From assembly GCA_026393755.1 (NCBI GenBank), contig JAPKZO010000025.1, positions 62,001-126,000 of the forward strand: a DNA stretch of 64,000 bases. The letters are read 5' to 3'. The position numbers and the translations under genes were made by a program. Source of the DNA: Acidobacteriota bacterium (GTDB lineage Bacteria; Acidobacteriota; Vicinamibacteria; Vicinamibacterales; JAKQTR01). Under the pieces are notes generated by a model, which made no database searches, had not been told where the DNA came from, and saw only the letters and a program-made list of their open reading frames with translations. This document shows, in pieces, positions 1-64,000 of this stretch. Each line of letters starts with the position of its first letter. Position 1 is the stretch's first letter.

Positions 1-127
1 TCGGTTGCTTCCCGCTCACGTTTCGCAGCCTGCGCGCTCGGCCACCAGGCGCTTGTCGCCCGTGTGCGAGAGCCTGAAGCCGCGTTCGCTCGCATCATCG
101 AAAGCGCCTGCGGTACACTGCGGTCCA

Positions 128-2191
128 ATGGATGGAATCCCGGTGACCAGTCCCGCGTCCGGTCCGCGTTGTCAGCGCGTCCGGTTCGCCTGCGTCGCGC
201 TGGTTGGCATCGTACTCCTCACCTCGTGTTCGCGCGGACAGACGCCGGCGCCCGCGTCAATCGCACGACCATCCGTTCTTCTCGTGACATTGGATACGAC
301 CCGCGCTGATGCCATCGGTCCCGAGGCGGTCGGGATAACGACCCCCGCGTTCAATGCCGTGGCCGCTCGGGGCAAGCGATTTCGCCAGGCCTACGCGACC
401 GTCCCTGAAACGCTGCCGTCCCACGTTTCGATGATGACGGGGCTGTATCCGGCCGGACACTCCATTCACGAAAACGGGCGCACGGTTCCGCCAAACCAAC
501 CCGTGCTGGCCGAGCAGCTCCGGACGGCAGGGTACCGCACGGCGGCGTTCGTGTCGTCGTTCATTCTCTCCCGGCGTTTTGGGTTGGCCCGGGGTTTCGA
601 TCTCTACGACGATGACCTGCCGGCAGGGAGTGAAGAGCGGGCCGCGTCTGCGACCACCGACGCGGCCCTCGCGCTGGTGAACAGGGGAGGCACGCGGCCG
701 CTGTTCCTCTGGGTGCACTACTTCGACCCGCACTACCCGTACACGCCGCCCGAACCGTTCCGCACGCGGTTCGCGGCCAACCCCTACCTGGGTGAAGTGG
801 CCTCGATGGATGCGCAGTTGGGGCGATTGATTCAGGCGTTCGAGCGAGGGGCGCCGGGGCCGGTCGCGATCGTCATCGTCGGCGACCACGGAGAAGGACT
901 CGGTGACCACGGCGAGCAGTTACACGGCAACCTGGTCTACCAGTCGACGATGCATGTCCCACTCGTGGTAATGGGGCCAGGCGTGGCCACCGGCACGGTC
1001 GACGTGTCCGTGAGCGCGCGGCGGGTGTATCACACGATCCTGGACTGGGCGGGCCTCGATGCCACCGGGAGCCTGCGCCGCCCTGCCGCCGAAATCGTGC
1101 TTGGTGAGGCGATGAAGCCGTATCTCGAATACGGATGGCAGCCACAGACGATGGCTGTGGAAGGGCGGCAGAAGTCCATCCTGGCCGGGCGGATGGAAGT
1201 CTACGACGTGGTCGACGATCCGAAAGAAGCCCGGGATCTGGCGTCGACGGCCACCCAGTCCGCGCAGTTGCAGGTGGCGATCCGGGATTATCCCGTGCCC
1301 TCGCCCGATGCGGCGAAACCCGCCGACACACTCGGAGAGGACGTGCGACGGTCGCTCGCGAGTCTTGGATACGTGAGCGCGACGGCCGCACCGATTGTGC
1401 GAAAGGGTGCGCCGCGCCCAGTCGACATGACGCGGATGTTCGACCTGTTGGACAAGGCGTCCGGGCTGTTCGTCAACGGCGAATACGCGCGCGTCATTCC
1501 GTTGCTGGAGAAGATTCTGGGGGAGGACCCCTATAACCTGGATGGCTGCCTCCGTCTCGCGGTCGCACACTCCTCGCTCGGTCACCAGGCGCGCGCTGAA
1601 GAGATGTTCCGCCGCGCGGCGGAGATGGCGCCTCGCTCGCCTGATGTGCGTCTGTACCTGGCCTTGCACTATGCGCGCAGCCCGGAATGGGCGCGTGCCG
1701 AGCCGCTCCTCGAGCAGATTGTCGCAGCGACGCCCGATCGCCTGCCGGCGCTCGAGGCGCTCGCGGTGATCCGGGAGCGGCAGGGACGCCTCGGGGACGC
1801 CATTGAGCTCCGACAGAAGATCTACACGATGCGCAAGCCGTCCGGCTCCGAACTTGCCCAACTGGGCCAGTTGGCGATGGGCGCGGGACAGACGGCTGTC
1901 GCCATCGAGGCGTTTGAGAAAGCGCGGGCCGAGCAGGGGAGTCGCTTCGCGCACGATCTTGAACTGGGCGTACTCTATCTCGCGGCCCGCCGCTACGAGG
2001 ACGCGCGCGGGGCTCTCGATCGCGTGCCCGCTTCACATCCGGAGTACCCGATGGCGCTGTTCAAGCGGGCCCAGGTCAGCGTGCTCCTGAACGAACAAGA
2101 CAAAGCCGCCCGAATCGAACGAGCCCGCCGCCACGCCGACCAGACCACCCGCCCCCTCATCGCCCGCGAGCGGCTGTTCCAGGGTAGATAG
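128..2191 (+). CDS. Lipoprotein: alkaline phosphatase/sulfatase-fold hydrolase with C-terminal TPRs
   Basis: Starting at ATG 128 gives a lipoprotein signal with lipobox LLTSC, so I prefer it to the ATG at 5, which would bury the signal. The first ~400 residues are an alkaline-phosphatase/sulfatase-type metallohydrolase: metal motif LDTTRAD, a nucleophile segment ETLPSHVSMMTG, and the GDHGEGLGDHGEQLHG metal ligands. The C-terminal ~250 residues look like TPR repeats. The nucleophile position is Thr rather than the Cys/Ser that becomes formylglycine in true sulfatases, which points to a phospho- or other transferase/hydrolase; the substrate is unknown. Such sulfatase-TPR lipoproteins are frequent in Acidobacteriota. 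It probably acts on the periplasmic side of a membrane. No partner gene is obvious; the next gene is a sensor kinase on the same strand. Confidence 0.8.
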   Translation: MDGIPVTSPASGPRCQRVRFACVALVGIVLLTSCSRGQTPAPASIARPSVLLVTLDTTRADAIGPEAVGITTPAFNAVAARGKRFRQAYATVPETLPSHVSMMTGLYPAGHSIHENGRTVPPNQPVLAEQLRTAGYRTAAFVSSFILSRRFGLARGFDLYDDDLPAGSEERAASATTDAALALVNRGGTRPLFLWVHYFDPHYPYTPPEPFRTRFAANPYLGEVASMDAQLGRLIQAFERGAPGPVAIVIVGDHGEGLGDHGEQLHGNLVYQSTMHVPLVVMGPGVATGTVDVSVSARRVYHTILDWAGLDATGSLRRPAAEIVLGEAMKPYLEYGWQPQTMAVEGRQKSILAGRMEVYDVVDDPKEARDLASTATQSAQLQVAIRDYPVPSPDAAKPADTLGEDVRRSLASLGYVSATAAPIVRKGAPRPVDMTRMFDLLDKASGLFVNGEYARVIPLLEKILGEDPYNLDGCLRLAVAHSSLGHQARAEEMFRRAAEMAPRSPDVRLYLALHYARSPEWARAEPLLEQIVAATPDRLPALEALAVIRERQGRLGDAIELRQKIYTMRKPSGSELAQLGQLAMGAGQTAVAIEAFEKARAEQGSRFAHDLELGVLYLAARRYEDARGALDRVPASHPEYPMALFKRAQVSVLLNEQDKAARIERARRHADQTTRPLIARERLFQGR

Positions 2192-2345
2192 CCTGATCAC
2201 ACTCCCGGAGTGATTGACGGGTGTATTGGCAGCGACACAACTGCCACGACACCACTGGCGCGACTTGCCAATCGGACTCGATTCGGTCCATCCTCTCCCG
2301 TCGTCGCCGGCTCCCGTCGGGCGACATATGCGGGAACATCGGCCG

Positions 2346-4367
2346 ATGCTGAGAATCTTGCGAGGCGCGTCGAGTCAAACACGCGCGCTGGTCACGTTCG
2401 TGGCGGCGGTGCTGTTGCCAGCGATCGCCCTGGCGATTGCCGGTCTCCACACCATCGGCCAGGAACGGACGGGTGCCGAAGCACAAATCGCTCGAATGCT
2501 CGATGACGCAACGCGGAGAGCCGCTGGCGAGTTGCGTCAGGAACTCGACTGGTGGCAGCAGGGAATCAATGACTGGCCTGTCGGCCCTATCGATCTCAAG
2601 TCGGTTTCACCACGCCTTCGCGAAGCACTGACAACGCCGGGTGCTGCTGTTGTCGTCACGTTCACCCCGCAAACGCTGACGGTCGAGCCCCCTGTTCAAG
2701 TGCTGCATTTGCTTTCGGCCGGCCGTGAAGTCGCCGACCCACCGCTCTCCGTGTTGCGGGCCGATGCAGTCAGCCGCGAACTGAGCGGGACGTCGCGTCG
2801 CGACCCCTACCGGAAATTGCTGGAAGTGGACCATGGCACGGCCGCACGCCCTTGGCTACTGCAGCGAGAGGCTCAACTGGCGGAGGCGACGGGCCGCGAG
2901 ACAGACGCCAGCCGGGCGTATCGAGAACTGAGTCGGCTGACCGGCGGCCTCATGGGTTCGTTGCCAGCGGACCTGGTTGGCCGCTGGGGACTCTGCTCGA
3001 TGCTCCAGCGGTCAGGCCCGCCGGACGAGGCTTCGAACGCGACCTTGCGCCTCTACGGCGATCTGGTTGCTGGCACGTGGATGATTGAACGGACCAGATA
3101 TTCCTTCTACTCCGCGCGGGCCAGGGAATGGCTCGCGCAAGCGCCTGCCGCAAGGCGGGAGGAGGTGTCGCGCCTGGCGACGATCGAGAAGAACAAGCAG
3201 GCGTTGACCGACGCCGTCGAGCAGTTGGTGAAGGATGTGCGTGCCGGGGGCGGGAGCACACCTGGTCGCCCGTCGGTGTCCGAAGGCGCCATCTTCGTCT
3301 TCTGGCGCGCCCGCGCGGCGGAACAGCCGGTCCAGGCGCTCGCCGTCTCGTCTTCGTACGTCTCTTCGTCGATTCTGCCGCACGCGTTCTCGTCGGCTGG
3401 ACTGACTGAAATCGGGCTGTCTCTCGCGACGCAAGACGGGAAGCAGGTGTTTCCGGCGGCTGATGTTGCACCACGGCTTATCGGCGAAGCGGGGAGGGTC
3501 GACGTGCTGGTGCAGGGCAGTTCGTGGCGTCTAGAAGCCCGGCCCCGCAACATCGACGTCATGCGCCACAATCTCCAGCGGAGTCAGCGGCTGTACATCG
3601 CCATGCTTCTTCTGATGGTGTTGTCGATCGGGTTCGGTGTCGTCACCAGCGTCCGTACGCTCCAAGAACAGTTCGAGGTCGCTCGTCTCAAGTCGGACTT
3701 CGCGTCTGCCGTGTCACATCAGTTCCGGTCCCCACTGACCGGCATCCGCCAGTTGACCGAAATGCTCGGCGCTGGGCGCGTGCCGACTGAAGGGCGGAAG
3801 GCCGAATACTACGGGATGATTCTCGAAGAGGTGGACCGCCTGTCGGCCATGGTCGAGAACGTCCTTGGGTTCGCGCGAATCAAAGAGGGACAGGGTACGC
3901 GTCCCTTTGAGGAGGTCGACACGACGTCCTGGCTGTGCGATATGGTCGACCGGCTCCGCCGCTCGCCGGCGATGGCCGGGGCGTCGATAGTCTCGTCGAT
4001 TCCGGACGGCCTTCCCCGGGTTGAAATCGACCGCGACGCGCTCGAGCGCGCAATTGGCAACCTGATTGACAACGCGATCAAGTACTCCCCGGAAACGAGG
4101 ACGGCATGGATCGACGCTGAAAGTGATGGCAAGCAGATCTCAATCCACGTCCGCGACAAGGGCATCGGGATCGAGGAGGCCGACCGACCCCATCTGTTCG
4201 AACGATTCTATCGAGGGCGCGCCAAGGCCGTGCAGGCTGTCGCCGGAACGGGCCTCGGCTTGAGCCTCGTGCACGAAGTCGTCTCGGCGCATGGGGGACA
4301 GCTGTCTGTACATAGCTGCCCCGGCCAGGGAAGCACGTTCACTATTTGCATCGGGAGAGTCGCATGA
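2346..4367 (+). CDS. Membrane sensor histidine kinase
   Basis: Two-component sensor kinase. An N-terminal hydrophobic helix, a long (~350 aa) presumably periplasmic sensor region without a domain I recognise, and a second hydrophobic segment near LYIAMLLLMVLSIGFG are followed by HisKA with H-box VSHQFRSPL (Gln-Phe replaces the common Glu-Leu after His). HATPase motifs follow: N-box IGNLIDNAIKYSP, DKGIGI and GTGLGLSLV. The stop overlaps the start of the next gene as ATGA, so it is co-translated with its response regulator. The start is uncertain: ATG 2346 puts the first membrane helix near the N-terminus, while ATG 2328 and ATG 2214 are also in frame. The signal is unknown. Confidence 0.88.
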   Translation: MLRILRGASSQTRALVTFVAAVLLPAIALAIAGLHTIGQERTGAEAQIARMLDDATRRAAGELRQELDWWQQGINDWPVGPIDLKSVSPRLREALTTPGAAVVVTFTPQTLTVEPPVQVLHLLSAGREVADPPLSVLRADAVSRELSGTSRRDPYRKLLEVDHGTAARPWLLQREAQLAEATGRETDASRAYRELSRLTGGLMGSLPADLVGRWGLCSMLQRSGPPDEASNATLRLYGDLVAGTWMIERTRYSFYSARAREWLAQAPAARREEVSRLATIEKNKQALTDAVEQLVKDVRAGGGSTPGRPSVSEGAIFVFWRARAAEQPVQALAVSSSYVSSSILPHAFSSAGLTEIGLSLATQDGKQVFPAADVAPRLIGEAGRVDVLVQGSSWRLEARPRNIDVMRHNLQRSQRLYIAMLLLMVLSIGFGVVTSVRTLQEQFEVARLKSDFASAVSHQFRSPLTGIRQLTEMLGAGRVPTEGRKAEYYGMILEEVDRLSAMVENVLGFARIKEGQGTRPFEEVDTTSWLCDMVDRLRRSPAMAGASIVSSIPDGLPRVEIDRDALERAIGNLIDNAIKYSPETRTAWIDAESDGKQISIHVRDKGIGIEEADRPHLFERFYRGRAKAVQAVAGTGLGLSLVHEVVSAHGGQLSVHSCPGQGSTFTICIGRVA

Positions 4368-5047
4368 CCCGGATCTTGGTCGTGGAGGACGAGCGGGTGA
4401 TTGCCGCCGGTCTTCGTGACAACCTCGAACTCGAGGGCTACGAAGTGGAGGTGGTCGGGGACGGCCTGGTGGCAGAATCTCGAGCGCGCAGTGGCACGTT
4501 CGACCTCATCCTGCTCGACCTGATGTTGCCCGGTAAGAACGGTCTCGCGGTCTGCCGGTCGCTTCACGAGTCGGGGTTGCGAACGCCCACGATCATTCTC
4601 ACAGCGAAGGGGCAGGAGTCTGACAAGGTGACAGGGCTGGAGTTGGGGGCCGATGACTACATCACGAAGCCATTCGGCCAGCGGGAGCTGTTGGCGCGCA
4701 TCAAGGCGTTGCTCCGTCGATCGGTGGAAGGGATCGGCGCCGCCGCCGATCCCTACGAGTCGGACGGCTTCCGAATCGATTTCCGCCGCTTCGAAGGCAC
4801 GATTGACGGGAGTTCGCTCGGGCTGACCGCCATCGAGTTCAAACTGTTGTCAGCGCTCGTGCACCGCCGCGGCGAAGTGGTGACGCTCCAGCAGATGGTC
4901 GATGCGGTCTGGGGGAAGGACTATGCGCTCTCCGAACGCGTAATCTACACCCACGTGAACAACCTTCGAGCGAAGATTGGTCACCGCCGCGATGGCGGTG
5001 AGCGAATCAGCACTGTGCGCGGCTTTGGCTATCGGTTCGACGGGTAG
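4364..5047 (+). CDS. OmpR/PhoB-family response regulator
   Basis: Receiver domain (residues ~1-115) with acidic pocket VEDE, phosphoacceptor in LLDLMLPG, switch Thr in ILTAKG and Lys in KPFGQRE. It is followed by a winged-helix DNA-binding domain ending in TVRGFGYRF, typical of the OmpR/PhoB class. It starts at ATG 4364, overlapping the kinase stop by 4 nt, so the two form a cognate pair. Its targets are not identifiable; the secreted propeller and FG-GAP genes just downstream are candidates by position only. Confidence 0.92.
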   Translation: MTRILVVEDERVIAAGLRDNLELEGYEVEVVGDGLVAESRARSGTFDLILLDLMLPGKNGLAVCRSLHESGLRTPTIILTAKGQESDKVTGLELGADDYITKPFGQRELLARIKALLRRSVEGIGAAADPYESDGFRIDFRRFEGTIDGSSLGLTAIEFKLLSALVHRRGEVVTLQQMVDAVWGKDYALSERVIYTHVNNLRAKIGHRRDGGERISTVRGFGYRFDG

Positions 5048-5151
5048 TCTCAAGACACATTGCCGTTGGGCGACGCCGCTTGCGGTTGTTACGACTCGGC
5101 CGCGGGCGGAATCGTCGTCTGATGCCGAACAAGGTGCGATTGGTAACAGTC

Positions 5152-5182
5152 TTGACAGTCGCGCGGACGAGATTGCGATAGT
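5152..5182 (+). promoter_or_regulatory. Candidate sigma70-type promoter
   Basis: TTGACA at 5152-5157 and GATAGT at 5177-5182 with a 19-bp spacer, about 30 bp before the start of the propeller gene. The -35 is consensus; the spacer is slightly long. Confidence 0.4.
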
Positions 5183-5214
5183 CTATGCCCCGTCGACCCA
5201 GGAGGGTCGCTCTC

Positions 5215-7287
5215 ATGCGTTCCGCGGTGTGCTCAGGACTGCTCCTCGTGTGCTTTTCCACCGTTCTCGGGGGCACCCCCCGGCAGGGGGCGTCCGCCGA
5301 CACGCTGATGGGGGCAGCGCAGCATCTGCAGGACGTCGAGGGAAACTACGTCGAGGCCATCAAGGGGTATCAGAAGGTCCTTGCCACACCCGGCGTCAGC
5401 CGCGCGATGGCCGCCAGGGCACAACTGATGGTCGGCATCTGCCACGAGAGACTTGGAAGAACTGAGGCACGCGCCGCCTACGAAGTTGTCCTGAGCCGGT
5501 ATTCGGATCAGAAAGATGTCGCCGCCGAAGCCCTCAAACGTCTCCGAGCGCTGCTGGAGGGTTTCCCGCGCCCGATCGCCGGTCCTACGCTCAAGCAGGT
5601 GCCTCTGACGGTGAAAGCGGACATGGCTGGACCGCCGTCTCCAGATGGCCGCTTTGTCGCGTTGCGCGACGCTCGATCCGGGGACGTCGTCATTCAGGAT
5701 CTGCGAAACGGCCAGTTCCGTCGGATCACGAAGGCCGATCCGACAACACTCGAGATGAACGACACTGGGATCCTCTATTCACCAGACGGCGGCCGCGTTG
5801 CTTACGTCTGGAGAAACCGCGACGCGTCGTTGTACGAACTGCACGTGTTCGAATTGAGGTCCTCCTCCGACAAGGTCGTGTTTACTCGCGAGCGGCTGAA
5901 CATCTTGTGCTGGGCGCCCGATGGAGATTCGATTGTCCTTCTTGACTACACGGTCGGAGCGATATCGAGCCTCTCGCTGAAGGACGGTTCCCTGAAGGTG
6001 CTCAATCGGTCTGAACGTAAGGAGATCATCGGTCGCGTTGCCCTGTCGCCCGACGGACGGTTTCTGGCGTATGACTTTCAGGCGGCTCAATCGACAGGTT
6101 CCAACATCGTCGTCGTGCCCGTCGGTGCGCCGGGTGAGGCCGTGGTGGCGACCGGAGAGGGGGCGAAGACCGTGTGTGGCTGGTCGCCGGACGGCAAGGC
6201 CCTGTATTTCACCAGCGACCAGAGCGGTACGACTGATCTGTTTCGCGCAGGGATCGCGACCGGACAGTTGGCGGGTGGCCCGGTGCTTGTGCAGCGAGAC
6301 CTTGGCAAGATGACGCCGCTTGGGATTTCGCGGACCGGCACGTTCTTCTTCTCGCGCTACCGCCACCTGACCGATGTCTACCTGGCGGATCTGGATCTCG
6401 ATTCCGGTCAACTCCGTTCGGGCCCCGTCCACGTCGATTCCTTGAACATCGGCCGATCCTTTGGTCCCGTGTGGTCCCCGGATGGCAGATTCCTGGCGTA
6501 TCACTGCGGAATGGCCCTCGGCAGCGGCGGGCCAACCTTTGTAGACACGCTCTGCATCAAGGCGTTCGACGACGGGACGGTCCACAAGCTGAAGCTTGGC
6601 GCCTCCATCTACTCCGCGCTGCCGCTCACCTGGTGTTGCGAGGGCAAGGAACTTCGCGCCCGGGGCGTCAACGCGGACAAGAAGGCCGTGACATGGCGTT
6701 TCGATCCGGACACAGGACGCGTACTTGGCGAGGCAACCGCCAGCGGCGCGGTGATTCGATACCCCTATGATGCGAAGACCCGGTTCGCGCGCGTGGTCGT
6801 CCGGGATGCCGATGGAAAGGAAACGGAAATTTACAAGGGGCAGGAGGGCGAGCGGGCATACGTCTTCAGTACGACTTCCGACCGAACGTGGGTGGCCCTC
6901 CGGCTGGTTCCTGCGAGTGGCGGCACCGGGACGGCTCGACTCGTCATCGCGGCGAGAGACGGGAGTTCGGCCAGAGAACTTGCGCGCGTCGAGTCGCCGA
7001 TAGTCTTCCTAAGCGTGACGTTCGCACCCGGCAACAAGTATCTATTTAGTGTTCTGAGCTCTGAGGATCCCGACGTGGATCTGGTGTGGAAAATTCCGCT
7101 CGATGGGTCGCCGCGCGAGCAAGTGGCATTCATGGCAGGCAAGATTCGGGACCTGGCGGTGCGTCCCGACGGCAGACAGGTGGCGTTTGCCCTGTCCCAG
7201 TCGTTTCTCCCGGAGGTGTGGACGCTTGAGAACCTGGCACCAGCGGTAACGGACCAGAAGACGCCAGTCCGGAAGCATGAGGAATGA
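5215..7287 (+). CDS. Secreted TolB/PD40-type beta-propeller protein with N-terminal helical repeat
   Basis: ATG 5215 is chosen because AGGAGGG lies 8 nt upstream and the protein then opens with a signal peptide (MRSAVCSGLLLVCFSTVLGG). Residues ~30-125 contain a TPR-like helical pair (YVEAIKGYQKVL, ARAQLMVGICHERLGR). The remainder is a beta-propeller built from PD40/WD40-like blades recognised by repeated motifs such as SPDGRFLAY, SPDGKALYFTSD and RPDGRQVAFA. Proteins of this build are periplasmic or surface scaffolds, or the non-catalytic halves of prolyl-oligopeptidase-like proteins; no catalytic domain is present here. The function is unknown. Confidence 0.75.
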   Translation: MRSAVCSGLLLVCFSTVLGGTPRQGASADTLMGAAQHLQDVEGNYVEAIKGYQKVLATPGVSRAMAARAQLMVGICHERLGRTEARAAYEVVLSRYSDQKDVAAEALKRLRALLEGFPRPIAGPTLKQVPLTVKADMAGPPSPDGRFVALRDARSGDVVIQDLRNGQFRRITKADPTTLEMNDTGILYSPDGGRVAYVWRNRDASLYELHVFELRSSSDKVVFTRERLNILCWAPDGDSIVLLDYTVGAISSLSLKDGSLKVLNRSERKEIIGRVALSPDGRFLAYDFQAAQSTGSNIVVVPVGAPGEAVVATGEGAKTVCGWSPDGKALYFTSDQSGTTDLFRAGIATGQLAGGPVLVQRDLGKMTPLGISRTGTFFFSRYRHLTDVYLADLDLDSGQLRSGPVHVDSLNIGRSFGPVWSPDGRFLAYHCGMALGSGGPTFVDTLCIKAFDDGTVHKLKLGASIYSALPLTWCCEGKELRARGVNADKKAVTWRFDPDTGRVLGEATASGAVIRYPYDAKTRFARVVVRDADGKETEIYKGQEGERAYVFSTTSDRTWVALRLVPASGGTGTARLVIAARDGSSARELARVESPIVFLSVTFAPGNKYLFSVLSSEDPDVDLVWKIPLDGSPREQVAFMAGKIRDLAVRPDGRQVAFALSQSFLPEVWTLENLAPAVTDQKTPVRKHEE

Positions 7288-7339
7288 TCGCAACCGTTAC
7301 TGAACCAGCCCCTATTCGATCTAACGAAAGGAGCCACTC

Positions 7340-8737
7340 GTGATTTCTTTGCATCGAGTAATCAAATTCGTACTGCTCATTCTCCTGATGATGGCCGGGA
7401 CGGTCGTATTCGCCCAGAAGGGCGGCAAGCCGGCGCCGCCTCCTCCCCCCCCGGTGCCTCTGGTTCTCAGCGATGGCCTGAACATCGTCACGACGGAAAT
7501 ACAAAACCAACTCAGGGCTTGGGAAGTCGGCGCCTCCTCACTCGCTGGGCCGATTTGGACTCAGAGTGGGAGCAGCGCAGTATTGGATGTGGCACTCGCG
7601 GACGTCGACGGCGAAGGCGACAGCGAAGTGGTCATCCCCGGAGCGTGTGCCGACGCGGCTGGAACTCACTACGTGTTCCTGGTGGCTTACAAACAGAACC
7701 CAGCGGGAGAGACATATTCGGGCAAGTGCGATCCCATGCAATGGGCACAGGGCGACCTTGTTTCCCCAGAGCTCGTCGGACGGGATCTGGACGGAGACAA
7801 TCGGGATGAGATGATCCTTCGGACGCAGAGCCACCTGTTTGTGTTCAGTCTTGTTGATGATTCCGCGGGGAAGAAGAAGTGGACGGTAGACGCGCAAGCG
7901 GCGCTGCAGGATGTAGGGGAGACAGAGCTCGGCACGCCGATGGATGCGCAGTTTACTGGGCGCAGCCTGGCGGTTGGAGACATCGACGGTGAAGGGAACA
8001 GCGAGATCATTACCACCGGAAACTATTGGGTCTATCCTGACGGCGGGCAGGGGGAATCCAGAACCTATCTGCTGGTGTTCAGCAAGGCGCTCGATCTTCA
8101 GGCGTGGGTGAAGTTCGAGGACCTGGCCATCCTCGGTCCGGTAAGTGGCAACGGCCTTCCAGATTTCTGCGTGGGGTACGACAAGTCCCTGCATCTGGCC
8201 GAGACCGATAGTGACGGAAAGGATGAGATCTGGCTGGCAGGATGGACGAACAAGCACCCGATCAGCGGCTACAGTCAGCGCGTCATGTCGTTTCTTGCAT
8301 CAAGAAACCTCACAACCAAAGAACTGACGCTCACGCTAAATGCCAATTGGGACTTGGGATGGACCACAGTTCTCGGACCAAGGATCGCCGTAGGGAAGCT
8401 TGTGACCGTTGAAACCGATCAGATCGTGCTCTACAACCGCGTCTCGTACAACGATCTGGAGATCTGGAAACCGGAGACCGACGGATCGCGACCGTCTGGC
8501 GCGACGTGGAAGCGTACCTTTACCGATCGTAGCTCAATTAACCGGGCGTATGTCGTTGGAAACCGACTGATCCTCGGCGGCACTCTGCCGAGCACGAAGA
8601 GGATAAAGACGGGGATTTACTTCGAGGTGTGGGATTGGACCGAAGCGGGACCGGGTCAGACGGTGGTCTGGGAGGGCCCCCGTGACGGCAACCAGATTTG
8701 GCACTACACGGTAGGCTTCGGACAGAAGCAGCCGTAG
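7340..8737 (+). CDS. Secreted FG-GAP/VCBS-like repeat protein
   Basis: GTG start at 7340 with AAAGGAG 6 nt upstream. A signal peptide (hydrophobic LLILLMMAG, cleavage near VFAQ) is followed by a proline stretch, then repeats with calcium-binding-like loops: DVDGEGDSE, DLDGDNRDE, DIDGEGNSE, DSDGKDE. These resemble FG-GAP/VCBS integrin-like propeller blades. Probably extracellular or periplasmic; no enzymatic motif seen. It sits 52 bp after the TolB-like propeller gene on the same strand and ahead of a clear hairpin, so the two may share a transcript. The specific role is unknown. Confidence 0.7.
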   Translation: MISLHRVIKFVLLILLMMAGTVVFAQKGGKPAPPPPPPVPLVLSDGLNIVTTEIQNQLRAWEVGASSLAGPIWTQSGSSAVLDVALADVDGEGDSEVVIPGACADAAGTHYVFLVAYKQNPAGETYSGKCDPMQWAQGDLVSPELVGRDLDGDNRDEMILRTQSHLFVFSLVDDSAGKKKWTVDAQAALQDVGETELGTPMDAQFTGRSLAVGDIDGEGNSEIITTGNYWVYPDGGQGESRTYLLVFSKALDLQAWVKFEDLAILGPVSGNGLPDFCVGYDKSLHLAETDSDGKDEIWLAGWTNKHPISGYSQRVMSFLASRNLTTKELTLTLNANWDLGWTTVLGPRIAVGKLVTVETDQIVLYNRVSYNDLEIWKPETDGSRPSGATWKRTFTDRSSINRAYVVGNRLILGGTLPSTKRIKTGIYFEVWDWTEAGPGQTVVWEGPRDGNQIWHYTVGFGQKQP

Positions 8738-8760
8738 ATGAGGACGTCTGGTGCGCCGGC

Positions 8761-8792
8761 AAGGGCCACTCTCGCGGTGGCCCTTGTTGTGT
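8761..8792 (+). terminator. Intrinsic-type terminator
   Basis: AAGGGCCAC (8761-8769) pairs perfectly with GTGGCCCTT (8777-8785), with a 7-nt loop and a T-rich GTTGTGT tail. It lies 24 bp after the FG-GAP gene stop. Confidence 0.7.
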
Positions 8793-9017
8793 ACGCGCGG
8801 GGGTGATCTCTCCCGGAGTGATCACGATCTGCTGGCGGGCTGCCGACTCTCGACGCGGCCTCTCGAACAAGGGCTTCGACCGGCAGGGAATGAGGTGACA
8901 CGGCGATTCGCCGTAGCGGCCCCTCGAACCAAGCCGATGAGCGTCAGTTCGCAAAACGCACCGCGAGGGCCAGGACTGGCTGCGCGAAGAGCGCAAACGT
9001 CAGACCGGCGACGGGTC

Positions 9018-9136
9018 CCGGCAAGGTGCGCTTTGCCGGCTTGCGTGAGCGGGGACGCGGAGCGAAGCGCCACGTCACCGATCGATCGAGCAGGGCTTGA
9101 AGTATGTTCTGACGGGCCTGCGTGAGCGGGGACGCG
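9018..9136. repeat. Intergenic hairpin and 18-bp direct repeat
   Basis: The 445-bp gap between the FG-GAP gene and the hyf-like operon has no credible gene. It holds CCGGCAA/TTGCCGG (9018-9024 with 9033-9039), a possible 3' hairpin for the minus-strand operon. It also holds an exact 18-bp direct repeat, TGCGTGAGCGGGGACGCG, at 9042-9059 and 9119-9136 (77-bp period), followed by similar but diverged bases. Confidence 0.5.
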
Positions 9137-9182
9137 AAGAGAGGCGCCAGGCCGCCCGGACCACGCCGCCCAGTGCGGCGGA

Positions 9183-10817
9183 CTAAAGGTCGTTGCCCGA
9201 GTACGACAGGTTGAACGACTTGTTGCAGAGAGGGAAGTCGGGAACGATATTGTCCACCAGCGCCCGGGAGAGCGCGGGCCAGTTGAGAAATGACGGGTCG
9301 ACGATCTTGACGCGGTGCAGTCGGCCATCGTCGCCAGCCATCACCCAGTGCACGATGCAGCCGCGCCAGCCTTCGACCAGCGCGAACGCCGGTTCGTAGG
9401 GTGGCAGGGCGCTGAGCGGTACGGAGAGCGGTCCGGCGGGCAGTGATTCGAGCAGCACGTGGATCAGCCGGGCCGATTCTTTCACCTCGGCGACGCGAAT
9501 CATGGCGCGTGCGCGCACGTCGCCGGTCTGTTCGACCGGCACTTGCAGCACTAATCTGTCATACGGCGGCCGTGGATGATCGCGCCGCACATCGACGTCG
9601 ATGCCGGATCCGCGCGCCACGTACCCACGCACGCCATGATCGCGGCCTATCGTCGCATCGAGCACTCCGGCCCGATTGAGCCGATCGGTCACCAGGGAAT
9701 TCTCGAGGCAGACGTCCACGACCTCGAGAAAATCCCGCACGGACTGCGCGATCTCCTGGCGAAGCGTCGTGCCGGTGATTCCGCTCTTGCCGGGCGCCGT
9801 CCCGGCGTCGGCGGCGTCCGCGCCAGGTGCCAGCACATCGCAGGCGACGCCGCCCGCGATAACTCCGCCACGCAGCAGGCGGTTGCCGGTCAGCCGCCCA
9901 TTCAGCCGCAGCAGTCGTTCCCGGATTCGGTAGCACTGGGATTGCGCCACGGCGTAGCCGGTGTCGCTGATGATCATCCCGAAGTCGGTCACGTGGTTGT
10001 ACACGCGCTCCATCTCGAGCAGGACGGCCCGCAGGTGCGCAGCGCGAGGGGGAACGGCGACGCCTGCCGCACCTTCGACAGCCTCGCAGAACGCCAACGC
10101 GTGACCGATGGTGGTATCCCCGGAGACGCGTTCCGCCAGCACGACACCGTCTTCGGGCCGGCGTCCCTCGAACAACTTCTCGGTACCTTTATGGGTGAAG
10201 AACAGCCGCTGCTTGACGTCGATAATCGTCTCGCCGACGGCGCTGAAACGGAAGTGCCCCGGCTCGATGATGCCCGCGTGCACGGGGCCCACCGGAATCT
10301 CGTACACCCCAGGGCCTCCGACCTCCCCGAACGGAAACGCCCGGCCGTCGTCGGCAAACGCCGGCACGATGGCGTTCTTGCGCAGAGGGAAGTACTGCTC
10401 GGGCCAGAACCCGTGGCGGGTGAGGGGGCGCGGGTCGGGATGATCGAGCGGCACGATCCCCATCAGGTCCCACATTTCGCGTTCGAACCGGGATGCCGGA
10501 TAACAGCTCATTGCGCATGAGGCCACGCCCGGGTTGGCGCCATCGACGAGCGTCGTGATATGCGCAAACCAGTTCTCCCCGTGATGTGCAAAGAGGTAGT
10601 GCACGCGAAAGACGCCGTCGCGCGCGCGCCGATCCTCGGCCGCCATCAGCACCAGCGCAGCCCCGAACTCGGTCTGCAGCGCGGTTGTCACCGCCGGCAT
10701 GTCCGCGGAATCGGCCAGCGCGTGCACCTCTCTGGGGCGCGGTGTGCGGACGTCCCTCAGGGCGCAGAGTGTCGCGACGTTTCTCAGGCCGCCGACCACG
10801 TGCGTCAGTTCACTCAT
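9183..10817 (-). CDS. Hydrogenase-like large subunit (HycE/HyfG family) lacking NiFe cysteines
   Basis: A fusion of a NuoC-like N-terminal part (residues ~1-150, with YPASRFEREMWDLMGI) and a NuoD/HyfG-like large-subunit domain (VGPVHAGIIEPGHFRF, MERVYNHVTDFG). ATG 10817 overlaps the upstream gene by ATGA; the earlier in-frame ATG lies inside that gene. In active group-4 NiFe hydrogenases two CxxC pairs bind the metal site. Here the first region reads ERVSGDTTIGHALAFC (~229-244) and the C-terminal region reads NKSFNLSYSGNDL, so both pairs are absent. It therefore cannot build a normal NiFe site and fits the energy-converting hydrogenase-related (Ehr) class between hydrogenases and complex I. 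Last gene of the operon. Confidence 0.85.
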   Translation of the reverse strand: MSELTHVVGGLRNVATLCALRDVRTPRPREVHALADSADMPAVTTALQTEFGAALVLMAAEDRRARDGVFRVHYLFAHHGENWFAHITTLVDGANPGVASCAMSCYPASRFEREMWDLMGIVPLDHPDPRPLTRHGFWPEQYFPLRKNAIVPAFADDGRAFPFGEVGGPGVYEIPVGPVHAGIIEPGHFRFSAVGETIIDVKQRLFFTHKGTEKLFEGRRPEDGVVLAERVSGDTTIGHALAFCEAVEGAAGVAVPPRAAHLRAVLLEMERVYNHVTDFGMIISDTGYAVAQSQCYRIRERLLRLNGRLTGNRLLRGGVIAGGVACDVLAPGADAADAGTAPGKSGITGTTLRQEIAQSVRDFLEVVDVCLENSLVTDRLNRAGVLDATIGRDHGVRGYVARGSGIDVDVRRDHPRPPYDRLVLQVPVEQTGDVRARAMIRVAEVKESARLIHVLLESLPAGPLSVPLSALPPYEPAFALVEGWRGCIVHWVMAGDDGRLHRVKIVDPSFLNWPALSRALVDNIVPDFPLCNKSFNLSYSGNDL

Positions 10818-12283
10818 CCCGGCATCCCTTCGACGATGCGGCCGAGCAACGTCGTGACCGCGTGAGGCAGAAAGAGGCCCAGAACGACCAGCGCCGCCAC
10901 CGACACCACGATCGGCACAAGCGCCCAAGTGTCGCGTTCACCCGATACCACGCCATCGGGTGGGGTGCCATACAGCATGCGGAGCAGGTGCGAGGCGAGG
11001 CCGACGAACCCGATGCCTGCGATGACGAGTGCCACTCCCGTCTCCCAGATGTGCCCCGATAGAAATCCCGCGCGGAACAGCAGGAACTCCGAGACGAACA
11101 GACCGAACGGCGGCAGTCCCATCAACGCCATCACGCCGGCCGCGAACAGGGTGCCGGTGGCGGGCATGGTCCGCATCAGACCCCTCACATCGGCGATCTC
11201 GGTCGACCCATACCGCCCGAGAATCCGTCCAGCGAGCAGGAAACTGCTCGACTTGGCGAGCGCGTGATTGATCATGTGCAGGAGCGACGCGAACACGCCC
11301 GCCGGTCCAAATGCGAATCCCAGACAGATCAGGCCGCTGTGCTCGACGCTCGAGTAGGCGAGCAGCCGTTTGTAGCTCCGCTGGCGGACCAGGCTCAACG
11401 CGCCAATCAGCAGCGAGAACAGGCCGATGGCGAGCAGTACCTGGCTCGTGAACGCCGCGCCACCCGGCGTGGAGTCAACCACTGCCTTCCAGCGCAGAAT
11501 CGCGTATTGCGCCACCGCGAGCAGCACGCCAGACATCATCGCGGAAAGAGGGGCTGGGGCTTCCGAGTGCGCATCGGGCAGCCACGTGTGCATGGGTGCC
11601 AGACCGGCCTTGGTGCCATACCCGACGAGCAGGAAGACAAACGCCAGGCGCAAGAGGCCCGGGTCAAGCGCCGGCGCCTTGTCCATCAGGAGCGGCCAAC
11701 CCAGCGCGGTCTGCCGAAGTCCTGTGATCGTGACGAAATCAAAGTAGGCCAGCACAGTGCCGGCGAACGCCAGCGCGATGCCGACCGATCCGATTAGGAG
11801 GTACTTCCACGAGGCCTCCACCGACGCCTTCGATCGATGGAGGGGCACCAGCAGCGCCGAGGCAATGGTCGTGGCCTCGATGGCGACCCACATCAACGCC
11901 ACGCTATTGACGGTGACCGCCAGCAGCATCGCCAGCACGAACACGTTGCCATACGCCTGGAACACACGGCGCATGGCCGGGGTGTCGTGCACGGATCCCG
12001 GCGCGCCGGGCCCGAACGACAGACCAATCGCTCCCACGACGGCGACACAGCACGCGACCAGTGCCGAGAGCGCGTCCACGCGAAACAGGCGTGCTGTGCC
12101 GAGCGGCTTCGGTGGGCCGCCCATGGCGAAGGCCACCAGCGCGAACGCCGCAGAGACCGAGATCGCGCGGCCGATGCCGACAATCCAGCCGACAACGCGG
12201 CGATCACCCGCGCCGATGGCGGCCAGTACCGCCGAGAGGACGAAGGGGCCAACGAGCGCAGACAGCAGCAGGGTTTGCATCAC
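10814..12283 (-). CDS. Complex I-type proton-translocating subunit (HyfF-like)
   Basis: A ~489-aa polytopic protein of the antiporter-like NuoL/M/N (proton_antipo_M) family. It contains the conserved pattern GYGTKAGLAPMHTWLPDAH and LLAYSSVEHSGLICLG, with many hydrophobic helices throughout. In the hyf/hyc gene order it corresponds to HyfF. The predicted role is ion translocation in the membrane arm. Its stop overlaps the large-subunit start by 4 nt, and its start lies 1 nt after the HyfE-like gene, so translation is coupled. A second antiporter-like subunit is encoded upstream; no HyfD is present. Confidence 0.88.
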   Translation of the reverse strand: MMQTLLLSALVGPFVLSAVLAAIGAGDRRVVGWIVGIGRAISVSAAFALVAFAMGGPPKPLGTARLFRVDALSALVACCVAVVGAIGLSFGPGAPGSVHDTPAMRRVFQAYGNVFVLAMLLAVTVNSVALMWVAIEATTIASALLVPLHRSKASVEASWKYLLIGSVGIALAFAGTVLAYFDFVTITGLRQTALGWPLLMDKAPALDPGLLRLAFVFLLVGYGTKAGLAPMHTWLPDAHSEAPAPLSAMMSGVLLAVAQYAILRWKAVVDSTPGGAAFTSQVLLAIGLFSLLIGALSLVRQRSYKRLLAYSSVEHSGLICLGFAFGPAGVFASLLHMINHALAKSSSFLLAGRILGRYGSTEIADVRGLMRTMPATGTLFAAGVMALMGLPPFGLFVSEFLLFRAGFLSGHIWETGVALVIAGIGFVGLASHLLRMLYGTPPDGVVSGERDTWALVPIVVSVAALVVLGLFLPHAVTTLLGRIVEGMPG

Positions 12284-12284
12284 G

Positions 12285-12941
12285 TCAGTGCTTCAGCCTC
12301 TTCAGAACATCCACGTCGATGGTGTTGAACGTGTCGTGGATGTCGTACAGCACAATCTGCATCACGAGAAACCCCATCAGCGCATCGAGAAACACGCCCA
12401 GTTCCACCACCAGCGGCACCCCGTAGGTGGCGAGCACGGCGAGCAGGGCAATCCCGTTCTCCAGCATCAGAAAGCCGATCACCTGCGAAATGGCCTGCTT
12501 CCGACTGACAATCACGAACAGGCTGACAAAGATAAGGCCGATCGCGAGCGGGATGCCTGCGCGTGTCGGTGCGGCCGACAGGGCCTGCAGCGGTCGTGCG
12601 GCCGTGTAGGCGAGCAGGATCAGCAGGCCGCTGATAATCAGCGACGTCGCGGCGTTCACGATCGGTTCGCTATCGTGCGTCTGGCCGACACGGTGCGCGA
12701 GGCGCGTAAGCAGCCGTGGAATGGCCACGCCCTTGACGGCAATCATCATCGCCGCGACCCAGTACAGGTCGTGGTCATGCCCGAAGTAGGCCACCGCGGC
12801 GGTCAGCACCGCCAGTACGTTCGACTGCAACTGGAACGCGGAAATGTAGCCGCTGACGCCATGACGCCACAGGATGGCGATGGCGCAGAGCAGCACGCCA
12901 CTCGAGCCCAGCACCGCGACCTGTGAGAAGAGTCCATCCAC
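12285..12941 (-). CDS. HyfE-like membrane subunit
   Basis: A 218-aa membrane protein with about six to seven hydrophobic segments and GFLMLENGIALLAV, matching the NuoK-related core of hydrogenase-4 component E. In complex I-like machines this subunit forms part of the ion path next to the NuoH-like subunit, which is encoded immediately upstream (6-nt gap). Gene length and order agree with hyfE in group-4 complexes. Confidence 0.82.
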   Translation of the reverse strand: MDGLFSQVAVLGSSGVLLCAIAILWRHGVSGYISAFQLQSNVLAVLTAAVAYFGHDHDLYWVAAMMIAVKGVAIPRLLTRLAHRVGQTHDSEPIVNAATSLIISGLLILLAYTAARPLQALSAAPTRAGIPLAIGLIFVSLFVIVSRKQAISQVIGFLMLENGIALLAVLATYGVPLVVELGVFLDALMGFLVMQIVLYDIHDTFNTIDVDVLKRLKH

Positions 12942-12947
12942 CTGGCG

Positions 12948-13901
12948 TTACCTCAACGAAAATGACGACGTGACGGCCAGCAGGCCAAGCACAAAGGACA
13001 TCGCCAGCAGTTCGGGCACGCGAAACAGCCTGAGCTTCGCGACCCGCGTTTCAAAGATCGCCAGCAGGATCGCGAGCACCACGAGTTTCGCCAGGAGAGT
13101 GACGAACGCGATCGCGAGCGCCGACGGCGCGAGCGAGGTAGCCAGCCCCCACGGCACGAACAGGTTGGCGGCCAGCGTCAGGAACACGGTGAGTTTGAGC
13201 CACGACGCCCACTCCACCAGGGCGAGCAGGGGGCCCGAGTATTCCAAAATCATGGCCTCGTGGATCATCGTCAACTCCAAATGGGTCGCCGGGTTGTCCA
13301 CCGGCAGGCGTCCGGCCTCAGCGAGCATGACGATGAAGAGCGCCGCGAAGGCGAGAATGTGGCCCGGGCTGAGCGCAACGGTCGGGTGGGCAATCGTGCG
13401 CGCGGCGATCTCGCCGAGATTGGTCGATCCGGCGCCGAGCGCAAGCGACAGAATGGCCAGGGCGATCGCCGGTTCGCTGAGCGCGGCGATGGTCATCTCG
13501 CGGCTGCTGCCCATGCCGCCGAATGCCGTGCCCGGATCGAGGCCGCCCAGCGCGAGGGCGAACGTGCCGAGCATCAGGAGGTAGACCAGCGCAAACAGGT
13601 CGGCGACCTGGTTGAACGGCAGGGGCGTAACGAGCACGGGGACCAGTAGAGCCACCACAACCGTGCTGCCGAAGACGACGTACGGCGCCGTGCGAAACAC
13701 CCACGACGCGTTGGACGACACGACGCTCTCTTTGCCGAACAGCTTGCGCAGTTCCGCGTACGGCTGCCAGATGGGGGCACCGCGCCGGTTTTGCAGCCGG
13801 GCCTTCACCCAGCCAACGAGACCCACCAGAGCGGGCGCCACCGCGAGGCCCAGCAGCGCCTGCGCGATTTCGATCACGACACCGGTTGCATTGAACACCA
13901 C
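12948..13901 (-). CDS. NuoH-like membrane anchor subunit (HyfC/HycD family)
   Basis: A 317-aa polytopic protein of the respiratory complex I subunit 1 family. Visible hallmarks are WVKARLQNRRGAPIWQPYAELRK-type loop residues near the N-terminus (~30-52), EAGRLPVDNPATHLELTMIHEAM around 215-240 and many membrane helices. It links the hydrophilic FeS/large-subunit module to the antiporter-like subunits. It starts 12 nt after the HyfB-like gene. Confidence 0.88.
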   Translation of the reverse strand: MVFNATGVVIEIAQALLGLAVAPALVGLVGWVKARLQNRRGAPIWQPYAELRKLFGKESVVSSNASWVFRTAPYVVFGSTVVVALLVPVLVTPLPFNQVADLFALVYLLMLGTFALALGGLDPGTAFGGMGSSREMTIAALSEPAIALAILSLALGAGSTNLGEIAARTIAHPTVALSPGHILAFAALFIVMLAEAGRLPVDNPATHLELTMIHEAMILEYSGPLLALVEWASWLKLTVFLTLAANLFVPWGLATSLAPSALAIAFVTLLAKLVVLAILLAIFETRVAKLRLFRVPELLAMSFVLGLLAVTSSFSLR

Positions 13902-13913
13902 AACCTCCGCGCC

Positions 13914-15962
13914 TCAGAACCCGATTACCCAGACCAGCAGCACGACGAGCACGAACACGATGTAGCCGAGATAGGCGTTGACCGATCCCGACTGCATCCG
14001 CCGCGCCCACCCTGCCACCTGCTCCACCCCCTCAATCAGCGGGTCGTAGAGCGTTCGCTGGAACCACGGATGGATCGTCGTCTGGTACGTCATCGATTGA
14101 ATGTAGTACGGCGACTCCGGCCGCACGACGCCCACCGCCCGGTCCTCGTTGGGCCGATACAGCTGATCGAACACGCGGCGCAGCGGCTCGGCAAACGCGG
14201 TGGAGGTGTATTCCATCCTGGGCGTCTGGCCGATGCGGCCGCAGCCCCACGTGTCACCGACGCGCACCCTCGGTCGTGCCACAACGCGCACGACGATCCA
14301 GATGCCTGTCAGCGCGGCCACCAGCACGACGCCAATCGCCGCAGGCGACATCGCCGCCATGCCGTTCGGCGTGCGGAGCGTGACACCCAGGTGGAACGCC
14401 GGCGCCGTCCACGCGAGTCCCCCGAGACCGGCGAGGGCACCGGTGATGGTGGTCAGCACGGGAATCGTCGCGAACGCGAGCAACGGGCAGGAGGCGGCCA
14501 TCAGGACCATGCCGAAGCGCATCGAGCGCGGACTCTCGTGAGCGTGAGCAGCCTCGGTCGATCGCGGGATGGCGAGGCACGAGATGCCGAACGCCTTGAC
14601 AAACGTCGCAGCCGCCAGGCCGCCGGTCAACGCGAGTGCGCCGACGCCCAGGGTGAGCAGGCCGGCGATCGCGGCCTGCGAGCTGGTGACGCCGGGCAGA
14701 AACGACTGGAAGAGCAGCCATTCGCTGACGAAGCCATTAAGCGGCGGCAACGCGGCGATCGCCATCGCGCCGACCAGAAAGGTCGCCGCCGTCCATGGCG
14801 TGCGTGTGACGAGCCCGCCCATCAGGTTCATGTCGCGCGTGCCGGTCGCGTGGACGATCGAGCCGGCGCTCAGAAAGAGCGTGCCTTTGAACGCGGCGTG
14901 GTTGATCACGTGCAGAAGCGCGGCGGCCATCGCGAGCATGGCCGCGTGCGGCTGAGACAGGCTCAGAAAAAGAAATCCCGCTCCGACGCCCAGCAGCACG
15001 AGGCCGATGTTTTCCACCGTGGAGTACGCGAGCAGCTTCTTGAGATCGTCAGCCACCAGGGCGTAGAGCACGCCAGTGAGCGCCGAGGCTGCCCCGAGCA
15101 CGATGAGCAGCGTGCCCCACCACGACGGCCCGCCCCCGAGCACGTCGAGGCCGATTCGCAGGAGGCCGTAGATGCCGAGCTTCACCATGGCGGCCGACAT
15201 CAGTGCTGACACGTGGCTGGGAGCCGCTGGATGCGCGCGTGGCAGCCACACGTGAAACGGCACCATGCCGGCTTTCGACCCGAACCCGAGCAGGGCCAGC
15301 ACGAAGATCGCGTTCCGCGTGCTGGAGGATAACTGCGGCGCCGCGCTGCGCATGGCCTCGAAGGTCCAGCCGGTGACGGCGGGGTCGCCCGGGCCGAGCA
15401 GGAAGAACGCGCCCAGCAGCGCCAGCAATCCCGCGTGGGTCATCGCGAGATACCACAATCCCGCGCGCACCGACTCCTCACGATCGTGCTCGGTGACCAC
15501 CAGAAAGAACGAGCTCACCGCCATCAGTTCCCAGCAGAGCAGGAAGGTCACCGCGTTGGCCGCAGCGGCTACCAGGCTCATGCTGAGCAGGAAGGTGCCG
15601 AAATTGAACGCCATCCAGCGTGTTGAGTAGCGGTCCTCGTACGACGCGGTGTAACTTGCGGCGTAAACGCCTGCCGGGATGGCGACGCCAGAGATGAGCG
15701 CGAGGAAGAGTGCGCCCAGTCGATCGAGACGAATCATCCAGCCGCCGGCGATCGTCAGCATCGATGGGGCAGCGAGCATCAGTGAGGCGTCGGTCCACAA
15801 CACGAGACACGCCAGCGTGAGTCCCGCCGCTCCGCCCGTCACCGATCCGATCGCGGTGACCGCACGCACCAGCCGCCGGGTGGGCATCACCAGGCCGGCG
15901 GCGGCGATGCCGTAACCGGCCACCATCATCCAGAAGAGCGGGAACAGGAAGGCGGCGGTCAT
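13914..15962 (-). CDS. Antiporter-like subunit (HyfB/HycC family)
   Basis: A large (~682 aa) NuoL/N-type membrane subunit. Conserved features: FGSKAGMVPFHVWLPRAHPAAPSHVSALMS across residues ~235-265 (Lys in helix 7), LLAYSTVENIGLVLLG, HVINHAAFKGTLFL, and a C-terminal amphipathic extension ending in several hydrophobic residues. ATG 15962 is selected because it overlaps the HyfI-like stop by 4 nt and starts directly with a membrane helix; the longer upstream reading would run through the previous gene. Predicted to translocate protons or sodium. Confidence 0.87.
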   Translation of the reverse strand: MTAAFLFPLFWMMVAGYGIAAAGLVMPTRRLVRAVTAIGSVTGGAAGLTLACLVLWTDASLMLAAPSMLTIAGGWMIRLDRLGALFLALISGVAIPAGVYAASYTASYEDRYSTRWMAFNFGTFLLSMSLVAAAANAVTFLLCWELMAVSSFFLVVTEHDREESVRAGLWYLAMTHAGLLALLGAFFLLGPGDPAVTGWTFEAMRSAAPQLSSSTRNAIFVLALLGFGSKAGMVPFHVWLPRAHPAAPSHVSALMSAAMVKLGIYGLLRIGLDVLGGGPSWWGTLLIVLGAASALTGVLYALVADDLKKLLAYSTVENIGLVLLGVGAGFLFLSLSQPHAAMLAMAAALLHVINHAAFKGTLFLSAGSIVHATGTRDMNLMGGLVTRTPWTAATFLVGAMAIAALPPLNGFVSEWLLFQSFLPGVTSSQAAIAGLLTLGVGALALTGGLAAATFVKAFGISCLAIPRSTEAAHAHESPRSMRFGMVLMAASCPLLAFATIPVLTTITGALAGLGGLAWTAPAFHLGVTLRTPNGMAAMSPAAIGVVLVAALTGIWIVVRVVARPRVRVGDTWGCGRIGQTPRMEYTSTAFAEPLRRVFDQLYRPNEDRAVGVVRPESPYYIQSMTYQTTIHPWFQRTLYDPLIEGVEQVAGWARRMQSGSVNAYLGYIVFVLVVLLVWVIGF

Positions 15963-16528
15963 CGCGGGCTCGCTGAGGGACTCGCGCCGGCCAGACCGGA
16001 GGGCGCGGTCCGCGCCGGCAACTCCAGCCGGCCGAGCGCCACGAGAATGCCGCGCAGGATGTCGGCCGGTGATGGCGGACATCCTGCCACGATCACATCA
16101 ACAGGAACGACCTCAGCCACCGCGCCGACGACCGCATAACTGCCTGCGAACACGCCGCAGTCGCGTGCGCAGTCGCCGACGGCGACGACCAGTTTCGGAT
16201 CGGGTGTGGCCTCGTACGTCTTGCGGAGCGGGATTTCCATGTTGCGCGTCACCGGACCCGTGACCAGCAGAAGATCTGCATGGCGTGGCGAGGCGACAAA
16301 ATGGAGACCGAAGCGCTCGAGGTCGTAGACGGGGCCGAGCAGGCCCGAGATTTCAATTTCGCAGCCATTGCACGAGCCGGCGTCCACGTGCCGGATGCCG
16401 ACCGCCCGGCCGAGCAGCCGCTGAGATCGGGCATCGACCTGCCGGACGAGGATGATGGCATCGCAGTCGCCCTCGGGCAGCGGCTCGGTCACGGTGCCCA
16501 CGCGCCAGATCTTCTGAAACAGCTTCAT
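15959..16528 (-). CDS. NuoB-like iron-sulfur small subunit (HyfI/HycG family)
   Basis: A 189-aa soluble FeS subunit. The cluster ligands are intact: CNGCE in the segment DAGSCNGCEIEISG, then GDCARDCG and GCPPSP, i.e. the proximal [4Fe-4S] site equivalent to complex I cluster N2. Intact FeS ligands next to a large subunit without its NiFe ligands indicate the complex still transfers electrons, perhaps to a quinone or another acceptor. It overlaps the ArsR-family gene upstream and the antiporter gene downstream by 4 nt each. Confidence 0.9.
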   Translation of the reverse strand: MKLFQKIWRVGTVTEPLPEGDCDAIILVRQVDARSQRLLGRAVGIRHVDAGSCNGCEIEISGLLGPVYDLERFGLHFVASPRHADLLLVTGPVTRNMEIPLRKTYEATPDPKLVVAVGDCARDCGVFAGSYAVVGAVAEVVPVDVIVAGCPPSPADILRGILVALGRLELPARTAPSGLAGASPSASPR

Positions 16529-16875
16529 ACGATGCGGCGCACTTCTCGCCTGAGTTCCTTGAGCATCGTCTGCGTATCGACCAGCCGATTATTGAAGATC
16601 GCGCGGGCGGTGGCGAGCATGTCGTGGATGAGGGGGTCGCGAACCGCGTACCGGACCGAGGCGCCGGACTTGCTGGCCGTGACGAGGTTCTTGGCGCGCA
16701 GCACCGCAAGCTGCTGGGACACGGACGGCTGGTCGAGGCTCAGTGCCTCCTGCAGTTCCTGGACACTGCGGTCGCCGCCGCGCAGTTCCTCGAGCAGGCG
16801 GATGCGGACCGGATGGGCGAGCGCGCGGAAGAACTCCGCCTTGAAGATCTGCAGATCCGTGTTTGGCGCTCGCAT
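16525..16875 (-). CDS. ArsR-family transcriptional regulator, first gene of the Ehr-like operon
   Basis: A 116-aa winged-helix protein: ALAHPVRIRLLEELRGG, recognition helix LDQPSVSQQLAVLRAKNLV, and wing SGASVRYAVRDP. There are no cysteines, so neither the ELCxC arsenic/cadmium site nor a thiol-redox switch of the BigR/SqrR kind is present; the ligand is unknown. The gene's stop overlaps hyfI by 4 nt, making the regulator the leading cistron of the seven-gene operon. A perfect palindrome in its own promoter suggests autoregulation. Confidence 0.85.
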   Translation of the reverse strand: MRAPNTDLQIFKAEFFRALAHPVRIRLLEELRGGDRSVQELQEALSLDQPSVSQQLAVLRAKNLVTASKSGASVRYAVRDPLIHDMLATARAIFNNRLVDTQTMLKELRREVRRIV

Positions 16876-16881
16876 ATGTAG

Positions 16882-16918
16882 ATATGCATATATATCAACA
16901 ATTGCTGCCTCCGGTCAA
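16882..16918 (-). promoter_or_regulatory. Promoter and palindromic operator of the ArsR-Ehr operon
   Basis: On the minus strand TTGACC (16918-16913) is followed after 18 bp by TATATA (16894-16889). The perfect palindrome ATATGCATAT (16882-16891) overlaps the -10 and probable +1. The predicted transcript starts ~7 nt before the ATG with no Shine-Dalgarno sequence, so the regulator may be translated leaderless. Confidence 0.55.
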
Positions 16919-17007
16919 CCGGGGCGAAACGACTCCGGGAGTGACTTCTCGTCGAGGTCTCGCCGCGGCGCTACGCGCGGAGGCGGACAGCCCGGCCCCA
17001 ACAAGAA

Positions 17008-17034
17008 GGGCCCGGGGAACGAGTCCCCGGGCCC
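17008..17034 (-). terminator. Strong GC hairpin downstream of the TonB-dependent receptor gene
   Basis: GGGCCCGGGGA (17008-17018) pairs over 11 bp with TCCCCGGGCCC (17024-17034) around a 5-nt loop. On the minus strand it is followed by TTCTTGTTGG. It lies 26 bp after the receptor gene stop. Confidence 0.7.
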
Positions 17035-17060
17035 GAGCTGTTTCTGCCTGTCTGCCGCTG

Positions 17061-19985
17061 CTAGAACTGGAATCGCGCCGACACCTGGATGCGTCGCGGA
17101 CTCAGGAAGGAGGCCGGCGTCCCAAACAACGAGCTGTGCGAGCTGGCGACGTAGTTGTAGCCGGTCTGCGTGTTGAAGACGTTATAGAGGTCGACGGCCA
17201 GCTGAAGCTTGTAAGGCCCCCTGATCGCCAGATTCTGTGTGTAGTTGAGGTCGAGCTGGTACCACGCGGGGGTTCTCCGCGAACCAGCCGGCTCGGCATA
17301 GCGATTCGTGTCGCTGGTGCTGGGGCTGATCATGATCGCCGTGTACAGCTCGTAGTTGGTCATTTCCCACGGCTGACCGGACTGCGCCAGGGCAAACGCC
17401 CCGAAGCTCGCCTTCCAGGGCAACTGGTAGTAGGCGTAGACCTTCAGTGAGTGCGGGCGATCACCGTGCAGCCGACCCTCCTTGAGGTTCCACAGCTGGC
17501 GCCCGGCATCGTCACCGATATTCGACGAGCCGATGAAGATGTTGCTGTCGTTGGAGGTTCCGGCGGTGGTGTTGTCCTGGTCGAAGTTGCCGTAGTACTT
17601 GCTGAAGGTATACGACCCGCGGACATACAGGCGGTCGCTGCGGTACTCGGACTCCACCGTCGCCTCGTAGTACTTCGTGTAGGCCCTGTCGAGTTCAGCG
17701 ATCACGTAACTCGACCCGCTGCCGATCTGGGTTGTGCGTGCAGTCAGGTCGGGGATGTAGAGCGCTGAGGGTCCCCAACCCGCGGGCATCCCCAACACCA
17801 GACGCGCGGTATTGTTGGTGTCTTCCCAGAAGTGGTTGGCATAGCGGTAGCGGAAGTATGCGCGCCCGGTCAGGTGCGGGTTGATCTGCCTGGATGTGCC
17901 AAGCAGATATTCGGTTGTGGTCCTGGGCGTCATGTCTGAAACAAACAGCTTGCCTGACGAGCTCTTCACTGGGGCGGTGGCGAACAGCGTCCCGGTTGAG
18001 TCGAAGTACGCGTTGATGGTCGTCGCGAGGTTGCGGGCCCACGACGCGGCACGGGGCAGTGAACTCGCTGCCGGCGCGTAGGTCGCGAAACTGGCGTAAA
18101 TCGTGTCCTGCCCGTTGTACGCCCACGTCGCGCCGATGCGCGGCTGGAGCATCTTCTTGAACGGAATTTCGTACATCTTATAGATCGTGCCCGGGGACCC
18201 GACGTATCCGGACAATGCGCTCGAATCCTCCTTCAGACCCTGGCCATACAGCCGATCATTGCTGGCGAGCAGGCCCAGATTGAACGACCAGTTCTTATAG
18301 CGGATCGTGTCGTTGACCTCCACGCTCTGCGACCAGTACGACGAGTGGATAGGCGGGATCGCTCCCGTGGTCTGCTGCTGGAACGCCGCCTGGAAGTAGA
18401 TCGGCGTACCGCTGAAGCTCGATCGCCCGCCGGGCGCCGTGATTGAGCCCCAGCCGTTTGAACTTCGCAGCAGATCCTCGGAATCCGTGTAGCGCTGATA
18501 ACCGACGTGGATGTCGTGGCTGATGGTCGAGCCGAGATTCAGGTTGTAGGCGACCTGCCAGGAATTGCGGAAGAAGTCGTCCTTGTCGAACAGCGTCCCG
18601 AACCCGACGGTGCCGCTGCCGGTCTTGACGCCGGCGCTTGAGGTGTAGCCATACCGATCGATGAGGGGCTGGACGAAAGCGTTGTACGCGTCCTGTCCAC
18701 TAATCGTGTTCGGCACAGAGAACAGACCGAGCGTGTCGAGGCTGTTCGGGTCGATCCGGGTGCCAATCGCCGTGTTGACCACCGCGGTCGACACGTTGTC
18801 GGGCCGGCCCTGATTCGGATTCTCGTAGTGGGTGTACTTGAAGGACGCGAAACTCCTCGAGTTGATGATCCAGGAACCATCCGCCGTCGCAATGCGCTGC
18901 CAGGACTCGTAGCCGGTTCCGGTGGTCGCCGTGGAGGCCTGTCCGAACAGATCGCTCTTATCGAGCCGGTGTGAGTAGCGGTAGCTGCCGTTCAGCAGAA
19001 TGGAGTTCGTCGGGGTCAACGTCAGCTTCCCGAATCCCTCATTGCGCGTGCTGTTGTAATCGGGCAGATTGCCGTACAGGTTCGCCCGGTTCGCGCGATC
19101 TCGCTGCGGCCGGTAGTACGAACCATAAAAGAACGCGTGGTTCGGAATCACCGGCCCGCCGACATTGGCCGTCAACCAACTGAGGCCCTGGCTGTACTTT
19201 GAGAGACTGTTGTTCTGCACTTTCGCCGCCATGCTGGCGGTCTGGAATTGGTAGCTGACCTGCCCGGAGTACCTGCTGGTTCCAGACTTGCTGACCGAGT
19301 CAACCGAGAATCCGCCCGACCGTTCAAAGTCCACGGCCTTGGCGCCGCCCTTGATGGTGGTGACCTCGGCGATGTCATACGAGGCAGGCTCGGCCGACAG
19401 CGTGCCGAACAGCGGCATCGTCACATTGACGCCGTCGAACTTGTAGACGTTGTCCTGACCGCTGCCCCCGGCGCTCGGCCCGCGCGTGCCATCCTGCGTC
19501 AACTGCACACCCGGAATCAGCTTGATCAGATCGCGGTATTCCTGGCCCGTCGGCAAAGACCGAATCGTCTCTGCCGAGACACCGCTCTTGATCGCCGTCG
19601 AGGTTCTGTCGACGACCGGTACCGTTGCGGCCGTCACCGTGACGGTTTCCGTGACGCCGCCCACGCTCATCGTGACATTGAGCGTCGCGTCCTGCGCAAG
19701 CTGGACCTGGACCTGCTTGGTGACCTTGGCCATGCCCGACAGGTCAAAGGTCAAGGTGTACTCGCCAGGAGGAAGGGCAGGGAGACGGAACTCGCCCACA
19801 CTGCCGGTGACCGTGACCCTGGGGCCCGGCAGCACGTTGGAGCGCGCCTCGACCGTCACCCCGGGGATGACCAGCTTGTCCGTGCCGATCACCTTGCCGA
19901 CGATCCCGCCGGTCTGCTGACCGAACGTGACCGCCGGAATGGTGACGACGCAGAGCAACGCCAGAAGTACACGTCTATAGTCCAT
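17061..19985 (-). CDS. TonB-dependent receptor with N-terminal carboxypeptidase-regulatory-like domain
   Basis: Start at ATG 19985, preceded by GGAGGAAGC. A signal peptide (LLALLCVVTIPAVTFGQ) is followed by an Ig-like CarboxypepD-regulatory domain (residues ~22-105; VTVEARSNVLPG, FRLPALPPGEYTLTF). A plug domain comes next (SAETIRSLPTGQEYRDLIKLIPGVQ), then a long outer-membrane beta-barrel ending in Phe (ARFQF). The product is an outer-membrane importer powered by TonB; the substrate cannot be read from the sequence. This OmpA/SusC-like type is very common in Acidobacteriota. It is monocistronic, between a promoter inside the clpB 3' end and a strong terminator. Confidence 0.88.
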   Translation of the reverse strand: MDYRRVLLALLCVVTIPAVTFGQQTGGIVGKVIGTDKLVIPGVTVEARSNVLPGPRVTVTGSVGEFRLPALPPGEYTLTFDLSGMAKVTKQVQVQLAQDATLNVTMSVGGVTETVTVTAATVPVVDRTSTAIKSGVSAETIRSLPTGQEYRDLIKLIPGVQLTQDGTRGPSAGGSGQDNVYKFDGVNVTMPLFGTLSAEPASYDIAEVTTIKGGAKAVDFERSGGFSVDSVSKSGTSRYSGQVSYQFQTASMAAKVQNNSLSKYSQGLSWLTANVGGPVIPNHAFFYGSYYRPQRDRANRANLYGNLPDYNSTRNEGFGKLTLTPTNSILLNGSYRYSHRLDKSDLFGQASTATTGTGYESWQRIATADGSWIINSRSFASFKYTHYENPNQGRPDNVSTAVVNTAIGTRIDPNSLDTLGLFSVPNTISGQDAYNAFVQPLIDRYGYTSSAGVKTGSGTVGFGTLFDKDDFFRNSWQVAYNLNLGSTISHDIHVGYQRYTDSEDLLRSSNGWGSITAPGGRSSFSGTPIYFQAAFQQQTTGAIPPIHSSYWSQSVEVNDTIRYKNWSFNLGLLASNDRLYGQGLKEDSSALSGYVGSPGTIYKMYEIPFKKMLQPRIGATWAYNGQDTIYASFATYAPAASSLPRAASWARNLATTINAYFDSTGTLFATAPVKSSSGKLFVSDMTPRTTTEYLLGTSRQINPHLTGRAYFRYRYANHFWEDTNNTARLVLGMPAGWGPSALYIPDLTARTTQIGSGSSYVIAELDRAYTKYYEATVESEYRSDRLYVRGSYTFSKYYGNFDQDNTTAGTSNDSNIFIGSSNIGDDAGRQLWNLKEGRLHGDRPHSLKVYAYYQLPWKASFGAFALAQSGQPWEMTNYELYTAIMISPSTSDTNRYAEPAGSRRTPAWYQLDLNYTQNLAIRGPYKLQLAVDLYNVFNTQTGYNYVASSHSSLFGTPASFLSPRRIQVSARFQF

Positions 19986-20059
19986 GCTTCCTCCATCGTA
20001 ATTGGATCGGGGGCCCGGATACTCAGACCACATATCGGCTTGGCTGACCGGAGAGAGAC

Positions 20060-20088
20060 ATGTTACTCAGCGCGCAAAACCCCGTCAA
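20060..20088 (-). promoter_or_regulatory. Sigma70-like promoter of the TonB-dependent receptor
   Basis: Minus strand TTGACG (20088-20083), 17-bp spacer, TAACAT (20065-20060). The -35 overlaps the last codons of clpB. The expected leader is ~70 nt. Confidence 0.5.
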
Positions 20089-22709
20089 TCAGGGAGCGCT
20101 GCGTCGGATGGCGCGGACGGAGAGAATGCCAGATCGTCTCCTGCAGCCTCGACCCGGATGGTGTCGCCGTCGCTGAATCGCCCCTCCAGAATCTGGAGCG
20201 CGAGAGGGTCGAGCAGTTTCCGCTGAATCGTACGCTTGAGCGGGCGGGCGCCGTAGGACGGATCGAAACCCTCCTCGACGATCAGGTGCCGCGCCTTGTC
20301 GGTCAGCGCCAGTCTGATCTTCCGGCGCTCGAGCCGCTGCACGAGGCCGCGCAGCTGGATGTCCACAATCTCGAGCAGGTGGGCCCGGCTGAGTCCGTGG
20401 AAAAACACAATTTCGTCCACCCGGTTCAGGAATTCCGGCCTGAAGTGCCCGCGGAGCGCATCCATAACGAGCCGGCGCGTGTCCTCTTCGAGATCTTCGT
20501 CGGCGCTCCCCGGCCGATCGGCGATGAACTGACTGCCGATGTTCGACGTCATGATGACGACGCAGTTCTTGAAATCCACCGTGCGGCCCTTGCCATCGGT
20601 GAGCCGCCCATCATCAAGCAGTTGCAGCAGGACGTTGAGTACCTCGGCGTGCGCCTTCTCGATTTCGTCCAGCAGTACGACCGCGTACGGACGCCGCCGC
20701 ACCGCCTCAGTCAGCTGGCCGGCCTCCTCGTAGCCGACGTATCCGGGAGGCGCCCCGAGCATCCGCGACACCGTGTGTTTCTCCTGGTACTCCGACATGT
20801 CGATCCGGATCATCGACTGTTCGTCATCAAAGAGGAACTCGGCGAGTGCGCGAGCCAACTCGGTCTTGCCGACGCCGGTCGGGCCAAGAAACAGGAAGCT
20901 GCCGAGCGGGCGACGAGGATCCTGCAGGCCGGCGCGCGCGCGGCGGATCGCGTTCGAGACGGCGGTGATCGCCTCGTCCTGCCCGACGACGCGCTGATGC
21001 AGTCGGGCTTCCATCCTGACGAGCTTCTCGACTTCGCCTTCCATGAGGCGGCTGACCGGGATGCCCGTCCACTTGCCGACGACCTCGGCAATATCCTCCT
21101 CGTCCACCTCTTCCTTGAGCATCTTCGCGTCGCGCTGCAGGTCCGCCAGCCGCTCCTCCGCCTGCCGGATGCGACGCTCGGCTTCGGGGACACGACCGTA
21201 TTGAAGTTCGGACGCGGCGGCGAAGTCACCCGAACGCTGAGCGGCTTCGATGTCGTGGCGGAGGCGTTCGAGTTCCTGTTTCTGGGAACGCGCCGCCTGG
21301 ATGGCGTCTTTCTCCTGCGACCAGTGCGTTCGAAGCTGATCGCGCGACTCCTTCAGGTCCGCCAGTTCGCGTTCAAGCCTGGAGAGCCGATCGACCGAGG
21401 GCGCATCGGTCTCCTTCCGCAGAGCCTGTGCTTCCATCTCCAGCTGCATGATGCGTCGCTCGATTTCGTCGAGCTCGGCGGGCATCGAGTCGATTTCCAT
21501 GCGCAGCTTGGAGGCGGCTTCGTCCACCAGATCGATCGCTTTGTCGGGCATGAAGCGATCGGCGATATATCGGTGCGACAGGACGGCGGCTGCCACCAGG
21601 GCGGAGTCCTTGAGCCTGACGCCATGGTGAATCTCGTACCGTTCGCGTAAACCGCGCAGGATGCTGATCGTGTCCTCGACGCTCGGCTCGACGACCATGA
21701 CCGGCTGAAAACGGCGTTCGAGCGCGGCGTCCTTCTCGATGTACCGACGATATTCGTCGAGCGTCGTCGCCCCGATCGTGTGCAGCTCGCCGCGGGCCAG
21801 CATCGGCTTGAGCATGTTCGACGCGTCGATGGAGCCTTCGGCGGCGCCCGCCCCGACCACGGTATGCAGCTCGTCGATGAACAACACCACCTGGCCCTGG
21901 GAGTCGGTGATTTCCTTGAGCACCGCCTTCAGGCGTTCCTCGAATTCGCCCCGGTACTTCGCCCCGGCGACCAGCGCCCCCATGTCGAGCCCGACAATGC
22001 GCTTGTTCTTCAGCCCCTCCGGCACGTCGCCTCGGATGATGCGCTGGGCCAGCCCCTCGACAATCGCGGTCTTGCCGACGCCGGGCTCGCCGATCAGCAC
22101 AGGGTTGTTCTTCGTGCGCCGTGACAGCACCTGGATCACCCGGCGTACCTCGTCGTCTCGCCCGATGACCGGATCGAGCTTGCCGGCGCGCGCCAGTTCC
22201 GTCAGATCCCGGCCGTAGCGCTGCAGCGCCTGGTACTTGCCCTCCGGATTCTGGTCGGTGACTCGTTGCGATCCGCGGATGGTCTGGAGGACCTCCAGAA
22301 TCCGTTCGCGCGAGGCGCCGACCGTCTTCAGGACCTTGGCGGCGTCGGTCCGCCCGGACTCACCGGCCACCGCAAGCAGCAGGTGCTCGGTGCTGACGTA
22401 CTCGTCCTTCATCTGCTCTGCTTCGCGCTGAGCGGCCGCCAGCACGCTCTGAAGTCTGGGAGAGATTCCTCTGGTCGCGCCGCCGTGGGCCTGCGGCAGT
22501 CGCCCGAGTGCTGCGTGAAGGGTGGCGGCCACCTGCCGCGGATCGACGCCGATCTGGCGCAGCACGTCCGGCACGACGCCGTCGGCCTGCTCGACAAGTG
22601 AGGTCAGCAGGTGTTCAGGCTCAACCTGTGGATGATCGGCCTGTTCGGCCGACTGCTGTGCTCCGAGGATGGCTTCCTGCGCCTTCTCGGTAAAGCGATT
22701 CAATGCCAT
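20085..22709 (-). CDS. clpB: ClpB protein disaggregase
   Basis: An 874-aa hexameric AAA+ chaperone that works with DnaK/DnaJ to resolubilise aggregates. Domains in order: N-terminal Clp_N double repeat (~1-145, starting [18 protein letters not shown]), AAA-1 with Walker [10 protein letters not shown] and Walker [10 protein letters not shown], a coiled-coil M-domain (~400-520), and AAA-2 with Walker [10 protein letters not shown] and [13 protein letters not shown]-terminal Clp small domain ends the protein. No ClpP-binding IGF/L loop is evident, supporting ClpB over ClpA/C. Its ATG abuts the stop of the upstream J-protein gene (TAAATG). Confidence 0.96.
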
Positions 22710-23714
22710 TTATGCCTCGTCGTCTGACGCGATTGTCGGAGCGTCCTCCAGGGGCGCGAGTTTCTCGTAAAGTGCGCGCTGTTCGGGCGTCAGTGAGCTT
22801 GGAAGCCGAACCGCCACGGTGGCGTAGACGTCACCGCGGTCATCAGGCTTTCCCACGGTCGGCATGCCGTGGCCTTTCAGTCTGAAGACCTGCCCATTCT
22901 GCGTACAGGGCGGGATCTTCAGTCGGAGCGCGTGGCCGTCTATCGACACCACTTCGGCCTCGCCGCCCAGGACGGCCGTCGTCACCGCCACGTGGATGAC
23001 GGTGTGCAGGTCCCGACCTTTGCGTTCGAATCGCTTGTGCGGCTGGACATGGACCCGCAGGAACAGATCACCCGAGGCGGCCGAGCCGGCGCCGTGCTCG
23101 CCTTCGCCGGCCACGCGCACGCGAGAGCCGTCACCCACACCCGGCGGGATGCGCACATCCACGGTGCGGGCATGCCCGTCGTGCTTGATGGTGAGCCGGC
23201 GCGTGACGCCGTGACAGGCGTGTTCGAGCGTCAAATCGAGATCCTGTTCCATGTCGCGCCCCCGCCGGGCTCTGACAGTGCGTCCCTGCCGTGGCGACGA
23301 CGCCGACGCCTCGGGCTTGCCGCCGAAGAACGCATGGAAGAAATCGGAGAAGGGATCGGCTTCCCCGAAGGCCTGGCGCATCTCCTCCTCGGTCATCATG
23401 CGTGCGCGTCCGCTCGTCGTGCCTTCGCCAAACCCCCAGTCAGCACCGCCGAACGGGGAGGCCGCCCCCTGTCGTTCGGCCTGCTCGTACTGGCGCCAGT
23501 TGGCGCCGAGTTCGTCATACTTGCGGCGCTTCGCGGGGTCCCCGAGTACCTCGTACGCCTCGTTGACCTGCTTGAACCGCGTCTCGGAGGCCTTGTCTCC
23601 CGGGTTCACGTCCGGATGGAACTTGCGGGCCAGCTTCCGGTACGCCTGCTTGATTTCCTTGCCGGTCGACGACTTGGTCACTCCAAGCGTGGCGTAGTAG
23701 TCCTTGAATTCCAC
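22710..23714 (-). CDS. CbpA-type J-domain co-chaperone (DnaJ without zinc finger)
   Basis: N-terminal J domain (residues ~1-70; YRKLARKFHPDVNPGDK with the HPD motif), a Gly/Phe-rich linker, then the DnaJ C-terminal substrate-binding domains (~150-320; DLTLEHACHGVTRRLTIK). No CxxCxGxG zinc-finger repeats are present, so it is a CbpA/DjlA-like type II J protein rather than canonical DnaJ. It directly precedes clpB, consistent with a DnaK-DnaJ-ClpB disaggregation team; dnaK is not in the window. Confidence 0.9.
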   Translation of the reverse strand: MEFKDYYATLGVTKSSTGKEIKQAYRKLARKFHPDVNPGDKASETRFKQVNEAYEVLGDPAKRRKYDELGANWRQYEQAERQGAASPFGGADWGFGEGTTSGRARMMTEEEMRQAFGEADPFSDFFHAFFGGKPEASASSPRQGRTVRARRGRDMEQDLDLTLEHACHGVTRRLTIKHDGHARTVDVRIPPGVGDGSRVRVAGEGEHGAGSAASGDLFLRVHVQPHKRFERKGRDLHTVIHVAVTTAVLGGEAEVVSIDGHALRLKIPPCTQNGQVFRLKGHGMPTVGKPDDRGDVYATVAVRLPSSLTPEQRALYEKLAPLEDAPTIASDDEA

Positions 23715-23775
23715 GGTGGCTCCAGACCCTCAGACACCCGGCAATCGCATCACCGGCTCACCTTCGCTCGTGACC

Positions 23776-25131
23776 CTACGATCGCCCGGGTTCGTCCTTG
23801 AGGTCAATGCCGAATCGCTCAGCCATCCGGTACAGGGTCCGGCGATCGATCCCCATCACTTCTGCCGCACGTGTCCGGTTGCCCTTGACGCTGTCGAGCA
23901 CATGAACCAAGTAGCGGCGCTCGATTTCGTCGAGCGTCGGCAAATCGGCGAAGATCCGCTGTTCGACTCCGGGGGACCTGCCGCCCAGGGTCGAGGGCAG
24001 GTCTTCCACGTCGACCACCGTGCCCGGACTGAACAGCACCAGGCGCTCGATGGTGTTCTCGAGTTCGCGGACGTTCCCCGGCCAGGAGTAGTTGACACAC
24101 ATCTCGAGGGCACCCGCCGAGAGCCTCCGTTCGCGTCCGGCGCGGGCGCAGGAGGTGCGCAGGAATTCGTCGACGAGCAGCGGGATGTCACCACGGCGAT
24201 CGCGAAGCGGCGGAATCCGGATCACCACCACGCTCAGCCGGTAGTACAGATCCTGTCTGAATCGTCCCGCGGCCACGGCCTGCTCGAGGTCGACGTTGGT
24301 AGCGGCGACGACTCGGACGTCAATCTTGACGACTCGGGTGGCGCCGACCGGCCGGATCTCACCCTCCTCAAGCGCGCGCAGCAGCTTCACCTGCAGCGCG
24401 GCCGACGTCTCGCCGACCTCGTCGAAGAACACCGTGCCGCCGTGGGCCTGTTCGAGCAGGCCCTTCGCGTCGGCGACGGCACCGGTAAAGGATCCGCGCA
24501 TGTGCCCGAACAGCTCCGATTCAAGGAGCGTTTCGGTGATCGCCCCGCAGTTGACCGCCACAAACGGACGGCCTGCCCGCCGGCCGTTGACGTGAATGGC
24601 TTTGGCGACCAGTTCCTTGCCCGTTCCGCTCTCGCCAACGATCAGGACCGGCGCCGCCGCGTTGGCCGCGTGCGCAATCTGCTTATAGACGTCGAGCATG
24701 CCGGCCGAGCGTCCGATCAGGCCGGTGGGCGTCTCGCGCGCGTCTCGCGGGCGCTCCTCGGGCGAGGCCGCCTGCGTGAGGGCCCGCTCGACCACCGACT
24801 TGATCTGTGCAATGTTGAACGGCTTGCTGATGTAGTCGAAGGCGCCGGCGCGCACGGCTTCGATCGCGGTTTCGAGCGTGCCGAAGCCGCTGATCAGCAC
24901 CACTTGACACCTCGAATTGGCGCTCTTGGCCGCCTTCAGAATGTCGAGCCCGGACTGCGCGGCATTCAAATTGATGTCGGAAATTACCGCGTCGAACGGT
25001 TGTCGCGATGCGCGCTCCAGCGCCGCCTGGGGGTCGGATTCATACGACACCTCGCGGCCCGGCGCCGACAGCAGCTCGACAATGAACTGGCAGGTGTCCC
25101 GGTCGTCATCGACGATGAGAATCTCTGGCAT
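23776..25131 (-). CDS. NtrC-family sigma54-activating response regulator
   Basis: Receiver (1-120: VDDDRD, phospho-Asp in AVISDINLNAA, KPFNIAQ), AAA+ sigma54-interaction domain (Walker A GESGTGKE, GSFTGA sigma54-contact loop in GHMRGSFTGAVADAKG), and a C-terminal Fis-type HTH (RTRAAEVMGIDRRTLYRMAERFG). ATG 25131 begins MPEILIVDDDRD at the canonical receiver start; longer readings overlap the kinase gene. It lies 10 bp after the upstream kinase stop, so they are a cognate pair. A candidate target is the divergent small secreted protein gene, which has a -24/-12-like promoter. Confidence 0.92.
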   Translation of the reverse strand: MPEILIVDDDRDTCQFIVELLSAPGREVSYESDPQAALERASRQPFDAVISDINLNAAQSGLDILKAAKSANSRCQVVLISGFGTLETAIEAVRAGAFDYISKPFNIAQIKSVVERALTQAASPEERPRDARETPTGLIGRSAGMLDVYKQIAHAANAAAPVLIVGESGTGKELVAKAIHVNGRRAGRPFVAVNCGAITETLLESELFGHMRGSFTGAVADAKGLLEQAHGGTVFFDEVGETSAALQVKLLRALEEGEIRPVGATRVVKIDVRVVAATNVDLEQAVAAGRFRQDLYYRLSVVVIRIPPLRDRRGDIPLLVDEFLRTSCARAGRERRLSAGALEMCVNYSWPGNVRELENTIERLVLFSPGTVVDVEDLPSTLGGRSPGVEQRIFADLPTLDEIERRYLVHVLDSVKGNRTRAAEVMGIDRRTLYRMAERFGIDLKDEPGRS

Positions 25132-25141
25132 GTCCGGCTCG

Positions 25142-26698
25142 CTACTGGACGGCAGGTGCGCCGATGGGCAATTCAACCGTGAAGACCGAGCCAGTGCCGG
25201 GCGTCGTTCGAACCCGGATGGTTCCGCCATGTTCGGTGACGACACTGCGGGTGATGCTGAGGCCGAGGCCTGTGCCACGCCCCTCGGCCTTGGTCGTCAC
25301 CCAGGGATCGAAAATGCGGTCGATGAGGTCGGGGTCGATCCCGCTTCCCGTGTCGCCAATCTCGATCGCGACCGACGCAGCCAACGCGCGAACCGACACC
25401 GTCAGTCGGCCTCCGGAGGGCATCGCATCGAGCGCGTTGCTGATGAGATTGAGCAGAGCCAGCTCCAGCTGGACCGCGTCGGCCTGAACACCTGGCACCT
25501 CCTCGCAGTCGAGCGCGAGCGCAACGCCGGCCGGCTCCAGCGCGGGCTGAACCAGGGTGCACACCCGCCGGATCAGCGCGGCGAGGTCGACCGTTTCGCG
25601 CTCCAACGCGTGGCGCGACCGCGCCAGCAGCCCCCTGACCGTCGCCGTCACCTTCCGGATCTGCTCCTCGGCGACTTGAAGGCGTCTGGTGATCGGCGAC
25701 TCCGGTCCCTGCTCCTCGATGAGCACCTGGATGTGCCCCGAGATGAGGTTCAGGGGAGTGCCGACCTGGTGGGCGACCACAGACGCCGTTTCGCCGACCG
25801 CCGCCAGTTGCTGGGCGCGGCCAAGTTGCTCTCGCAGGAGGAACATCTGTTGGTACATCTCCACGAGTTCACGGTTCCGCGCTTGCAGTTCGTTGGTGGC
25901 CTCGGTCACGCGCCGGTTGAGCGAGCCGTGCAGGGTCTCGATCTGGACCAGCATCTGGTTGAGACCGACCGAGACCGCACCAAGTTCATCCTGTCGTCTG
26001 ACGGGAACCCTGACCGACATTCGACCTTCTCCGGCCTCTCGCATGGTCTCGTGGATCCGGTGAATGGGACGGAGGATGAACGAGCGGGCGAGCAGTTCAA
26101 TCAGAATGAAGAGAATCGCCCAGGCGACCAGCGTAGCCCAGAAGGCCAGGGCGCGGCCAGTGGTGCGCAGTCGGTCCAGCGAGGCAAACGACACCGATAC
26201 CGCGATCGACCCGAACAGACGGCCGTCTCGTTTCAGGGGTGTGGCCAGGATGCGCACGGCGCCCGCCTCGGATCCCCAGACGAGGTCCCGACGTTCGAAG
26301 GCCACGCGGGCGGCTTCTAGAACCTGATCGGCGGGTGCGGCAGACGTGCTCGCGAACAGGGACGGGACGTTCCCGTTCATCGTCACAACCGATACGCTGC
26401 GAATCTCAGGAGCCGCGTCAATGAACTCGTGAAGGTAGCGGGCCAGTCCGTCCGGCTGAAGAGGGCCTTCGCGCAGTTCAAGGTCGTCGGCCACCGCCAT
26501 GGCCGTGAGGCGTCCGGCTTCCCGGATGTCGCTCTCGACAACCCGTTCGAATTGCCTGAGCTCAACGTACGTGGTGACGCTGATTACGGCAGCGACCGAC
26601 ACCGCGACGAAGACGGCCACGCGGACGCGCAGCGAGCGCCGCCACGGGATTGTCGCCACACTGGGGCGGTCGTGCGTCAAATCGGCGTCAGGCGTCAT
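25142..26698 (-). CDS. Membrane sensor histidine kinase (NtrB/ZraS-like architecture)
   Basis: A 518-aa kinase: TM1 (~25-47), periplasmic sensor (~48-180), TM2 (~185-205; FWATLVAWAILFILIELLA), HAMP (~206-260), HisKA with VVAHQVGTPLNLISGHIQVL, then HATPase (LNLISNALDAMPSGG, DTGSGID, GTGLGLSIT). The HQVGTP H-box resembles kinases that partner NtrC-type regulators. It is transcribed with the response regulator downstream. The ligand is unknown; the periplasmic domain resembles no family I can name with confidence. Confidence 0.9.
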   Translation of the reverse strand: MTPDADLTHDRPSVATIPWRRSLRVRVAVFVAVSVAAVISVTTYVELRQFERVVESDIREAGRLTAMAVADDLELREGPLQPDGLARYLHEFIDAAPEIRSVSVVTMNGNVPSLFASTSAAPADQVLEAARVAFERRDLVWGSEAGAVRILATPLKRDGRLFGSIAVSVSFASLDRLRTTGRALAFWATLVAWAILFILIELLARSFILRPIHRIHETMREAGEGRMSVRVPVRRQDELGAVSVGLNQMLVQIETLHGSLNRRVTEATNELQARNRELVEMYQQMFLLREQLGRAQQLAAVGETASVVAHQVGTPLNLISGHIQVLIEEQGPESPITRRLQVAEEQIRKVTATVRGLLARSRHALERETVDLAALIRRVCTLVQPALEPAGVALALDCEEVPGVQADAVQLELALLNLISNALDAMPSGGRLTVSVRALAASVAIEIGDTGSGIDPDLIDRIFDPWVTTKAEGRGTGLGLSITRSVVTEHGGTIRVRTTPGTGSVFTVELPIGAPAVQ

Positions 26699-26766
26699 CG
26701 CGTCACAAGCCAGCTAACAGAATGACCAGCCAGCAGTTATCGTATTCAATCGGTCGAGGGCGACAC

Positions 26767-26782
26767 TGGCACGATCCTTGTT
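26767..26782 (+). promoter_or_regulatory. Possible sigma54 promoter of the small secreted protein gene
   Basis: TGGCACG (26767-26773), 4 bp, TTGTT (26778-26782). The -24 box is consensus and the spacing is right, but the -12 has GT instead of GC. It lies in the divergent region next to an NtrC-type two-component operon. Confidence 0.4.
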
Positions 26783-26794
26783 GTAGCTTGGGAC

Positions 26795-27160
26795 GTGTCG
26801 TGGTCTATCAGCGCCCCCCTGCTGCGAATCGTGGTGACCGGCGCCGCGTCTGCCGTGATGGTGATCGGCGTGGTCCGGCCGGCCGGCCGCGAAGTCTGGG
26901 CGCAGGCCCGCGCCGGGACGGAGAATGCCGTCGTGGGCACGCTCTCGGGATACAACGTCAAGACCCGAGTGTTGACCGTCAAGGTTGACAACGTGGTCGA
27001 GAGATTCGTCCTCGCCGACAAGGCCTCCGTGCATGCGGGGTCCCGCGTCCTTCCCGCCAGTGCGATTGCCGCGCACGTCGGACACAAGGTCAAGGTGCGG
27101 TTCATCGAGTCCGACGGAAGACGCGTGGCCGAAACCGTGATGGTCTCGCGGGCGCCGTAA
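26795..27160 (+). CDS. Small secreted protein of unknown function
   Basis: A 121-aa product from GTG 26795. The first ~36 residues form a signal-like hydrophobic helix ending near EVWAQARA. The mature ~85 residues are predicted mainly beta (VVGTLSGYNVKTRVLTVKVDNVVERFVLADK begins it), reminiscent of small OB-like or DUF5666-type periplasmic domains, though I cannot confirm a family. It is transcribed away from the NtrC-type kinase/regulator pair with a possible sigma54 promoter between them, an arrangement like the zraP/zraSR envelope-stress locus. If that promoter is used, its +1 nearly coincides with the GTG, so a later start is possible. Confidence 0.5.
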   Translation: MSWSISAPLLRIVVTGAASAVMVIGVVRPAGREVWAQARAGTENAVVGTLSGYNVKTRVLTVKVDNVVERFVLADKASVHAGSRVLPASAIAAHVGHKVKVRFIESDGRRVAETVMVSRAP

Positions 27161-27234
27161 GTCTGACCTCTCACTTCGTGCCTTCCGGCCGCACACGTCG
27201 GCCTGCAGCTCCATGACGTGGAGGGCGCGGCTGG

Positions 27235-27300
27235 CCTGAGAGCGGTGCCCGCCATGAGAAAGCCACGGCGGTCGATGTGATTGGCCGAGTCGTCGCTCAT
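27235..27300 (-). pseudogene. 5' remnant of a Tat-exported protein gene
   Basis: Minus-strand ATG 27300 has an excellent ribosome-binding site (GAGGATCCG before ATG). It opens with MSDDSANHIDRRGFLMAGTA, a textbook twin-arginine signal (RRGFL). After ~21 residues the frame turns into low-information proline/serine-rich sequence that runs antisense to the neighbouring gene. I read this as the surviving start of a deleted gene; the original product cannot be identified. Confidence 0.4.
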
Positions 27301-27391
27301 CGGATCCTCGTGTAGCGGGGGTGGCGATCGATTGTGGCGCTACCTTACCGCACGGGGAGAATGGGCGCAACACTCGGAGCGCGCACTCAGA

Positions 27392-27406
27392 CGCGCTCAG
27401 AGCGCG
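27392..27406. repeat. Palindrome upstream of rmuC
   Basis: CGCGCTCAGAGCGCG, 7-bp arms around one A, followed at once by TTGACC (27409-27414). It lies ~40 bp before the rmuC start. It could be an operator; no regulator is assigned. The rest of 27161-27444 shows only the Tat-signal remnant. Confidence 0.35.
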
Positions 27407-27444
27407 CTTGACCGAAACGGCATCGGAGTCCATCATCAACCGGT

Positions 27445-28815
27445 ATGCAGATCGTGCTTGAAGTCGCGCTGGCGTTGGGAGGCGGGCTGGCGGCCGGGTT
27501 TGCCGCCGGATGGCATCTGGCGAGGCTGAATGCCGGGCATTCCGGGGCGCTGGCGGTCGCGCAGGCGGAAGCGCGCCTGGGACAGTTGGTGTCGCAGCTG
27601 ACGGAACAGAAGGCCCGCGTCGAGGCGACGCTCGCCGCCGAACGAGCGGCGCACGACGACAAAGTCAAGGTCTATCAGGATGCCGAACAACGGCTGGAAC
27701 TGGCGTTCAAAGGACTGTCGAGTGAGATCCTGAATGTCAGCTCAGAGCGATTTCTGACGCTGGCGGCCAAGAAGCTCGAAGACCTTCAGGGACAGGCACG
27801 CACGGATCTTGACGCGAGACGCCAGAGCATCAACGAGCTGCTGCAGCCGATGAAGGAGTCGCTCGGGCAGGTGACGGCGACGCTGGGCCAGGTGGAGAAT
27901 TCGCGCCGCGAGGACTACGGACGCCTGGCCGCGCAGCTCACGAGCCTGGATCGGGAGACCAGTCTGCTGGTGCGGGCGCTGCGCACCCCGATCGGCCGCG
28001 GCCGCTGGGGCGAAGTGCAATTGCGGCGCGTCGTCGAAATGGCGGGCATGATCGAGCGGTGCGACTTCGACGAGCAGGTGTCGGTCAGAGGAGACTCGGG
28101 CGTTCAGCGCCCCGACCTCGTCATCCGTCTTCCTGGAGGCAAGTCGATTGTCGTCGATGCCAAAGCGCCTCTGGCGGCCTACCTCGATGCTCTGGAGGTG
28201 CCCGATGATATGGAGCGCGAGGCCCGCTTGAAGCACCATGCCGCACAGGTGCGCGCGCACATCAGCCAGCTCTCGAGTAAGGCGTATTGGCAGCAATTCG
28301 ATCCGACGCCCGAGTTTGTCGTGATGTTCCTGCCTGGCGAGGCGTTCTTTGGTGCGGCTCTGCAGTACGATCCGTCGCTGATCGAGTTCGGTGCCGAGCG
28401 GAACGTGATCGCGGCCAGCCCGCTGACGCTGCTGGCCCTGCTGCGCACCGTGGCGCACGGGTGGACGCAGGAGCAGCTGGCCGAGAACGCGAAGCAGATC
28501 AGCCTGCTCGGCCGCGACCTCTACGATCGACTGTGCAAGATGGTCGACCACTTGATCGACCTGAGGAGGAAACTCGACGGGGCAGTCGAGGCCTACAACG
28601 CGACGGTCGGCGCGATCGAGGGACGCGTGCTGCCGTCGGCCCGGAAGCTGCGCGAACTGGGCGTCACCGCCACCAAGGAACTCGAGACGCTGGCGCCCGT
28701 CGAGGTGGCGACGCGGCGCCTGCAGGCCCCCGAGTTCATCGACGCCGCCGGGGAGCCGTCCGCGCTCGATGGGGAAGTCGTGGTCACTTCGGCAGGCGAG
28801 GTGGAGCGGAACTGA
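27445..28815 (+). CDS. rmuC: RmuC-family protein
   Basis: A 456-aa protein with an N-terminal membrane helix (LEVALALGGGLAAGFAAGWHL), a coiled-coil region (~35-130) and the RmuC nuclease-like domain (~150-380). The conserved patterns are RTPIGRGRWGEVQLRRVVEMAGM, SIVVDAKAPLAAYLDA, FVVMFLPGEAFF and NVIAASPLTLLALLRTVAHGW. RmuC proteins limit recombination at inverted repeats and carry a PD-(D/E)xK-like fold. The gene is monocistronic. Its 3' end overlaps the convergent dehydrogenase gene by 32 bp. Confidence 0.93.
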   Translation: MQIVLEVALALGGGLAAGFAAGWHLARLNAGHSGALAVAQAEARLGQLVSQLTEQKARVEATLAAERAAHDDKVKVYQDAEQRLELAFKGLSSEILNVSSERFLTLAAKKLEDLQGQARTDLDARRQSINELLQPMKESLGQVTATLGQVENSRREDYGRLAAQLTSLDRETSLLVRALRTPIGRGRWGEVQLRRVVEMAGMIERCDFDEQVSVRGDSGVQRPDLVIRLPGGKSIVVDAKAPLAAYLDALEVPDDMEREARLKHHAAQVRAHISQLSSKAYWQQFDPTPEFVVMFLPGEAFFGAALQYDPSLIEFGAERNVIAASPLTLLALLRTVAHGWTQEQLAENAKQISLLGRDLYDRLCKMVDHLIDLRRKLDGAVEAYNATVGAIEGRVLPSARKLRELGVTATKELETLAPVEVATRRLQAPEFIDAAGEPSALDGEVVVTSAGEVERN

Positions 28816-29623
28816 GCGCCCGACCGCGCCACGACACCATGCTGGTATTGACGCCAAACGCGGCGGCAACCGCCTCGAAGAGGGGTCGAGGAAGGATGCC
28901 GTGCAGCAGCGGCGTCAGCTTGACCAGCCAGGGCGTCAACACCTGGGCCTGGTTCGCGAGGACCGCGGCGACCGTCAGGTCCGCCACGCGTTCGGGAGTC
29001 AGGATGCGGGTCAGCCGCGGCGGCGTGACGCCGCCGAACATGCCGGTTCCGACGTAGCTGGGACAGACGGCGGTCAGGCCGATGTGATCATGCCCAAGCT
29101 CCCGCAGTTCGAGCCGCAGCGACTCGGCGAAGCCAAGGGCGGCCCATTTGCTCGCGCCGTAGGTCGACCCGAAGGGCAGTCCCACGAAACTCGATGCGCT
29201 CGCGATCGTGACCAGGTGTGCCTCTGGACGGGCCAGCAGGTCCGGCAGCAGCGCGTGGGTCACGTTTACCAGCCCCTCGACGTTGACGCGAAACGTCGCC
29301 ACGTGACGTTCGAGGGGGACGTCGAGAAACGCCCCGCCATGCACGATGCCGGCGTTGTTGACCACGACGTCGGGTGGGCCCATCTGCTCGATCAGACCTT
29401 CCCGCAGGGCGTGTACGCTGGCCGGGCTGGTCACGTCCAGCTCGAACGCGTGCGCCTGGCCGCCGGCCGCGATGATCTCCGCGGCGACGCGCCGGGCGCC
29501 CGCCACGTCCAGATCCGCGATCGCGACACGAGAGCCGGCGGCGGCGAAGCGATGACCCAGACAGCGGCCAATTCCGGACGCCGCGCCGGTGACCACCACG
29601 ATCTTCCCATTCAGTGTTCGCAT
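28784..29623 (-). CDS. Short-chain dehydrogenase/reductase
   Basis: Classical SDR Rossmann enzyme of ~279 aa: nucleotide-binding TGAASGIG at the N-terminus, NNAG near 86-89, and the catalytic Tyr-Lys in YGASK with a preceding conserved Ser. The Asp after beta-2 in IADLD suggests NAD(H) preference. ATG 29623 is chosen for its GGGAGGG ribosome site and because the Rossmann fold begins within a few residues; the earlier ATG adds a non-conserved leader. The substrate cannot be inferred. It overlaps rmuC tail-to-tail. Confidence 0.9.
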   Translation of the reverse strand: MRTLNGKIVVVTGAASGIGRCLGHRFAAAGSRVAIADLDVAGARRVAAEIIAAGGQAHAFELDVTSPASVHALREGLIEQMGPPDVVVNNAGIVHGGAFLDVPLERHVATFRVNVEGLVNVTHALLPDLLARPEAHLVTIASASSFVGLPFGSTYGASKWAALGFAESLRLELRELGHDHIGLTAVCPSYVGTGMFGGVTPPRLTRILTPERVADLTVAAVLANQAQVLTPWLVKLTPLLHGILPRPLFEAVAAAFGVNTSMVSWRGRALSSAPPRLPK

Positions 29624-29720
29624 GCGGATCCCTCCCGCGATGGCGGCAATCGTCAGGCCCACCTCCCGGTTGGCGAACGCGTGCCGGGCGGGCGCCCCGA
29701 TCATACCGGAGGATTCAACC

Positions 29721-29750
29721 TTGACAGGGTTTGATCCGGGCGGTCATAGT
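29721..29750 (+). promoter_or_regulatory. Sigma70-like promoter for metK leader
   Basis: Consensus TTGACA (29721-29726), 18-bp spacer, CATAGT (29745-29750; 4/6 match). It implies a ~170-nt 5' leader before metK. Confidence 0.5.
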
Positions 29751-29760
29751 AGTACCTTCG

Positions 29761-29908
29761 GACGCGCGGCGATTTCCCCGACTTGATGGGCCGCGTCAGG
29801 TCAGTCCAGGCGACTGACCCCGAACTATCTAAGTCGCGGGCGGGCTCGCGACATTCAGTCGTCGAGCCTTTTGTGTTTTGAGGGGATCCGGCGCCCGCGA
29901 CGATCCCC
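29761..29908 (+). promoter_or_regulatory. Structured 5' leader of metK, candidate riboswitch or attenuator
   Basis: Successive helices are visible: 29761-29770 with 29790-29797 (8 bp, 2-nt bulge); GGTCAGTC/GACTGACC (29799-29806 with 29812-29819, 5-nt loop); GTCGCG/CGCGAC (29833-29838 with 29847-29852), which is mutually exclusive with the terminator stem; and GGGGATC/GATCCCC (29882-29888 with 29902-29908). I cannot match it to SAM-I, SAM-II or SAH riboswitch consensus by eye. Confidence 0.5.
29843..29879 (+). terminator. Intrinsic terminator inside the metK leader
   Basis: GGCTCGCGAC (29843-29852), loop ATTCA, GTCG-T-CGAGCC (29858-29868, one bulged T), then TTTTGTGTTTT. It stands 50 bp before the metK start with no plus-strand gene ending nearby, so it likely acts as an attenuator. 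Confidence 0.65.
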
Positions 29909-29929
29909 CGATTGTTGGAGTCAGGAAAC

Positions 29930-31042
29930 ATGCAGCATCTGCCTTACACCGTCTCGTCCGAGTCGGTGTCGGAAGGACATCCCGACAAGGTCTGCGACTA
30001 CATCGCGGACTCGATCCTCGACGCGTACATCGGCCAGGATTCCGACAGCCACGTCGCCGCCGAGGTCATGTGCAAGCACAACCTCGTCATTCTGGGCGGC
30101 GAGATTACGTCGAGGGGCAAGGTCTCCTACGAAGACGTCGTGCGCAACGCGATCACCGAAATCGGGTACACCGACGATACCGAGCCGTTCAGTGCGAACA
30201 CGGTGCAGTTGTTCATCGCGATTAGCAAGCAGTCGTCCGAGATCGATCAAGGCGTGACGGCGGCCCGGAACAAGGAAGGCGAACAGGGCGCCGGCGACCA
30301 GGGCATGATGTACGGCTACGCGACCAGCGAGACGCCCGAGTTGATGCCGATGCCCATCTTCCTGGCGCACAAGCTGACGCGCGGTCTCGCCGACGATCGC
30401 AAGGCCGGCAAGTACGCGTGGCTTCGTCCCGATGCGAAATCGCAGGTGTCGGTGGTGTACGAGAATGGCGCTCCGGTCCGGGTGTCACACGTCCTCGTGT
30501 CGACTCAGCACACAGCCGACATCAAGCAGGCGGGCATCTTCGACTACGTGAAGTCGGACCTGGCGCCGCGTGTGCTCGGAAAGTGGTTCAACAGCGACGT
30601 CAAGGTGCTGGTCAATCCAACAGGCAGTTTCGTGCACGGCGGTCCATCGGCGGACTGCGGCGTGACGGGCCGCAAGATCATCGTGGACACCTACGGCGGC
30701 GTCGGACGCCACGGCGGCGGGGCGTTCAGCGGCAAGGATCCTTCCAAGGTCGATCGGACCGGCGCCTATTTCTGCCGGTACGTCGCACGGCAGGTTGTGA
30801 AGAAGGGCATCGCCAAGCGCGCCGAAATCCAGGTGGCGTACGCCATCGGCATGGCACAGCCCATCTCGGTCAGAGTGGATACGTTTGGCACCGGCGATGA
30901 GAAGGCGGCGGTTGAGCTGGTCCAGTCGTTCGACTTCCGCCCGCGCGCCATCATCAATCAGCTGAATCTGCTCCGGCCGATCTACCGGCAGACCACCAAT
31001 TACGGGCACTTCGGGAAGCTCGAGCTGCCTTGGGAACAATAG
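29930..31042 (+). CDS. metK: S-adenosylmethionine synthetase
   Basis: Makes SAM from methionine and ATP. The 370-aa protein shows the family signatures: SEGHPDKVCDYIADSILD near the N-terminus, GAGDQGMMYGYA (~120), the glycine-rich loop GGGAFSGKDPSKVDR (~260), and conserved Asp/Lys residues for Mg2+/K+ and triphosphate. ATG 29930 follows AGGAAAC; the ATG at 29912 lies upstream of that site and adds non-conserved residues. It is monocistronic, with its own terminator at 31055. The long leader with an internal terminator suggests control by transcription attenuation. Confidence 0.97.
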   Translation: MQHLPYTVSSESVSEGHPDKVCDYIADSILDAYIGQDSDSHVAAEVMCKHNLVILGGEITSRGKVSYEDVVRNAITEIGYTDDTEPFSANTVQLFIAISKQSSEIDQGVTAARNKEGEQGAGDQGMMYGYATSETPELMPMPIFLAHKLTRGLADDRKAGKYAWLRPDAKSQVSVVYENGAPVRVSHVLVSTQHTADIKQAGIFDYVKSDLAPRVLGKWFNSDVKVLVNPTGSFVHGGPSADCGVTGRKIIVDTYGGVGRHGGGAFSGKDPSKVDRTGAYFCRYVARQVVKKGIAKRAEIQVAYAIGMAQPISVRVDTFGTGDEKAAVELVQSFDFRPRAIINQLNLLRPIYRQTTNYGHFGKLELPWEQ

Positions 31043-31054
31043 AGCGCGAGCCTT

Positions 31055-31095
31055 CCGGTGACCGATCATCGATCGGTCACCGGGGGCTTCTTTCT
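31055..31095 (+). terminator. metK terminator
   Basis: CCGGTGACCGAT (31055-31066) and ATCGGTCACCGG (31072-31083) form a perfect 12-bp stem with a 5-nt loop, followed by CTTCTTTCT. Confidence 0.8.
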
Positions 31096-31159
31096 GTGAG
31101 CGGACTCACAACCTGCGTCGGGCGGCCGGCACCCCGCCAGATCTCGCCGCACGAACGGG

Positions 31160-33901
31160 TTACGACAGGGGCTGCGACTGCTCCCGCATTGACACGATGG
31201 CCCGGCGCAGAACACCAGTGAGCTGGGTGTAGCGGTCCTCGTTCGACGTGCCGGCACCGGACTCCGGGTTGATCGGTTCTCCAAACACGATAGACGACCG
31301 CGTCGCGGCCCATGGCATCAATGTTCGCCACTGGAGCGGCTTGCCACGGGGCCAGACAGTCTGCAGGCCATCGATCGCCACAGGCAGGATGGGCACGTCG
31401 AGTTGATAGGAGAGAATCGCCGCTCCCTTCTTGAACTTCCTGGGCGCGCCATCGGGTGACCGTTCACCTTCTGGAAAGAGCACGAGGATCCTGTCTCGCC
31501 TGAGGCCGAAGCCTCCCGCCTGCATCGCGCGGACCAGGTTCGCGTCAGGATCGACCGGCACCACATTCATTTTCCTGCCGAGCCAGGCGGTGACAGGCGT
31601 CGCAAAATACTCGCTTGCCCCCACAAAGAACAATCGCTTGAACGCCCGGTAGGGCAGGGCGCCCACCACCAGAAACGCGTCGAGATAGCTCTGGTGGTTG
31701 GGGCACACGATATACGATCCGCTCAGTGGCACGTGCTCCAGACCGGTCACACGGAGCCCGATCAACGCGCGCGCGGCCAGGCTGACCACGCGCATCACGG
31801 AAAACGTCAGCGGCGTCAGCAGCGGTTGATCCGTCAGGATCGTCTGGATCGCAGGATCGTCGACGACTTCGGCGAAAATGCGCGCCCACGGATCGGCCGT
31901 CTGGTCGGTGCCGGCCGTCGCGCCGCCGCCGGCCGGGCGCAAGGCGTCGATCAGTTCGCGGACGGTGTAGATCCGATGCGCGGCTTCTTCAGGGACGGTG
32001 GCGTTGAACGTGTGTTCGAGGCTCGCGAGCAGCTCAACCCGTTCCATCGAATCGAGACCGAGGTCGAGCTCGAGATTGGCATCGGGCGTGATGGCGGCGC
32101 CCGGTCTGACGGCGGCCCGGATCGCCAGCAGGGCGGCCGAGACATGCGAGTCTGTCGCCCACGCCTGGTCGTCGTCGCGCCACTCGACGGCGTCGGGGGG
32201 CACGGTCGATTCGGCCAGCCTCGATCGGTACATCTCCTCGACCGCGTGCCGCTTCACCTTTCGCGTCGTCGTGCGCGGCAGATCCTCCAGCCACACGTCG
32301 AAACTCAGCACCCGCTTGTGATGAGGCAGCTGCAGCGACAGCCCCTCGATGTCGAACCGGATGATCTCGCGCGTGTTGACGATTCGCCGCTCACGCATCA
32401 CGTCCAGATCGGGCACCACAATGGCGTGCAGCCGTTCGGCGGCGGGTTCGTCTGGCGACGCCACGCCCATCACGCAGATGTCCTTGATAAACGGGGACTG
32501 CGCGTACACCAGTTCAATGTCTTCGGGATAGATGTTCTTGCCCGATGCGAGCACAATCACGTCTTTCTTCCTGCCAGTGATGTGCAGGCGCCCCGTCGGA
32601 TCGAGATACCCGAGGTCGCCGGTGTGCAACCACCCATCGCGTATCGTCTCGGCGGTGGTCTCCGGGCGGTTGTGGTACCCGGCCATCACGATCGGGCCTT
32701 TGATCAGGATCTCGCCATCACGGTGTTCGCGCGTGGTCGTCTCTGCGGGCTCCTCGAGAATCCGGATCTGGACGCCCTCGAACGGTTCCCCCACGGTTTC
32801 GATGTGAGGATCGCCTGGCCGGTTGATCGTCGCCGCCCCCGCACATTCCGTGAGGCCGTACGCCTGGATGATGTTGAGCCCCATGGCGAACAGTTCGCGG
32901 CCGATCCTGGGATCGAAGCGCGATCCGCCCGTCACCATGATGCGCATGCGCCCGCCCAGTGCGGCGTGGACGCGGCTGAACAGCAGGCGGCCGAGATTGA
33001 TCCGGAGCGTCCCGCGCAGCCAGCCGTTCAGCCGGAGCAGGGCTCGGAACGTGATTCGAACCGGCAACGGCGAGGTGTGAACCCGTTCCATCACGCGTTG
33101 GTGGAGCAGATAGTAGAACTGCGGGACGACACAGAACGCCGTGATGTGACACTCGGCCAGGGCCCGCATCATCTCGGTGCTGTTCAACGTCTCGAGAAAC
33201 ACGACCCTGGCGCCAGACGTCAGCGGCAGCAGCAGATTCGCGACCTGCGCGAGGGCGTGAAACAGGGGCAGAATGCCGAGAACGCGGTCCTGCTCGACGA
33301 TGGTGACGACCTTGAATGCGGCGGTCTTCTCGGCCAGCAGGTTGCCGTGAGTGAGCACAACCCCCTTGGGATCGCTGGTTGTGCCGGACGTGTACAACGT
33401 GACCGCCGGGTCTTCCTGGGTTGCGGGACACGAGCCTGACAGCGGAGGCGCGTCATCGCCGAGGTCATCGAGGCTGGCGACGCCGGCGTGCGAGCCTGAC
33501 AGCAGGACCAGGCGCGGAGGTGCCGAAAGTCCCGCCGTCGCCTCGAGTGCGACGGCCAGGTACCTGGCCGTCGTAAAGAGCACGACCGCGCCGGCGTCCT
33601 CGATAATGGTGCGGACCTGGTGCGCCTTGTAGGACGTGTCGAGCGGTACCGCGACCGATCCCAATCGGAGTGTGCCAAGATAGGCCGAACACCACCGCAC
33701 GTCGTTGTCGGCGAGAATGGCGCACCGGTCGCCGGAACCGATGCCCCCTGCGGCGAGCCGTCTCGCCACGCGTCCGCTCAGGGCAAGCACGTCCGCGTAT
33801 CGATAGGTGTCGATACCGGCCCGCCCGAAAATCTCAATCGCAGGTCTGTCAGGAAACCGATCGGCGGCTGCGGCAAACGCGTCGTAGACGTTGCGTATCA
33901 T
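31160..33901 (-). CDS. Fused acyl-CoA/acyl-ACP synthetase, acyl carrier domain and PlsC-type acyltransferase
   Basis: A 913-aa three-module protein. Residues ~1-590: ANL adenylating enzyme (TLYTSGTTSDPKG P-loop, AYGLTECAG, HTGDLGYLDPTGRLHITGRKKD hinge region). ~600-670: acyl carrier domain with phosphopantetheine Ser in LGLDSMERVELL. ~700-913: glycerolipid acyltransferase with NHQSYLD (HX4D) and FPEGERS motifs. The order suggests a fatty acid is activated, loaded on the internal carrier and passed to the acyltransferase for lysophospholipid or related lipid acylation, similar in idea to Aas and to ligase-ACP-PlsC fusions. Monocistronic; 57 bp separate it from the next gene upstream. Confidence 0.88.
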   Translation of the reverse strand: MIRNVYDAFAAAADRFPDRPAIEIFGRAGIDTYRYADVLALSGRVARRLAAGGIGSGDRCAILADNDVRWCSAYLGTLRLGSVAVPLDTSYKAHQVRTIIEDAGAVVLFTTARYLAVALEATAGLSAPPRLVLLSGSHAGVASLDDLGDDAPPLSGSCPATQEDPAVTLYTSGTTSDPKGVVLTHGNLLAEKTAAFKVVTIVEQDRVLGILPLFHALAQVANLLLPLTSGARVVFLETLNSTEMMRALAECHITAFCVVPQFYYLLHQRVMERVHTSPLPVRITFRALLRLNGWLRGTLRINLGRLLFSRVHAALGGRMRIMVTGGSRFDPRIGRELFAMGLNIIQAYGLTECAGAATINRPGDPHIETVGEPFEGVQIRILEEPAETTTREHRDGEILIKGPIVMAGYHNRPETTAETIRDGWLHTGDLGYLDPTGRLHITGRKKDVIVLASGKNIYPEDIELVYAQSPFIKDICVMGVASPDEPAAERLHAIVVPDLDVMRERRIVNTREIIRFDIEGLSLQLPHHKRVLSFDVWLEDLPRTTTRKVKRHAVEEMYRSRLAESTVPPDAVEWRDDDQAWATDSHVSAALLAIRAAVRPGAAITPDANLELDLGLDSMERVELLASLEHTFNATVPEEAAHRIYTVRELIDALRPAGGGATAGTDQTADPWARIFAEVVDDPAIQTILTDQPLLTPLTFSVMRVVSLAARALIGLRVTGLEHVPLSGSYIVCPNHQSYLDAFLVVGALPYRAFKRLFFVGASEYFATPVTAWLGRKMNVVPVDPDANLVRAMQAGGFGLRRDRILVLFPEGERSPDGAPRKFKKGAAILSYQLDVPILPVAIDGLQTVWPRGKPLQWRTLMPWAATRSSIVFGEPINPESGAGTSNEDRYTQLTGVLRRAIVSMREQSQPLS

Positions 33902-33958
33902 GGGCCCGGCGCAGGATCATACCAGCAACCGGGCTGGATTGAGATGCCGCGACGGGCG

Positions 33959-36370
33959 CTAGGGCCACCGCTGTGAGTAGGCGCGATCCTGGGCGCCGGT
34001 CGTGGTGGTCTTCCGGCTCGCCTTGTCGGCGTACATCCGGCGGTCGGCGACCGCCATCATCTCGTCGACGGTCTGGCCGTCTTCCGGAAACGACGCGACG
34101 CCGATACTGACACTGAGCTGGACCGGCTGGCCCGGCGCCGGCTCGAAGGGCAGCTCCGCGATCGCCGACTGCAGCTCCTGCCGTCGGCGCTCTGCCTGGA
34201 CCGGATCGCAGTCGCCGAGCACAAGAACGAACTCGTCGCCCGCAAATCGCGCGCACACGTCGTACACGCGAAGGCTGGATCGCAACACGTGCGACACTTC
34301 CTTCAGGGCCCGGTCGCCGGCCTGGTGGCCGAATCCGTCATTGATCTGCTTGAAGCGATCCATGTCGAGCACGACGAGCGACAGGCGTCCCTGCTGCCGC
34401 TGAGCGCGCGCCAGTTCCTGGCCGAACTGCCGGTCGAGGTAGCGCCGGTTCGGCAACCCCGTCAACACGTCCGTGAGCGACTGTTCCTGTGTGCGCTCGA
34501 ACTCCACGGCGTTCGCGATGACGGTCGCGGCCTGGGTCGCGACGCGGCCGAGCAGGCGGCGGTGATCGACGGTAAACGCATCCCTGTCCGTATGGTACAG
34601 CGCCAGCGCGCCCACGGTGTGGTCCTCGATCTGGAGAGGCGACACCAGCACGGATTGCAGACGCGCACCGGGCGAGCGGCCCTGGATCGGCTGGACTGGC
34701 AGCATCTCGGCCAGCGATTCCACCTGCGAGGCCACCATCGCGCGAATTCCGTCGTGCTGGGTGCCGGTCACGTGGCGGCACAGAAGCAGCTGGCATTCCT
34801 CGTCGAACAGGAACAGCGCACACGACACAAAGGGCACGCATTCCACCATCGACGACGACACGAGCGCGAGCGTATCCGATACCCGGAGCGACGCGTTCAG
34901 GGCCTGGGAGATGCCGTGGAGCATCTGCTGTTCGCGGTGGGCTCCCGCGATGTCAGTGAGCGCTTTGTCTGCTCCGGCGGTCCGCGATGTCGCCCGGTCG
35001 TCGTCAGCCACCAGCCTGCTGGCGTGAAGCTGGGACTCGACGTCCGGCAGAATCTCGATAAATCGCTCCACCAGAGCCGGATCGAGAGCGGATCCGCCAT
35101 TCTCGCGCACCGTGGCGATCGCCTCGGCATATGTGCGGGCGAGGCGGTGAGGTCTCCCGGCCAGCATGGCGGTGAAGCAATCGGCCACGGCGAGAATTCT
35201 CGCGCCGGCTGGAATGGCTTCGCCCTTGAGGCCGTCTGGATAGCCGCGTCCATCCCATCGTTCGTGATGCGACAGGATGAGTGAGGCCACGGGATAGGGG
35301 AATCGCACGGACCTGATGATCTCGGCACCGACACCCGGATGGACCTTCAAGCGGTTGTATTCCTCGTCGCTCAGCCTGCCGGACTTGGACAGGATGTGTT
35401 CGGGGACAGCCAGATTGCCGATGTCATGGAGCATGGCGGCCGTCTTGACGCCGCGAATCTCAGGTTCGGTCAGATCGATGGCGCGCGCCAGCCCCTCGGC
35501 GTACGCCTGCATCCGCCTCAGATGGTCCCTGGAGGTGCAGTCCTTGGCTTCGATCGCCAGGGCGAGCGCCTCGATGGTCCCGAGTTGGACATCCGCCAGT
35601 TCTCGCACCTGCCGCTGTTCGTCGACGATCCGATCGGAGTACGTCCGGAAGCTGCGATACATCAGGTACACCGGCACGGCGGAGATCACGGCCCACCATT
35701 GAAGCCCTGCCTGCGACAGTTCCACGATGACAATCGCGAGGCCGGCGCCGATATAGTAGCTGGGCACGCCCCACAACAACTGCTTCCGCCACACCCTCGA
35801 CATGGATTCCTGCAACGTCATGGCGGAGGCAAGGCTCACCATCGTCGTGTTGATCAGGAAGTAGGCCGACGCCGCAGTCATGGCAGCCCCGATCTGGATC
35901 CACCACGAGTAGGGCGGCTGGGGCACCAGAAACTGGTAGACCAGGCCGGCGCCGGCGGCCGACAGGGCCAGAGTCGCCATGCCGAACAGGTTCTGGTACC
36001 AGGGGGCCGCGCCAGTTTTTCGGAAGATGCCTTGAGCCCATCCGGTTGCGGCGGCAATCAGCACCGTAGGCCACATTCCGAGCACGAGTACGGAGGCGAA
36101 GGTGGCGACGTACGAGAACGACAGACTCGGCTCCCCGTCGGCCATGGGCAGCGAAATCTTGATGCCGGAGGTCAGGACCGACACCGCGAGCAGGCCGGTA
36201 AACGTCGCGAAATCACCGGTCAGGCCCAGAGAGACACGCCCGGCGACGAGGGCGGCGCCGGCAACGACAACGGCCGAGAGAAGCACCGCCGCGCTTGGCC
36301 CCTGGGAGCCGTCGCTCAGGCCTGGCGCGGGGCGTTCAGAGACGTGGGACGACAAGGACTGTTCGCTCAT
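33959..36370 (-). CDS. Membrane HD-GYP and GGDEF dual-domain c-di-GMP protein
   Basis: An N-terminal membrane module (~8 helices, residues ~25-225) is followed by an HD-GYP phosphodiesterase domain (HDIGNLAVPEHIL; HHERWDGRGYPDGLKGEAIP), a GAF-like region (~480-620) and a GGDEF domain. The GGDEF signature is RFAGDEF (AGDEF, compatible with diguanylate cyclase activity). Both synthesis and degradation of c-di-GMP are possible in one protein. ATG 36370 overlaps the upstream HD-GYP gene stop by 4 nt and is preferred over the ATG 21 bp earlier. Last gene of a three-gene operon. Confidence 0.88.
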   Translation of the reverse strand: MSEQSLSSHVSERPAPGLSDGSQGPSAAVLLSAVVVAGAALVAGRVSLGLTGDFATFTGLLAVSVLTSGIKISLPMADGEPSLSFSYVATFASVLVLGMWPTVLIAAATGWAQGIFRKTGAAPWYQNLFGMATLALSAAGAGLVYQFLVPQPPYSWWIQIGAAMTAASAYFLINTTMVSLASAMTLQESMSRVWRKQLLWGVPSYYIGAGLAIVIVELSQAGLQWWAVISAVPVYLMYRSFRTYSDRIVDEQRQVRELADVQLGTIEALALAIEAKDCTSRDHLRRMQAYAEGLARAIDLTEPEIRGVKTAAMLHDIGNLAVPEHILSKSGRLSDEEYNRLKVHPGVGAEIIRSVRFPYPVASLILSHHERWDGRGYPDGLKGEAIPAGARILAVADCFTAMLAGRPHRLARTYAEAIATVRENGGSALDPALVERFIEILPDVESQLHASRLVADDDRATSRTAGADKALTDIAGAHREQQMLHGISQALNASLRVSDTLALVSSSMVECVPFVSCALFLFDEECQLLLCRHVTGTQHDGIRAMVASQVESLAEMLPVQPIQGRSPGARLQSVLVSPLQIEDHTVGALALYHTDRDAFTVDHRRLLGRVATQAATVIANAVEFERTQEQSLTDVLTGLPNRRYLDRQFGQELARAQRQQGRLSLVVLDMDRFKQINDGFGHQAGDRALKEVSHVLRSSLRVYDVCARFAGDEFVLVLGDCDPVQAERRRQELQSAIAELPFEPAPGQPVQLSVSIGVASFPEDGQTVDEMMAVADRRMYADKASRKTTTTGAQDRAYSQRWP

Positions 36371-38778
36371 GCGCGTTGCCCCTCGACGCACACGACCGGC
36401 TCCACGCCAATCGGCCCAGCGTCGGGCGCCACGGTCTCGGTCTCACTCAGCCGTCGTCGGGCCACAGCCAGCAACTGGCTGACCGTGCCGCCGTCGTAAG
36501 GTCCGCAGGCGAACGCAATCTGGAGCGAAGGTGATTGCGCGCCAGCGGCGTCAAACGCCCGGGGCAGTGACGCCCCGATGCGATCGACGATCAACTGACC
36601 TGCCGCGGGTTCGCAATCGGGCATCAAGACGACCAGTTCCTGCGCGTTCGGACGGAAGATCAAGTCGGCGACGCGTGTCGCCTGGCCGACCGCGACCGCC
36701 GCGTGATCGATGGCGTCGTCGTCGCCCCTGGCGCGCACGCACAGGATGCCGAGCGCGTGGCCGGTCGAGCCCTTCCAGAACACGTCGCGGTCGAGGATCG
36801 CGTCCATGTGGCCCGCGATCATCGGCGGCACCGCGAGCGGCGCCTCTCTGTGTCCGTGGGTCGCCAGCGAGCGCTGATAGGCGCGCTCGATCGCCTCGGC
36901 GACCGCCCCGCTGATCAACTCGATGGCCATGCGCTGATCATCGGTGAACGCATTCGGCTGATCCGAATACAGCGTCACCGCGCCGGTCGTCTCCGTGTCA
37001 GGCGCCAGCGGGATGCTCAGGGCGCTGCGGAATCTCGGGCTCAGCTGGTCGAAACGGGGGCCCACGTCGAGTGCGGGATCCGCATTCAGAATGGAACGCC
37101 GGTTGGCGACGACCCAGCCGCTGATGCCATGACCCATGCCGATGCGAAGATCCGGCAGCAGGGCCTCGCCAAAGCCCGACGCATGCTCGACGATAATCTC
37201 GTCGGTCGTGCCCTCTGTCCGGTAGAACACGACGAGGCCTGCCGGAGCCATGCGTCTGAGGTACCGGACGACGACATCGCATGTGTCGGCCAGACTGGCG
37301 TCCGGACCGAGGGTCGAAATCTGGTCGTACAGCAGGAGCAGGCCATTCGTGGCGAACAGACGCAACTCGAGCGGGACCGAACTGGGCCTCATATCGATGG
37401 CCAAAGATTCGCGCGTTGCCGCCTTGAACTGATCGAGGACAGCCGGCAGGGGTTCCTCGACCGTCTTCGCCTCGATCGCCCCCTGGATGGCCCCGAACGC
37501 ATCGACGACCGCGGGGTCGTACATCGTGCCGCGGCGTTCGACGATGATCTCCATCGCCTGAGCCGGCGAGAGCGCCCGCCGATAGGGACGGTGGGACCGG
37601 AGCGCATCGTAGCAATCGACGACCGAGAGAATCCGCGCGCCGATGGGAATCGCGTCTCCACTGATGCGGTCGGGGTAGCCGGTTCCGTCCCAGTTCTCGT
37701 GATGATGCCGGACAATGGGCACGACCGGGTACGGGAAATCGACCGAGGACAGCATTTCGGCGCCGATGGGCGCGTGGAGCTTCATCCGTTCGAACTCTTC
37801 AGGGGTCAGCTTGCCAGGCTTGTTCAGGATGTGTTCGGGCGTGGCGAGCTTGCCCATATCGTGGAGCAGGGCGGCGGCGTCGATGGCCTGAAGTTCTTTC
37901 GGGTCGGTGACATCGAGCGTCTGCGCGAGCTGAAGCGCGTACATCTGCACGCGGCAGATGTGCCCGTGTGTCACCTGATCCTTGGCGTCGACGGCCGCGG
38001 CGAGCGCCTCAACGGTCTTGAGGTAGAGGCTGTTCACCTCGGCCAGGTGGAGGTTCTCGTCTTCCAGCCTGCCGACCGACGATTTGAACATGTAGTACGA
38101 GACGAAGATCAGCGGAGTGATGGCCAGCATCACGTAGAGGTTGACTTCCCGGGCGTTGACTGACAGCAAGACCGCGATTGATGCGCAGCCAAAGTAGTTC
38201 AACGACATCCCGAGGAAGTACTTGCGCCAGATGTCGAGGGGCGACGCGCCAGATTCGGACGCCATGGCGATCGCGTTCAACCAGCTGTTCATCAGGAAGT
38301 ACACGGCGCACAAGGCGAGGGCCGGAAGCACGACTTGCGGAATAGTGGCGGGCGGCTGGGTCATCACGGCCAAAGGCAGGATGCCTGCCAGGGCAAAATA
38401 GATCTTCGAGGCCACCCACATCGAGAGCGCGGGCTCCGCGAGGTTGAAGACGACGTGTTTCACGTTGTGGTGGCGTCGAATCAGCGAGACGACGAGCCCG
38501 TCGACCGCGACCGTGATGACGGCAATCTCGCCGCCGTACATCATGACCATGCTGAAGACGAACACTTCGGAAATGCTGAGGCTGGCCGCCATCGCGGGGA
38601 CCTTCACGCCGAATCGACCGCTCGCCAGCACGAAGATCGCCAGCAGAATCCACCAGGGGCCGGTCTGGATCGTATTGAACCGCAGGATCGAGTCCGCCAG
38701 CGCGGCGAAGCCCAGCACGAAGACCAGGGTCACGAAGGCGAGATGGAACCGGCGTTGACGGCGCGTGCCCGGACTCAT
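36367..38778 (-). CDS. Membrane HD-GYP phosphodiesterase with degenerate GGDEF domain
   Basis: A paralogue of the next gene: N-terminal membrane module (residues ~10-220), HD-GYP (HDMGKLATPEHIL; HHENWDGTGYPDRISGDAIP), GAF-like region (~450-620) and a C-terminal GGDEF-like fold. Where GGDEF should be the sequence reads FRPNAQELVVLMPDC, so the cyclase site is lost and this domain can at best be regulatory. The HD and GYP residues are intact. It is flanked on both sides by 4-nt ATGA overlaps, giving strict co-translation with the sigma54-activator-like gene upstream. Confidence 0.88.
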   Translation of the reverse strand: MSPGTRRQRRFHLAFVTLVFVLGFAALADSILRFNTIQTGPWWILLAIFVLASGRFGVKVPAMAASLSISEVFVFSMVMMYGGEIAVITVAVDGLVVSLIRRHHNVKHVVFNLAEPALSMWVASKIYFALAGILPLAVMTQPPATIPQVVLPALALCAVYFLMNSWLNAIAMASESGASPLDIWRKYFLGMSLNYFGCASIAVLLSVNAREVNLYVMLAITPLIFVSYYMFKSSVGRLEDENLHLAEVNSLYLKTVEALAAAVDAKDQVTHGHICRVQMYALQLAQTLDVTDPKELQAIDAAALLHDMGKLATPEHILNKPGKLTPEEFERMKLHAPIGAEMLSSVDFPYPVVPIVRHHHENWDGTGYPDRISGDAIPIGARILSVVDCYDALRSHRPYRRALSPAQAMEIIVERRGTMYDPAVVDAFGAIQGAIEAKTVEEPLPAVLDQFKAATRESLAIDMRPSSVPLELRLFATNGLLLLYDQISTLGPDASLADTCDVVVRYLRRMAPAGLVVFYRTEGTTDEIIVEHASGFGEALLPDLRIGMGHGISGWVVANRRSILNADPALDVGPRFDQLSPRFRSALSIPLAPDTETTGAVTLYSDQPNAFTDDQRMAIELISGAVAEAIERAYQRSLATHGHREAPLAVPPMIAGHMDAILDRDVFWKGSTGHALGILCVRARGDDDAIDHAAVAVGQATRVADLIFRPNAQELVVLMPDCEPAAGQLIVDRIGASLPRAFDAAGAQSPSLQIAFACGPYDGGTVSQLLAVARRRLSETETVAPDAGPIGVEPVVCVEGQRA

Positions 38779-40109
38779 GTGCGGCCACCGTCCTGAGCCA
38801 GTTTGTACTCGGCAATCTTCCGATACAGGGTTTCGCGGCTGATTTGCAGGATCTGCGCGGCGCGCTTCTTGTTCCAGTTCAACGCGCCGAGCACCTTGCG
38901 GATGTGGTCGCGCTCCACATCTTTCATCGAAAGCAGGACGCCGCGATCGTCCTGACCAGCCACATGCGGCGGGTGCAGGAACTGGAGATCCGCGCCGTGG
39001 ACGTAGCCGTCCCGCGCGCAGAGCGCGGCGCGAGAGACCGTCGTCTCAAGTTCGCTGATGTTGCCGGGCCACGGGTACGCCAACAGCAGTTCGGTGGCGT
39101 CCGGCGCCAGGCGTCGCGCGTCCACCGGCAGTCCGTGGGCCACGCAGAACCGGGCCAGGCATCGTTCGGCGAGCACCGGGATGTCGAGCAGCCGCTCGCG
39201 CAGCGAAGGCAGCCGGATTGTGAACGCGTTGATCCGATAGTACAGGTCCTCGCGAAATGCCGCCTCGCCGATCAGGGCCTCGATCGGCCGACTGGTCGCG
39301 CAGACGAACCGGACATCCAGGTCGATGGCCGAACGGCTCCCGAGCCGTTCGGCGCGGCGATCCTCGATCACCCGGAGCAGCTTGGCTTGAGCAATCGGCG
39401 ACAGATCCCCCACTTCGTCCAGGAACAACGTGCCCTGATTGGCCAGTTCGAGACGGCCGGCCTTTCGTTCGTAGGCACCGACGAAGGCGCCCCGTTCATA
39501 GCCGAAGACTTCGGAGTCGAACAGGGAATCGTGCAAAGCCGCGCAGTTGACCGATTGAAACACCTCGTGCTCGCGGCTGCTGAGGTCGTGCACGATCCGT
39601 GCGACGATGGCCTTGCCGGACCCGGTCGGGCCGACGATCAGCACCGGGAGATCGGTTCTGGCGACGGTCCGGATCGACTCGAAGAGCATCATCATCTTCT
39701 CGTCGTGGCCAAGCATCTCGCGGAAGCGTTGCACCGAAGGTGACCGGTCCTCGATCGACTCGCGTTGTCGGTCGGTCAGGAACTCCTCGAGCGCCCGTGC
39801 CAGATCGGGATCGCACGGCACGGCGGCGGTGAAGCGCGGGATCGGGCTGCCATCAGCCGCAGCCAAACCGGACTCGACCAGGTCCCCGACACAGTGTTCG
39901 ACGTCACTCCTGAGGCGGCCGAATGCGGCCATGATCGATTCGATGTCGAGTGATTCGTGCGGACGGGCATGGAGATGCCGCAGGATTCCCGCCCGCAGGG
40001 GCGATTGCACCAAAGCCCGGAAGCGGGTTCTGGCCTGGGCCGACGCCCGGCCGGTGTCAATGGTCGCCACCGAGGGTGTCAGAGGCGACGTGGGTACTCT
40101 ATGCAGCAT
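38775..40109 (-). CDS. Sigma54-activator-like AAA+ regulator with altered GAFTGA loop and no receiver
   Basis: A 444-aa protein. Residues ~28-95 look like a winged-helix or HTH input (RAGILRHLHARPHESLDIESIM) rather than a receiver. Residues ~130-370 are an AAA+ domain with Walker A GPTGSGKA and Walker B GTLFLDEVGDLSP. The C-terminal Fis HTH is NKKRAAQILQISRETLYRKIAEY. The sigma54-contact loop reads GAFVGA (207-212) instead of GAFTGA; this Thr is normally essential or replaceable only by Ser, so sigma54 activation is doubtful. It leads the operon with the two HD-GYP genes and probably controls, or is controlled with, c-di-GMP turnover. Confidence 0.85.
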   Translation of the reverse strand: MLHRVPTSPLTPSVATIDTGRASAQARTRFRALVQSPLRAGILRHLHARPHESLDIESIMAAFGRLRSDVEHCVGDLVESGLAAADGSPIPRFTAAVPCDPDLARALEEFLTDRQRESIEDRSPSVQRFREMLGHDEKMMMLFESIRTVARTDLPVLIVGPTGSGKAIVARIVHDLSSREHEVFQSVNCAALHDSLFDSEVFGYERGAFVGAYERKAGRLELANQGTLFLDEVGDLSPIAQAKLLRVIEDRRAERLGSRSAIDLDVRFVCATSRPIEALIGEAAFREDLYYRINAFTIRLPSLRERLLDIPVLAERCLARFCVAHGLPVDARRLAPDATELLLAYPWPGNISELETTVSRAALCARDGYVHGADLQFLHPPHVAGQDDRGVLLSMKDVERDHIRKVLGALNWNKKRAAQILQISRETLYRKIAEYKLAQDGGRT

Positions 40110-40135
40110 GGATCAGTCTCTTGCTCGGTGACAGC

Positions 40136-40174
40136 GTGTCCAAGAATCGTGCCATGCGTCCCAGTCTTGGACAC
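40136..40174 (-). promoter_or_regulatory. Inverted repeat with sigma54-like element before the c-di-GMP operon
   Basis: A perfect 10-bp inverted repeat, GTGTCCAAGA (40136-40145) and TCTTGGACAC (40165-40174), with a 19-bp spacer. In it lies minus-strand TGGCACG (40154-40148), 4 bp, TTGGA (40143-40139): a consensus -24 but GG rather than GC at -12. It sits 27-65 bp before the start codon. Confidence 0.45.
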
Positions 40175-40539
40175 ATCTGGCACAATGGGGCATATTTCGA
40201 GGCGGGAAGATCGGTCGGGCTGCGTCGGGCCACACGAAATGTGGCCAGAAATGGGACTCAGACTACAGAAAGTGTCTGACAACGCGACACGCGGTTGTGG
40301 TCGACAATGTCGGAGTCGAGCGTGTCGGAGCGGATGTTCGGCATTTGCCGGAACGACAAGTGTGCCCCCGCGCACACCAATCCTGCGGAAACCGCACACG
40401 CCTGGATCCCGGCGGCGGCCGGGGTCAGAGAGTCATTGGTCGGCAGCCTGCAGGGAGAACGCGTTCGAACTTGGTCTGCTCAGGGGACCCTGGCAGTCTC
40501 CGGAGAGCGGGGCGGGCGCACGGCCCGCGATTAGATTCC
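40175..40539. other. Intergenic region without recognisable gene
   Basis: No reading frame here has a credible start, family motif or ribosome site. Several short GTGTCGGAG/GTCGGAGTC-like words recur at 40310-40335, without forming a clear array. Confidence 0.4.
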
Positions 40540-40743
40540 TCAACCGCCGCCCGGTGCGCACGACGATCCGAGTCGCGAACTCTTGCCGTAGCCACCGTTG
40601 GTACCCCCGACCCCGAACGTCGAACACTGCTTCTCGATGGTCGGCGCGGCGCACCGGGGACACGTCTCCGGCTGCCTGTTGCCGACGACCAACGCCTCGA
40701 AACGGTGGCCGCACGCTGTGCACTGATACTCGAAGAGCGGCAT
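40540..40743 (-). CDS. FmdB-family zinc ribbon protein
   Basis: A 67-aa protein starting [18 protein letters not shown], the FmdB/CxxC_CxxC_SSSS signature, with two CxxC knuckles (CTAC and CPRC) for one zinc and a Gly/Ser-rich tail ending [11 protein letters not shown] 40743 is preceded by GGGAG; the longer frame upstream has no family similarity. The role of the family is unclear (proposed regulatory or structural zinc ribbon). It is divergent from the tryptophanase-like gene with ~260 bp between starts. Confidence 0.85.
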
Positions 40744-41004
40744 GGCATGAACTCCCTGACCGAATTCTATCTCGTCCCGACCAGCGGTGTAATGGCCCAT
40801 TGCTGCGGCGAGCTCTGGCGGAGCGAATCCTCTCTCCGCGTCGCCGCCCGACGCAAGCCGCCCCTCGACGCTGCTTGGGCGGTCCTGAGTGTGCCGAAGG
40901 ATCGCCAGCACATGCCGTCCGCAACCTGCCGCCACGAACAGGTTATCAGACCCTTCATAGTAAGATTCACTAATCACCGGTTTGGTGACCAGGATGTGAT
41001 CCGC

Positions 41005-42375
41005 ATGAACTTCCGAACCATTATCGAGCCGTTCCGTATCAAGTCGGTCGAGTCGGTCAAGTTCACACGACGCGAGGATCGCGTTGAAGCGCTGACGACG
41101 GCTGGGTACAACGTGTTCCGGTTGCGCGCCGAGGACGTGCTGATCGACTTGCTGACCGATTCCGGTACCGGCGCCATGTCGGCCATGCAGTGGGCGGCGA
41201 TGATGCAGGCTGACGAGTCGTACGCCGGGAGCCGGTCATTCTATCGTTTCGAGCAGGCAGTTAAGGATCTGACCGGGTTCACCCACATCATTCCCACCCA
41301 TCAGGGCCGTGCCGCCGAGCGGATTCTCTTTCACACGATTCTCAGGCCCGGCATGGTGGTACCCAACAACAATCACTTCGACACGACTCGGGCCAACATC
41401 GAGGTGGAGGGGGCCGAGGCGGTGGATCTGGTGATCCCAGAGGGACGGATCCCGCATGTGCTGCATCCATTCAAGGGCAACGTCGACATCACCGCGCTCG
41501 ACGAGTTCCTGGACGAACGCGGAGATCAGGTGCCGCTGGTGATGGTCACGGTGACCAACAATTCGGGCGGCGGTCAGCCGGTGTCGCTCGAGAATCTGCA
41601 CGCGGTGCGCGAACTGTGCCACAAGTACGACAAGCCGTTCTTTCTTGATGCGTGTCGGTTCGCCGAAAACGCGTGGTTCATCAAGCTCCGGGAGCCGGCC
41701 CATGCGGACCGGACGCCCAAGTCGATCGCCCAGGAGATGTTCTCGCTGGCCGATGGGTGCACCATGTCGGCCAAGAAGGATGGTCTGGCCAACATCGGCG
41801 GATTCCTGGCGATGAACAACGATTCGTGGGCCGAGGCCGCGCGCAATCTGTTGATCCTCACGGAAGGCTTCCCGACCTACGGCGGTCTGGCGGGTTATGA
41901 CCTCGAGGCCATCGCACGCGGGCTCGAAGAAGTCGTCGACGAGTCGTATCTCCACTACCGGATTCGATCGATCGAGTATCTCGGGGAGAAGCTCGTCGCG
42001 GCCGGCGTACCGATTATCCGACCCCCGGGCGGGCACGCGATCTATGTCGACGCCAAGGCGCTGCTGCCGCACATCCCGGCGCTGCAGTATCCGGGCATCG
42101 CCCTTGCAAACGCCCTGTATGTCGAGGCGGGAATCCGCGGGGTGGAGATTGGGACGGTCATGTTCGGAATGCGTCCGGATGGCACCGAGAAGCCAGCGTC
42201 AATGGAGCTGGTTCGGCTGGCGATTCCGCGCCGGGTCTATACGCAGTCACACATCGATTACGTCGCCGAAGCCGTCATTGACGTGGCGTCCCGCCGTGAC
42301 GAGCTTCGTGGACTCCGGCTGGTCTCGGCCCCGAGGGCGTTGCGGCACTTCACGGCGCGCTTCGAACCGGCGTGA
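41005..42375 (+). CDS. tnaA: Tryptophanase / beta-eliminating lyase (PLP-dependent)
   Basis: A fold-type I PLP enzyme of ~456 aa of the tryptophanase/tyrosine phenol-lyase family, releasing pyruvate and ammonia from an aromatic amino acid. Visible: [32 protein letters not shown], the PLP Lys in [14 protein letters not shown], and C-terminal [17 protein letters not shown] and [10 protein letters not shown] look closer to tryptophanase (AVEIGS, RFAENAYFIK) than to tyrosine phenol-lyase (SMERG, RCVENAYFIK), so indole formation is the better guess. ATG 41005 ([12 protein letters not shown]) matches the family start; GTG 40996 is also possible. No tnaB permease or TnaC leader peptide is seen. Confidence 0.82.
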
Positions 42376-42520
42376 CCTTGATTACGGCCGGTGATGGAGC
42401 CGCCCTCCGGAGGCGCCCCTGGCGGGTGGAGGTAGAGGTCCAGGAAGCTCCTGCACTCCGAAGGTCAACCCCATCACCGTGCCGATCTCGCTGCGGCGTC
42501 GCGACCGCGCGGCCGTCCCA

Positions 42521-43228
42521 CTACGACGGGTTGGCCAGGAACTCGCACGCGAGCGCCTGCCATTGATCGTCAGTGAGCAGGTCAGGCGGGTGATCGATAA
42601 AATCTCCGCCGTCGGCCGCCGCGACTCCCAACCGGGCTTCGTAGAACCGCGACAACCGATGTTCCTCCTCGGACAACCAGGCCCGGGCGGCCTTGCCGGC
42701 AGGCAGTTTATGGAACGCCGTGTCGGACGGGTTCACGGCAAACAACCAGCCTCGGGAGTACGGATCGCGGTGAATCAACGACGCGTCCTCGCGCACGGCC
42801 TCGTTGACGCGCGTTATCACGCCGGAGACGGGTGACACAATCGCGGCGCGGCGGCCCGCTGTTCGGACCTCGGCAATGGGCTGTCCTTCGTGAACCTCCG
42901 TGCCCGGCTGCGGCAGCTTCAGCCCGAGCGGGGCGGCGAAGAGGCGCTGTGCGAGGTCGTCGATCCCGACAAGCGCCCGCTGACGCGACACGGGGCGAAT
43001 CCACGTATGCCCGGGAGCGTAGTACACCTGGTCGCTCCAGAACAGGCGTCCGACCCGGACGACTCCACGCAGGCGCCGCCGGATGGCGTCCACGCCTTTC
43101 ATGCCTGTCAGAACCAGGACGGCGGGTACCGAGAGCGCGGCCAGCACAATCAGCAGGAGGCCCACGCGGGCGGTGAGTCCCGCCACCAGTACGGCCGCTG
43201 ATTCCAAGACGCTCAATAGGGTGTCCAT
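42521..43228 (-). CDS. Membrane-anchored GcvH-like protein without lipoyl lysine
   Basis: A 235-aa protein: an N-terminal hydrophobic helix (~20-45), then a domain clearly related to glycine cleavage H protein (YYAPGHTWIRP, VGIDDLAQRLFA, SPVSGVITRVNEAV, DPYSRGWLFAVNP) and a C-terminal tail with LLTDDQWQAL. In GcvH a Lys eight residues before the Pro of the APVSG turn carries lipoate; here Gly is there (AGRRAAIVSP), so it cannot be lipoylated at that site. No glycine cleavage genes are nearby. It is the last gene after a HybA/NrfD pair and a paralogous GcvH-like gene, and probably belongs to that redox complex. Confidence 0.75.
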   Translation of the reverse strand: MDTLLSVLESAAVLVAGLTARVGLLLIVLAALSVPAVLVLTGMKGVDAIRRRLRGVVRVGRLFWSDQVYYAPGHTWIRPVSRQRALVGIDDLAQRLFAAPLGLKLPQPGTEVHEGQPIAEVRTAGRRAAIVSPVSGVITRVNEAVREDASLIHRDPYSRGWLFAVNPSDTAFHKLPAGKAARAWLSEEEHRLSRFYEARLGVAAADGGDFIDHPPDLLTDDQWQALACEFLANPS

Positions 43229-43265
43229 GATGTCCTCGTCTTTCTTCCTGACCCGTTGCCGCCTC

Positions 43266-43427
43266 TCAGATGCGATGACACATCGTGCAGTCGTCCACTC
43301 CGAACGACTTCTTCCCGTCGTGGCACGCGCCGCAGGCCCGGCCCTGCTTCATGGCCTCGTGCGTGATCTTCTTGCCGTCGGTCGCGAGGCCGCTCGTGAG
43401 AATCCTGAACAGGCGTCCTGCTTGTCG
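43266..43427 (-). pseudogene. Two-haem c7-type C-terminal part, out of frame with the GcvH-like gene
   Basis: In the frame following a TGA at 43430-43428 lies LFRILTSGLATDGKKITH, then CGACHDGKKSFGVDDCTMCH and a stop at 43266. The two CxxCH sites and spacing resemble the end of c7-type triheme domains. It has no start of its own. Adding one C near 43411-43412 joins it seamlessly to the preceding GcvH-like protein (LLTDDKQDA-LFRILTSG), so it is probably that protein's C-terminus. Confidence 0.65.
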
Positions 43428-44110
43428 TCAGTGAGCAGGTGCGTCCTCGCGAGTGTATCCCAATGTTCCGGGTCGATGATGCGCGCCATGCCGGAGAGCG
43501 GCAGGCCGCCGTCCTGGAGGAGCGGGCCCAGGCTCCCGCCGTCGAGGGGACAGAGTTTGTCGAGGGCGTCTTCCATCCAGATCCTGGCCAGCTTCCCAGA
43601 GAGAAGATTCCGGGTATTCGACGCGACACTGGAGGGCTTCACCTTCAATAGCCAGCCCTTTCCATACGGATCCTGGTGCACGATCTCGGGGCATTGGAGA
43701 ACCTCGCGGTTGACCTCGACAACTTCACCTGCCACGGGCGACAGCATCGGGATGTGTACGGAATCGACCATGAGGCTCCACCCCATTTCCCCCTGCGCCA
43801 ATCGGGAACCTACGGCGGGCAGTTCGATGGCATCCACCTTGCCGACCAGTTTCTGAGCGAAATCGTCCAAGCCGACGACGCCGATGGAACTGGGTTCCGG
43901 ACGAAGCCAGCCGTGTCCCTGGTGGTAGAAGAGCCCCGCGGGCACCCGGAAGCGAGTGACGTGTTCCGGCGCGGCCCTCGGAACAGCACGCTCCTGGCTG
44001 GGCTGGTCTATGTAGCGGCAGAAGAGGACGAAGGCCGCAAGAAACGAGATGACGATGAGATACTCAATGCCCTTGGTGGCATAGATGTCTATGAAACGGA
44101 CGCCTTCCAT
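43349..44110 (-). CDS. Membrane-anchored GcvH-like protein, C-terminus apparently frameshifted
   Basis: Starts at ATG 44110 with GGAGGT 6 nt upstream, overlapping the NrfD-like gene by 22 nt. An N-terminal helix (EYLIVISFLAAFVLFC) is followed by a GcvH-like domain (YHQGHGWLRPEPSSIGVVG, LSPVAGEVVEVN, DPYGKGWLLKVKP). The lipoyl-Lys position holds Ser (SVHIPMLSP). As read, the frame ends in a non-conserved Arg-rich tail; a one-base shift restores a two-haem c7-type tail ending at 43266. Covalent haem attachment happens outside the cytoplasm, so the restored protein would place its GcvH-like domain in the periplasm. Assembly error and real mutation are both possible. Confidence 0.72.
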   Translation of the reverse strand: MEGVRFIDIYATKGIEYLIVISFLAAFVLFCRYIDQPSQERAVPRAAPEHVTRFRVPAGLFYHQGHGWLRPEPSSIGVVGLDDFAQKLVGKVDAIELPAVGSRLAQGEMGWSLMVDSVHIPMLSPVAGEVVEVNREVLQCPEIVHQDPYGKGWLLKVKPSSVASNTRNLLSGKLARIWMEDALDKLCPLDGGSLGPLLQDGGLPLSGMARIIDPEHWDTLARTHLLTDDKQDACSGFSRAASRPTARRSRTRP

Positions 44111-45384
44111 ACGACCACCTCCATGTCTTCCGCGGCCTCTGCCTCTACCACCTGATGCGCCCCGCCGAACACGGGCATCCGACTGATCACCCACCGGAAG
44201 ACCCAGAGCTCCATGCTGATGATCGCCAACGTCACCCAGATCTCCATCCAGGAGGGGTAGTACCGCACGGTCTCATACCACTTGAACGCGATGACGGAGA
44301 CGTTGAGCCGGTTCAGGATTACCCCCGCCGCCGTGAGGAACGCGGTGAACTGCACGAGCTTCGCGTTGCGTGTTCGAATCGCCACGAGGAAGAGAGCGGT
44401 CGGCAAAAGGACGAACCCGACCAGTTCGAACAGGTACCAGTACCCCATTGGAGTGCCGAGGTAAATCCACTGCCTGTAGTGCACGAAGTCGATGAGCTTG
44501 AGGAAGGCATACGCGAAGAGCGCGCCGACGGCTCCCTTTCCCAGCCCGAGGAGGATGCTGTCATGGGCCGCGTGGAGTTCGTGCCCGATGCGGTCCTTGA
44601 ACGCCTTCTGCGTGAAGAAGCTCTCAATCATCACCATCGAGATCCCTGCGAAGATGCTCGACACGAAGAACAGCACTGGGAGGTTGGCCGAGTACCACAA
44701 GGGGTGGATCTTCGATGGCGCCAGGAGGAACAGCGCCCCCAACCCCGACTGGTGCAGCGTCGACAATGTGATCCCGAAGATGACGGCGCCCGTCGTGAGT
44801 CCCTCCAGAATCCTGCGCGCCCTCGGCCAATTCAGCCATTCCGCGACGGCCGGAGAGAACTCAAGGAACTCGCAGATCATGTACAGCATGAAGTGCCAGG
44901 CCACCAGGAAGAGCACGGAGCCAAACCCGAATGCGTTCCCGATGACGGGGTTGATGACATTCCAGGGGCGTCCCAGGTCCAGCAGGAGCATGCCGGCGTA
45001 GAACAGATAGGCGAGGAAACCATTCAGGACCGTTACGCGAACGATCGGCTCGAACTTCTTAACCTTCAGGATGTGGACAACGAAGGTCAGGACGTACGCG
45101 CCGCCTGCAAAGGCCACCCCCGTGATCACGTCAAAGCCGATCCAGATTCCCCATGGGTAGTTCTGGGAGAGGTTGGAGACCGAGCCGAGCCCATAGGCGA
45201 ACCGGATGACGATCAGCACGAGGCCGGACAGGATGATCGCCCCGGTGATGACGTTGAACGGCGTCAGTATGCTTCCTCTCGGTCTCAACTCGCTCAGGAC
45301 AAAGCGGGCCGTTTCCCAAGCCACCCGCCGAACGGTCATGGCGCCTTCGGCGTGGGCGGTCGACGCGTCAGTCCTGTTCGCCAC
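44089..45384 (-). CDS. NrfD/HybB-family integral membrane quinone-interacting subunit
   Basis: A 431-aa polytopic protein of the NrfD/PsrC/HybB superfamily with ~9-10 helices: YPWGIWIGFDVITGVAFAGGAY, LDLGRPWNVINP, and ESFFTQKAF. In HybB-like proteins this subunit exchanges electrons with menaquinone and may move protons. GTG start at 45384, overlapping the ferredoxin-like gene by 17 nt. The gene pair HybA-HybB usually accompanies the HybO/HybC hydrogenase, but here GcvH-like and haem proteins follow instead, closer in style to Geobacter Cbc-type quinone-cytochrome complexes. Confidence 0.88.
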   Translation of the reverse strand: MANRTDASTAHAEGAMTVRRVAWETARFVLSELRPRGSILTPFNVITGAIILSGLVLIVIRFAYGLGSVSNLSQNYPWGIWIGFDVITGVAFAGGAYVLTFVVHILKVKKFEPIVRVTVLNGFLAYLFYAGMLLLDLGRPWNVINPVIGNAFGFGSVLFLVAWHFMLYMICEFLEFSPAVAEWLNWPRARRILEGLTTGAVIFGITLSTLHQSGLGALFLLAPSKIHPLWYSANLPVLFFVSSIFAGISMVMIESFFTQKAFKDRIGHELHAAHDSILLGLGKGAVGALFAYAFLKLIDFVHYRQWIYLGTPMGYWYLFELVGFVLLPTALFLVAIRTRNAKLVQFTAFLTAAGVILNRLNVSVIAFKWYETVRYYPSWMEIWVTLAIISMELWVFRWVISRMPVFGGAHQVVEAEAAEDMEVVVWKASVS

Positions 45385-46294
45385 GGAGGATCTTCCTCTC
45401 TTCGCTCACCTTGTTGTCCTTGATGAGGTAATTCAACCCGAACAGGAGTGACGGCCACAGAACGAACACGAGGGGCACCCCGTACAGGAATCCGGACGTG
45501 AGTTCGGGATAGGGAGTCGTGCCCAGATTGGTCCGCAGGCCGAGCTTTTCTTCTGGGGCGCCCATCAGGTAGAGCCAGCCGGTGCCGCCGGCCTCGTGCT
45601 CCCCATAGATCCGATGGACGTACTTGTCCGGAGCCTTGTAGATCCGGGTCCTGGCGATCTCCAGCAGATCCCGTTTCTTCCCGAACAGGGTCGCGCCGGT
45701 CGGGCACACCTCGGAACAGGCGGGCAGCTCCCCCTTCTGCTGCCGTTCGTTGCAGAAGTCGCATTTCCACACGAATGGAGCGGCACTGTCGTACTCGAAC
45801 TTCGGGATGTCGAAGGGGCAGGCGATCATGCAGTAGCGGCACCCCATGCAGCGGTCCTTGTGGTAGATGACCGCCGCCTCCTTGGTCTTCTCCATCGCCT
45901 TGCACAGGCACGCGGAGGCGCAGGCCGGCTGGTCACAGTGCATGCACTGCTTCCGGACGAAGATCGGCTCATCCGGCTTCTTCTCGTTCGGGAACCGGTT
46001 CACGACCGTGAAAGCCCCGGTGGTGGTGTCGCGCGTCGTCTCGAACACGTTCGCACTAGAGAAGGAGGCCGCCGGCGTGGGCAGTTTGTTTGCCTCGTTG
46101 CAGGCCGCCTCGCAGGCGCGACAACCGATGCATTTTGTCGTGTCGATGAGCATCCCGTTGAACTCGACGTCCCCCTGCGAAGTCCGGTGCAACTGCGCCG
46201 CCTGGGCCGACGGCCCGCCCCCGGCGAGCAGGCCGCCGCCGGCCGCTCCCGCCATCCCCGCCACTCTTAAGAACAATCGTCGATTGAGCTTCAT
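45368..46294 (-). CDS. HybA-like Tat-exported 4x[4Fe-4S] ferredoxin
   Basis: A 308-aa periplasmic ferredoxin. The twin-arginine signal is NRRLFLRVAG. Four cysteine clusters follow: CIGCRACEAAC, CMHCDQPACASAC, CMGCRYCMIACPFDIP, and CDFCNERQQKGELPACSEVCP. The C-terminal helix (SGFLYGVPLVFVLWPSLLFGLNYL) would anchor it to the outer face of the membrane, as in HybA. It should pass electrons between the NrfD-like subunit and a periplasmic donor or acceptor. Confidence 0.92.
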   Translation of the reverse strand: MKLNRRLFLRVAGMAGAAGGGLLAGGGPSAQAAQLHRTSQGDVEFNGMLIDTTKCIGCRACEAACNEANKLPTPAASFSSANVFETTRDTTTGAFTVVNRFPNEKKPDEPIFVRKQCMHCDQPACASACLCKAMEKTKEAAVIYHKDRCMGCRYCMIACPFDIPKFEYDSAAPFVWKCDFCNERQQKGELPACSEVCPTGATLFGKKRDLLEIARTRIYKAPDKYVHRIYGEHEAGGTGWLYLMGAPEEKLGLRTNLGTTPYPELTSGFLYGVPLVFVLWPSLLFGLNYLIKDNKVSEERKILRGEQD

Positions 46295-46324
46295 GATGCG
46301 ATTCCTCTACGGTGAATCGTTGTG

Positions 46325-46408
46325 TCACCAGCGGCTGCGTGGCGCGGCGAGTGTTGAGCAGCCGACCAGGACAAGGCCGACCAGCGCCAGCACGGTGATG
46401 AGCATCAT
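46325..46408 (-). CDS. 27-residue hydrophobic peptide with lipobox-like motif
   Basis: ATG 46408 overlaps the upstream gene's TGA by 4 nt and follows GGGAGGG. The product is one hydrophobic segment, MMLITVLALVGLVLVGCSTL, ending in AAPRSRW. LVGC could be a lipoprotein signal or simply part of a single-span helix. Its tight placement between two genes of the HybA-NrfD operon suggests a small accessory subunit or assembly peptide; expression is unproven. Confidence 0.4.
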   Translation of the reverse strand: MMLITVLALVGLVLVGCSTLAAPRSRW

Positions 46409-46629
46409 CGGGAGCCCTCCCTGCGAGTGGAGTCAGGTGACGAAGAGGCTGTCGCTCGTTGCGTACTCGCCCGGATGCGGGACACCACATCCGTGAACAG
46501 GGGACAGGCCTCGTAATCGCGGCCCAGGCACGGATCCGCCGACGCGATGCGGTCGAGAGGCACGAGCTTCTTGACCGGATAGGCCTGGCAGTAGAGCATC
46601 ACCACTTCCTTCAAGTACGGGCAGGCCAT
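46405..46629 (-). CDS. Small cysteine-containing protein, first gene of the HybA-NrfD operon
   Basis: A 74-aa soluble protein from ATG 46629 (GGAAGGTG ribosome site). Conserved-looking N-terminus MACPYLKEVVMLYCQAYPVKK, then CLGRDYEACPLF. Four cysteines (residues 3, 14, 34, 42) could bind zinc or an FeS cluster. I do not recognise the family. It is first behind a good sigma54-type promoter and overlaps the 27-residue ORF by ATGA. Confidence 0.6.
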   Translation of the reverse strand: MACPYLKEVVMLYCQAYPVKKLVPLDRIASADPCLGRDYEACPLFTDVVSRIRASTQRATASSSPDSTRREGSR

Positions 46630-46662
46630 TCTTGCACCTTCCTTTCGTCCAATCAGGGGTAC

Positions 46663-46678
46663 AGCAAGTTTCCCGCCA
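46663..46678 (-). promoter_or_regulatory. Sigma54 (-24/-12) promoter of the HybA-NrfD-GcvH operon
   Basis: Minus strand TGGCGGG (46678-46672), 4 bp, TTGCT (46667-46663): invariant GG and GC at exact spacing. The expected +1 is ~20 bp before the first gene. TGTTGCACA (46711-46719), a TGT-N3-ACA palindrome, lies upstream as a possible activator site. Confidence 0.65.
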
Positions 46679-47063
46679 CGTTTGGTTCCGTTTGGAAACA
46701 GCCGCTAACGTGTTGCACATGCATGAGTTAATGAGTCGGCCCCAAACTTCGGTGCCGTCATTCTCTGGAATGGGCGTTGATATTCTCAGCGGGAGTTCCG
46801 GACCCTGGTGGCGACGTGGAGAGGGAATTGATGTTTTGTGGCGTGAATCCGACTAATGGCGAAATTCAACGGCGAACGATGAAGACCTCATCAGTACGGC
46901 GCGGGCAACTCGCTGCCTGGATCCGGGAGTCGGATTTCGGGATTCGGGCAGACGCACCAAGAACGAGGCAACAAACAACAGGCAGGAGGAGGAGGGCGGG
47001 CATCCCGAATTCCGTTTCCTGATGACGTGCGCGGAGAAAAGAAGATCGAGTACCATTCCAATC
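46679..47063. other. Divergent intergenic region
   Basis: About 385 bp between the sigma54 promoter and the zinc-ribbon kinase gene. Apart from the direct repeat GTTTGG-N4-GTTTGG around 46680-46695 and the TGTTGCACA palindrome I see no gene or structured element. Confidence 0.4.
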
Positions 47064-48233
47064 ATGTCCGGCGAAGAAGACGCCAGCCGTCCGACGAATC
47101 AGTGCCCGCGATGTCGGGCGGACGTGCACGCCCGGGAGGCAACCTGTCCGCAGTGCGGGGTCGATCTGGTCCTGGCGGCCGTGCTGGTGGAGCGTCTGGC
47201 GCTTAGCGTGATTCCCGCCGAGGCTGGGGCACGGTTCCTCGGTGACGCCATGCTGTCGCGGTTTGGCGAGTTCCTGATGAAGAAGGGCTACATCACGGAA
47301 ACCCAGCTGAATGCCGCACTGGCGCGACAGCGCGAGATGTCAACCGGAGGTGTGCGCGAAACGCTGGGCCAGGTGTTGCTCGAGATGCGCGTGATGACGC
47401 GAGAACAACTGGAGTTGGCCAGCGTCGAGCAGGTCCAGGACCTGCAGACCGCGCTCCGGCAGGTGAACACCCAACTCGAACAGCGAGTCGCGGAGCGCAC
47501 GAAGGAGCTGCAGGCGGCGTATCAGCGCCTCGCGGAACTGGATCAACTCAAAGGCAATTTCATCAACAACATCTCACACGAGCTGCGCACACCGCTGACG
47601 AAGATCAAAGGCTTCAACATGCTCCTGGCTGCCGGAGATCTGGGTGCGCTCACCGAAGATCAGGTGCAGGCCGTCCAGACGATGGGGCGCGGGATCTCGG
47701 AACTGGAGCGGCTGGTCGCCGATCTGATCCAGTTCGCCACGGGTGCCCGCGGAGAGATGACGTTACGTCAGGCGCCGATCGCGGTCGCGGCCATCCTGAC
47801 TGAGTGCGTGACGGAAGCCACCGAGAAGGCGAAACGCCGCGGGGTCGAGATGCGACTCGAGGTGTCGGACGGTCTGCCGCAGGCGGTGGCGGACGGCGAA
47901 CGCATTCGCTGGGTGTTGAACCACTTGATTGACAACGCGGTCAAGTTCACTCCTCAGGGCGGAACTGTCACGGCGGGCGCAGCCGTCGCCGGCGACCGGG
48001 TGCGCGTGTGGGTGGCAGATACCGGAGAGGGCATCGCGGCCGAGAAAATGCCGGAACTCTTCGAGGCGTTTCATCAGCTCGACGGATCGACCACGCGCCG
48101 CCAGGGCGGTACCGGGCTCGGTCTGGCGCTCGTGAAGATGATTGTCGAGGGCCATCAGTCCAGCGTCGCCGTCGAGAGCGAACCCGGGAAGGGCAGCCGA
48201 TTCTCGTTCGATCTCGCGATGGCCGCGCGTTAG
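47064..48233 (+). CDS. Soluble histidine kinase with N-terminal zinc ribbon and MshEN-like domain
   Basis: About 389 aa from ATG 47064 (no strong ribosome site; ATG 47022 is an alternative). Order: zinc ribbon (C14-C17, C28-C31: CPRC and CPQC); a region like the N-terminal domain of type II secretion/pilus ATPases (MshEN-like; FGEFLMKKGYITETQLNAAL, LGQVLLEMRVMTREQL); a coiled coil; HisKA (NISHELRTPLTKIKG); and HATPase (LIDNAVKFTPQGG, DTGEGIAAEK, GTGLGLALV). No membrane helix, so a cytoplasmic sensor. In other proteins MshEN domains bind c-di-GMP, which would link it to the c-di-GMP operon at 34-40 kb. Convergent with, and overlapping by 4 nt, the NtrC-type regulator gene. Confidence 0.82.
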   Translation: MSGEEDASRPTNQCPRCRADVHAREATCPQCGVDLVLAAVLVERLALSVIPAEAGARFLGDAMLSRFGEFLMKKGYITETQLNAALARQREMSTGGVRETLGQVLLEMRVMTREQLELASVEQVQDLQTALRQVNTQLEQRVAERTKELQAAYQRLAELDQLKGNFINNISHELRTPLTKIKGFNMLLAAGDLGALTEDQVQAVQTMGRGISELERLVADLIQFATGARGEMTLRQAPIAVAAILTECVTEATEKAKRRGVEMRLEVSDGLPQAVADGERIRWVLNHLIDNAVKFTPQGGTVTAGAAVAGDRVRVWVADTGEGIAAEKMPELFEAFHQLDGSTTRRQGGTGLGLALVKMIVEGHQSSVAVESEPGKGSRFSFDLAMAAR

Positions 48234-49606
48234 CGCGCGTCCCCGTTGCGCTCCTCGCCGCGCCGCAATCCGTACTTCTTGATTTTGTTGTAGAGCGTCA
48301 CGCGATCGATGCCGAGCGTCCGGGCCGCCTGGGTGACGTTTCCGCCCCCATCGTGGAGGACCGCCGCGATATGGCGGTGCTCGACTTCGTCGAGCGAGAG
48401 CGTGACGTCGATGGGGGCCGGCCGCGGCGCGGCGGCCTCGAGGCCGAGATCCTCCGGCATGATCAGCGAACCCTTCGCCACCACCATGCCCCGTTCCAGC
48501 ACGTTTCGCAGTTCGCGGACATTGCCTGGCCAGCCGTAGCGCATCAGCGTCGCCAGCGCGTCGGCGCTGATCTCCTCGATGCGGTGGCTCATCTCCAGAT
48601 TCAGGTGTTCCAGAAAATGCTCGACCAGCAAGGGAATGTCTTCGAGCCGCTCGCGCAGGGGCGGCAACATAATCGGAATGACGTTCAACCGATAGTACAG
48701 GTCGTCGCGGAACTGACCGCTCTCGGAAGCCTTCCGCAGATCCCGGTTCGTGGCGGCGATGATCCGGACGTCAACCTCCACGGGTTCTGATCCGCCGACG
48801 CGGCAGAACGTCCGCTCCTCGAGCACGCGCAACAGGTCGAGCTGGAGCTTTGGAGAGATGTCGCCGATCTCGTCGAGAAACAGCGTGCCGCCGTGCGCCA
48901 GTTCGAATTTGCCTTTCCGCCGGCTGAGCGCCCCGGTGAACGAACCCCGCTCATGCCCGAACAGTTCGGACTCGAGCAGCGTCTCTGTGAGCGCCGCGCA
49001 GGACACGGCCACAAACGGCGCCGACTGCCTCGGGCTTTCGGCGTGGATGGCCCGTGCCAGCAACTCCTTGCCTGTCCCGCTCTCGCCGAGGATGAGCACG
49101 GTGGACTGACTGCGTGCGGCGCTCCGGGCCAGCTCGAACATGCGATGCATCACCGGGCTCTTGCTGATCATGTCGCGAAAGTGATAATCGCGTTTGAGCA
49201 CCTTGCGCAACAGCACGTTCTCGCGCACGAGTTGCTGCTGGGCGACAATCTTCACCATCATCAGGCTGAGTTCCTCCGGATCGAACGGCTTGACGAGGTA
49301 GTCGTAGGCGCCCATCTTCATCGCTTCGACCGCGGTCTCGACGGTCGCGTAGGCGGTCATGATGACGATGGCAACATCGGGCTGGATGGTCTTGGCGGTC
49401 TGGAGCACCAGCAGGCCGTCCATGCCGGGCATCTTCAAGTCGACGAGCAGGATGGACCAGCGCCCTTCCCTGAGCTTGTCGATGGCTGTCGGCCCGTCCG
49501 CGGCGGTGTCGAGCGTATAGCCATCCTTGGCCAGCCAGCCCGACAGCGACTCCCGCACGATTTCCTCATCGTCGACGACCAGGACCCGGGTTCGTTCCTT
49601 ACTCAT
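48230..49606 (-). CDS. NtrC-family sigma54-activating response regulator
   Basis: Receiver (VVDDEE, phospho-Asp in LLVDLKMPG, KPFDPEEL), AAA+ with GESGTGKE and an intact GSFTGA loop (GHERGSFTGALSRRKG), and a Fis-type HTH (VTQAARTLGIDRVTLYNKIKKYG). ATG 49606 starts at MSKERTRVLVVDDEE with AAGGA upstream. Third gene of the operon kinase - archaemetzincin - regulator. It is the natural activator for the three sigma54 promoters at 46.7, 51.9 and 57.9 kb, including its own. Its kinase partner is most likely the CxxCH sensor encoded in the same operon. Confidence 0.92.
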   Translation of the reverse strand: MSKERTRVLVVDDEEIVRESLSGWLAKDGYTLDTAADGPTAIDKLREGRWSILLVDLKMPGMDGLLVLQTAKTIQPDVAIVIMTAYATVETAVEAMKMGAYDYLVKPFDPEELSLMMVKIVAQQQLVRENVLLRKVLKRDYHFRDMISKSPVMHRMFELARSAARSQSTVLILGESGTGKELLARAIHAESPRQSAPFVAVSCAALTETLLESELFGHERGSFTGALSRRKGKFELAHGGTLFLDEIGDISPKLQLDLLRVLEERTFCRVGGSEPVEVDVRIIAATNRDLRKASESGQFRDDLYYRLNVIPIMLPPLRERLEDIPLLVEHFLEHLNLEMSHRIEEISADALATLMRYGWPGNVRELRNVLERGMVVAKGSLIMPEDLGLEAAAPRPAPIDVTLSLDEVEHRHIAAVLHDGGGNVTQAARTLGIDRVTLYNKIKKYGLRRGEERNGDAR

Positions 49607-50153
49607 GATGATCATCCTTCTGATGCAATGCCTGGTAGCGGGCTTCACAGTCGGCGCAGAGCGACACGCGCTTGGCGTCGACTTCGATCAGGTTCACAGA
49701 CCGGGCCATCACGCAGGCCGGCGAGTCGCAGTGAATCAGGCCGAAGGTATGGCCGAGTTCGTGAACGCACTCCTTGAAGACGCGGCTGTCAAAGAGGCGC
49801 CTGTCCGGATCGGCTTCGGGCGCGGCGGCGAGCCTGGCGGTGGACACCACCGCGGCGGTGCCGCCCAGTTGGGCCTCGCCGTACACGAAGGTCAGCACGG
49901 GAATGAACAGGTCCACGTCCGTGACGGCGAGGGTGCGGCTCCCGGCCCGCGAGCGGCCCACCAGCCACTTGAGAATCTCCGTCGACGAGTACTGGCCGCG
50001 GCGCGGATCGAACGCGTGTGCGGGGCGATCGGCTCGATGATCGACCCTGACCGTGACGCCGAACACGGATTGAATGGCTCGCCCGACGACGTCGAGCAGG
50101 CGGCCGTCGGGCGCATCGGCGCCCAGCCACCAAATCTGGACGTCCGCCGTCAT
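49599..50153 (-). CDS. amzA: Archaemetzincin-type zinc protease
   Basis: A ~184-aa metzincin with the full archaemetzincin signature: catalytic HELGHTFGLIHC, then CVM and CADC, which form the second (CxxC-type) zinc site unique to this family. Archaemetzincins are found mainly in archaea and vertebrates and sporadically in bacteria; substrates are unknown. It lies between the CxxCH sensor kinase and the NtrC-type regulator, overlapping the latter by 8 nt, so it is produced with a signalling pair. ATG 50177 is an alternative start. No signal peptide, so cytoplasmic. Confidence 0.85.
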   Translation of the reverse strand: MTADVQIWWLGADAPDGRLLDVVGRAIQSVFGVTVRVDHRADRPAHAFDPRRGQYSSTEILKWLVGRSRAGSRTLAVTDVDLFIPVLTFVYGEAQLGGTAAVVSTARLAAAPEADPDRRLFDSRVFKECVHELGHTFGLIHCDSPACVMARSVNLIEVDAKRVSLCADCEARYQALHQKDDHHE

Positions 50154-50169
50154 CGTGCGTCGACACCCA

Positions 50170-51771
50170 TTAGGCATCCGCCTTTCGGGCGGCCGGCAAC
50201 ACGATCGTGAAGGTCGTGCCCTTGCCGACCTCGCTTTGGATGTCAATCGTGCCGTGGTGCCGTTCGACGATGCCGTACACGACGGACAGGCCGAGGCCCG
50301 TGCCCATTTCCTTCGTGGTGAAGAACGGATCGAAGATCTTGGCGAGCCTGTCGGGCGGGATGCCGGCACCCGTGTCCGCGAAGACCAGTTCAACCCCGGT
50401 GGCGCCCTGGGTCGGCTGGCACGAGATGGTCAGGGTGCCACCGTCCTTCATGGCTTCACAGGCATTCAGCATGATGTTGACGAACGCCTGCCGCAGTTGA
50501 CCGAAGTCGGCCTGGATGGGGGGCAGCGCGCCGGCGTGCCCATTGATGGCGATGCCGTGCAGCTTGGCCTGGTGGCCGACAAGAGAGACCGCCTCGTCAA
50601 GGACGGCTGACGGATCGACCTCCTTCAACGCGAGCGGCCGCTGTCTGGCAAATTCGAGGAGGTTGCGGACGATGGCCGTGCATCGTTCGGTCTCGCGCTG
50701 GACCAGTTTCAGGTGACGGACGCACGTGACGCGTGTCTGGTCGTCGAGTTCGCCGCCCTCGAGCACCCGGACGAGCAGCTTGGCGTACGTCAGAATGCCC
50801 GCCAGTGGATTGTTGATCTCGTGAGCGATCGACGCCGCCAGCCTGCCGAGCGAGGAGAGCTTCTCGGATTGCACGAGCTGGGTCTGCGCCTGCTTCAAGT
50901 CGGCCGTGCGTTCCTCAACCTGGTGTTCGAGCGTTTCGAGCAGTTGAAGACGTTCGGCTCTCGCCTTGCTCAGCGCCGCCACCATCTCGTTGAACCACAG
51001 GCCGAGCACGCCCAACTCTCCGGTTCGCGCGACCGGGATCTTGTGCGTCAAGTCGCCCGCGCCGATCTGCCGAGTGGCGAATGCAAGCGCGACAACGGGG
51101 TTCACGACCCGTCGCTGTGCGTACAGCCCGACGAACGCTCCGAGCAGCAGGACGGCGACGCCGGCCATCAGCAGCGTGTTCCGTCGGATGCGCAGGAGGT
51201 TCGTGTCGATATCTTTGAGCGAAATGCCAATGTCGATCACGCCCAGCACGCGCTTGCTCGGCGGATGGACGTGGCAGGCGGCGTTCGAACAGCCCGGTTC
51301 GTTGTAAATCGGCGTCACCATGCCCAGGACGCGATGTCCGCGGGCATCGTAGATTCGACTCCGCGTTCCCGTCGCCAGTCGCTCGAGCGGCCGCCCAGCC
51401 TCGTGGCAGCGGTAGCAGGCCTCGGCGCTCTTGTCGACCATGGCCCCGACCTCGGTGCGCTCGGTCGAGAACGTGACCCGCCCTTCCTTGTTGAAGAAGC
51501 GGACTCGATCGATGCCCGATTGGTGGCCAATCGTGTCCATCACCAGGTAGGCATTCTCGCGACGGTCGGCCAGCATGTCGTGATACGTGCTGCTCTTGAT
51601 GGTCTCGCTGAACAGTTCCGCGCCCCGGACGACCTCGGCCACCAGGTATCGTTCTTGCGCGCGCAGGAACAGCGCCGCTGCCGTGCCGACAACGGCCAGC
51701 GTGCCCACCGCGATGACGAGCGGCAACTGAACGCTCAGCCGGTTCCACCACCGGACCGACGACAGCGGCAT
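50170..51771 (-). CDS. Sensor histidine kinase with c-type haem motif in its periplasmic domain
   Basis: A 533-aa kinase: TM1 (~16-37), periplasmic domain (~38-190), TM2 (~192-212), HAMP, HisKA (SIAHEINNPLAGILTYAK), and HATPase (NIMLNACEAMKDGG, DTGAGIPPD, GTGLGLSVV). The periplasmic domain carries CYRCH (C119-C122-H123), a c-type haem attachment site, plus CSNAACH (C161...C166-H167), a wider CxxxxCH that might hold a second haem or an axial ligand. A redox, O2 or NO signal is therefore likely. First gene of the operon with archaemetzincin and the NtrC-type regulator, behind a sigma54 promoter. Confidence 0.9.
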   Translation of the reverse strand: MPLSSVRWWNRLSVQLPLVIAVGTLAVVGTAAALFLRAQERYLVAEVVRGAELFSETIKSSTYHDMLADRRENAYLVMDTIGHQSGIDRVRFFNKEGRVTFSTERTEVGAMVDKSAEACYRCHEAGRPLERLATGTRSRIYDARGHRVLGMVTPIYNEPGCSNAACHVHPPSKRVLGVIDIGISLKDIDTNLLRIRRNTLLMAGVAVLLLGAFVGLYAQRRVVNPVVALAFATRQIGAGDLTHKIPVARTGELGVLGLWFNEMVAALSKARAERLQLLETLEHQVEERTADLKQAQTQLVQSEKLSSLGRLAASIAHEINNPLAGILTYAKLLVRVLEGGELDDQTRVTCVRHLKLVQRETERCTAIVRNLLEFARQRPLALKEVDPSAVLDEAVSLVGHQAKLHGIAINGHAGALPPIQADFGQLRQAFVNIMLNACEAMKDGGTLTISCQPTQGATGVELVFADTGAGIPPDRLAKIFDPFFTTKEMGTGLGLSVVYGIVERHHGTIDIQSEVGKGTTFTIVLPAARKADA

Positions 51772-51946
51772 TCGAGATGTCCTTCCCAGGGCAGGCCACT
51801 CGGCCTGTCAGAATCCGGTCAGGGACGCCAGAAACCAGGGGCGAACACGTCGCGACCTCGTCTGACGGCCAAGAAGGGGCCGGGGGCGGGCGACGGGGGG
51901 GCGGCGAGGCACGAGAAAAGATACGGCCGCGCCCTGACAGAGTGTA

Positions 51947-51977
51947 GAGCAATTCAACTGCCAGATGGAAATTGCTC
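51947..51977 (-). promoter_or_regulatory. Sigma54 promoter inside an inverted repeat
   Basis: Minus strand TGGCAGT (51963-51957), 4 bp, TTGCT (51952-51948). A perfect 8-bp inverted repeat, GAGCAATT (51947-51954) and AATTGCTC (51970-51977), brackets it with the -12 box inside one arm. The leader to the kinase start is ~165 nt. No gene is seen in the rest of the 51772-52079 gap. Confidence 0.65.
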
Positions 51978-52079
51978 GATCTTGGGCCTGTTCTTAGCCC
52001 ATTTTCTGAACTGCTGCCTCGCGGGTTGCGAAAATCCGGCGCTCGCTGTCGAGATTCCCTACGACCAGGCGCGGTCGCT

Positions 52080-52739
52080 CTAGTCTTCGACGCGAATGAT
52101 GTCCTGTTTGAGGGCGAACCGAATCAGTTCCGTGCGGCTGTGGAGTGCCAGTTTCTCCATCACGCGCTCGCGATGAGACATCGCGGTCTTGATGCTGATG
52201 CCCAGCAGGTCGGCGACCTCCTTGTTGCTATGGCCTTCGGCGACCAGCTTCAGGACCTGCTTCTCACGGTCGGTGAGTGATTCGTAGGGGTCGGCATCCC
52301 CGCCCCCGGGTCCGAGGCCGTCGCGTTCCTTCATCGCCTCACGGGCGACGTCCGGGTCGAACACGAGGCCGCCCCGGTGGACGGCGCGGATTGCGGCGGT
52401 CAGATCCGATCCGGCGGACTTCTTGAGGACGTACCCGGACACGCCGGCCTTGAGGAAGCGGCGGATGTACTCACGGTCTTCGTACTGGGACAGCACGAGA
52501 ATGCGCGCGTTCGGACAGATCTTCCTGATTTCAATCGTGGCTTCGAGGCCGCCCAGGCCCGGCATCGCGATGTCCATCAGGCATACGTCTGGATTGAGGG
52601 CCAGAGCCTTGGCGATCGCTTCGCGGCCGTCGGCCGCTTCGCCCACGACCTCCATGTCGTCGGCGAGATTGAGCAACGCCTTCACGCCCTCCCGGACGAT
52701 CGCGTGGTCATCGGCAATCAGAACGCGAATCTTAGACAC
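52080..52739 (-). CDS. NarL/FixJ-family response regulator
   Basis: A 219-aa two-domain regulator: receiver (IADDHAIVREG, phospho-Asp in CLMDIAMPG, KKSAGSDL) and LuxR/NarL-type HTH (LTDREKQVLKLVAEGHSNKEVADLLGIS). It overlaps the upstream NarX-like kinase by 8 nt, so it is the cognate partner. Last gene of the cytochrome - protease - kinase operon. LuxR-type regulators act on sigma70 promoters, so this pair adds a second regulatory layer to the neighbourhood. Confidence 0.93.
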   Translation of the reverse strand: MSKIRVLIADDHAIVREGVKALLNLADDMEVVGEAADGREAIAKALALNPDVCLMDIAMPGLGGLEATIEIRKICPNARILVLSQYEDREYIRRFLKAGVSGYVLKKSAGSDLTAAIRAVHRGGLVFDPDVAREAMKERDGLGPGGGDADPYESLTDREKQVLKLVAEGHSNKEVADLLGISIKTAMSHRERVMEKLALHSRTELIRFALKQDIIRVED

Positions 52740-54594
52740 GAGCCACCTCCGGTGGCACCTGTACGGACACGACGAGGCGAGTTCCCTGGCCCGGTGCCGT
52801 GTCGATCAGGACCTTGCCGCCGATCGCCTCGACGCGCTCGGTGATGCCGAGCAGGCCCCATCCATGCCCGTCTTCGGCGGGCCGGCTGATGGCTGCTCGA
52901 TCGAATCCCTCACCATCATCCTCGATTTCAATCGTGAGCACATCACCCCTGATGCCGCACTGGATCAACACCTGTTCCGCCTGCGCGTGCCTGGCGATGT
53001 TGCTGATCGCCTCCTGGACGACCCGGAACAGTGCCGTCTCCATCAGCGGCGGCAGGCGGCGCTCGACGTCGTTGAACTCGCAGCGGACCGCGACGCCGAG
53101 GGTGTTCAGGTGGCGGTCGGCGTACCAGGCGATGGCGGACCACAGCCCGAGATCGTCGAGCACCGACGGACGCAAGTCATAGATCAGGCGATGGAGTTCG
53201 TCGAGCGTGCGGACCGCGAGCGCGCGCGCTTCGATGAGCGGCCCGCTGTCCACGCCCGGCGGCAGTCGGGCGACGGCCGTCTCGAGGCGCATCGCGAGGA
53301 CGCTGACGGTCTGACAGGTTTCGTCGTGCAATTCACGGGCGAGGCGCTTGCGTTCGTCCTCCTGCGCGGTGATGACCTGGCGAAGCAGCCGGCCGCGCGC
53401 TTCCTCGCGCTCTGCCAGTTGCCGGTACAGCACCTCGCGTTCACGCGTGCGTTCTTCCACCCGGGCTTCGAGCGTCGCATTCGACTGTTCGATGGCGTCC
53501 ATCGACGCCTTGAGCGCCGCCCGCATGTGCTCGAGAGACCGTCCGAGGCGGCCGACTTCATCCTCACCGAGCGGGGGAATCGCCAGATCCAGATCACCCG
53601 ACGCAATGCGTTCGGCGGCACGACGGAGCACGCCGATCGGGCGCAGCACGCTTTGCGCGACCCCGTCGGCAAAGAGCAGCCCGAGGACGACCAGCAACGG
53701 CACCCAGAAGAACAGGGAACGGCGCAGGCGGTTCGCATCGGCGAGCGTGGCGGTCTCCGGTTCCCGCAGGCTCAGCGCCCAGTGCATCTGGCGGATCGGC
53801 ACGATGGCGGTCACCTGTTCGACGCCGACCTTGCTGCGATCGTGACAGGAGGTACACGTCCCGCGGATGTTCGTGCCCGATCGAAGCAGTGACGCGATGA
53901 GCTGAGGATGTTCATCCCGCCGGCCTCGCCGTTGCGCGTCGGAACTGGCGACAACGATGCCAAGCGCGTCGACCAGATCGATCGCGCCGCCCTCCGCGAC
54001 GGGCTGCTCACGCAGCAGACCGATCATGCGCGGGCTGGCCGGATCGATTTCTCCGCCGGCCACGCCAATCGGCACGCCCCGCCAGTCCTTGATGGGCACA
54101 AACAGATAGACCCGATCGCCGGTCGGTGTGCGGGCAACGGCAGACGCCGACGGCCGTTCGGCCTTCAGTGCGTCGCGGCTGGCTGGAATCACCGCCTCGG
54201 CCCCGGGCTGCGGCGGCGGGTCCTGCTTCAGCACGAGCCCATCGGCATTGGTGACAAACGCCCGATCGATCAGTTCGCCTTGCAAGTACGCGTTGCGCAA
54301 GGCCTCATCGCGGGGCGAAAGCGCGGCAACGGTCCGTCCGGTCGCGGCGTCAGGCGCGGCGGCCACCTCCTGGAGGCGCCGCCATTCGCGCTGGAGTACG
54401 CTTTCGACGTGGCGGGCGGCGACAGCGGCGTCCGATTCGCGTTCGACGACGATGCGATCGGTCAGCGCCGCCAGGCTGTGCCAGGCGATCCAACCGGGCA
54501 CCACCGTCGACGCGAACAGCCCAAGCCCGACCAGCAGGGCCACGCGCCCCTGCAGGCCGCGCATCTGCCATCGGGAAGAAGTCGCCTTGGTCAT
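52732..54594 (-). CDS. NarX-like sensor kinase (HisKA_3) with CxxCH motif
   Basis: A 620-aa kinase: TM1 (~16-42), a large periplasmic domain (~43-285) ending in CTSCH (C247-C250-H251), TM2 (~287-312), HAMP, a coiled coil, and HisKA_3 (RELHDETCQTVSVLAMRLE) with a NarX-type HATPase (AISNIARHAQAEQV, DDGEGFDR, GLLGITERVEAIGG). The C-type haem motif just before TM2 parallels the other periplasmic CxxCH kinase of this locus. It overlaps the 195-aa membrane protein gene by 1 nt (TGATG) and its regulator by 8 nt. Confidence 0.9.
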   Translation of the reverse strand: MTKATSSRWQMRGLQGRVALLVGLGLFASTVVPGWIAWHSLAALTDRIVVERESDAAVAARHVESVLQREWRRLQEVAAAPDAATGRTVAALSPRDEALRNAYLQGELIDRAFVTNADGLVLKQDPPPQPGAEAVIPASRDALKAERPSASAVARTPTGDRVYLFVPIKDWRGVPIGVAGGEIDPASPRMIGLLREQPVAEGGAIDLVDALGIVVASSDAQRRGRRDEHPQLIASLLRSGTNIRGTCTSCHDRSKVGVEQVTAIVPIRQMHWALSLREPETATLADANRLRRSLFFWVPLLVVLGLLFADGVAQSVLRPIGVLRRAAERIASGDLDLAIPPLGEDEVGRLGRSLEHMRAALKASMDAIEQSNATLEARVEERTREREVLYRQLAEREEARGRLLRQVITAQEDERKRLARELHDETCQTVSVLAMRLETAVARLPPGVDSGPLIEARALAVRTLDELHRLIYDLRPSVLDDLGLWSAIAWYADRHLNTLGVAVRCEFNDVERRLPPLMETALFRVVQEAISNIARHAQAEQVLIQCGIRGDVLTIEIEDDGEGFDRAAISRPAEDGHGWGLLGITERVEAIGGKVLIDTAPGQGTRLVVSVQVPPEVARV

Positions 54595-55181
54595 CAGCGT
54601 CCGCGCTCATCCATGCTATTCGCGATCAGCATGATCTCGTCGAGAGTACCACGGTACCGCGCGAGCAGAGCCACGCCCGACGCCTGCCAGGTCAGCTGGT
54701 ACCACATGACGCCGTCGCGATCGCGCAGCCGGTCGACCCTCGCCGGAACTCCCCGGACCACAGTGTTCTCGGTCTGGAGTGAGGAAGCGGGCGGCAGGAT
54801 CTCGGGGGCGATGCCTCGGGCATCCACCGCCAACCCCACAATCAGCCAGGTGTCGCCACGCTGCCGGTGCCGGAACGACATCGACGCCGACGTGCCTTCG
54901 AAGATCAGGAGGTCATGCGGGGGCCACATCAACGTGTCGGGAAAGTAGGCCGGAATGGGCAGTTTGTGCGACAGTTGGCGTTCGAGCGCGACAACCGAGT
55001 CCACGCGCCGTACGCCCCGGTCTACGCCCGCGGCCATTCCCGGCAGTTGGTCAAGGACGCGGAGCCCGAACGCGGCGGCGGCCAGCAGTGCGGCGAGTTC
55101 CAGCGTGGCCCGAAGGGCAGCGATCCAGCCGGGCAGACGCCTTGCGGAGGTGCTGGTCCCCGGGGCGGAGGGGGTAGTCAT
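54594..55181 (-). CDS. Membrane-anchored protein of unknown function
   Basis: A 195-aa protein with one hydrophobic helix (ATLELAALLAAAAFGLRVLDQL, ~25-45) and a ~145-aa probably extracytoplasmic domain rich in beta-prone sequence (LLIFEGTSASMSFRHRQRGD, MWYQLTWQASGVALLARY). No cysteines in the mature part and no motif I recognise. It sits 12 bp after the M56-like protease and overlaps the NarX-like kinase start, so it may be a protease substrate (an anti-regulator) or a modulator of the kinase; this is inference from position. Confidence 0.55.
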   Translation of the reverse strand: MTTPSAPGTSTSARRLPGWIAALRATLELAALLAAAAFGLRVLDQLPGMAAGVDRGVRRVDSVVALERQLSHKLPIPAYFPDTLMWPPHDLLIFEGTSASMSFRHRQRGDTWLIVGLAVDARGIAPEILPPASSLQTENTVVRGVPARVDRLRDRDGVMWYQLTWQASGVALLARYRGTLDEIMLIANSMDERGR

Positions 55182-55193
55182 ATCGTCGTTTCG

Positions 55194-56171
55194 CTACACA
55201 ACGAAGAAGAGCAGGGTGCATAGACCGGCGGCGACCAGGCCGAAGCGAAGCGGGCCGAGACCGGTTCGACTGGGTTCAGGTTGGGTAAACACGCGCTCGC
55301 ACCTGTTTCCGACGGCGACCAGTTCCGCGCGGACACGCAGACGGCGAGAAAAGTCTCCCCTGGCATGCGGCGGTACCAGATCGGTCTCACTGTCGCCGGT
55401 GTCGGCCAGCGCCGCAATCGCCCCGGCTAATGCCGCGGAGTGACCAAGCCGAGCGACGGTCACGTCGGCGCGGTACTCGAGTTCCTGCACGATTTGCCGC
55501 GAGACCACCTGCGCGGCCGGACTGAACCACGCCACGGTGCGCACGACCATGAGCAGCCAGCCCATGAGGGGATCGCGGCGCGCGGCGTGCGCCATCTCGT
55601 GCGCGAGGGCGGCGCGCAATTGATCGTCGCTCAGACGGCTGAGCGTGCCGGTCGAGATCACGAGGGTGAGACGAGCGACGCCTGAACACAGGAGAACTGG
55701 CACGGGACGATCGAGGAGCAGGATCGTCATTTCGGGGGCGCCGAGGGCCGGTTGAAGGTCGTTGAGCAGGCTCCGGACCTTGACGATGTCGGGGTGGTCT
55801 GTGACTGAGTCGCGCTCTCCCACGCCGCGAACGCGGTCGTCGAGAAACGGGAGGGCGTCGCGCAAGTAGAGCAGCAGTCCCAGAATCAGCAGCGTCACGG
55901 TCGCAAGAGACGCTGTTCCGACCGGGCCCAACCTCAGCTGATTCCAGTGCTCACCGGCGAACAGGGCTCGAGCCGATCCAAACCACTCTGTGGACCGGAC
56001 GGGCGCGAAGATGTGGAACGCGGCGGGAAGAATGATGGGCGCAACCAGAGCCAGCCACCGCAGGGCCAGACGTTCGCCCGGATCCTGCATCCGCCAGATC
56101 CGAAGCAGCGCCTCGACCAGGAGGGCGGCAATGCAACCGTGCAGGATGACCAGGCCCGCTGTGTCCAGCAA
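55194..56171 (-). CDS. M56/M48-like integral membrane metallopeptidase
   Basis: A 325-aa protein with about four membrane helices and the zinc motif HEMAHAARRD (HExxH) followed by a likely third ligand in QELEYRADVTVARLG. The layout resembles the protease half of BlaR1/MecR1 (M56) more than soluble M48 enzymes; no penicillin-binding sensor domain follows. Such proteases cleave regulators or envelope proteins next to the membrane. It is in an operon with haem proteins and a two-component pair (4-nt gap after cytochrome b, 12-nt gap before the anchored protein). Confidence 0.78.
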   Translation of the reverse strand: MLDTAGLVILHGCIAALLVEALLRIWRMQDPGERLALRWLALVAPIILPAAFHIFAPVRSTEWFGSARALFAGEHWNQLRLGPVGTASLATVTLLILGLLLYLRDALPFLDDRVRGVGERDSVTDHPDIVKVRSLLNDLQPALGAPEMTILLLDRPVPVLLCSGVARLTLVISTGTLSRLSDDQLRAALAHEMAHAARRDPLMGWLLMVVRTVAWFSPAAQVVSRQIVQELEYRADVTVARLGHSAALAGAIAALADTGDSETDLVPPHARGDFSRRLRVRAELVAVGNRCERVFTQPEPSRTGLGPLRFGLVAAGLCTLLFFVV

Positions 56172-56175
56172 CAGG

Positions 56176-56862
56176 CTATGACTCCTCGATGTCCTGGACC
56201 TGCTTGAGCCGCTCCAACTCGAGCGGGTGCTCGTCGTGCATGCGCTCCAGGCTGATCTTGCCGGTGAAGATCGTCTTGTCGAACGGAAACACGTCCGGAT
56301 TGAGATGCGCGTTGTAGATATGCCAGAGGATGACGACCAGAAACGCCATCAGGCCTTCGTTGCTGTGCGCCACCTTGGCCGCCGGAATCAATTCTCCCGG
56401 AAAGAAACGGGTGAACAGGATTGGGAAATACAGGATCAGGCCGGTGGAGATGACGACCACCGCGCCGAGGACGAGTCCCCAATACTCGAACTTCTGGCGA
56501 TAATCGAAGCGATCAAACTGCGCGGGCTGATCGATGCGGCCCAGGTAATACCGCATCATCTGGATCGCATCGTCAAAATCCTTGCGATTGGGCACGATCG
56601 ACAGCGGCGACCGTCCCGCCGCGACCGATCCGATCGCGAACATGACATGCCAGACCGTCAGCGTCGCGAACGACAGGCCCGCGATCCGGTGGAACCAGCG
56701 GAGATGATCGATGCCGCCCGTCAGGTCGATGAACCAGCGTGCCCACGCGGCGTCGAAGTACTTCTGGGGCAATCCCGTCACCGACAAGACGATGAAGAGC
56801 GACATCACCAGCGCATGTTCGACGCGCTGGCGGAAGGTGAAGCGTGTGAAATACGTGCTCAT
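56176..56862 (-). CDS. Di-haem cytochrome b561-like membrane subunit
   Basis: A 228-aa protein with four to five helices and several helix-embedded His: RVEHALVMSLFIVLSVTGLPQ, RWFHRIAGLSFATLTVWHVMF, KVAHSNEGLMAFLVVILWHIYNAH. This is the pattern of formate dehydrogenase gamma/NiFe-hydrogenase cytochrome b and thiosulfate reductase-type b subunits that bind two b haems and react with quinone. Overlap of 4 nt with the multihaem cytochrome gene means the two form one quinol:cytochrome electron-transfer unit. Confidence 0.85.
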   Translation of the reverse strand: MSTYFTRFTFRQRVEHALVMSLFIVLSVTGLPQKYFDAAWARWFIDLTGGIDHLRWFHRIAGLSFATLTVWHVMFAIGSVAAGRSPLSIVPNRKDFDDAIQMMRYYLGRIDQPAQFDRFDYRQKFEYWGLVLGAVVVISTGLILYFPILFTRFFPGELIPAAKVAHSNEGLMAFLVVILWHIYNAHLNPDVFPFDKTIFTGKISLERMHDEHPLELERLKQVQDIEES

Positions 56863-57896
56863 CGGTTGACAACCACTCGCCAGAAATGCAGTAGCATCTG
56901 CAGGACCAGGCCGCTGATCATGAAGGGTATCAGGATGTTGTAGAAGAGCTGCACGCCGTAGACCAGCGGCGCCTTCTTCCAGCTCGGTTCGTAATGCGAC
57001 ATCCAGGCGCCCGGAAAGTTCTCGGTTGCGCCGGCGTGGCAGCGGGCGCAGGTCTCGACCAGGTTGGCCCGCAATACCCGTGAGCCCGGCTCGTTGACCT
57101 TCGCGATGTCGTGCACGCCGTGGCAGTCGGTGCAGAGCGCGACGACGCTGACCTCGCGGCCGGTGTCAGTTTCGTGAAGCGTCGCCGTCATGCCGTGAAA
57201 GTCTGCCACGTAGGTCTGGGCGACCGCCGTGGACAATCCGTACTTCGCCATCAGGCGCTTGTTCTCGTGGCATCCGCGGCAGAGTTCCGGAGTGCGGCGC
57301 TGCCAGTTCACGTCCTTGGGACCGGCGACATCGTGGGAACGATGGCAGTCGGTGCACCCAGGCACGTCGTCGCTCTTCTCGAGGAAGCGCCCGTGAACGC
57401 TCTTGTTGTACACCGTGAACACGCCCTCGTGGCATTTCGCGCACGTGCGCGATATCTGCGACTTGGGTTTCTGGGGCGACTTGACGTCGTGCGCACCGTG
57501 ACAGTCGACACAGAGAGGAGCCGTGCGATCGCCGCGCGCGAGCGCTTGGTAGTGCACGCTGTCGAGCGTCTTGGTGTAGTTATCGAAGTGGCAGCGCTTG
57601 CACTGTTCGTAGTACGCGACCGTGAACTCCCGCAACGTCTTGAAGGGACGCGCCTCGTGGGGCACGGCGGTCATGTCCTGGTGGCAGTCGGCACAGCCAA
57701 TCTTGTTGCCATGCACGGACGCCCGGAACATCGCCACATCGACGTACAGCGACCGGATCTCCCCGCTCGGAAGCGTGACAGCCATGCTCCGATCGCCGTG
57801 GCAGGCCAGGCACGTCTCCACATCGGCGGCCTTGCCTGTTGCGGCCTGGCCGGGCTGCAACGACAGAGTCAGAAGAAGAAACAACGTTGATAACAT
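56859..57896 (-). CDS. Nine-CxxCH multihaem c-type cytochrome with C-terminal membrane anchor
   Basis: From ATG 57896 the ~345-aa protein has a signal peptide (MLSTLFLLLTLSLQPGQA) and nine CxxCH sites: CLACH, CADCH, CKRCH, CVDCH, CAKCH, CTDCH, CRGCH, CTDCH, CARCH. A C-terminal helix (LFYNILIPFMISGLVLQMLL) anchors it. Repeated CxxCHGAHD/CHRSHDV-type motifs resemble NrfH/NapC-linked and octahaem-type respiratory cytochromes. The in-frame ATG at 57977 lies beyond the sigma54 promoter and is rejected. First gene of a six-gene operon with cytochrome b, and likely takes electrons from the quinone pool to periplasmic acceptors. Confidence 0.9.
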   Translation of the reverse strand: MLSTLFLLLTLSLQPGQAATGKAADVETCLACHGDRSMAVTLPSGEIRSLYVDVAMFRASVHGNKIGCADCHQDMTAVPHEARPFKTLREFTVAYYEQCKRCHFDNYTKTLDSVHYQALARGDRTAPLCVDCHGAHDVKSPQKPKSQISRTCAKCHEGVFTVYNKSVHGRFLEKSDDVPGCTDCHRSHDVAGPKDVNWQRRTPELCRGCHENKRLMAKYGLSTAVAQTYVADFHGMTATLHETDTGREVSVVALCTDCHGVHDIAKVNEPGSRVLRANLVETCARCHAGATENFPGAWMSHYEPSWKKAPLVYGVQLFYNILIPFMISGLVLQMLLHFWRVVVNR

Positions 57897-57947
57897 GAAC
57901 GACCCGCGATGAACTGACCATGAATCGAGCGTACCCAACTCATCCAC

Positions 57948-57982
57948 AGCAAGTCGATTGCCAGATTTGAGAATCACTCAAA
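57948..57982 (-). promoter_or_regulatory. Sigma54 promoter of the multihaem cytochrome operon
   Basis: Minus strand TGGCAAT (57963-57957), 4 bp, TTGCT (57952-57948), ~50 bp before ATG 57896. Immediately upstream is TTTGAG-AATCA-CTCAAA (57966-57982), an inverted repeat that may be an activator or repressor site. Confidence 0.7.
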
Positions 57983-58189
57983 GTCCTTAGAATATCTGCG
58001 GTTGACCACGACGAGCGAGTTGGGAGAAGCAGCAGTGCCGACAATCCGGCAGGCTGCCAGCAGAGGCGGGCCGGTCAATCTCCGGGGCCCTGACGGAATC
58101 GAGCCTGCCGTTGCTCGAAAGACGCGGCCAAGCCTTCCGCGAAAGATGACGGCGACGCGGTCGTGGCGGTCCACGCTGATGTGCGTCAT
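57974..58189 (-). CDS. Possible small ORF after hypE
   Basis: A 71-aa frame, ATG 58189 with GGGGAGA 5 nt upstream and 19 bp after the hypE stop. The first ~15 residues (MTHISVDRHDRVAVIF) look like the start of a crotonase-family protein, but the rest (Pro/Arg-rich) does not, so it may be a remnant of a truncated gene. No transmembrane segment or other motif. Expression is doubtful; it ends among the cytochrome operon's promoter elements. Confidence 0.25.
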   Translation of the reverse strand: MTHISVDRHDRVAVIFRGRLGRVFRATAGSIPSGPRRLTGPPLLAACRIVGTAASPNSLVVVNRRYSKDFE

Positions 58190-58208
58190 GGAATCTCCCC
58201 GGCGGCGC

Positions 58209-59246
58209 TCAACAGATGCGCGGTAACAGCTCGCCTTCGGGCTCAGCCAGCATGCGCCTGCCAAACCCCGTATCGAGAATGACTGCACCGACGTGCTGCT
58301 CGATGCAGCGCCCCACAATGGCGGCGTCGACACCAAGGGGGTGACGCCGAATTGCCGCCAGCACCCGGCCGGCTGCGTCGGCGCGGACGCCAACGAGCGC
58401 CTTGCCTTCGTTGGCCACGACGAGCGGATCGATGCCGAGCAGATCGCACGCGGCCCGGACCTGATTGCGCACCGGCACCTTCATTTCCTCCACGATGATG
58501 CCGACGCCGCTCCTTTCGGCCATCTCGTGAAGCGCGCTCGAGACGCCTCCGCGAGTGGGGTCCTTCATCGCCACGACGTCGAGGCCACCCGCGTCGAGCG
58601 CCGTGCGAATCAGGCCGTTAATGGGCGCGACATCGGAGCGAAGATCGCCCTCCAATGCCAGTTTGTGTCTGGCAGCCATGATCGCCATCCCATGATCGCC
58701 AATCGTGCCGGTCAGAATCAGCAGATCGCCAACTGTGAGGCCGGCGTCCGGCACGATACGATCACAGAACGCCACGCCGGCCGTGTTCAGCACGAGTCCG
58801 TCAAGCTCTCCCCGTCCCATCACCTTGGTGTCGCCAGTGACGATGGTCGCACCGGCCTCCCGGCACGCATCGCGAATCGAGACGTAGATACGCTCGAGAT
58901 CGACCCGTGCGAACCCCTCCTCCATGATCACCGCGCAGGTCAGCGCCAGCGGGTCGGTTGCGCCCATCATCGCGAGGTCGTTGACCGTGCCCGAGACCGC
59001 CAGCCGGCCGATGTCACCTCCCGGAAACACAATGGGGTGCACCACGTGCGAGTCGGTCGTGATGACCAGCCACTTGTCGCCCACACGCAGCGCCGCGCCG
59101 TCATCCATCGCCGCCAGGCCGATGCCGTCAACCGGCGCGGAGCCGATGCCGGCAAGGCACACGCGCTCGATCAGGGCCCGCATGGCGCGTCCGCCCGCGC
59201 CGTACTTGAGGCCGATCTTGTCGTCGATGAGCCCGTGCCGGATCAC
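58209..59246 (-). CDS. hypE: Hydrogenase maturation protein HypE
   Basis: HypE dehydrates carbamoyl-thiocyanate to thiocyanate, the CN donor for NiFe hydrogenases. The ~345-aa protein has the PurM/AIR-synthase-like fold (MDDGAALRVGD, GDIGRLAVSGTVNDLAMMGA, DPTRGGVSSALHEMA) and the diagnostic C-terminal PRIC whose Cys is carbamoylated by HypF. GTG 59246 gives a GTGA overlap with hypD; the upstream ATG in frame lies inside hypD. All functional residues appear present. Confidence 0.95.
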   Translation of the reverse strand: MIRHGLIDDKIGLKYGAGGRAMRALIERVCLAGIGSAPVDGIGLAAMDDGAALRVGDKWLVITTDSHVVHPIVFPGGDIGRLAVSGTVNDLAMMGATDPLALTCAVIMEEGFARVDLERIYVSIRDACREAGATIVTGDTKVMGRGELDGLVLNTAGVAFCDRIVPDAGLTVGDLLILTGTIGDHGMAIMAARHKLALEGDLRSDVAPINGLIRTALDAGGLDVVAMKDPTRGGVSSALHEMAERSGVGIIVEEMKVPVRNQVRAACDLLGIDPLVVANEGKALVGVRADAAGRVLAAIRRHPLGVDAAIVGRCIEQHVGAVILDTGFGRRMLAEPEGELLPRIC

Positions 59247-60388
59247 GCGTCGCCTCCCAGATCGGGATGGCCGCCGTACTCGTGCCAGATCTTGCACGCG
59301 CCTTCACTGCTGACCATGCACGCGCCAACAGGCTTCTCCGGCGTGCACTCCTGGCCGAACAGCTTGCAGTCGGTCGGGGACGACAGGCCCGCCATGATGT
59401 CGCCGCAGATACACGACTGCGCAAGCGCCGCGGGCGCATGATCCCAGAGCGACGCCAGATCGATGGTGAACCGCCGCCGTGCATCGATCGACCGAAACTC
59501 GTCACGCAGGCGGAGATTGCCGTTGGGAACGTGTGCGATGCCGCGCCAGCGCCCGCCCGTCGGCCGGAACACCTTCCAGAGCTGTTCCTGCGCCCGAAGA
59601 TTCCCCGCTCGAGTGACGCAGCGCGGAAACATGTTGACCACCTGTGGTGTGCGATCGCGAATAAGCTCCACGAGCTTGACGAGTCCCGCGAGGATGTCGA
59701 GGGGCTCGAAGCCGGCCACCACGACGGGAACGTGGTGCCGGGCGACAAACGGCTCGAAGACCGCCGAGCCGGTAATGGTAGCCGCGTGACCGGCCGCGAG
59801 GAATCCTTCCACCTTGGTCTCCGGCACTTCAGCCACAATCTCCATGGCCGGCGGGATGTACTTGTGCGCAGACAGGATCGACAGGTTCGAGGGGAGTCCG
59901 CCGAGAACGATCGCCGCGGTTGCCACGGCTGTCGTTTCGAATCCCGTCGCGAAAAACACGACTTGGTCGCTGGTCGACTGCGCCAGCTCGACCACCTGCG
60001 CGGCGCTGTAGATCACATGAATCTTCGCGCCATCGGCCTGGGCATCCGCCAGCGACATGGAGGTGCCGGGCACTCTGACCATGTCGCCGTACGTCGCGAT
60101 GTGGACGCCCTGGCGCGCGAGGACCACGCCTTCGTCCACTTCGGGGGCGTCGGTAATGCAGACCGGGCATCCAGGCCCCATGATGACGTTCAGGCCGCGG
60201 GGAAAGGTCGATCGCAGGCCGAACTTCGCGATGGCCTGTTCGTGGCTGCCGCACACGTGCATCACCGACACAGGCGTGCGACCCAGTTCCGCAGTCCGGC
60301 GCCCAAGCGCCTCGACCAACGCCCGTGCGCGGGCCGGATCGCGGAACTTCAGTTCGAAGAGGGCCGGGTCGCGGTCAGTCGACGGCAC
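59243..60388 (-). CDS. hypD: Hydrogenase maturation protein HypD
   Basis: HypD is the [4Fe-4S] scaffold that with HypC builds the Fe(CN)2CO unit. Present: CGSHE near the N-terminus, GPGCPVC, GFETTA, SCICGDIMAG, and the C-terminal cluster cysteines in CKLFGQEC and GACMVSSEGAC. The start is uncertain; GTG 60388 (VPSTDRDPALFELKFRDP) with AGAGGTGA upstream fits best, while GTG 60397 and ATG 60427 are alternatives, all overlapping the hypC 3' end. Confidence 0.94.
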   Translation of the reverse strand: MPSTDRDPALFELKFRDPARARALVEALGRRTAELGRTPVSVMHVCGSHEQAIAKFGLRSTFPRGLNVIMGPGCPVCITDAPEVDEGVVLARQGVHIATYGDMVRVPGTSMSLADAQADGAKIHVIYSAAQVVELAQSTSDQVVFFATGFETTAVATAAIVLGGLPSNLSILSAHKYIPPAMEIVAEVPETKVEGFLAAGHAATITGSAVFEPFVARHHVPVVVAGFEPLDILAGLVKLVELIRDRTPQVVNMFPRCVTRAGNLRAQEQLWKVFRPTGGRWRGIAHVPNGNLRLRDEFRSIDARRRFTIDLASLWDHAPAALAQSCICGDIMAGLSSPTDCKLFGQECTPEKPVGACMVSSEGACKIWHEYGGHPDLGGDA

Positions 60389-60671
60389 GTCGGTCACCTC
60401 TGGCCCCGGCAATCTCGTTGCGCACATCTTCGGCCATCAGATCGTCCTGTTCGGCCTGCGTGATCAACTGCTCGTACAGCGCGAGCGTCTCGGCAATCTC
60501 TGATTCGGGAATCCGCCGGATGGCGAAGCCGACGTGGTTCAGGATGTAGTCGCCCGGCGCGACCGGCTCGTCAACGACATCGAGTTGTACCTGGCGGCGC
60601 ACGCCCCAGAAATCCACCGTGGCCACATTGCCGGCCACTTCAATCACCTTTCCGGGAACGCCTAGGCACAT
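60375..60671 (-). CDS. hypC: Hydrogenase maturation chaperone HypC
   Basis: A 98-aa HypC/HybG/HupF family protein. It begins MCLGVPGKV, with the essential N-terminal Cys exposed after Met removal, and has VDFWGVRRQVQLD and PGDYILNHVGFAI. HypC binds HypD and carries the Fe(CN)2CO moiety to the large subunit precursor. Slightly longer than usual (~75-90 aa) at the C-terminus. It overlaps hypF by 10 nt and hypD by ~14 nt. Confidence 0.95.
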   Translation of the reverse strand: MCLGVPGKVIEVAGNVATVDFWGVRRQVQLDVVDEPVAPGDYILNHVGFAIRRIPESEIAETLALYEQLITQAEQDDLMAEDVRNEIAGARGDRRAVD

Positions 60672-62971
60672 AGTCCCTCCGGCACAACCTGCGACCCCGA
60701 CTGCACGACGGCATTGGCGACGACGGCTTGTCCGAGCGCAAGGCCGCCGTCGCCAGGTGGGACCGATTCGTGCAGCACCACGCGCACGTTCGGACCAAGT
60801 TCGCTGACGATCCCTTCGACGAGCCTGGCGTTCTGGAAGCAGCCTCCGGACAGCACGACGGGGAGCCTTCCGTGCTGACCGATGGCCGCACGAACCAGAT
60901 CGGCTGTCGCGGCAGCCAGTGTGTTATGGAATCGCGCCGAGATGCTTGCGGGCGCGTGTCCCGCGAGCGTGTCCGAGACGATGACCCGGATCGCCGGACG
61001 AAGATCCAGTTCGAACAAGGCATCGCGTTTCGCGATCGCGAACTCGTACTGCGCCCGGTCGGCGGGATCGGCAACCAGATTCCACTCGAGCGCGATTTGC
61101 CCTTCATACCGGGATTCCGATCGTCCCAGCACGAGTGCGCCGACGGCGTCGAAATAGCGCCCCACGCCGTGCGCAGGTGTCGTATTCACGCGGCCCGCGA
61201 TCATCTGCCGGACGAGGGCGATCTCTGAGGAAGGCACATTCCTGAAGACCGGCAATCCCTCAATCGGCGCGTCGCCTCCACACGCATCATCAAGCATCGC
61301 GAGGGCCTGGCGCCAGACCTGACGAATGGCGAGGTCGCCGCCAGCGAGGACAATGGGTCTGAATGTCGCCAGACGCTCAAAGCGCGTGTAGTCGGCGAGC
61401 AGCACTTCGCCGCCCCACGCGGTCCCGTCGGTTCCGAGGCCCGTGCCGTCAAATGCGACTCCGATGACGGGGCCCTCGATTCCGTGTTCCGCCATCGCGC
61501 TGGCGACGTGGGCATGATGGTGTTGAACGGCGATTGTGAGGGGTTGCTCGCGCCCGAGCGCGTACCTGGTCGAGAGATACCCGGGATGAAGGTCGTGGGC
61601 CACGACGACGGGTTCCACCGCCAGGAAGTGCTCGAACTTCTCGATGGCCCGCTCGTACGATTCGTAGGTCTCGAGATTGTCCAGATCGCCGATGTGCGGA
61701 CCGAGGTACGCCGTCTCGCCGATTCCGATGCAGAACGCATTCTTGAGCAGCCCACCGCAGGCGAGCACCGGCTCCGAGAACGGCTCGATCACGGCGATGC
61801 CTCTCGGCACGTAGCCGCGCGACCGCCGCAGCACGGTTAGCTTGGCGCCGATCACGCGGACGACGGAATCGTCGCACCGCGTCGCGATGTCCCGATCGTG
61901 CAGGAGGAAAGAGTCCGCGACGCTGCCAAGTCGTGTGATCGCCTCGTCATTGTCCGAGACCAGCGGCTCGTCCGCCAGGTTGCCCGATGTCATCACGAGA
62001 GGCCGACGCGCGTCTGCCAGCAGCAGGTGGTGCAGGGGCGTGTACGGAAGCATCAGACCCACGCTGGCATGGCCAGGCGCGACGTTGGGCGCGAGCTCGT
62101 TGCCTGCGCGCTGCCAGACCAGCACGATGGGCCGTTCAATCGAGGTCAGCACGCGCCGTTCGATGTCGGTGAGGCGCGCCAGCCCGTCGGCCTCGGCGAG
62201 TCGGCCGACCATGACGGCGAACGGTTTCTCGTCGCGGCGCTTACGGATCCGCAACCGGGCAACGGCCGCTTCGTTGGTGGCGTCGCAGGCCAGATGAAAG
62301 CCGCCAAGTCCCTTGACGGCCACGATCAGACCCTGGCGCAGCAGGTCCGCGGCTGCGCGAATCGGATCGGCCGCGGGCGTCTCGAGACCTGCCAAGTCGG
62401 TGAGCCACAGGCGCGGCCCGCACGTGGGACACGCGTTGGGCTGCGCGTGGAACCGCCGATCGGTCGGCGAGTCGTACTCGGCCCGGCAATGTTCGCACAT
62501 CGCGAACGGGATCATCGTGGTGTGGGGCCGGTCGTAGGGGACACTGGTGGCGATTGTAAGGCGCGGCCCGCAGTTCGTGCAGTTGGTGAAGACGTAGCGA
62601 TAGCGGCGATTCGCCGGGTCGATCACTTCGGCCAGACATTCCGCACAGGTGGCGAGGTCCGCGGGAATCGAAACGTGCCGATCGGCAGACCTGGCGGATT
62701 CGACGATTTCGAAGGTCCCGACGGAACGGGCAGGCACGCGCACGCTGAGCACCGAACGAATCTGCGCCGCGGGTGGGGGAGACCGACGCAAGTCCTCGAG
62801 AAAGGCCTCGAGCGCTGCGTCCGTGCCGAACGCCTCAATCGTCACCCCCGCATCATCGTTGCGCACCCATCCGCCGATGCCGTGCGTCGACGCCAGACGG
62901 AACACCCACGGGCGGAATCCGACGCCCTGGACGATCCCCGTCACTTCGATGCGACGTCCTTCGTGTGGCAT
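60662..62971 (-). CDS. hypF: Hydrogenase maturation carbamoyltransferase HypF
   Basis: About 769 aa: acylphosphatase domain (GIVQGVGFRPWVFRLA), two zinc-finger pairs (CAEC...CTNC; CEHC...CPTC), a YrdC-like domain (~180-370; KGLGGFHLACDATNEAAV), and a Kae1-like carbamoyltransferase domain (HDLHPGYLSTRYA; HHHAHVASAMAEHG; AFDGTGLGTDG). It makes carbamoyl-adenylate and transfers it to HypE. ATG 62971 is used because the -35 of a good promoter overlaps the longer ATG at 63028. It leads the hypF-C-D-E operon; hypA and hypB are not in the window. Confidence 0.96.
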   Translation of the reverse strand: MPHEGRRIEVTGIVQGVGFRPWVFRLASTHGIGGWVRNDDAGVTIEAFGTDAALEAFLEDLRRSPPPAAQIRSVLSVRVPARSVGTFEIVESARSADRHVSIPADLATCAECLAEVIDPANRRYRYVFTNCTNCGPRLTIATSVPYDRPHTTMIPFAMCEHCRAEYDSPTDRRFHAQPNACPTCGPRLWLTDLAGLETPAADPIRAAADLLRQGLIVAVKGLGGFHLACDATNEAAVARLRIRKRRDEKPFAVMVGRLAEADGLARLTDIERRVLTSIERPIVLVWQRAGNELAPNVAPGHASVGLMLPYTPLHHLLLADARRPLVMTSGNLADEPLVSDNDEAITRLGSVADSFLLHDRDIATRCDDSVVRVIGAKLTVLRRSRGYVPRGIAVIEPFSEPVLACGGLLKNAFCIGIGETAYLGPHIGDLDNLETYESYERAIEKFEHFLAVEPVVVAHDLHPGYLSTRYALGREQPLTIAVQHHHAHVASAMAEHGIEGPVIGVAFDGTGLGTDGTAWGGEVLLADYTRFERLATFRPIVLAGGDLAIRQVWRQALAMLDDACGGDAPIEGLPVFRNVPSSEIALVRQMIAGRVNTTPAHGVGRYFDAVGALVLGRSESRYEGQIALEWNLVADPADRAQYEFAIAKRDALFELDLRPAIRVIVSDTLAGHAPASISARFHNTLAAATADLVRAAIGQHGRLPVVLSGGCFQNARLVEGIVSELGPNVRVVLHESVPPGDGGLALGQAVVANAVVQSGSQVVPEGLCA

Positions 62972-62998
62972 GGCTGGAAGATCCTGCGAACTGCAGCC

Positions 62999-63027
62999 GT
63001 TATATCTGTTCGAGCAGTCGGAGTCCA
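62999..63027 (-). promoter_or_regulatory. Sigma70-like promoter of the hypFCDE operon
   Basis: Minus strand TGGACT (63027-63022), 17-bp spacer, TATAAC (63004-62999). The predicted leader is ~20 nt. I find no -24/-12 element here, unlike the cytochrome operons. Confidence 0.5.
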
Positions 63028-63078
63028 TAGCAGGAGAACCGCCGGGACTGTTCTGGTGCTGTATGCCACAATGTCGAG

Positions 63079-64000
63079 GTGACCAGATATGTGGCCTGGC
63101 GGTTCGGGCTAATAGTCACGGCCGCACTCTTGATAGCCGTGCGGTGGCCGGCCGGTCTGGTCGAGCAGTGGTACGCGCGGTCCGTCTACCCGCCGATGCA
63201 GTCGATCGCGACGGGCGCGTCGAATCTGGTGCCGTTTGCGCTGCTGGACGCCTTGATTGTCGCGGGAGTCCTTTGGCTGGTCTGGGGCGTCGCGAGGGTG
63301 ACTCGCGGCGGACGCGGCCGGCGGTGGCGGGCGCTGGCGCGCGCGGTTCTGAACCTCGGAACAGTCGCCGCGGCGGCGTTCATCGCTTTCTACGGATGCT
63401 GGGGACTCAACTACCAGCGAGAGCCGGTCGCGGCGTGGCTGGACTTCGACGAGTCGAGGATCACTCCGGACCGGGCCGGTGCGCTCGGTCGCCAGATTGC
63501 CGGGGCCCTGGTGCGGCTGCAGACTGTCGTGCCGCCCTCGGCGGAAGGAGGGGACCGGCAGGAAGAGGCTGGACCGCTGGCGCCGGCGTTTGAGGGGGCC
63601 CTGCGGAGCATCGGGCTGCCCGGCGGCACCCGTCCTGGGCGGCCCAAAGTGTCGCTACTGGATCCGTACTTCACCCGGGCCGGCGTGAGCGGGATGACCG
63701 ATCCCTTCTTTCTTGAAACGCTCGAAGCGACAAACCTCCTGCCCGTCGAACGGCCCGCAGTGATTGCGCACGAATGGGCTCACCTGGCCGGTCTGGCTCG
63801 CGAGTCGGAGGCGTCGTTTGTGGGTTGGCTGGCCTGCATTCACGCGGACGAATGGGCGCAGTACAGCGGCTGGCTCGACTTGCTTCTTCGGGTCGGCGGC
63901 TCGCTCGATGCGAACCAACGCCGGCAGGTGATGGCCCACGTGCCGGCCCGCGTCATTCGGGACATCGACCTGATGCGCCAGCGCAACGAGCGAGATCAAG
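63079..64000 (+). CDS. DUF3810-like membrane metallopeptidase, 3' end outside the window
   Basis: A partial gene running off the window (>307 aa), from GTG 63079 or GTG 63091. About three N-terminal membrane helices (FGLIVTAALLIAVRWPA, VPFALLDALIVAGVLWLVW, LGTVAAAAFIAFYGCWGLNYQ) are followed by a soluble domain. This contains the zinc motif HEWAHLAGLARESEASFVGWLAC and MTDPFFLETLEATNLLPVE, matching the DUF3810 family. The role is unknown. It diverges from hypF with ~110 bp between starts. Confidence 0.75.
   Translation, partial: MTRYVAWRFGLIVTAALLIAVRWPAGLVEQWYARSVYPPMQSIATGASNLVPFALLDALIVAGVLWLVWGVARVTRGGRGRRWRALARAVLNLGTVAAAAFIAFYGCWGLNYQREPVAAWLDFDESRITPDRAGALGRQIAGALVRLQTVVPPSAEGGDRQEEAGPLAPAFEGALRSIGLPGGTRPGRPKVSLLDPYFTRAGVSGMTDPFFLETLEATNLLPVERPAVIAHEWAHLAGLARESEASFVGWLACIHADEWAQYSGWLDLLLRVGGSLDANQRRQVMAHVPARVIRDIDLMRQRNERDQ

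Follow-up and report, generated by a model that had tools for sequence, protein, structure and literature searches.

Predicted GcvH-fold proteins lacking the lipoyl lysine accompany HmcB/HmcC-like genes in Acidobacteriota and other bacterial phyla

GcvH is the carrier protein of glycine cleavage, and its lysine holds lipoic acid. Recruitment of the GcvH fold to energy metabolism is exemplified by the LbpA lipoate-binding proteins of sHdr sulfur oxidation, in which the lipoyl lysine is strictly conserved (PMC6067878). Tail-anchored HybA-like proteins paired with NrfD-like subunits, sometimes together with a c cytochrome, have also been described, and the available part of that account does not mention a GcvH-like subunit (PMC10924467). 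Here we analyse a stretch of 64,000 nucleotides from an acidobacterial genome, hereafter the window. As a first-pass annotation had recognised, two paralogous GcvH-like genes directly follow an HmcB/HybA-like and an HmcC/NrfD-like gene on its minus strand.

The operon-like run extends from 46.63 to 42.52 kb on the minus strand and encodes a small Cys-rich protein, the HmcB-like and HmcC-like proteins and the two GcvH-like proteins; the genes for a sensor kinase, an M54 archaemetzincin-like protein and an NtrC-type regulator lie upstream on the same strand (Table 1). The GcvH-like proteins are designated type A and type B, labels that, like type C below, were coined in this analysis. NF045715 (HmcB) is the best-scoring family for the HmcB-like protein, with 360 bits and below the equivalog cut-off of 420, and the same protein reaches 235.5 bits against the HybA equivalog, below the cut-off of 263. 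For the HmcC-like protein the best-scoring family is NF045714 (HmcC), with 387 bits and below the equivalog cut-off of 550; sequence search returned no solved homologue of HmcC. The M54 protein passes the PF07998 profile with an HExxHxxGxxHC motif readable in the window ORF, and its same-genus orthologue scores 150 bits against NF033823 (cut-off 145). No Rfam elements were found in the window.

Table 1. Predicted features of the gene run and its upstream regulatory genes (window coordinates)
Feature	Position	Strand	Remarks
Sensor histidine kinase	50170..51771	minus	CxxCH and Cx4CH in sensor part
M54 archaemetzincin-like protein	49599..50153, start estimated	minus	HELGHTFGLIHC motif; PF07998 77.9 bits, window 49638-49943
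NtrC-type sigma-54-activating response regulator	48230..49648	minus	PF00158 238 bits, PF00072 102 bits
Sigma-54-like -24/-12 site TGGCGGGAAACTTGCT	46663..46678	minus	upstream of operon; 10/12 consensus positions matched
Small Cys-rich protein	46405..46629	minus	homologous to N-terminal domain of type C GcvH-like proteins
HmcB/HybA-like Fe-S protein	45368..46294	minus	twin-arginine-type N-terminus, hydrophobic C-terminal tail
HmcC/HybB-like NrfD-family quinone subunit	44089..45384	minus	PF03916 51 bits
Type A GcvH-like protein	43349..44110	minus	Ser117 at lipoyl-Lys position; frameshifted tail past ~43412
Triheme c7 cytochrome gene remnant	43266..43411	minus	two CxxCH left
Type B GcvH-like protein	42521..43228	minus	Gly125 at lipoyl-Lys position; basic stretch after a long N-terminal helix

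Further gene groups lie elsewhere in the window. A second cluster (52080-57977) encodes a 9-haem cytochrome c (56859-57977), a cytochrome b561-type protein (56176-56862), a kinase and a response regulator, and similar multihaem and cytochrome b genes occur near the GcvH/HmcBC module in loci L094 and L097. The hydrogenase maturation genes HypC, HypD and HypF (by Pfam), with an AIRS-domain protein consistent with HypE, occupy 58209-63028, and no hydrogenase structural subunit was recognised beside them. Complex I/hydrogenase-4-like membrane subunits (NADHdh and Proton_antipo_M by Pfam) are encoded at 10814-13901, within a gene run of ~9.2-16.1 kb.

The assignment of an H-protein fold to both proteins stands, on sequence profiles and predicted structures alike. 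Both pass Pfam GCV_H (PF01597; type A 80.4 and type B 68.6 bits, cut-off 22.2), and both fall under the cut-off of the NCBIfam gcvH equivalog TIGR00527 (79.3 and 61.9 bits, cut-off 115.85). AlphaFold2 models have mean pLDDT values of 87.1 (43349-44110 protein) and 85.4 (42521-43228 protein), and Foldseek places GcvH crystal structures best for both, with E 7e-13, a target-normalised TM of ~0.9 and an rmsd of ~1.5. The shared fold spans ~125 residues, and identities to the majority of solved GcvHs are roughly 23-35%. In a profile alignment with 13 canonical GcvHs, all of which carry the lysine (13/13, including the GcvH of the same genome), the lipoyl-Lys column is occupied by Ser117 in type A and Gly125 in type B, as the first-pass annotation had read, and both residues sit between two strands of a predicted hairpin. 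The canonical GcvH of this genome, with an ESVKA motif, is encoded on another contig beside ORFs reading as GcvT and GcvP; the GcvH-like pair lies away from gcvT/gcvP and adjoins HmcB/HmcC instead.

Loss of the lysine extends to the orthologues. Among the 182 homologues surveyed, the canonical column holds lysine in 18, namely 7/72 of type A, 10/54 of type B and 1/49 of type C, and lipoylation is therefore no conserved property of the family. We nevertheless considered that a shifted or minority lysine might still be modified by a dedicated ligase, the window proteins being degenerate members. The column after the canonical one does hold lysine in 31/72 type A proteins (arginine in 18/72), and with the 18 canonical-column lysines this could be taken in favour of modification; however, lysine is not conserved at either place and is absent from both window proteins (the next column of the type A protein holds valine), the contexts of the canonical-column lysines, as listed, differ from ESVKA, and no lipoate ligase was recognised among the recurrent neighbours. 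Retained modification is hence highly improbable.

The first-pass annotation had further attributed C-terminal c haems to one GcvH-like protein, which would require export of that protein. The two CxxCH motifs (43320-43334 and 43275-43289) are real, but they lie in another reading frame than the GcvH-like gene. Relatives carry these motifs in a gene of their own, which codes for a triheme c7 cytochrome of ~115-126 residues with a signal-peptide-like start and lies between the two GcvH-like genes. Alignment with a same-genus genome (G001) reveals a 211-bp deletion, with window position 43412 bridging 9914 and 10126 of L036, which took the stop codon of the GcvH-like gene together with the start, the signal peptide and the first haem site of the cytochrome. 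The remnant is the sole match to this c7 cytochrome in the genome, with no second intact copy, and the deletion may be an assembly error. We thus reject the haems as part of the GcvH-like protein; since they belong to a separate, truncated gene, the argument for export, which arose from a reading-frame error around that gene, falls with them.

How, then, are these proteins placed at the membrane? As had been noted, both window proteins begin with an N-terminal helix. In type A the anchor has a consensus like VDIFATKGIEYLLVIGFLL--FWR and resembles HmcD: 22/57 type A proteins match the HmcD model NF045712 at E <= 0.01 (best 5e-7), the window protein not being among them, and the match detailed scored 20.6 bits, under the model's cut-off of 34. 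In type B generally, as in the window protein, the helix is followed by a basic stretch. Inspection and hydropathy reveal neither a signal peptide nor a clear or strong helix in type C, which starts with a Cys-rich domain; the small Cys-rich protein of the window is a homologue of one such domain, which 12 proteins carry in fused form (E values as low as 6e-25). Proteins of L084, L088 and L133 run from a type B anchor through a REC domain (>100 bits) to a GcvH-like domain, and L088 encodes a second REC-GcvH protein.

REC domains work in the cytoplasm. In 65/72 type A and 47/54 type B proteins, the flank of the helix next to the domain is richer in lysine and arginine than the other, the positive-inside rule being a statistical one and AlphaFold giving no membrane side. 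Because of the REC fusions, the signal-peptide-less Cys-domain fusions and this charge bias, the GcvH domain most likely faces the cytoplasm. The REC fusions with a transmembrane helix are of type B, and the side of type A is therefore read from charges and paralogy only. The first-pass annotation had placed the domains probably in the periplasm, as a structural or electron-relay part of a quinone complex. Although the HmcB-like protein and the c7 cytochrome face the periplasm and the type A gene usually follows HmcC, as it does in the window, the haems lie in another frame and gene, and the fusions and charges point, largely if indirectly, to the opposite side, making a periplasmic GcvH-like part very unlikely. 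Of that proposal, the partnership of a GcvH fold with a quinone complex survives as a conserved genomic association with periplasm-facing HmcB/HmcC in many phyla, whereas the periplasmic side is disfavoured and a role of the GcvH-like proteins in electron relay finds no support.

The association recurs well beyond this genome. A strong type A match is present in 18/60 related genomes, including this one, and almost all of these have another GcvH-like gene nearby. A scan of named genomes with the type A profile collected 80 loci from more than ten phyla, about nine of which repeat genomes already counted; they come from Deltaproteobacteria/Desulfobacterota, Syntrophus relatives, Gemmatimonadota, Planctomycetota, Acidobacteria, Ignavibacteria/Chlorobiota, Caldithrix, KSB1, Nitrospinae, Nitrospirae, Rokubacteria, Schekmanbacteria, Eisenbacteria and Bacteroidetes. 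Each locus holds one to four GcvH-like genes. HmcB and HmcC are present in 62-63 of the 80 loci; among the 37 loci that extend for at least 4.5 kb in either direction, 33 have them. Given how the loci were collected, this association is conditional on type A. The recurrent module comprises a diheme-sensor kinase, an NtrC-type regulator, an M54-like protein, often a sigma-54 site, HmcB, HmcC and lipoyl-less GcvH-like proteins. Among acidobacterial genomes, M54 occurs in 31/33 with type A above ~150 bits, hand-tallied from score tables, versus 94/396 overall (Fisher p 2e-19, which overstates the link because these genomes are mutually related). No description of the module was found in open-licence PMC papers on GcvH alongside NrfD/HybA/HmcC, on operons with archaemetzincin, on HmcD or on lipoate proteins resembling GcvH; confined to this literature, the absence is weak evidence, and the module is apparently undescribed so far.

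Putative membrane proteins of small size whose N-termini resemble each other (e.g. KAGFYWNPRAWDI) are encoded beside the module in L094 (1648-1959 and 10062-10379), L097 (6404-6820) and L095 (4405-4809).

No recurrent neighbour family in the 80 loci corresponds to HmcA, HmcE or HmcF. The lack of HmcE and HmcF, together with the Cys-domain-GcvH fusions and their conserved cysteines, raises the idea of a cytoplasmic electron arm, in which the Cys-rich domain binds an Fe-S or other redox centre and is held against the quinone module by GcvH-like proteins that replace HmcE/HmcF. However, the small Cys-rich protein matches no known Fe-S family in Pfam or NCBIfam, its cysteine pattern could equally bind zinc, and types A and B carry no Cys domain, so that we regard such an arm as rather unlikely.

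The regulatory genes have recurrent features of their own. Of the 51 kinases in the set, the first copy of which was detected through its similarity to the window kinase, 50 combine a single CxxCH with a longer C-x(3-5)-CH motif, which suggests a periplasmic c-type diheme sensor. Sigma-54-like sites occur upstream in 35/88 loci, versus 0.018 expected per locus (450 nt), a statistical support for sigma-54 control of the operon that, as for the diheme sensor, is at the level of motifs. L132, L135, L140 and L142 have a GcvH-like gene without HmcBC, so a role of the GcvH-like proteins independent of the quinone module is possible. They could belong to a signalling module, mainly relaying redox signals that pass between the membrane complex and the two-component system or M54, without being respiratory subunits. 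The REC-GcvH fusions would suit such a role, as would loci that combine a kinase, a regulator, M54 and a GcvH-like gene and lack HmcBC, where sigma-54 sites precede these genes too; yet HmcB/HmcC accompany the proteins in nearly all well-covered loci and type A has an HmcD-like anchor, and a mainly signalling function seems to us unlikely.

The Desulfobacterales-type loci L135-L143 have a type C gene, mostly with regulator, M54 and kinase, and no HmcBC, and a sigma-54 site often lies ahead. They are possibly a stripped-down version of the system.

Within the window, the run itself is apparently mosaic. DNA from 46242 to 43412 (~46.24 to 43.5 kb) is ~80% identical to loci L064 and L099 from deltaproteobacterial MAGs; the same block shares mostly 42-70% identity with G001, versus mostly 82-91% for its flanks. 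In HmcB and HmcC trees the window sequences group with L099 and L064 (support 0.96-1.0), whereas the small Cys-rich protein shares 89% identity with its G001 counterpart and the type B GcvH-like protein 88%. Because block and flank identities, trees and G001-like neighbours differ in this way, HmcB-HmcC-type A seems to have been swapped as a block into a resident operon, and the HmcB-HmcC-GcvH segment has the look of a mosaic insert from Deltaproteobacteria, apparently exchanged between phyla. The truncated cytochrome is located at the downstream edge of this block.

Taken together, the fold, the lysine loss, the conserved operon and the regulators, as seen in sequence or predicted structure, lead us to a reading that we hold at about even chances: the proteins would be cofactor-free GcvH-fold subunits of an Hmc/Hyb-type quinone-linked module, with their GcvH domains on the cytoplasmic side. 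Membership of a complex, a docking function, the direction of electron flow and the signal sensed are what we infer beyond this. In the scheme proposed, the kinase would read a redox state or a ligand through its periplasmic c-diheme sensor and phosphorylate the adjacent NtrC-type regulator, whereupon the sigma-54 promoter would fire. The operon would then yield the exported HmcB-like Fe-S protein and the HmcC-like NrfD-type subunit, plus the c7 cytochrome where intact, and the HmcB-like/HmcC-like pair would exchange electrons between quinone and periplasm. Type A may join the complex through its HmcD-like helix, and type A, type B and the Cys-domain paralogues may expose their barrel on the cytoplasmic side, where a cytoplasmic partner or signal would dock. 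A more far-reaching version, which we put forward tentatively and would sooner doubt than assert, is that a cytoplasmic GcvH adaptor family in HmcD-anchored, membrane-anchored, REC-fused and Cys-domain-fused forms physically links HmcB-HmcC to diheme-kinase/sigma-54/archaemetzincin signalling, in a widespread, undescribed module that would be redox-responsive and respiratory.

If true, this would give the GcvH fold a non-carrier role in bacterial respiration, suggest that the HmcD peptide is a membrane anchor able to carry a cytoplasmic domain, and provide a genomic context for bacterial M54 archaemetzincin-like proteins. The module occurs in many lineages that are known chiefly from metagenomes (Desulfobacterota, Gemmatimonadota, Planctomycetota, Acidobacteriota, Ignavibacteria and others) and may represent overlooked electron transport.

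Compared with canonical GcvH, the window proteins share the fold, but the lysine is replaced and a membrane anchor and a DGG-containing C-terminal extension are added; unlike LbpA, they do not keep the lipoyl lysine. The RnfC_N/NqrA_N barrel-sandwich hybrids, which also occur in electron-transport complexes, belong to the same broad barrel class and gave weak matches under the threshold (17.8 bits, cut-off 25.6), whereas sequence and structure searches put the window proteins with GcvH. With E. coli hydrogenase-2 (HybA/HybB) the locus shares a Tat-type, tail-anchored Fe-S protein beside an NrfD-type quinone subunit, yet no hydrogenase subunit was recognised in the window operon. The Hmc complex of Desulfovibrio (HmcA-F) has the HmcB-/HmcC-like pair in the same order, and the HmcD-like type A anchor usually comes after HmcC; unlike in that complex, HmcA, HmcE and HmcF are not recurrent partners and the HmcD-like helix bears a GcvH-like domain, and beyond it the module adds GcvH-like paralogues, a diheme kinase, an NtrC regulator and an M54 protein.
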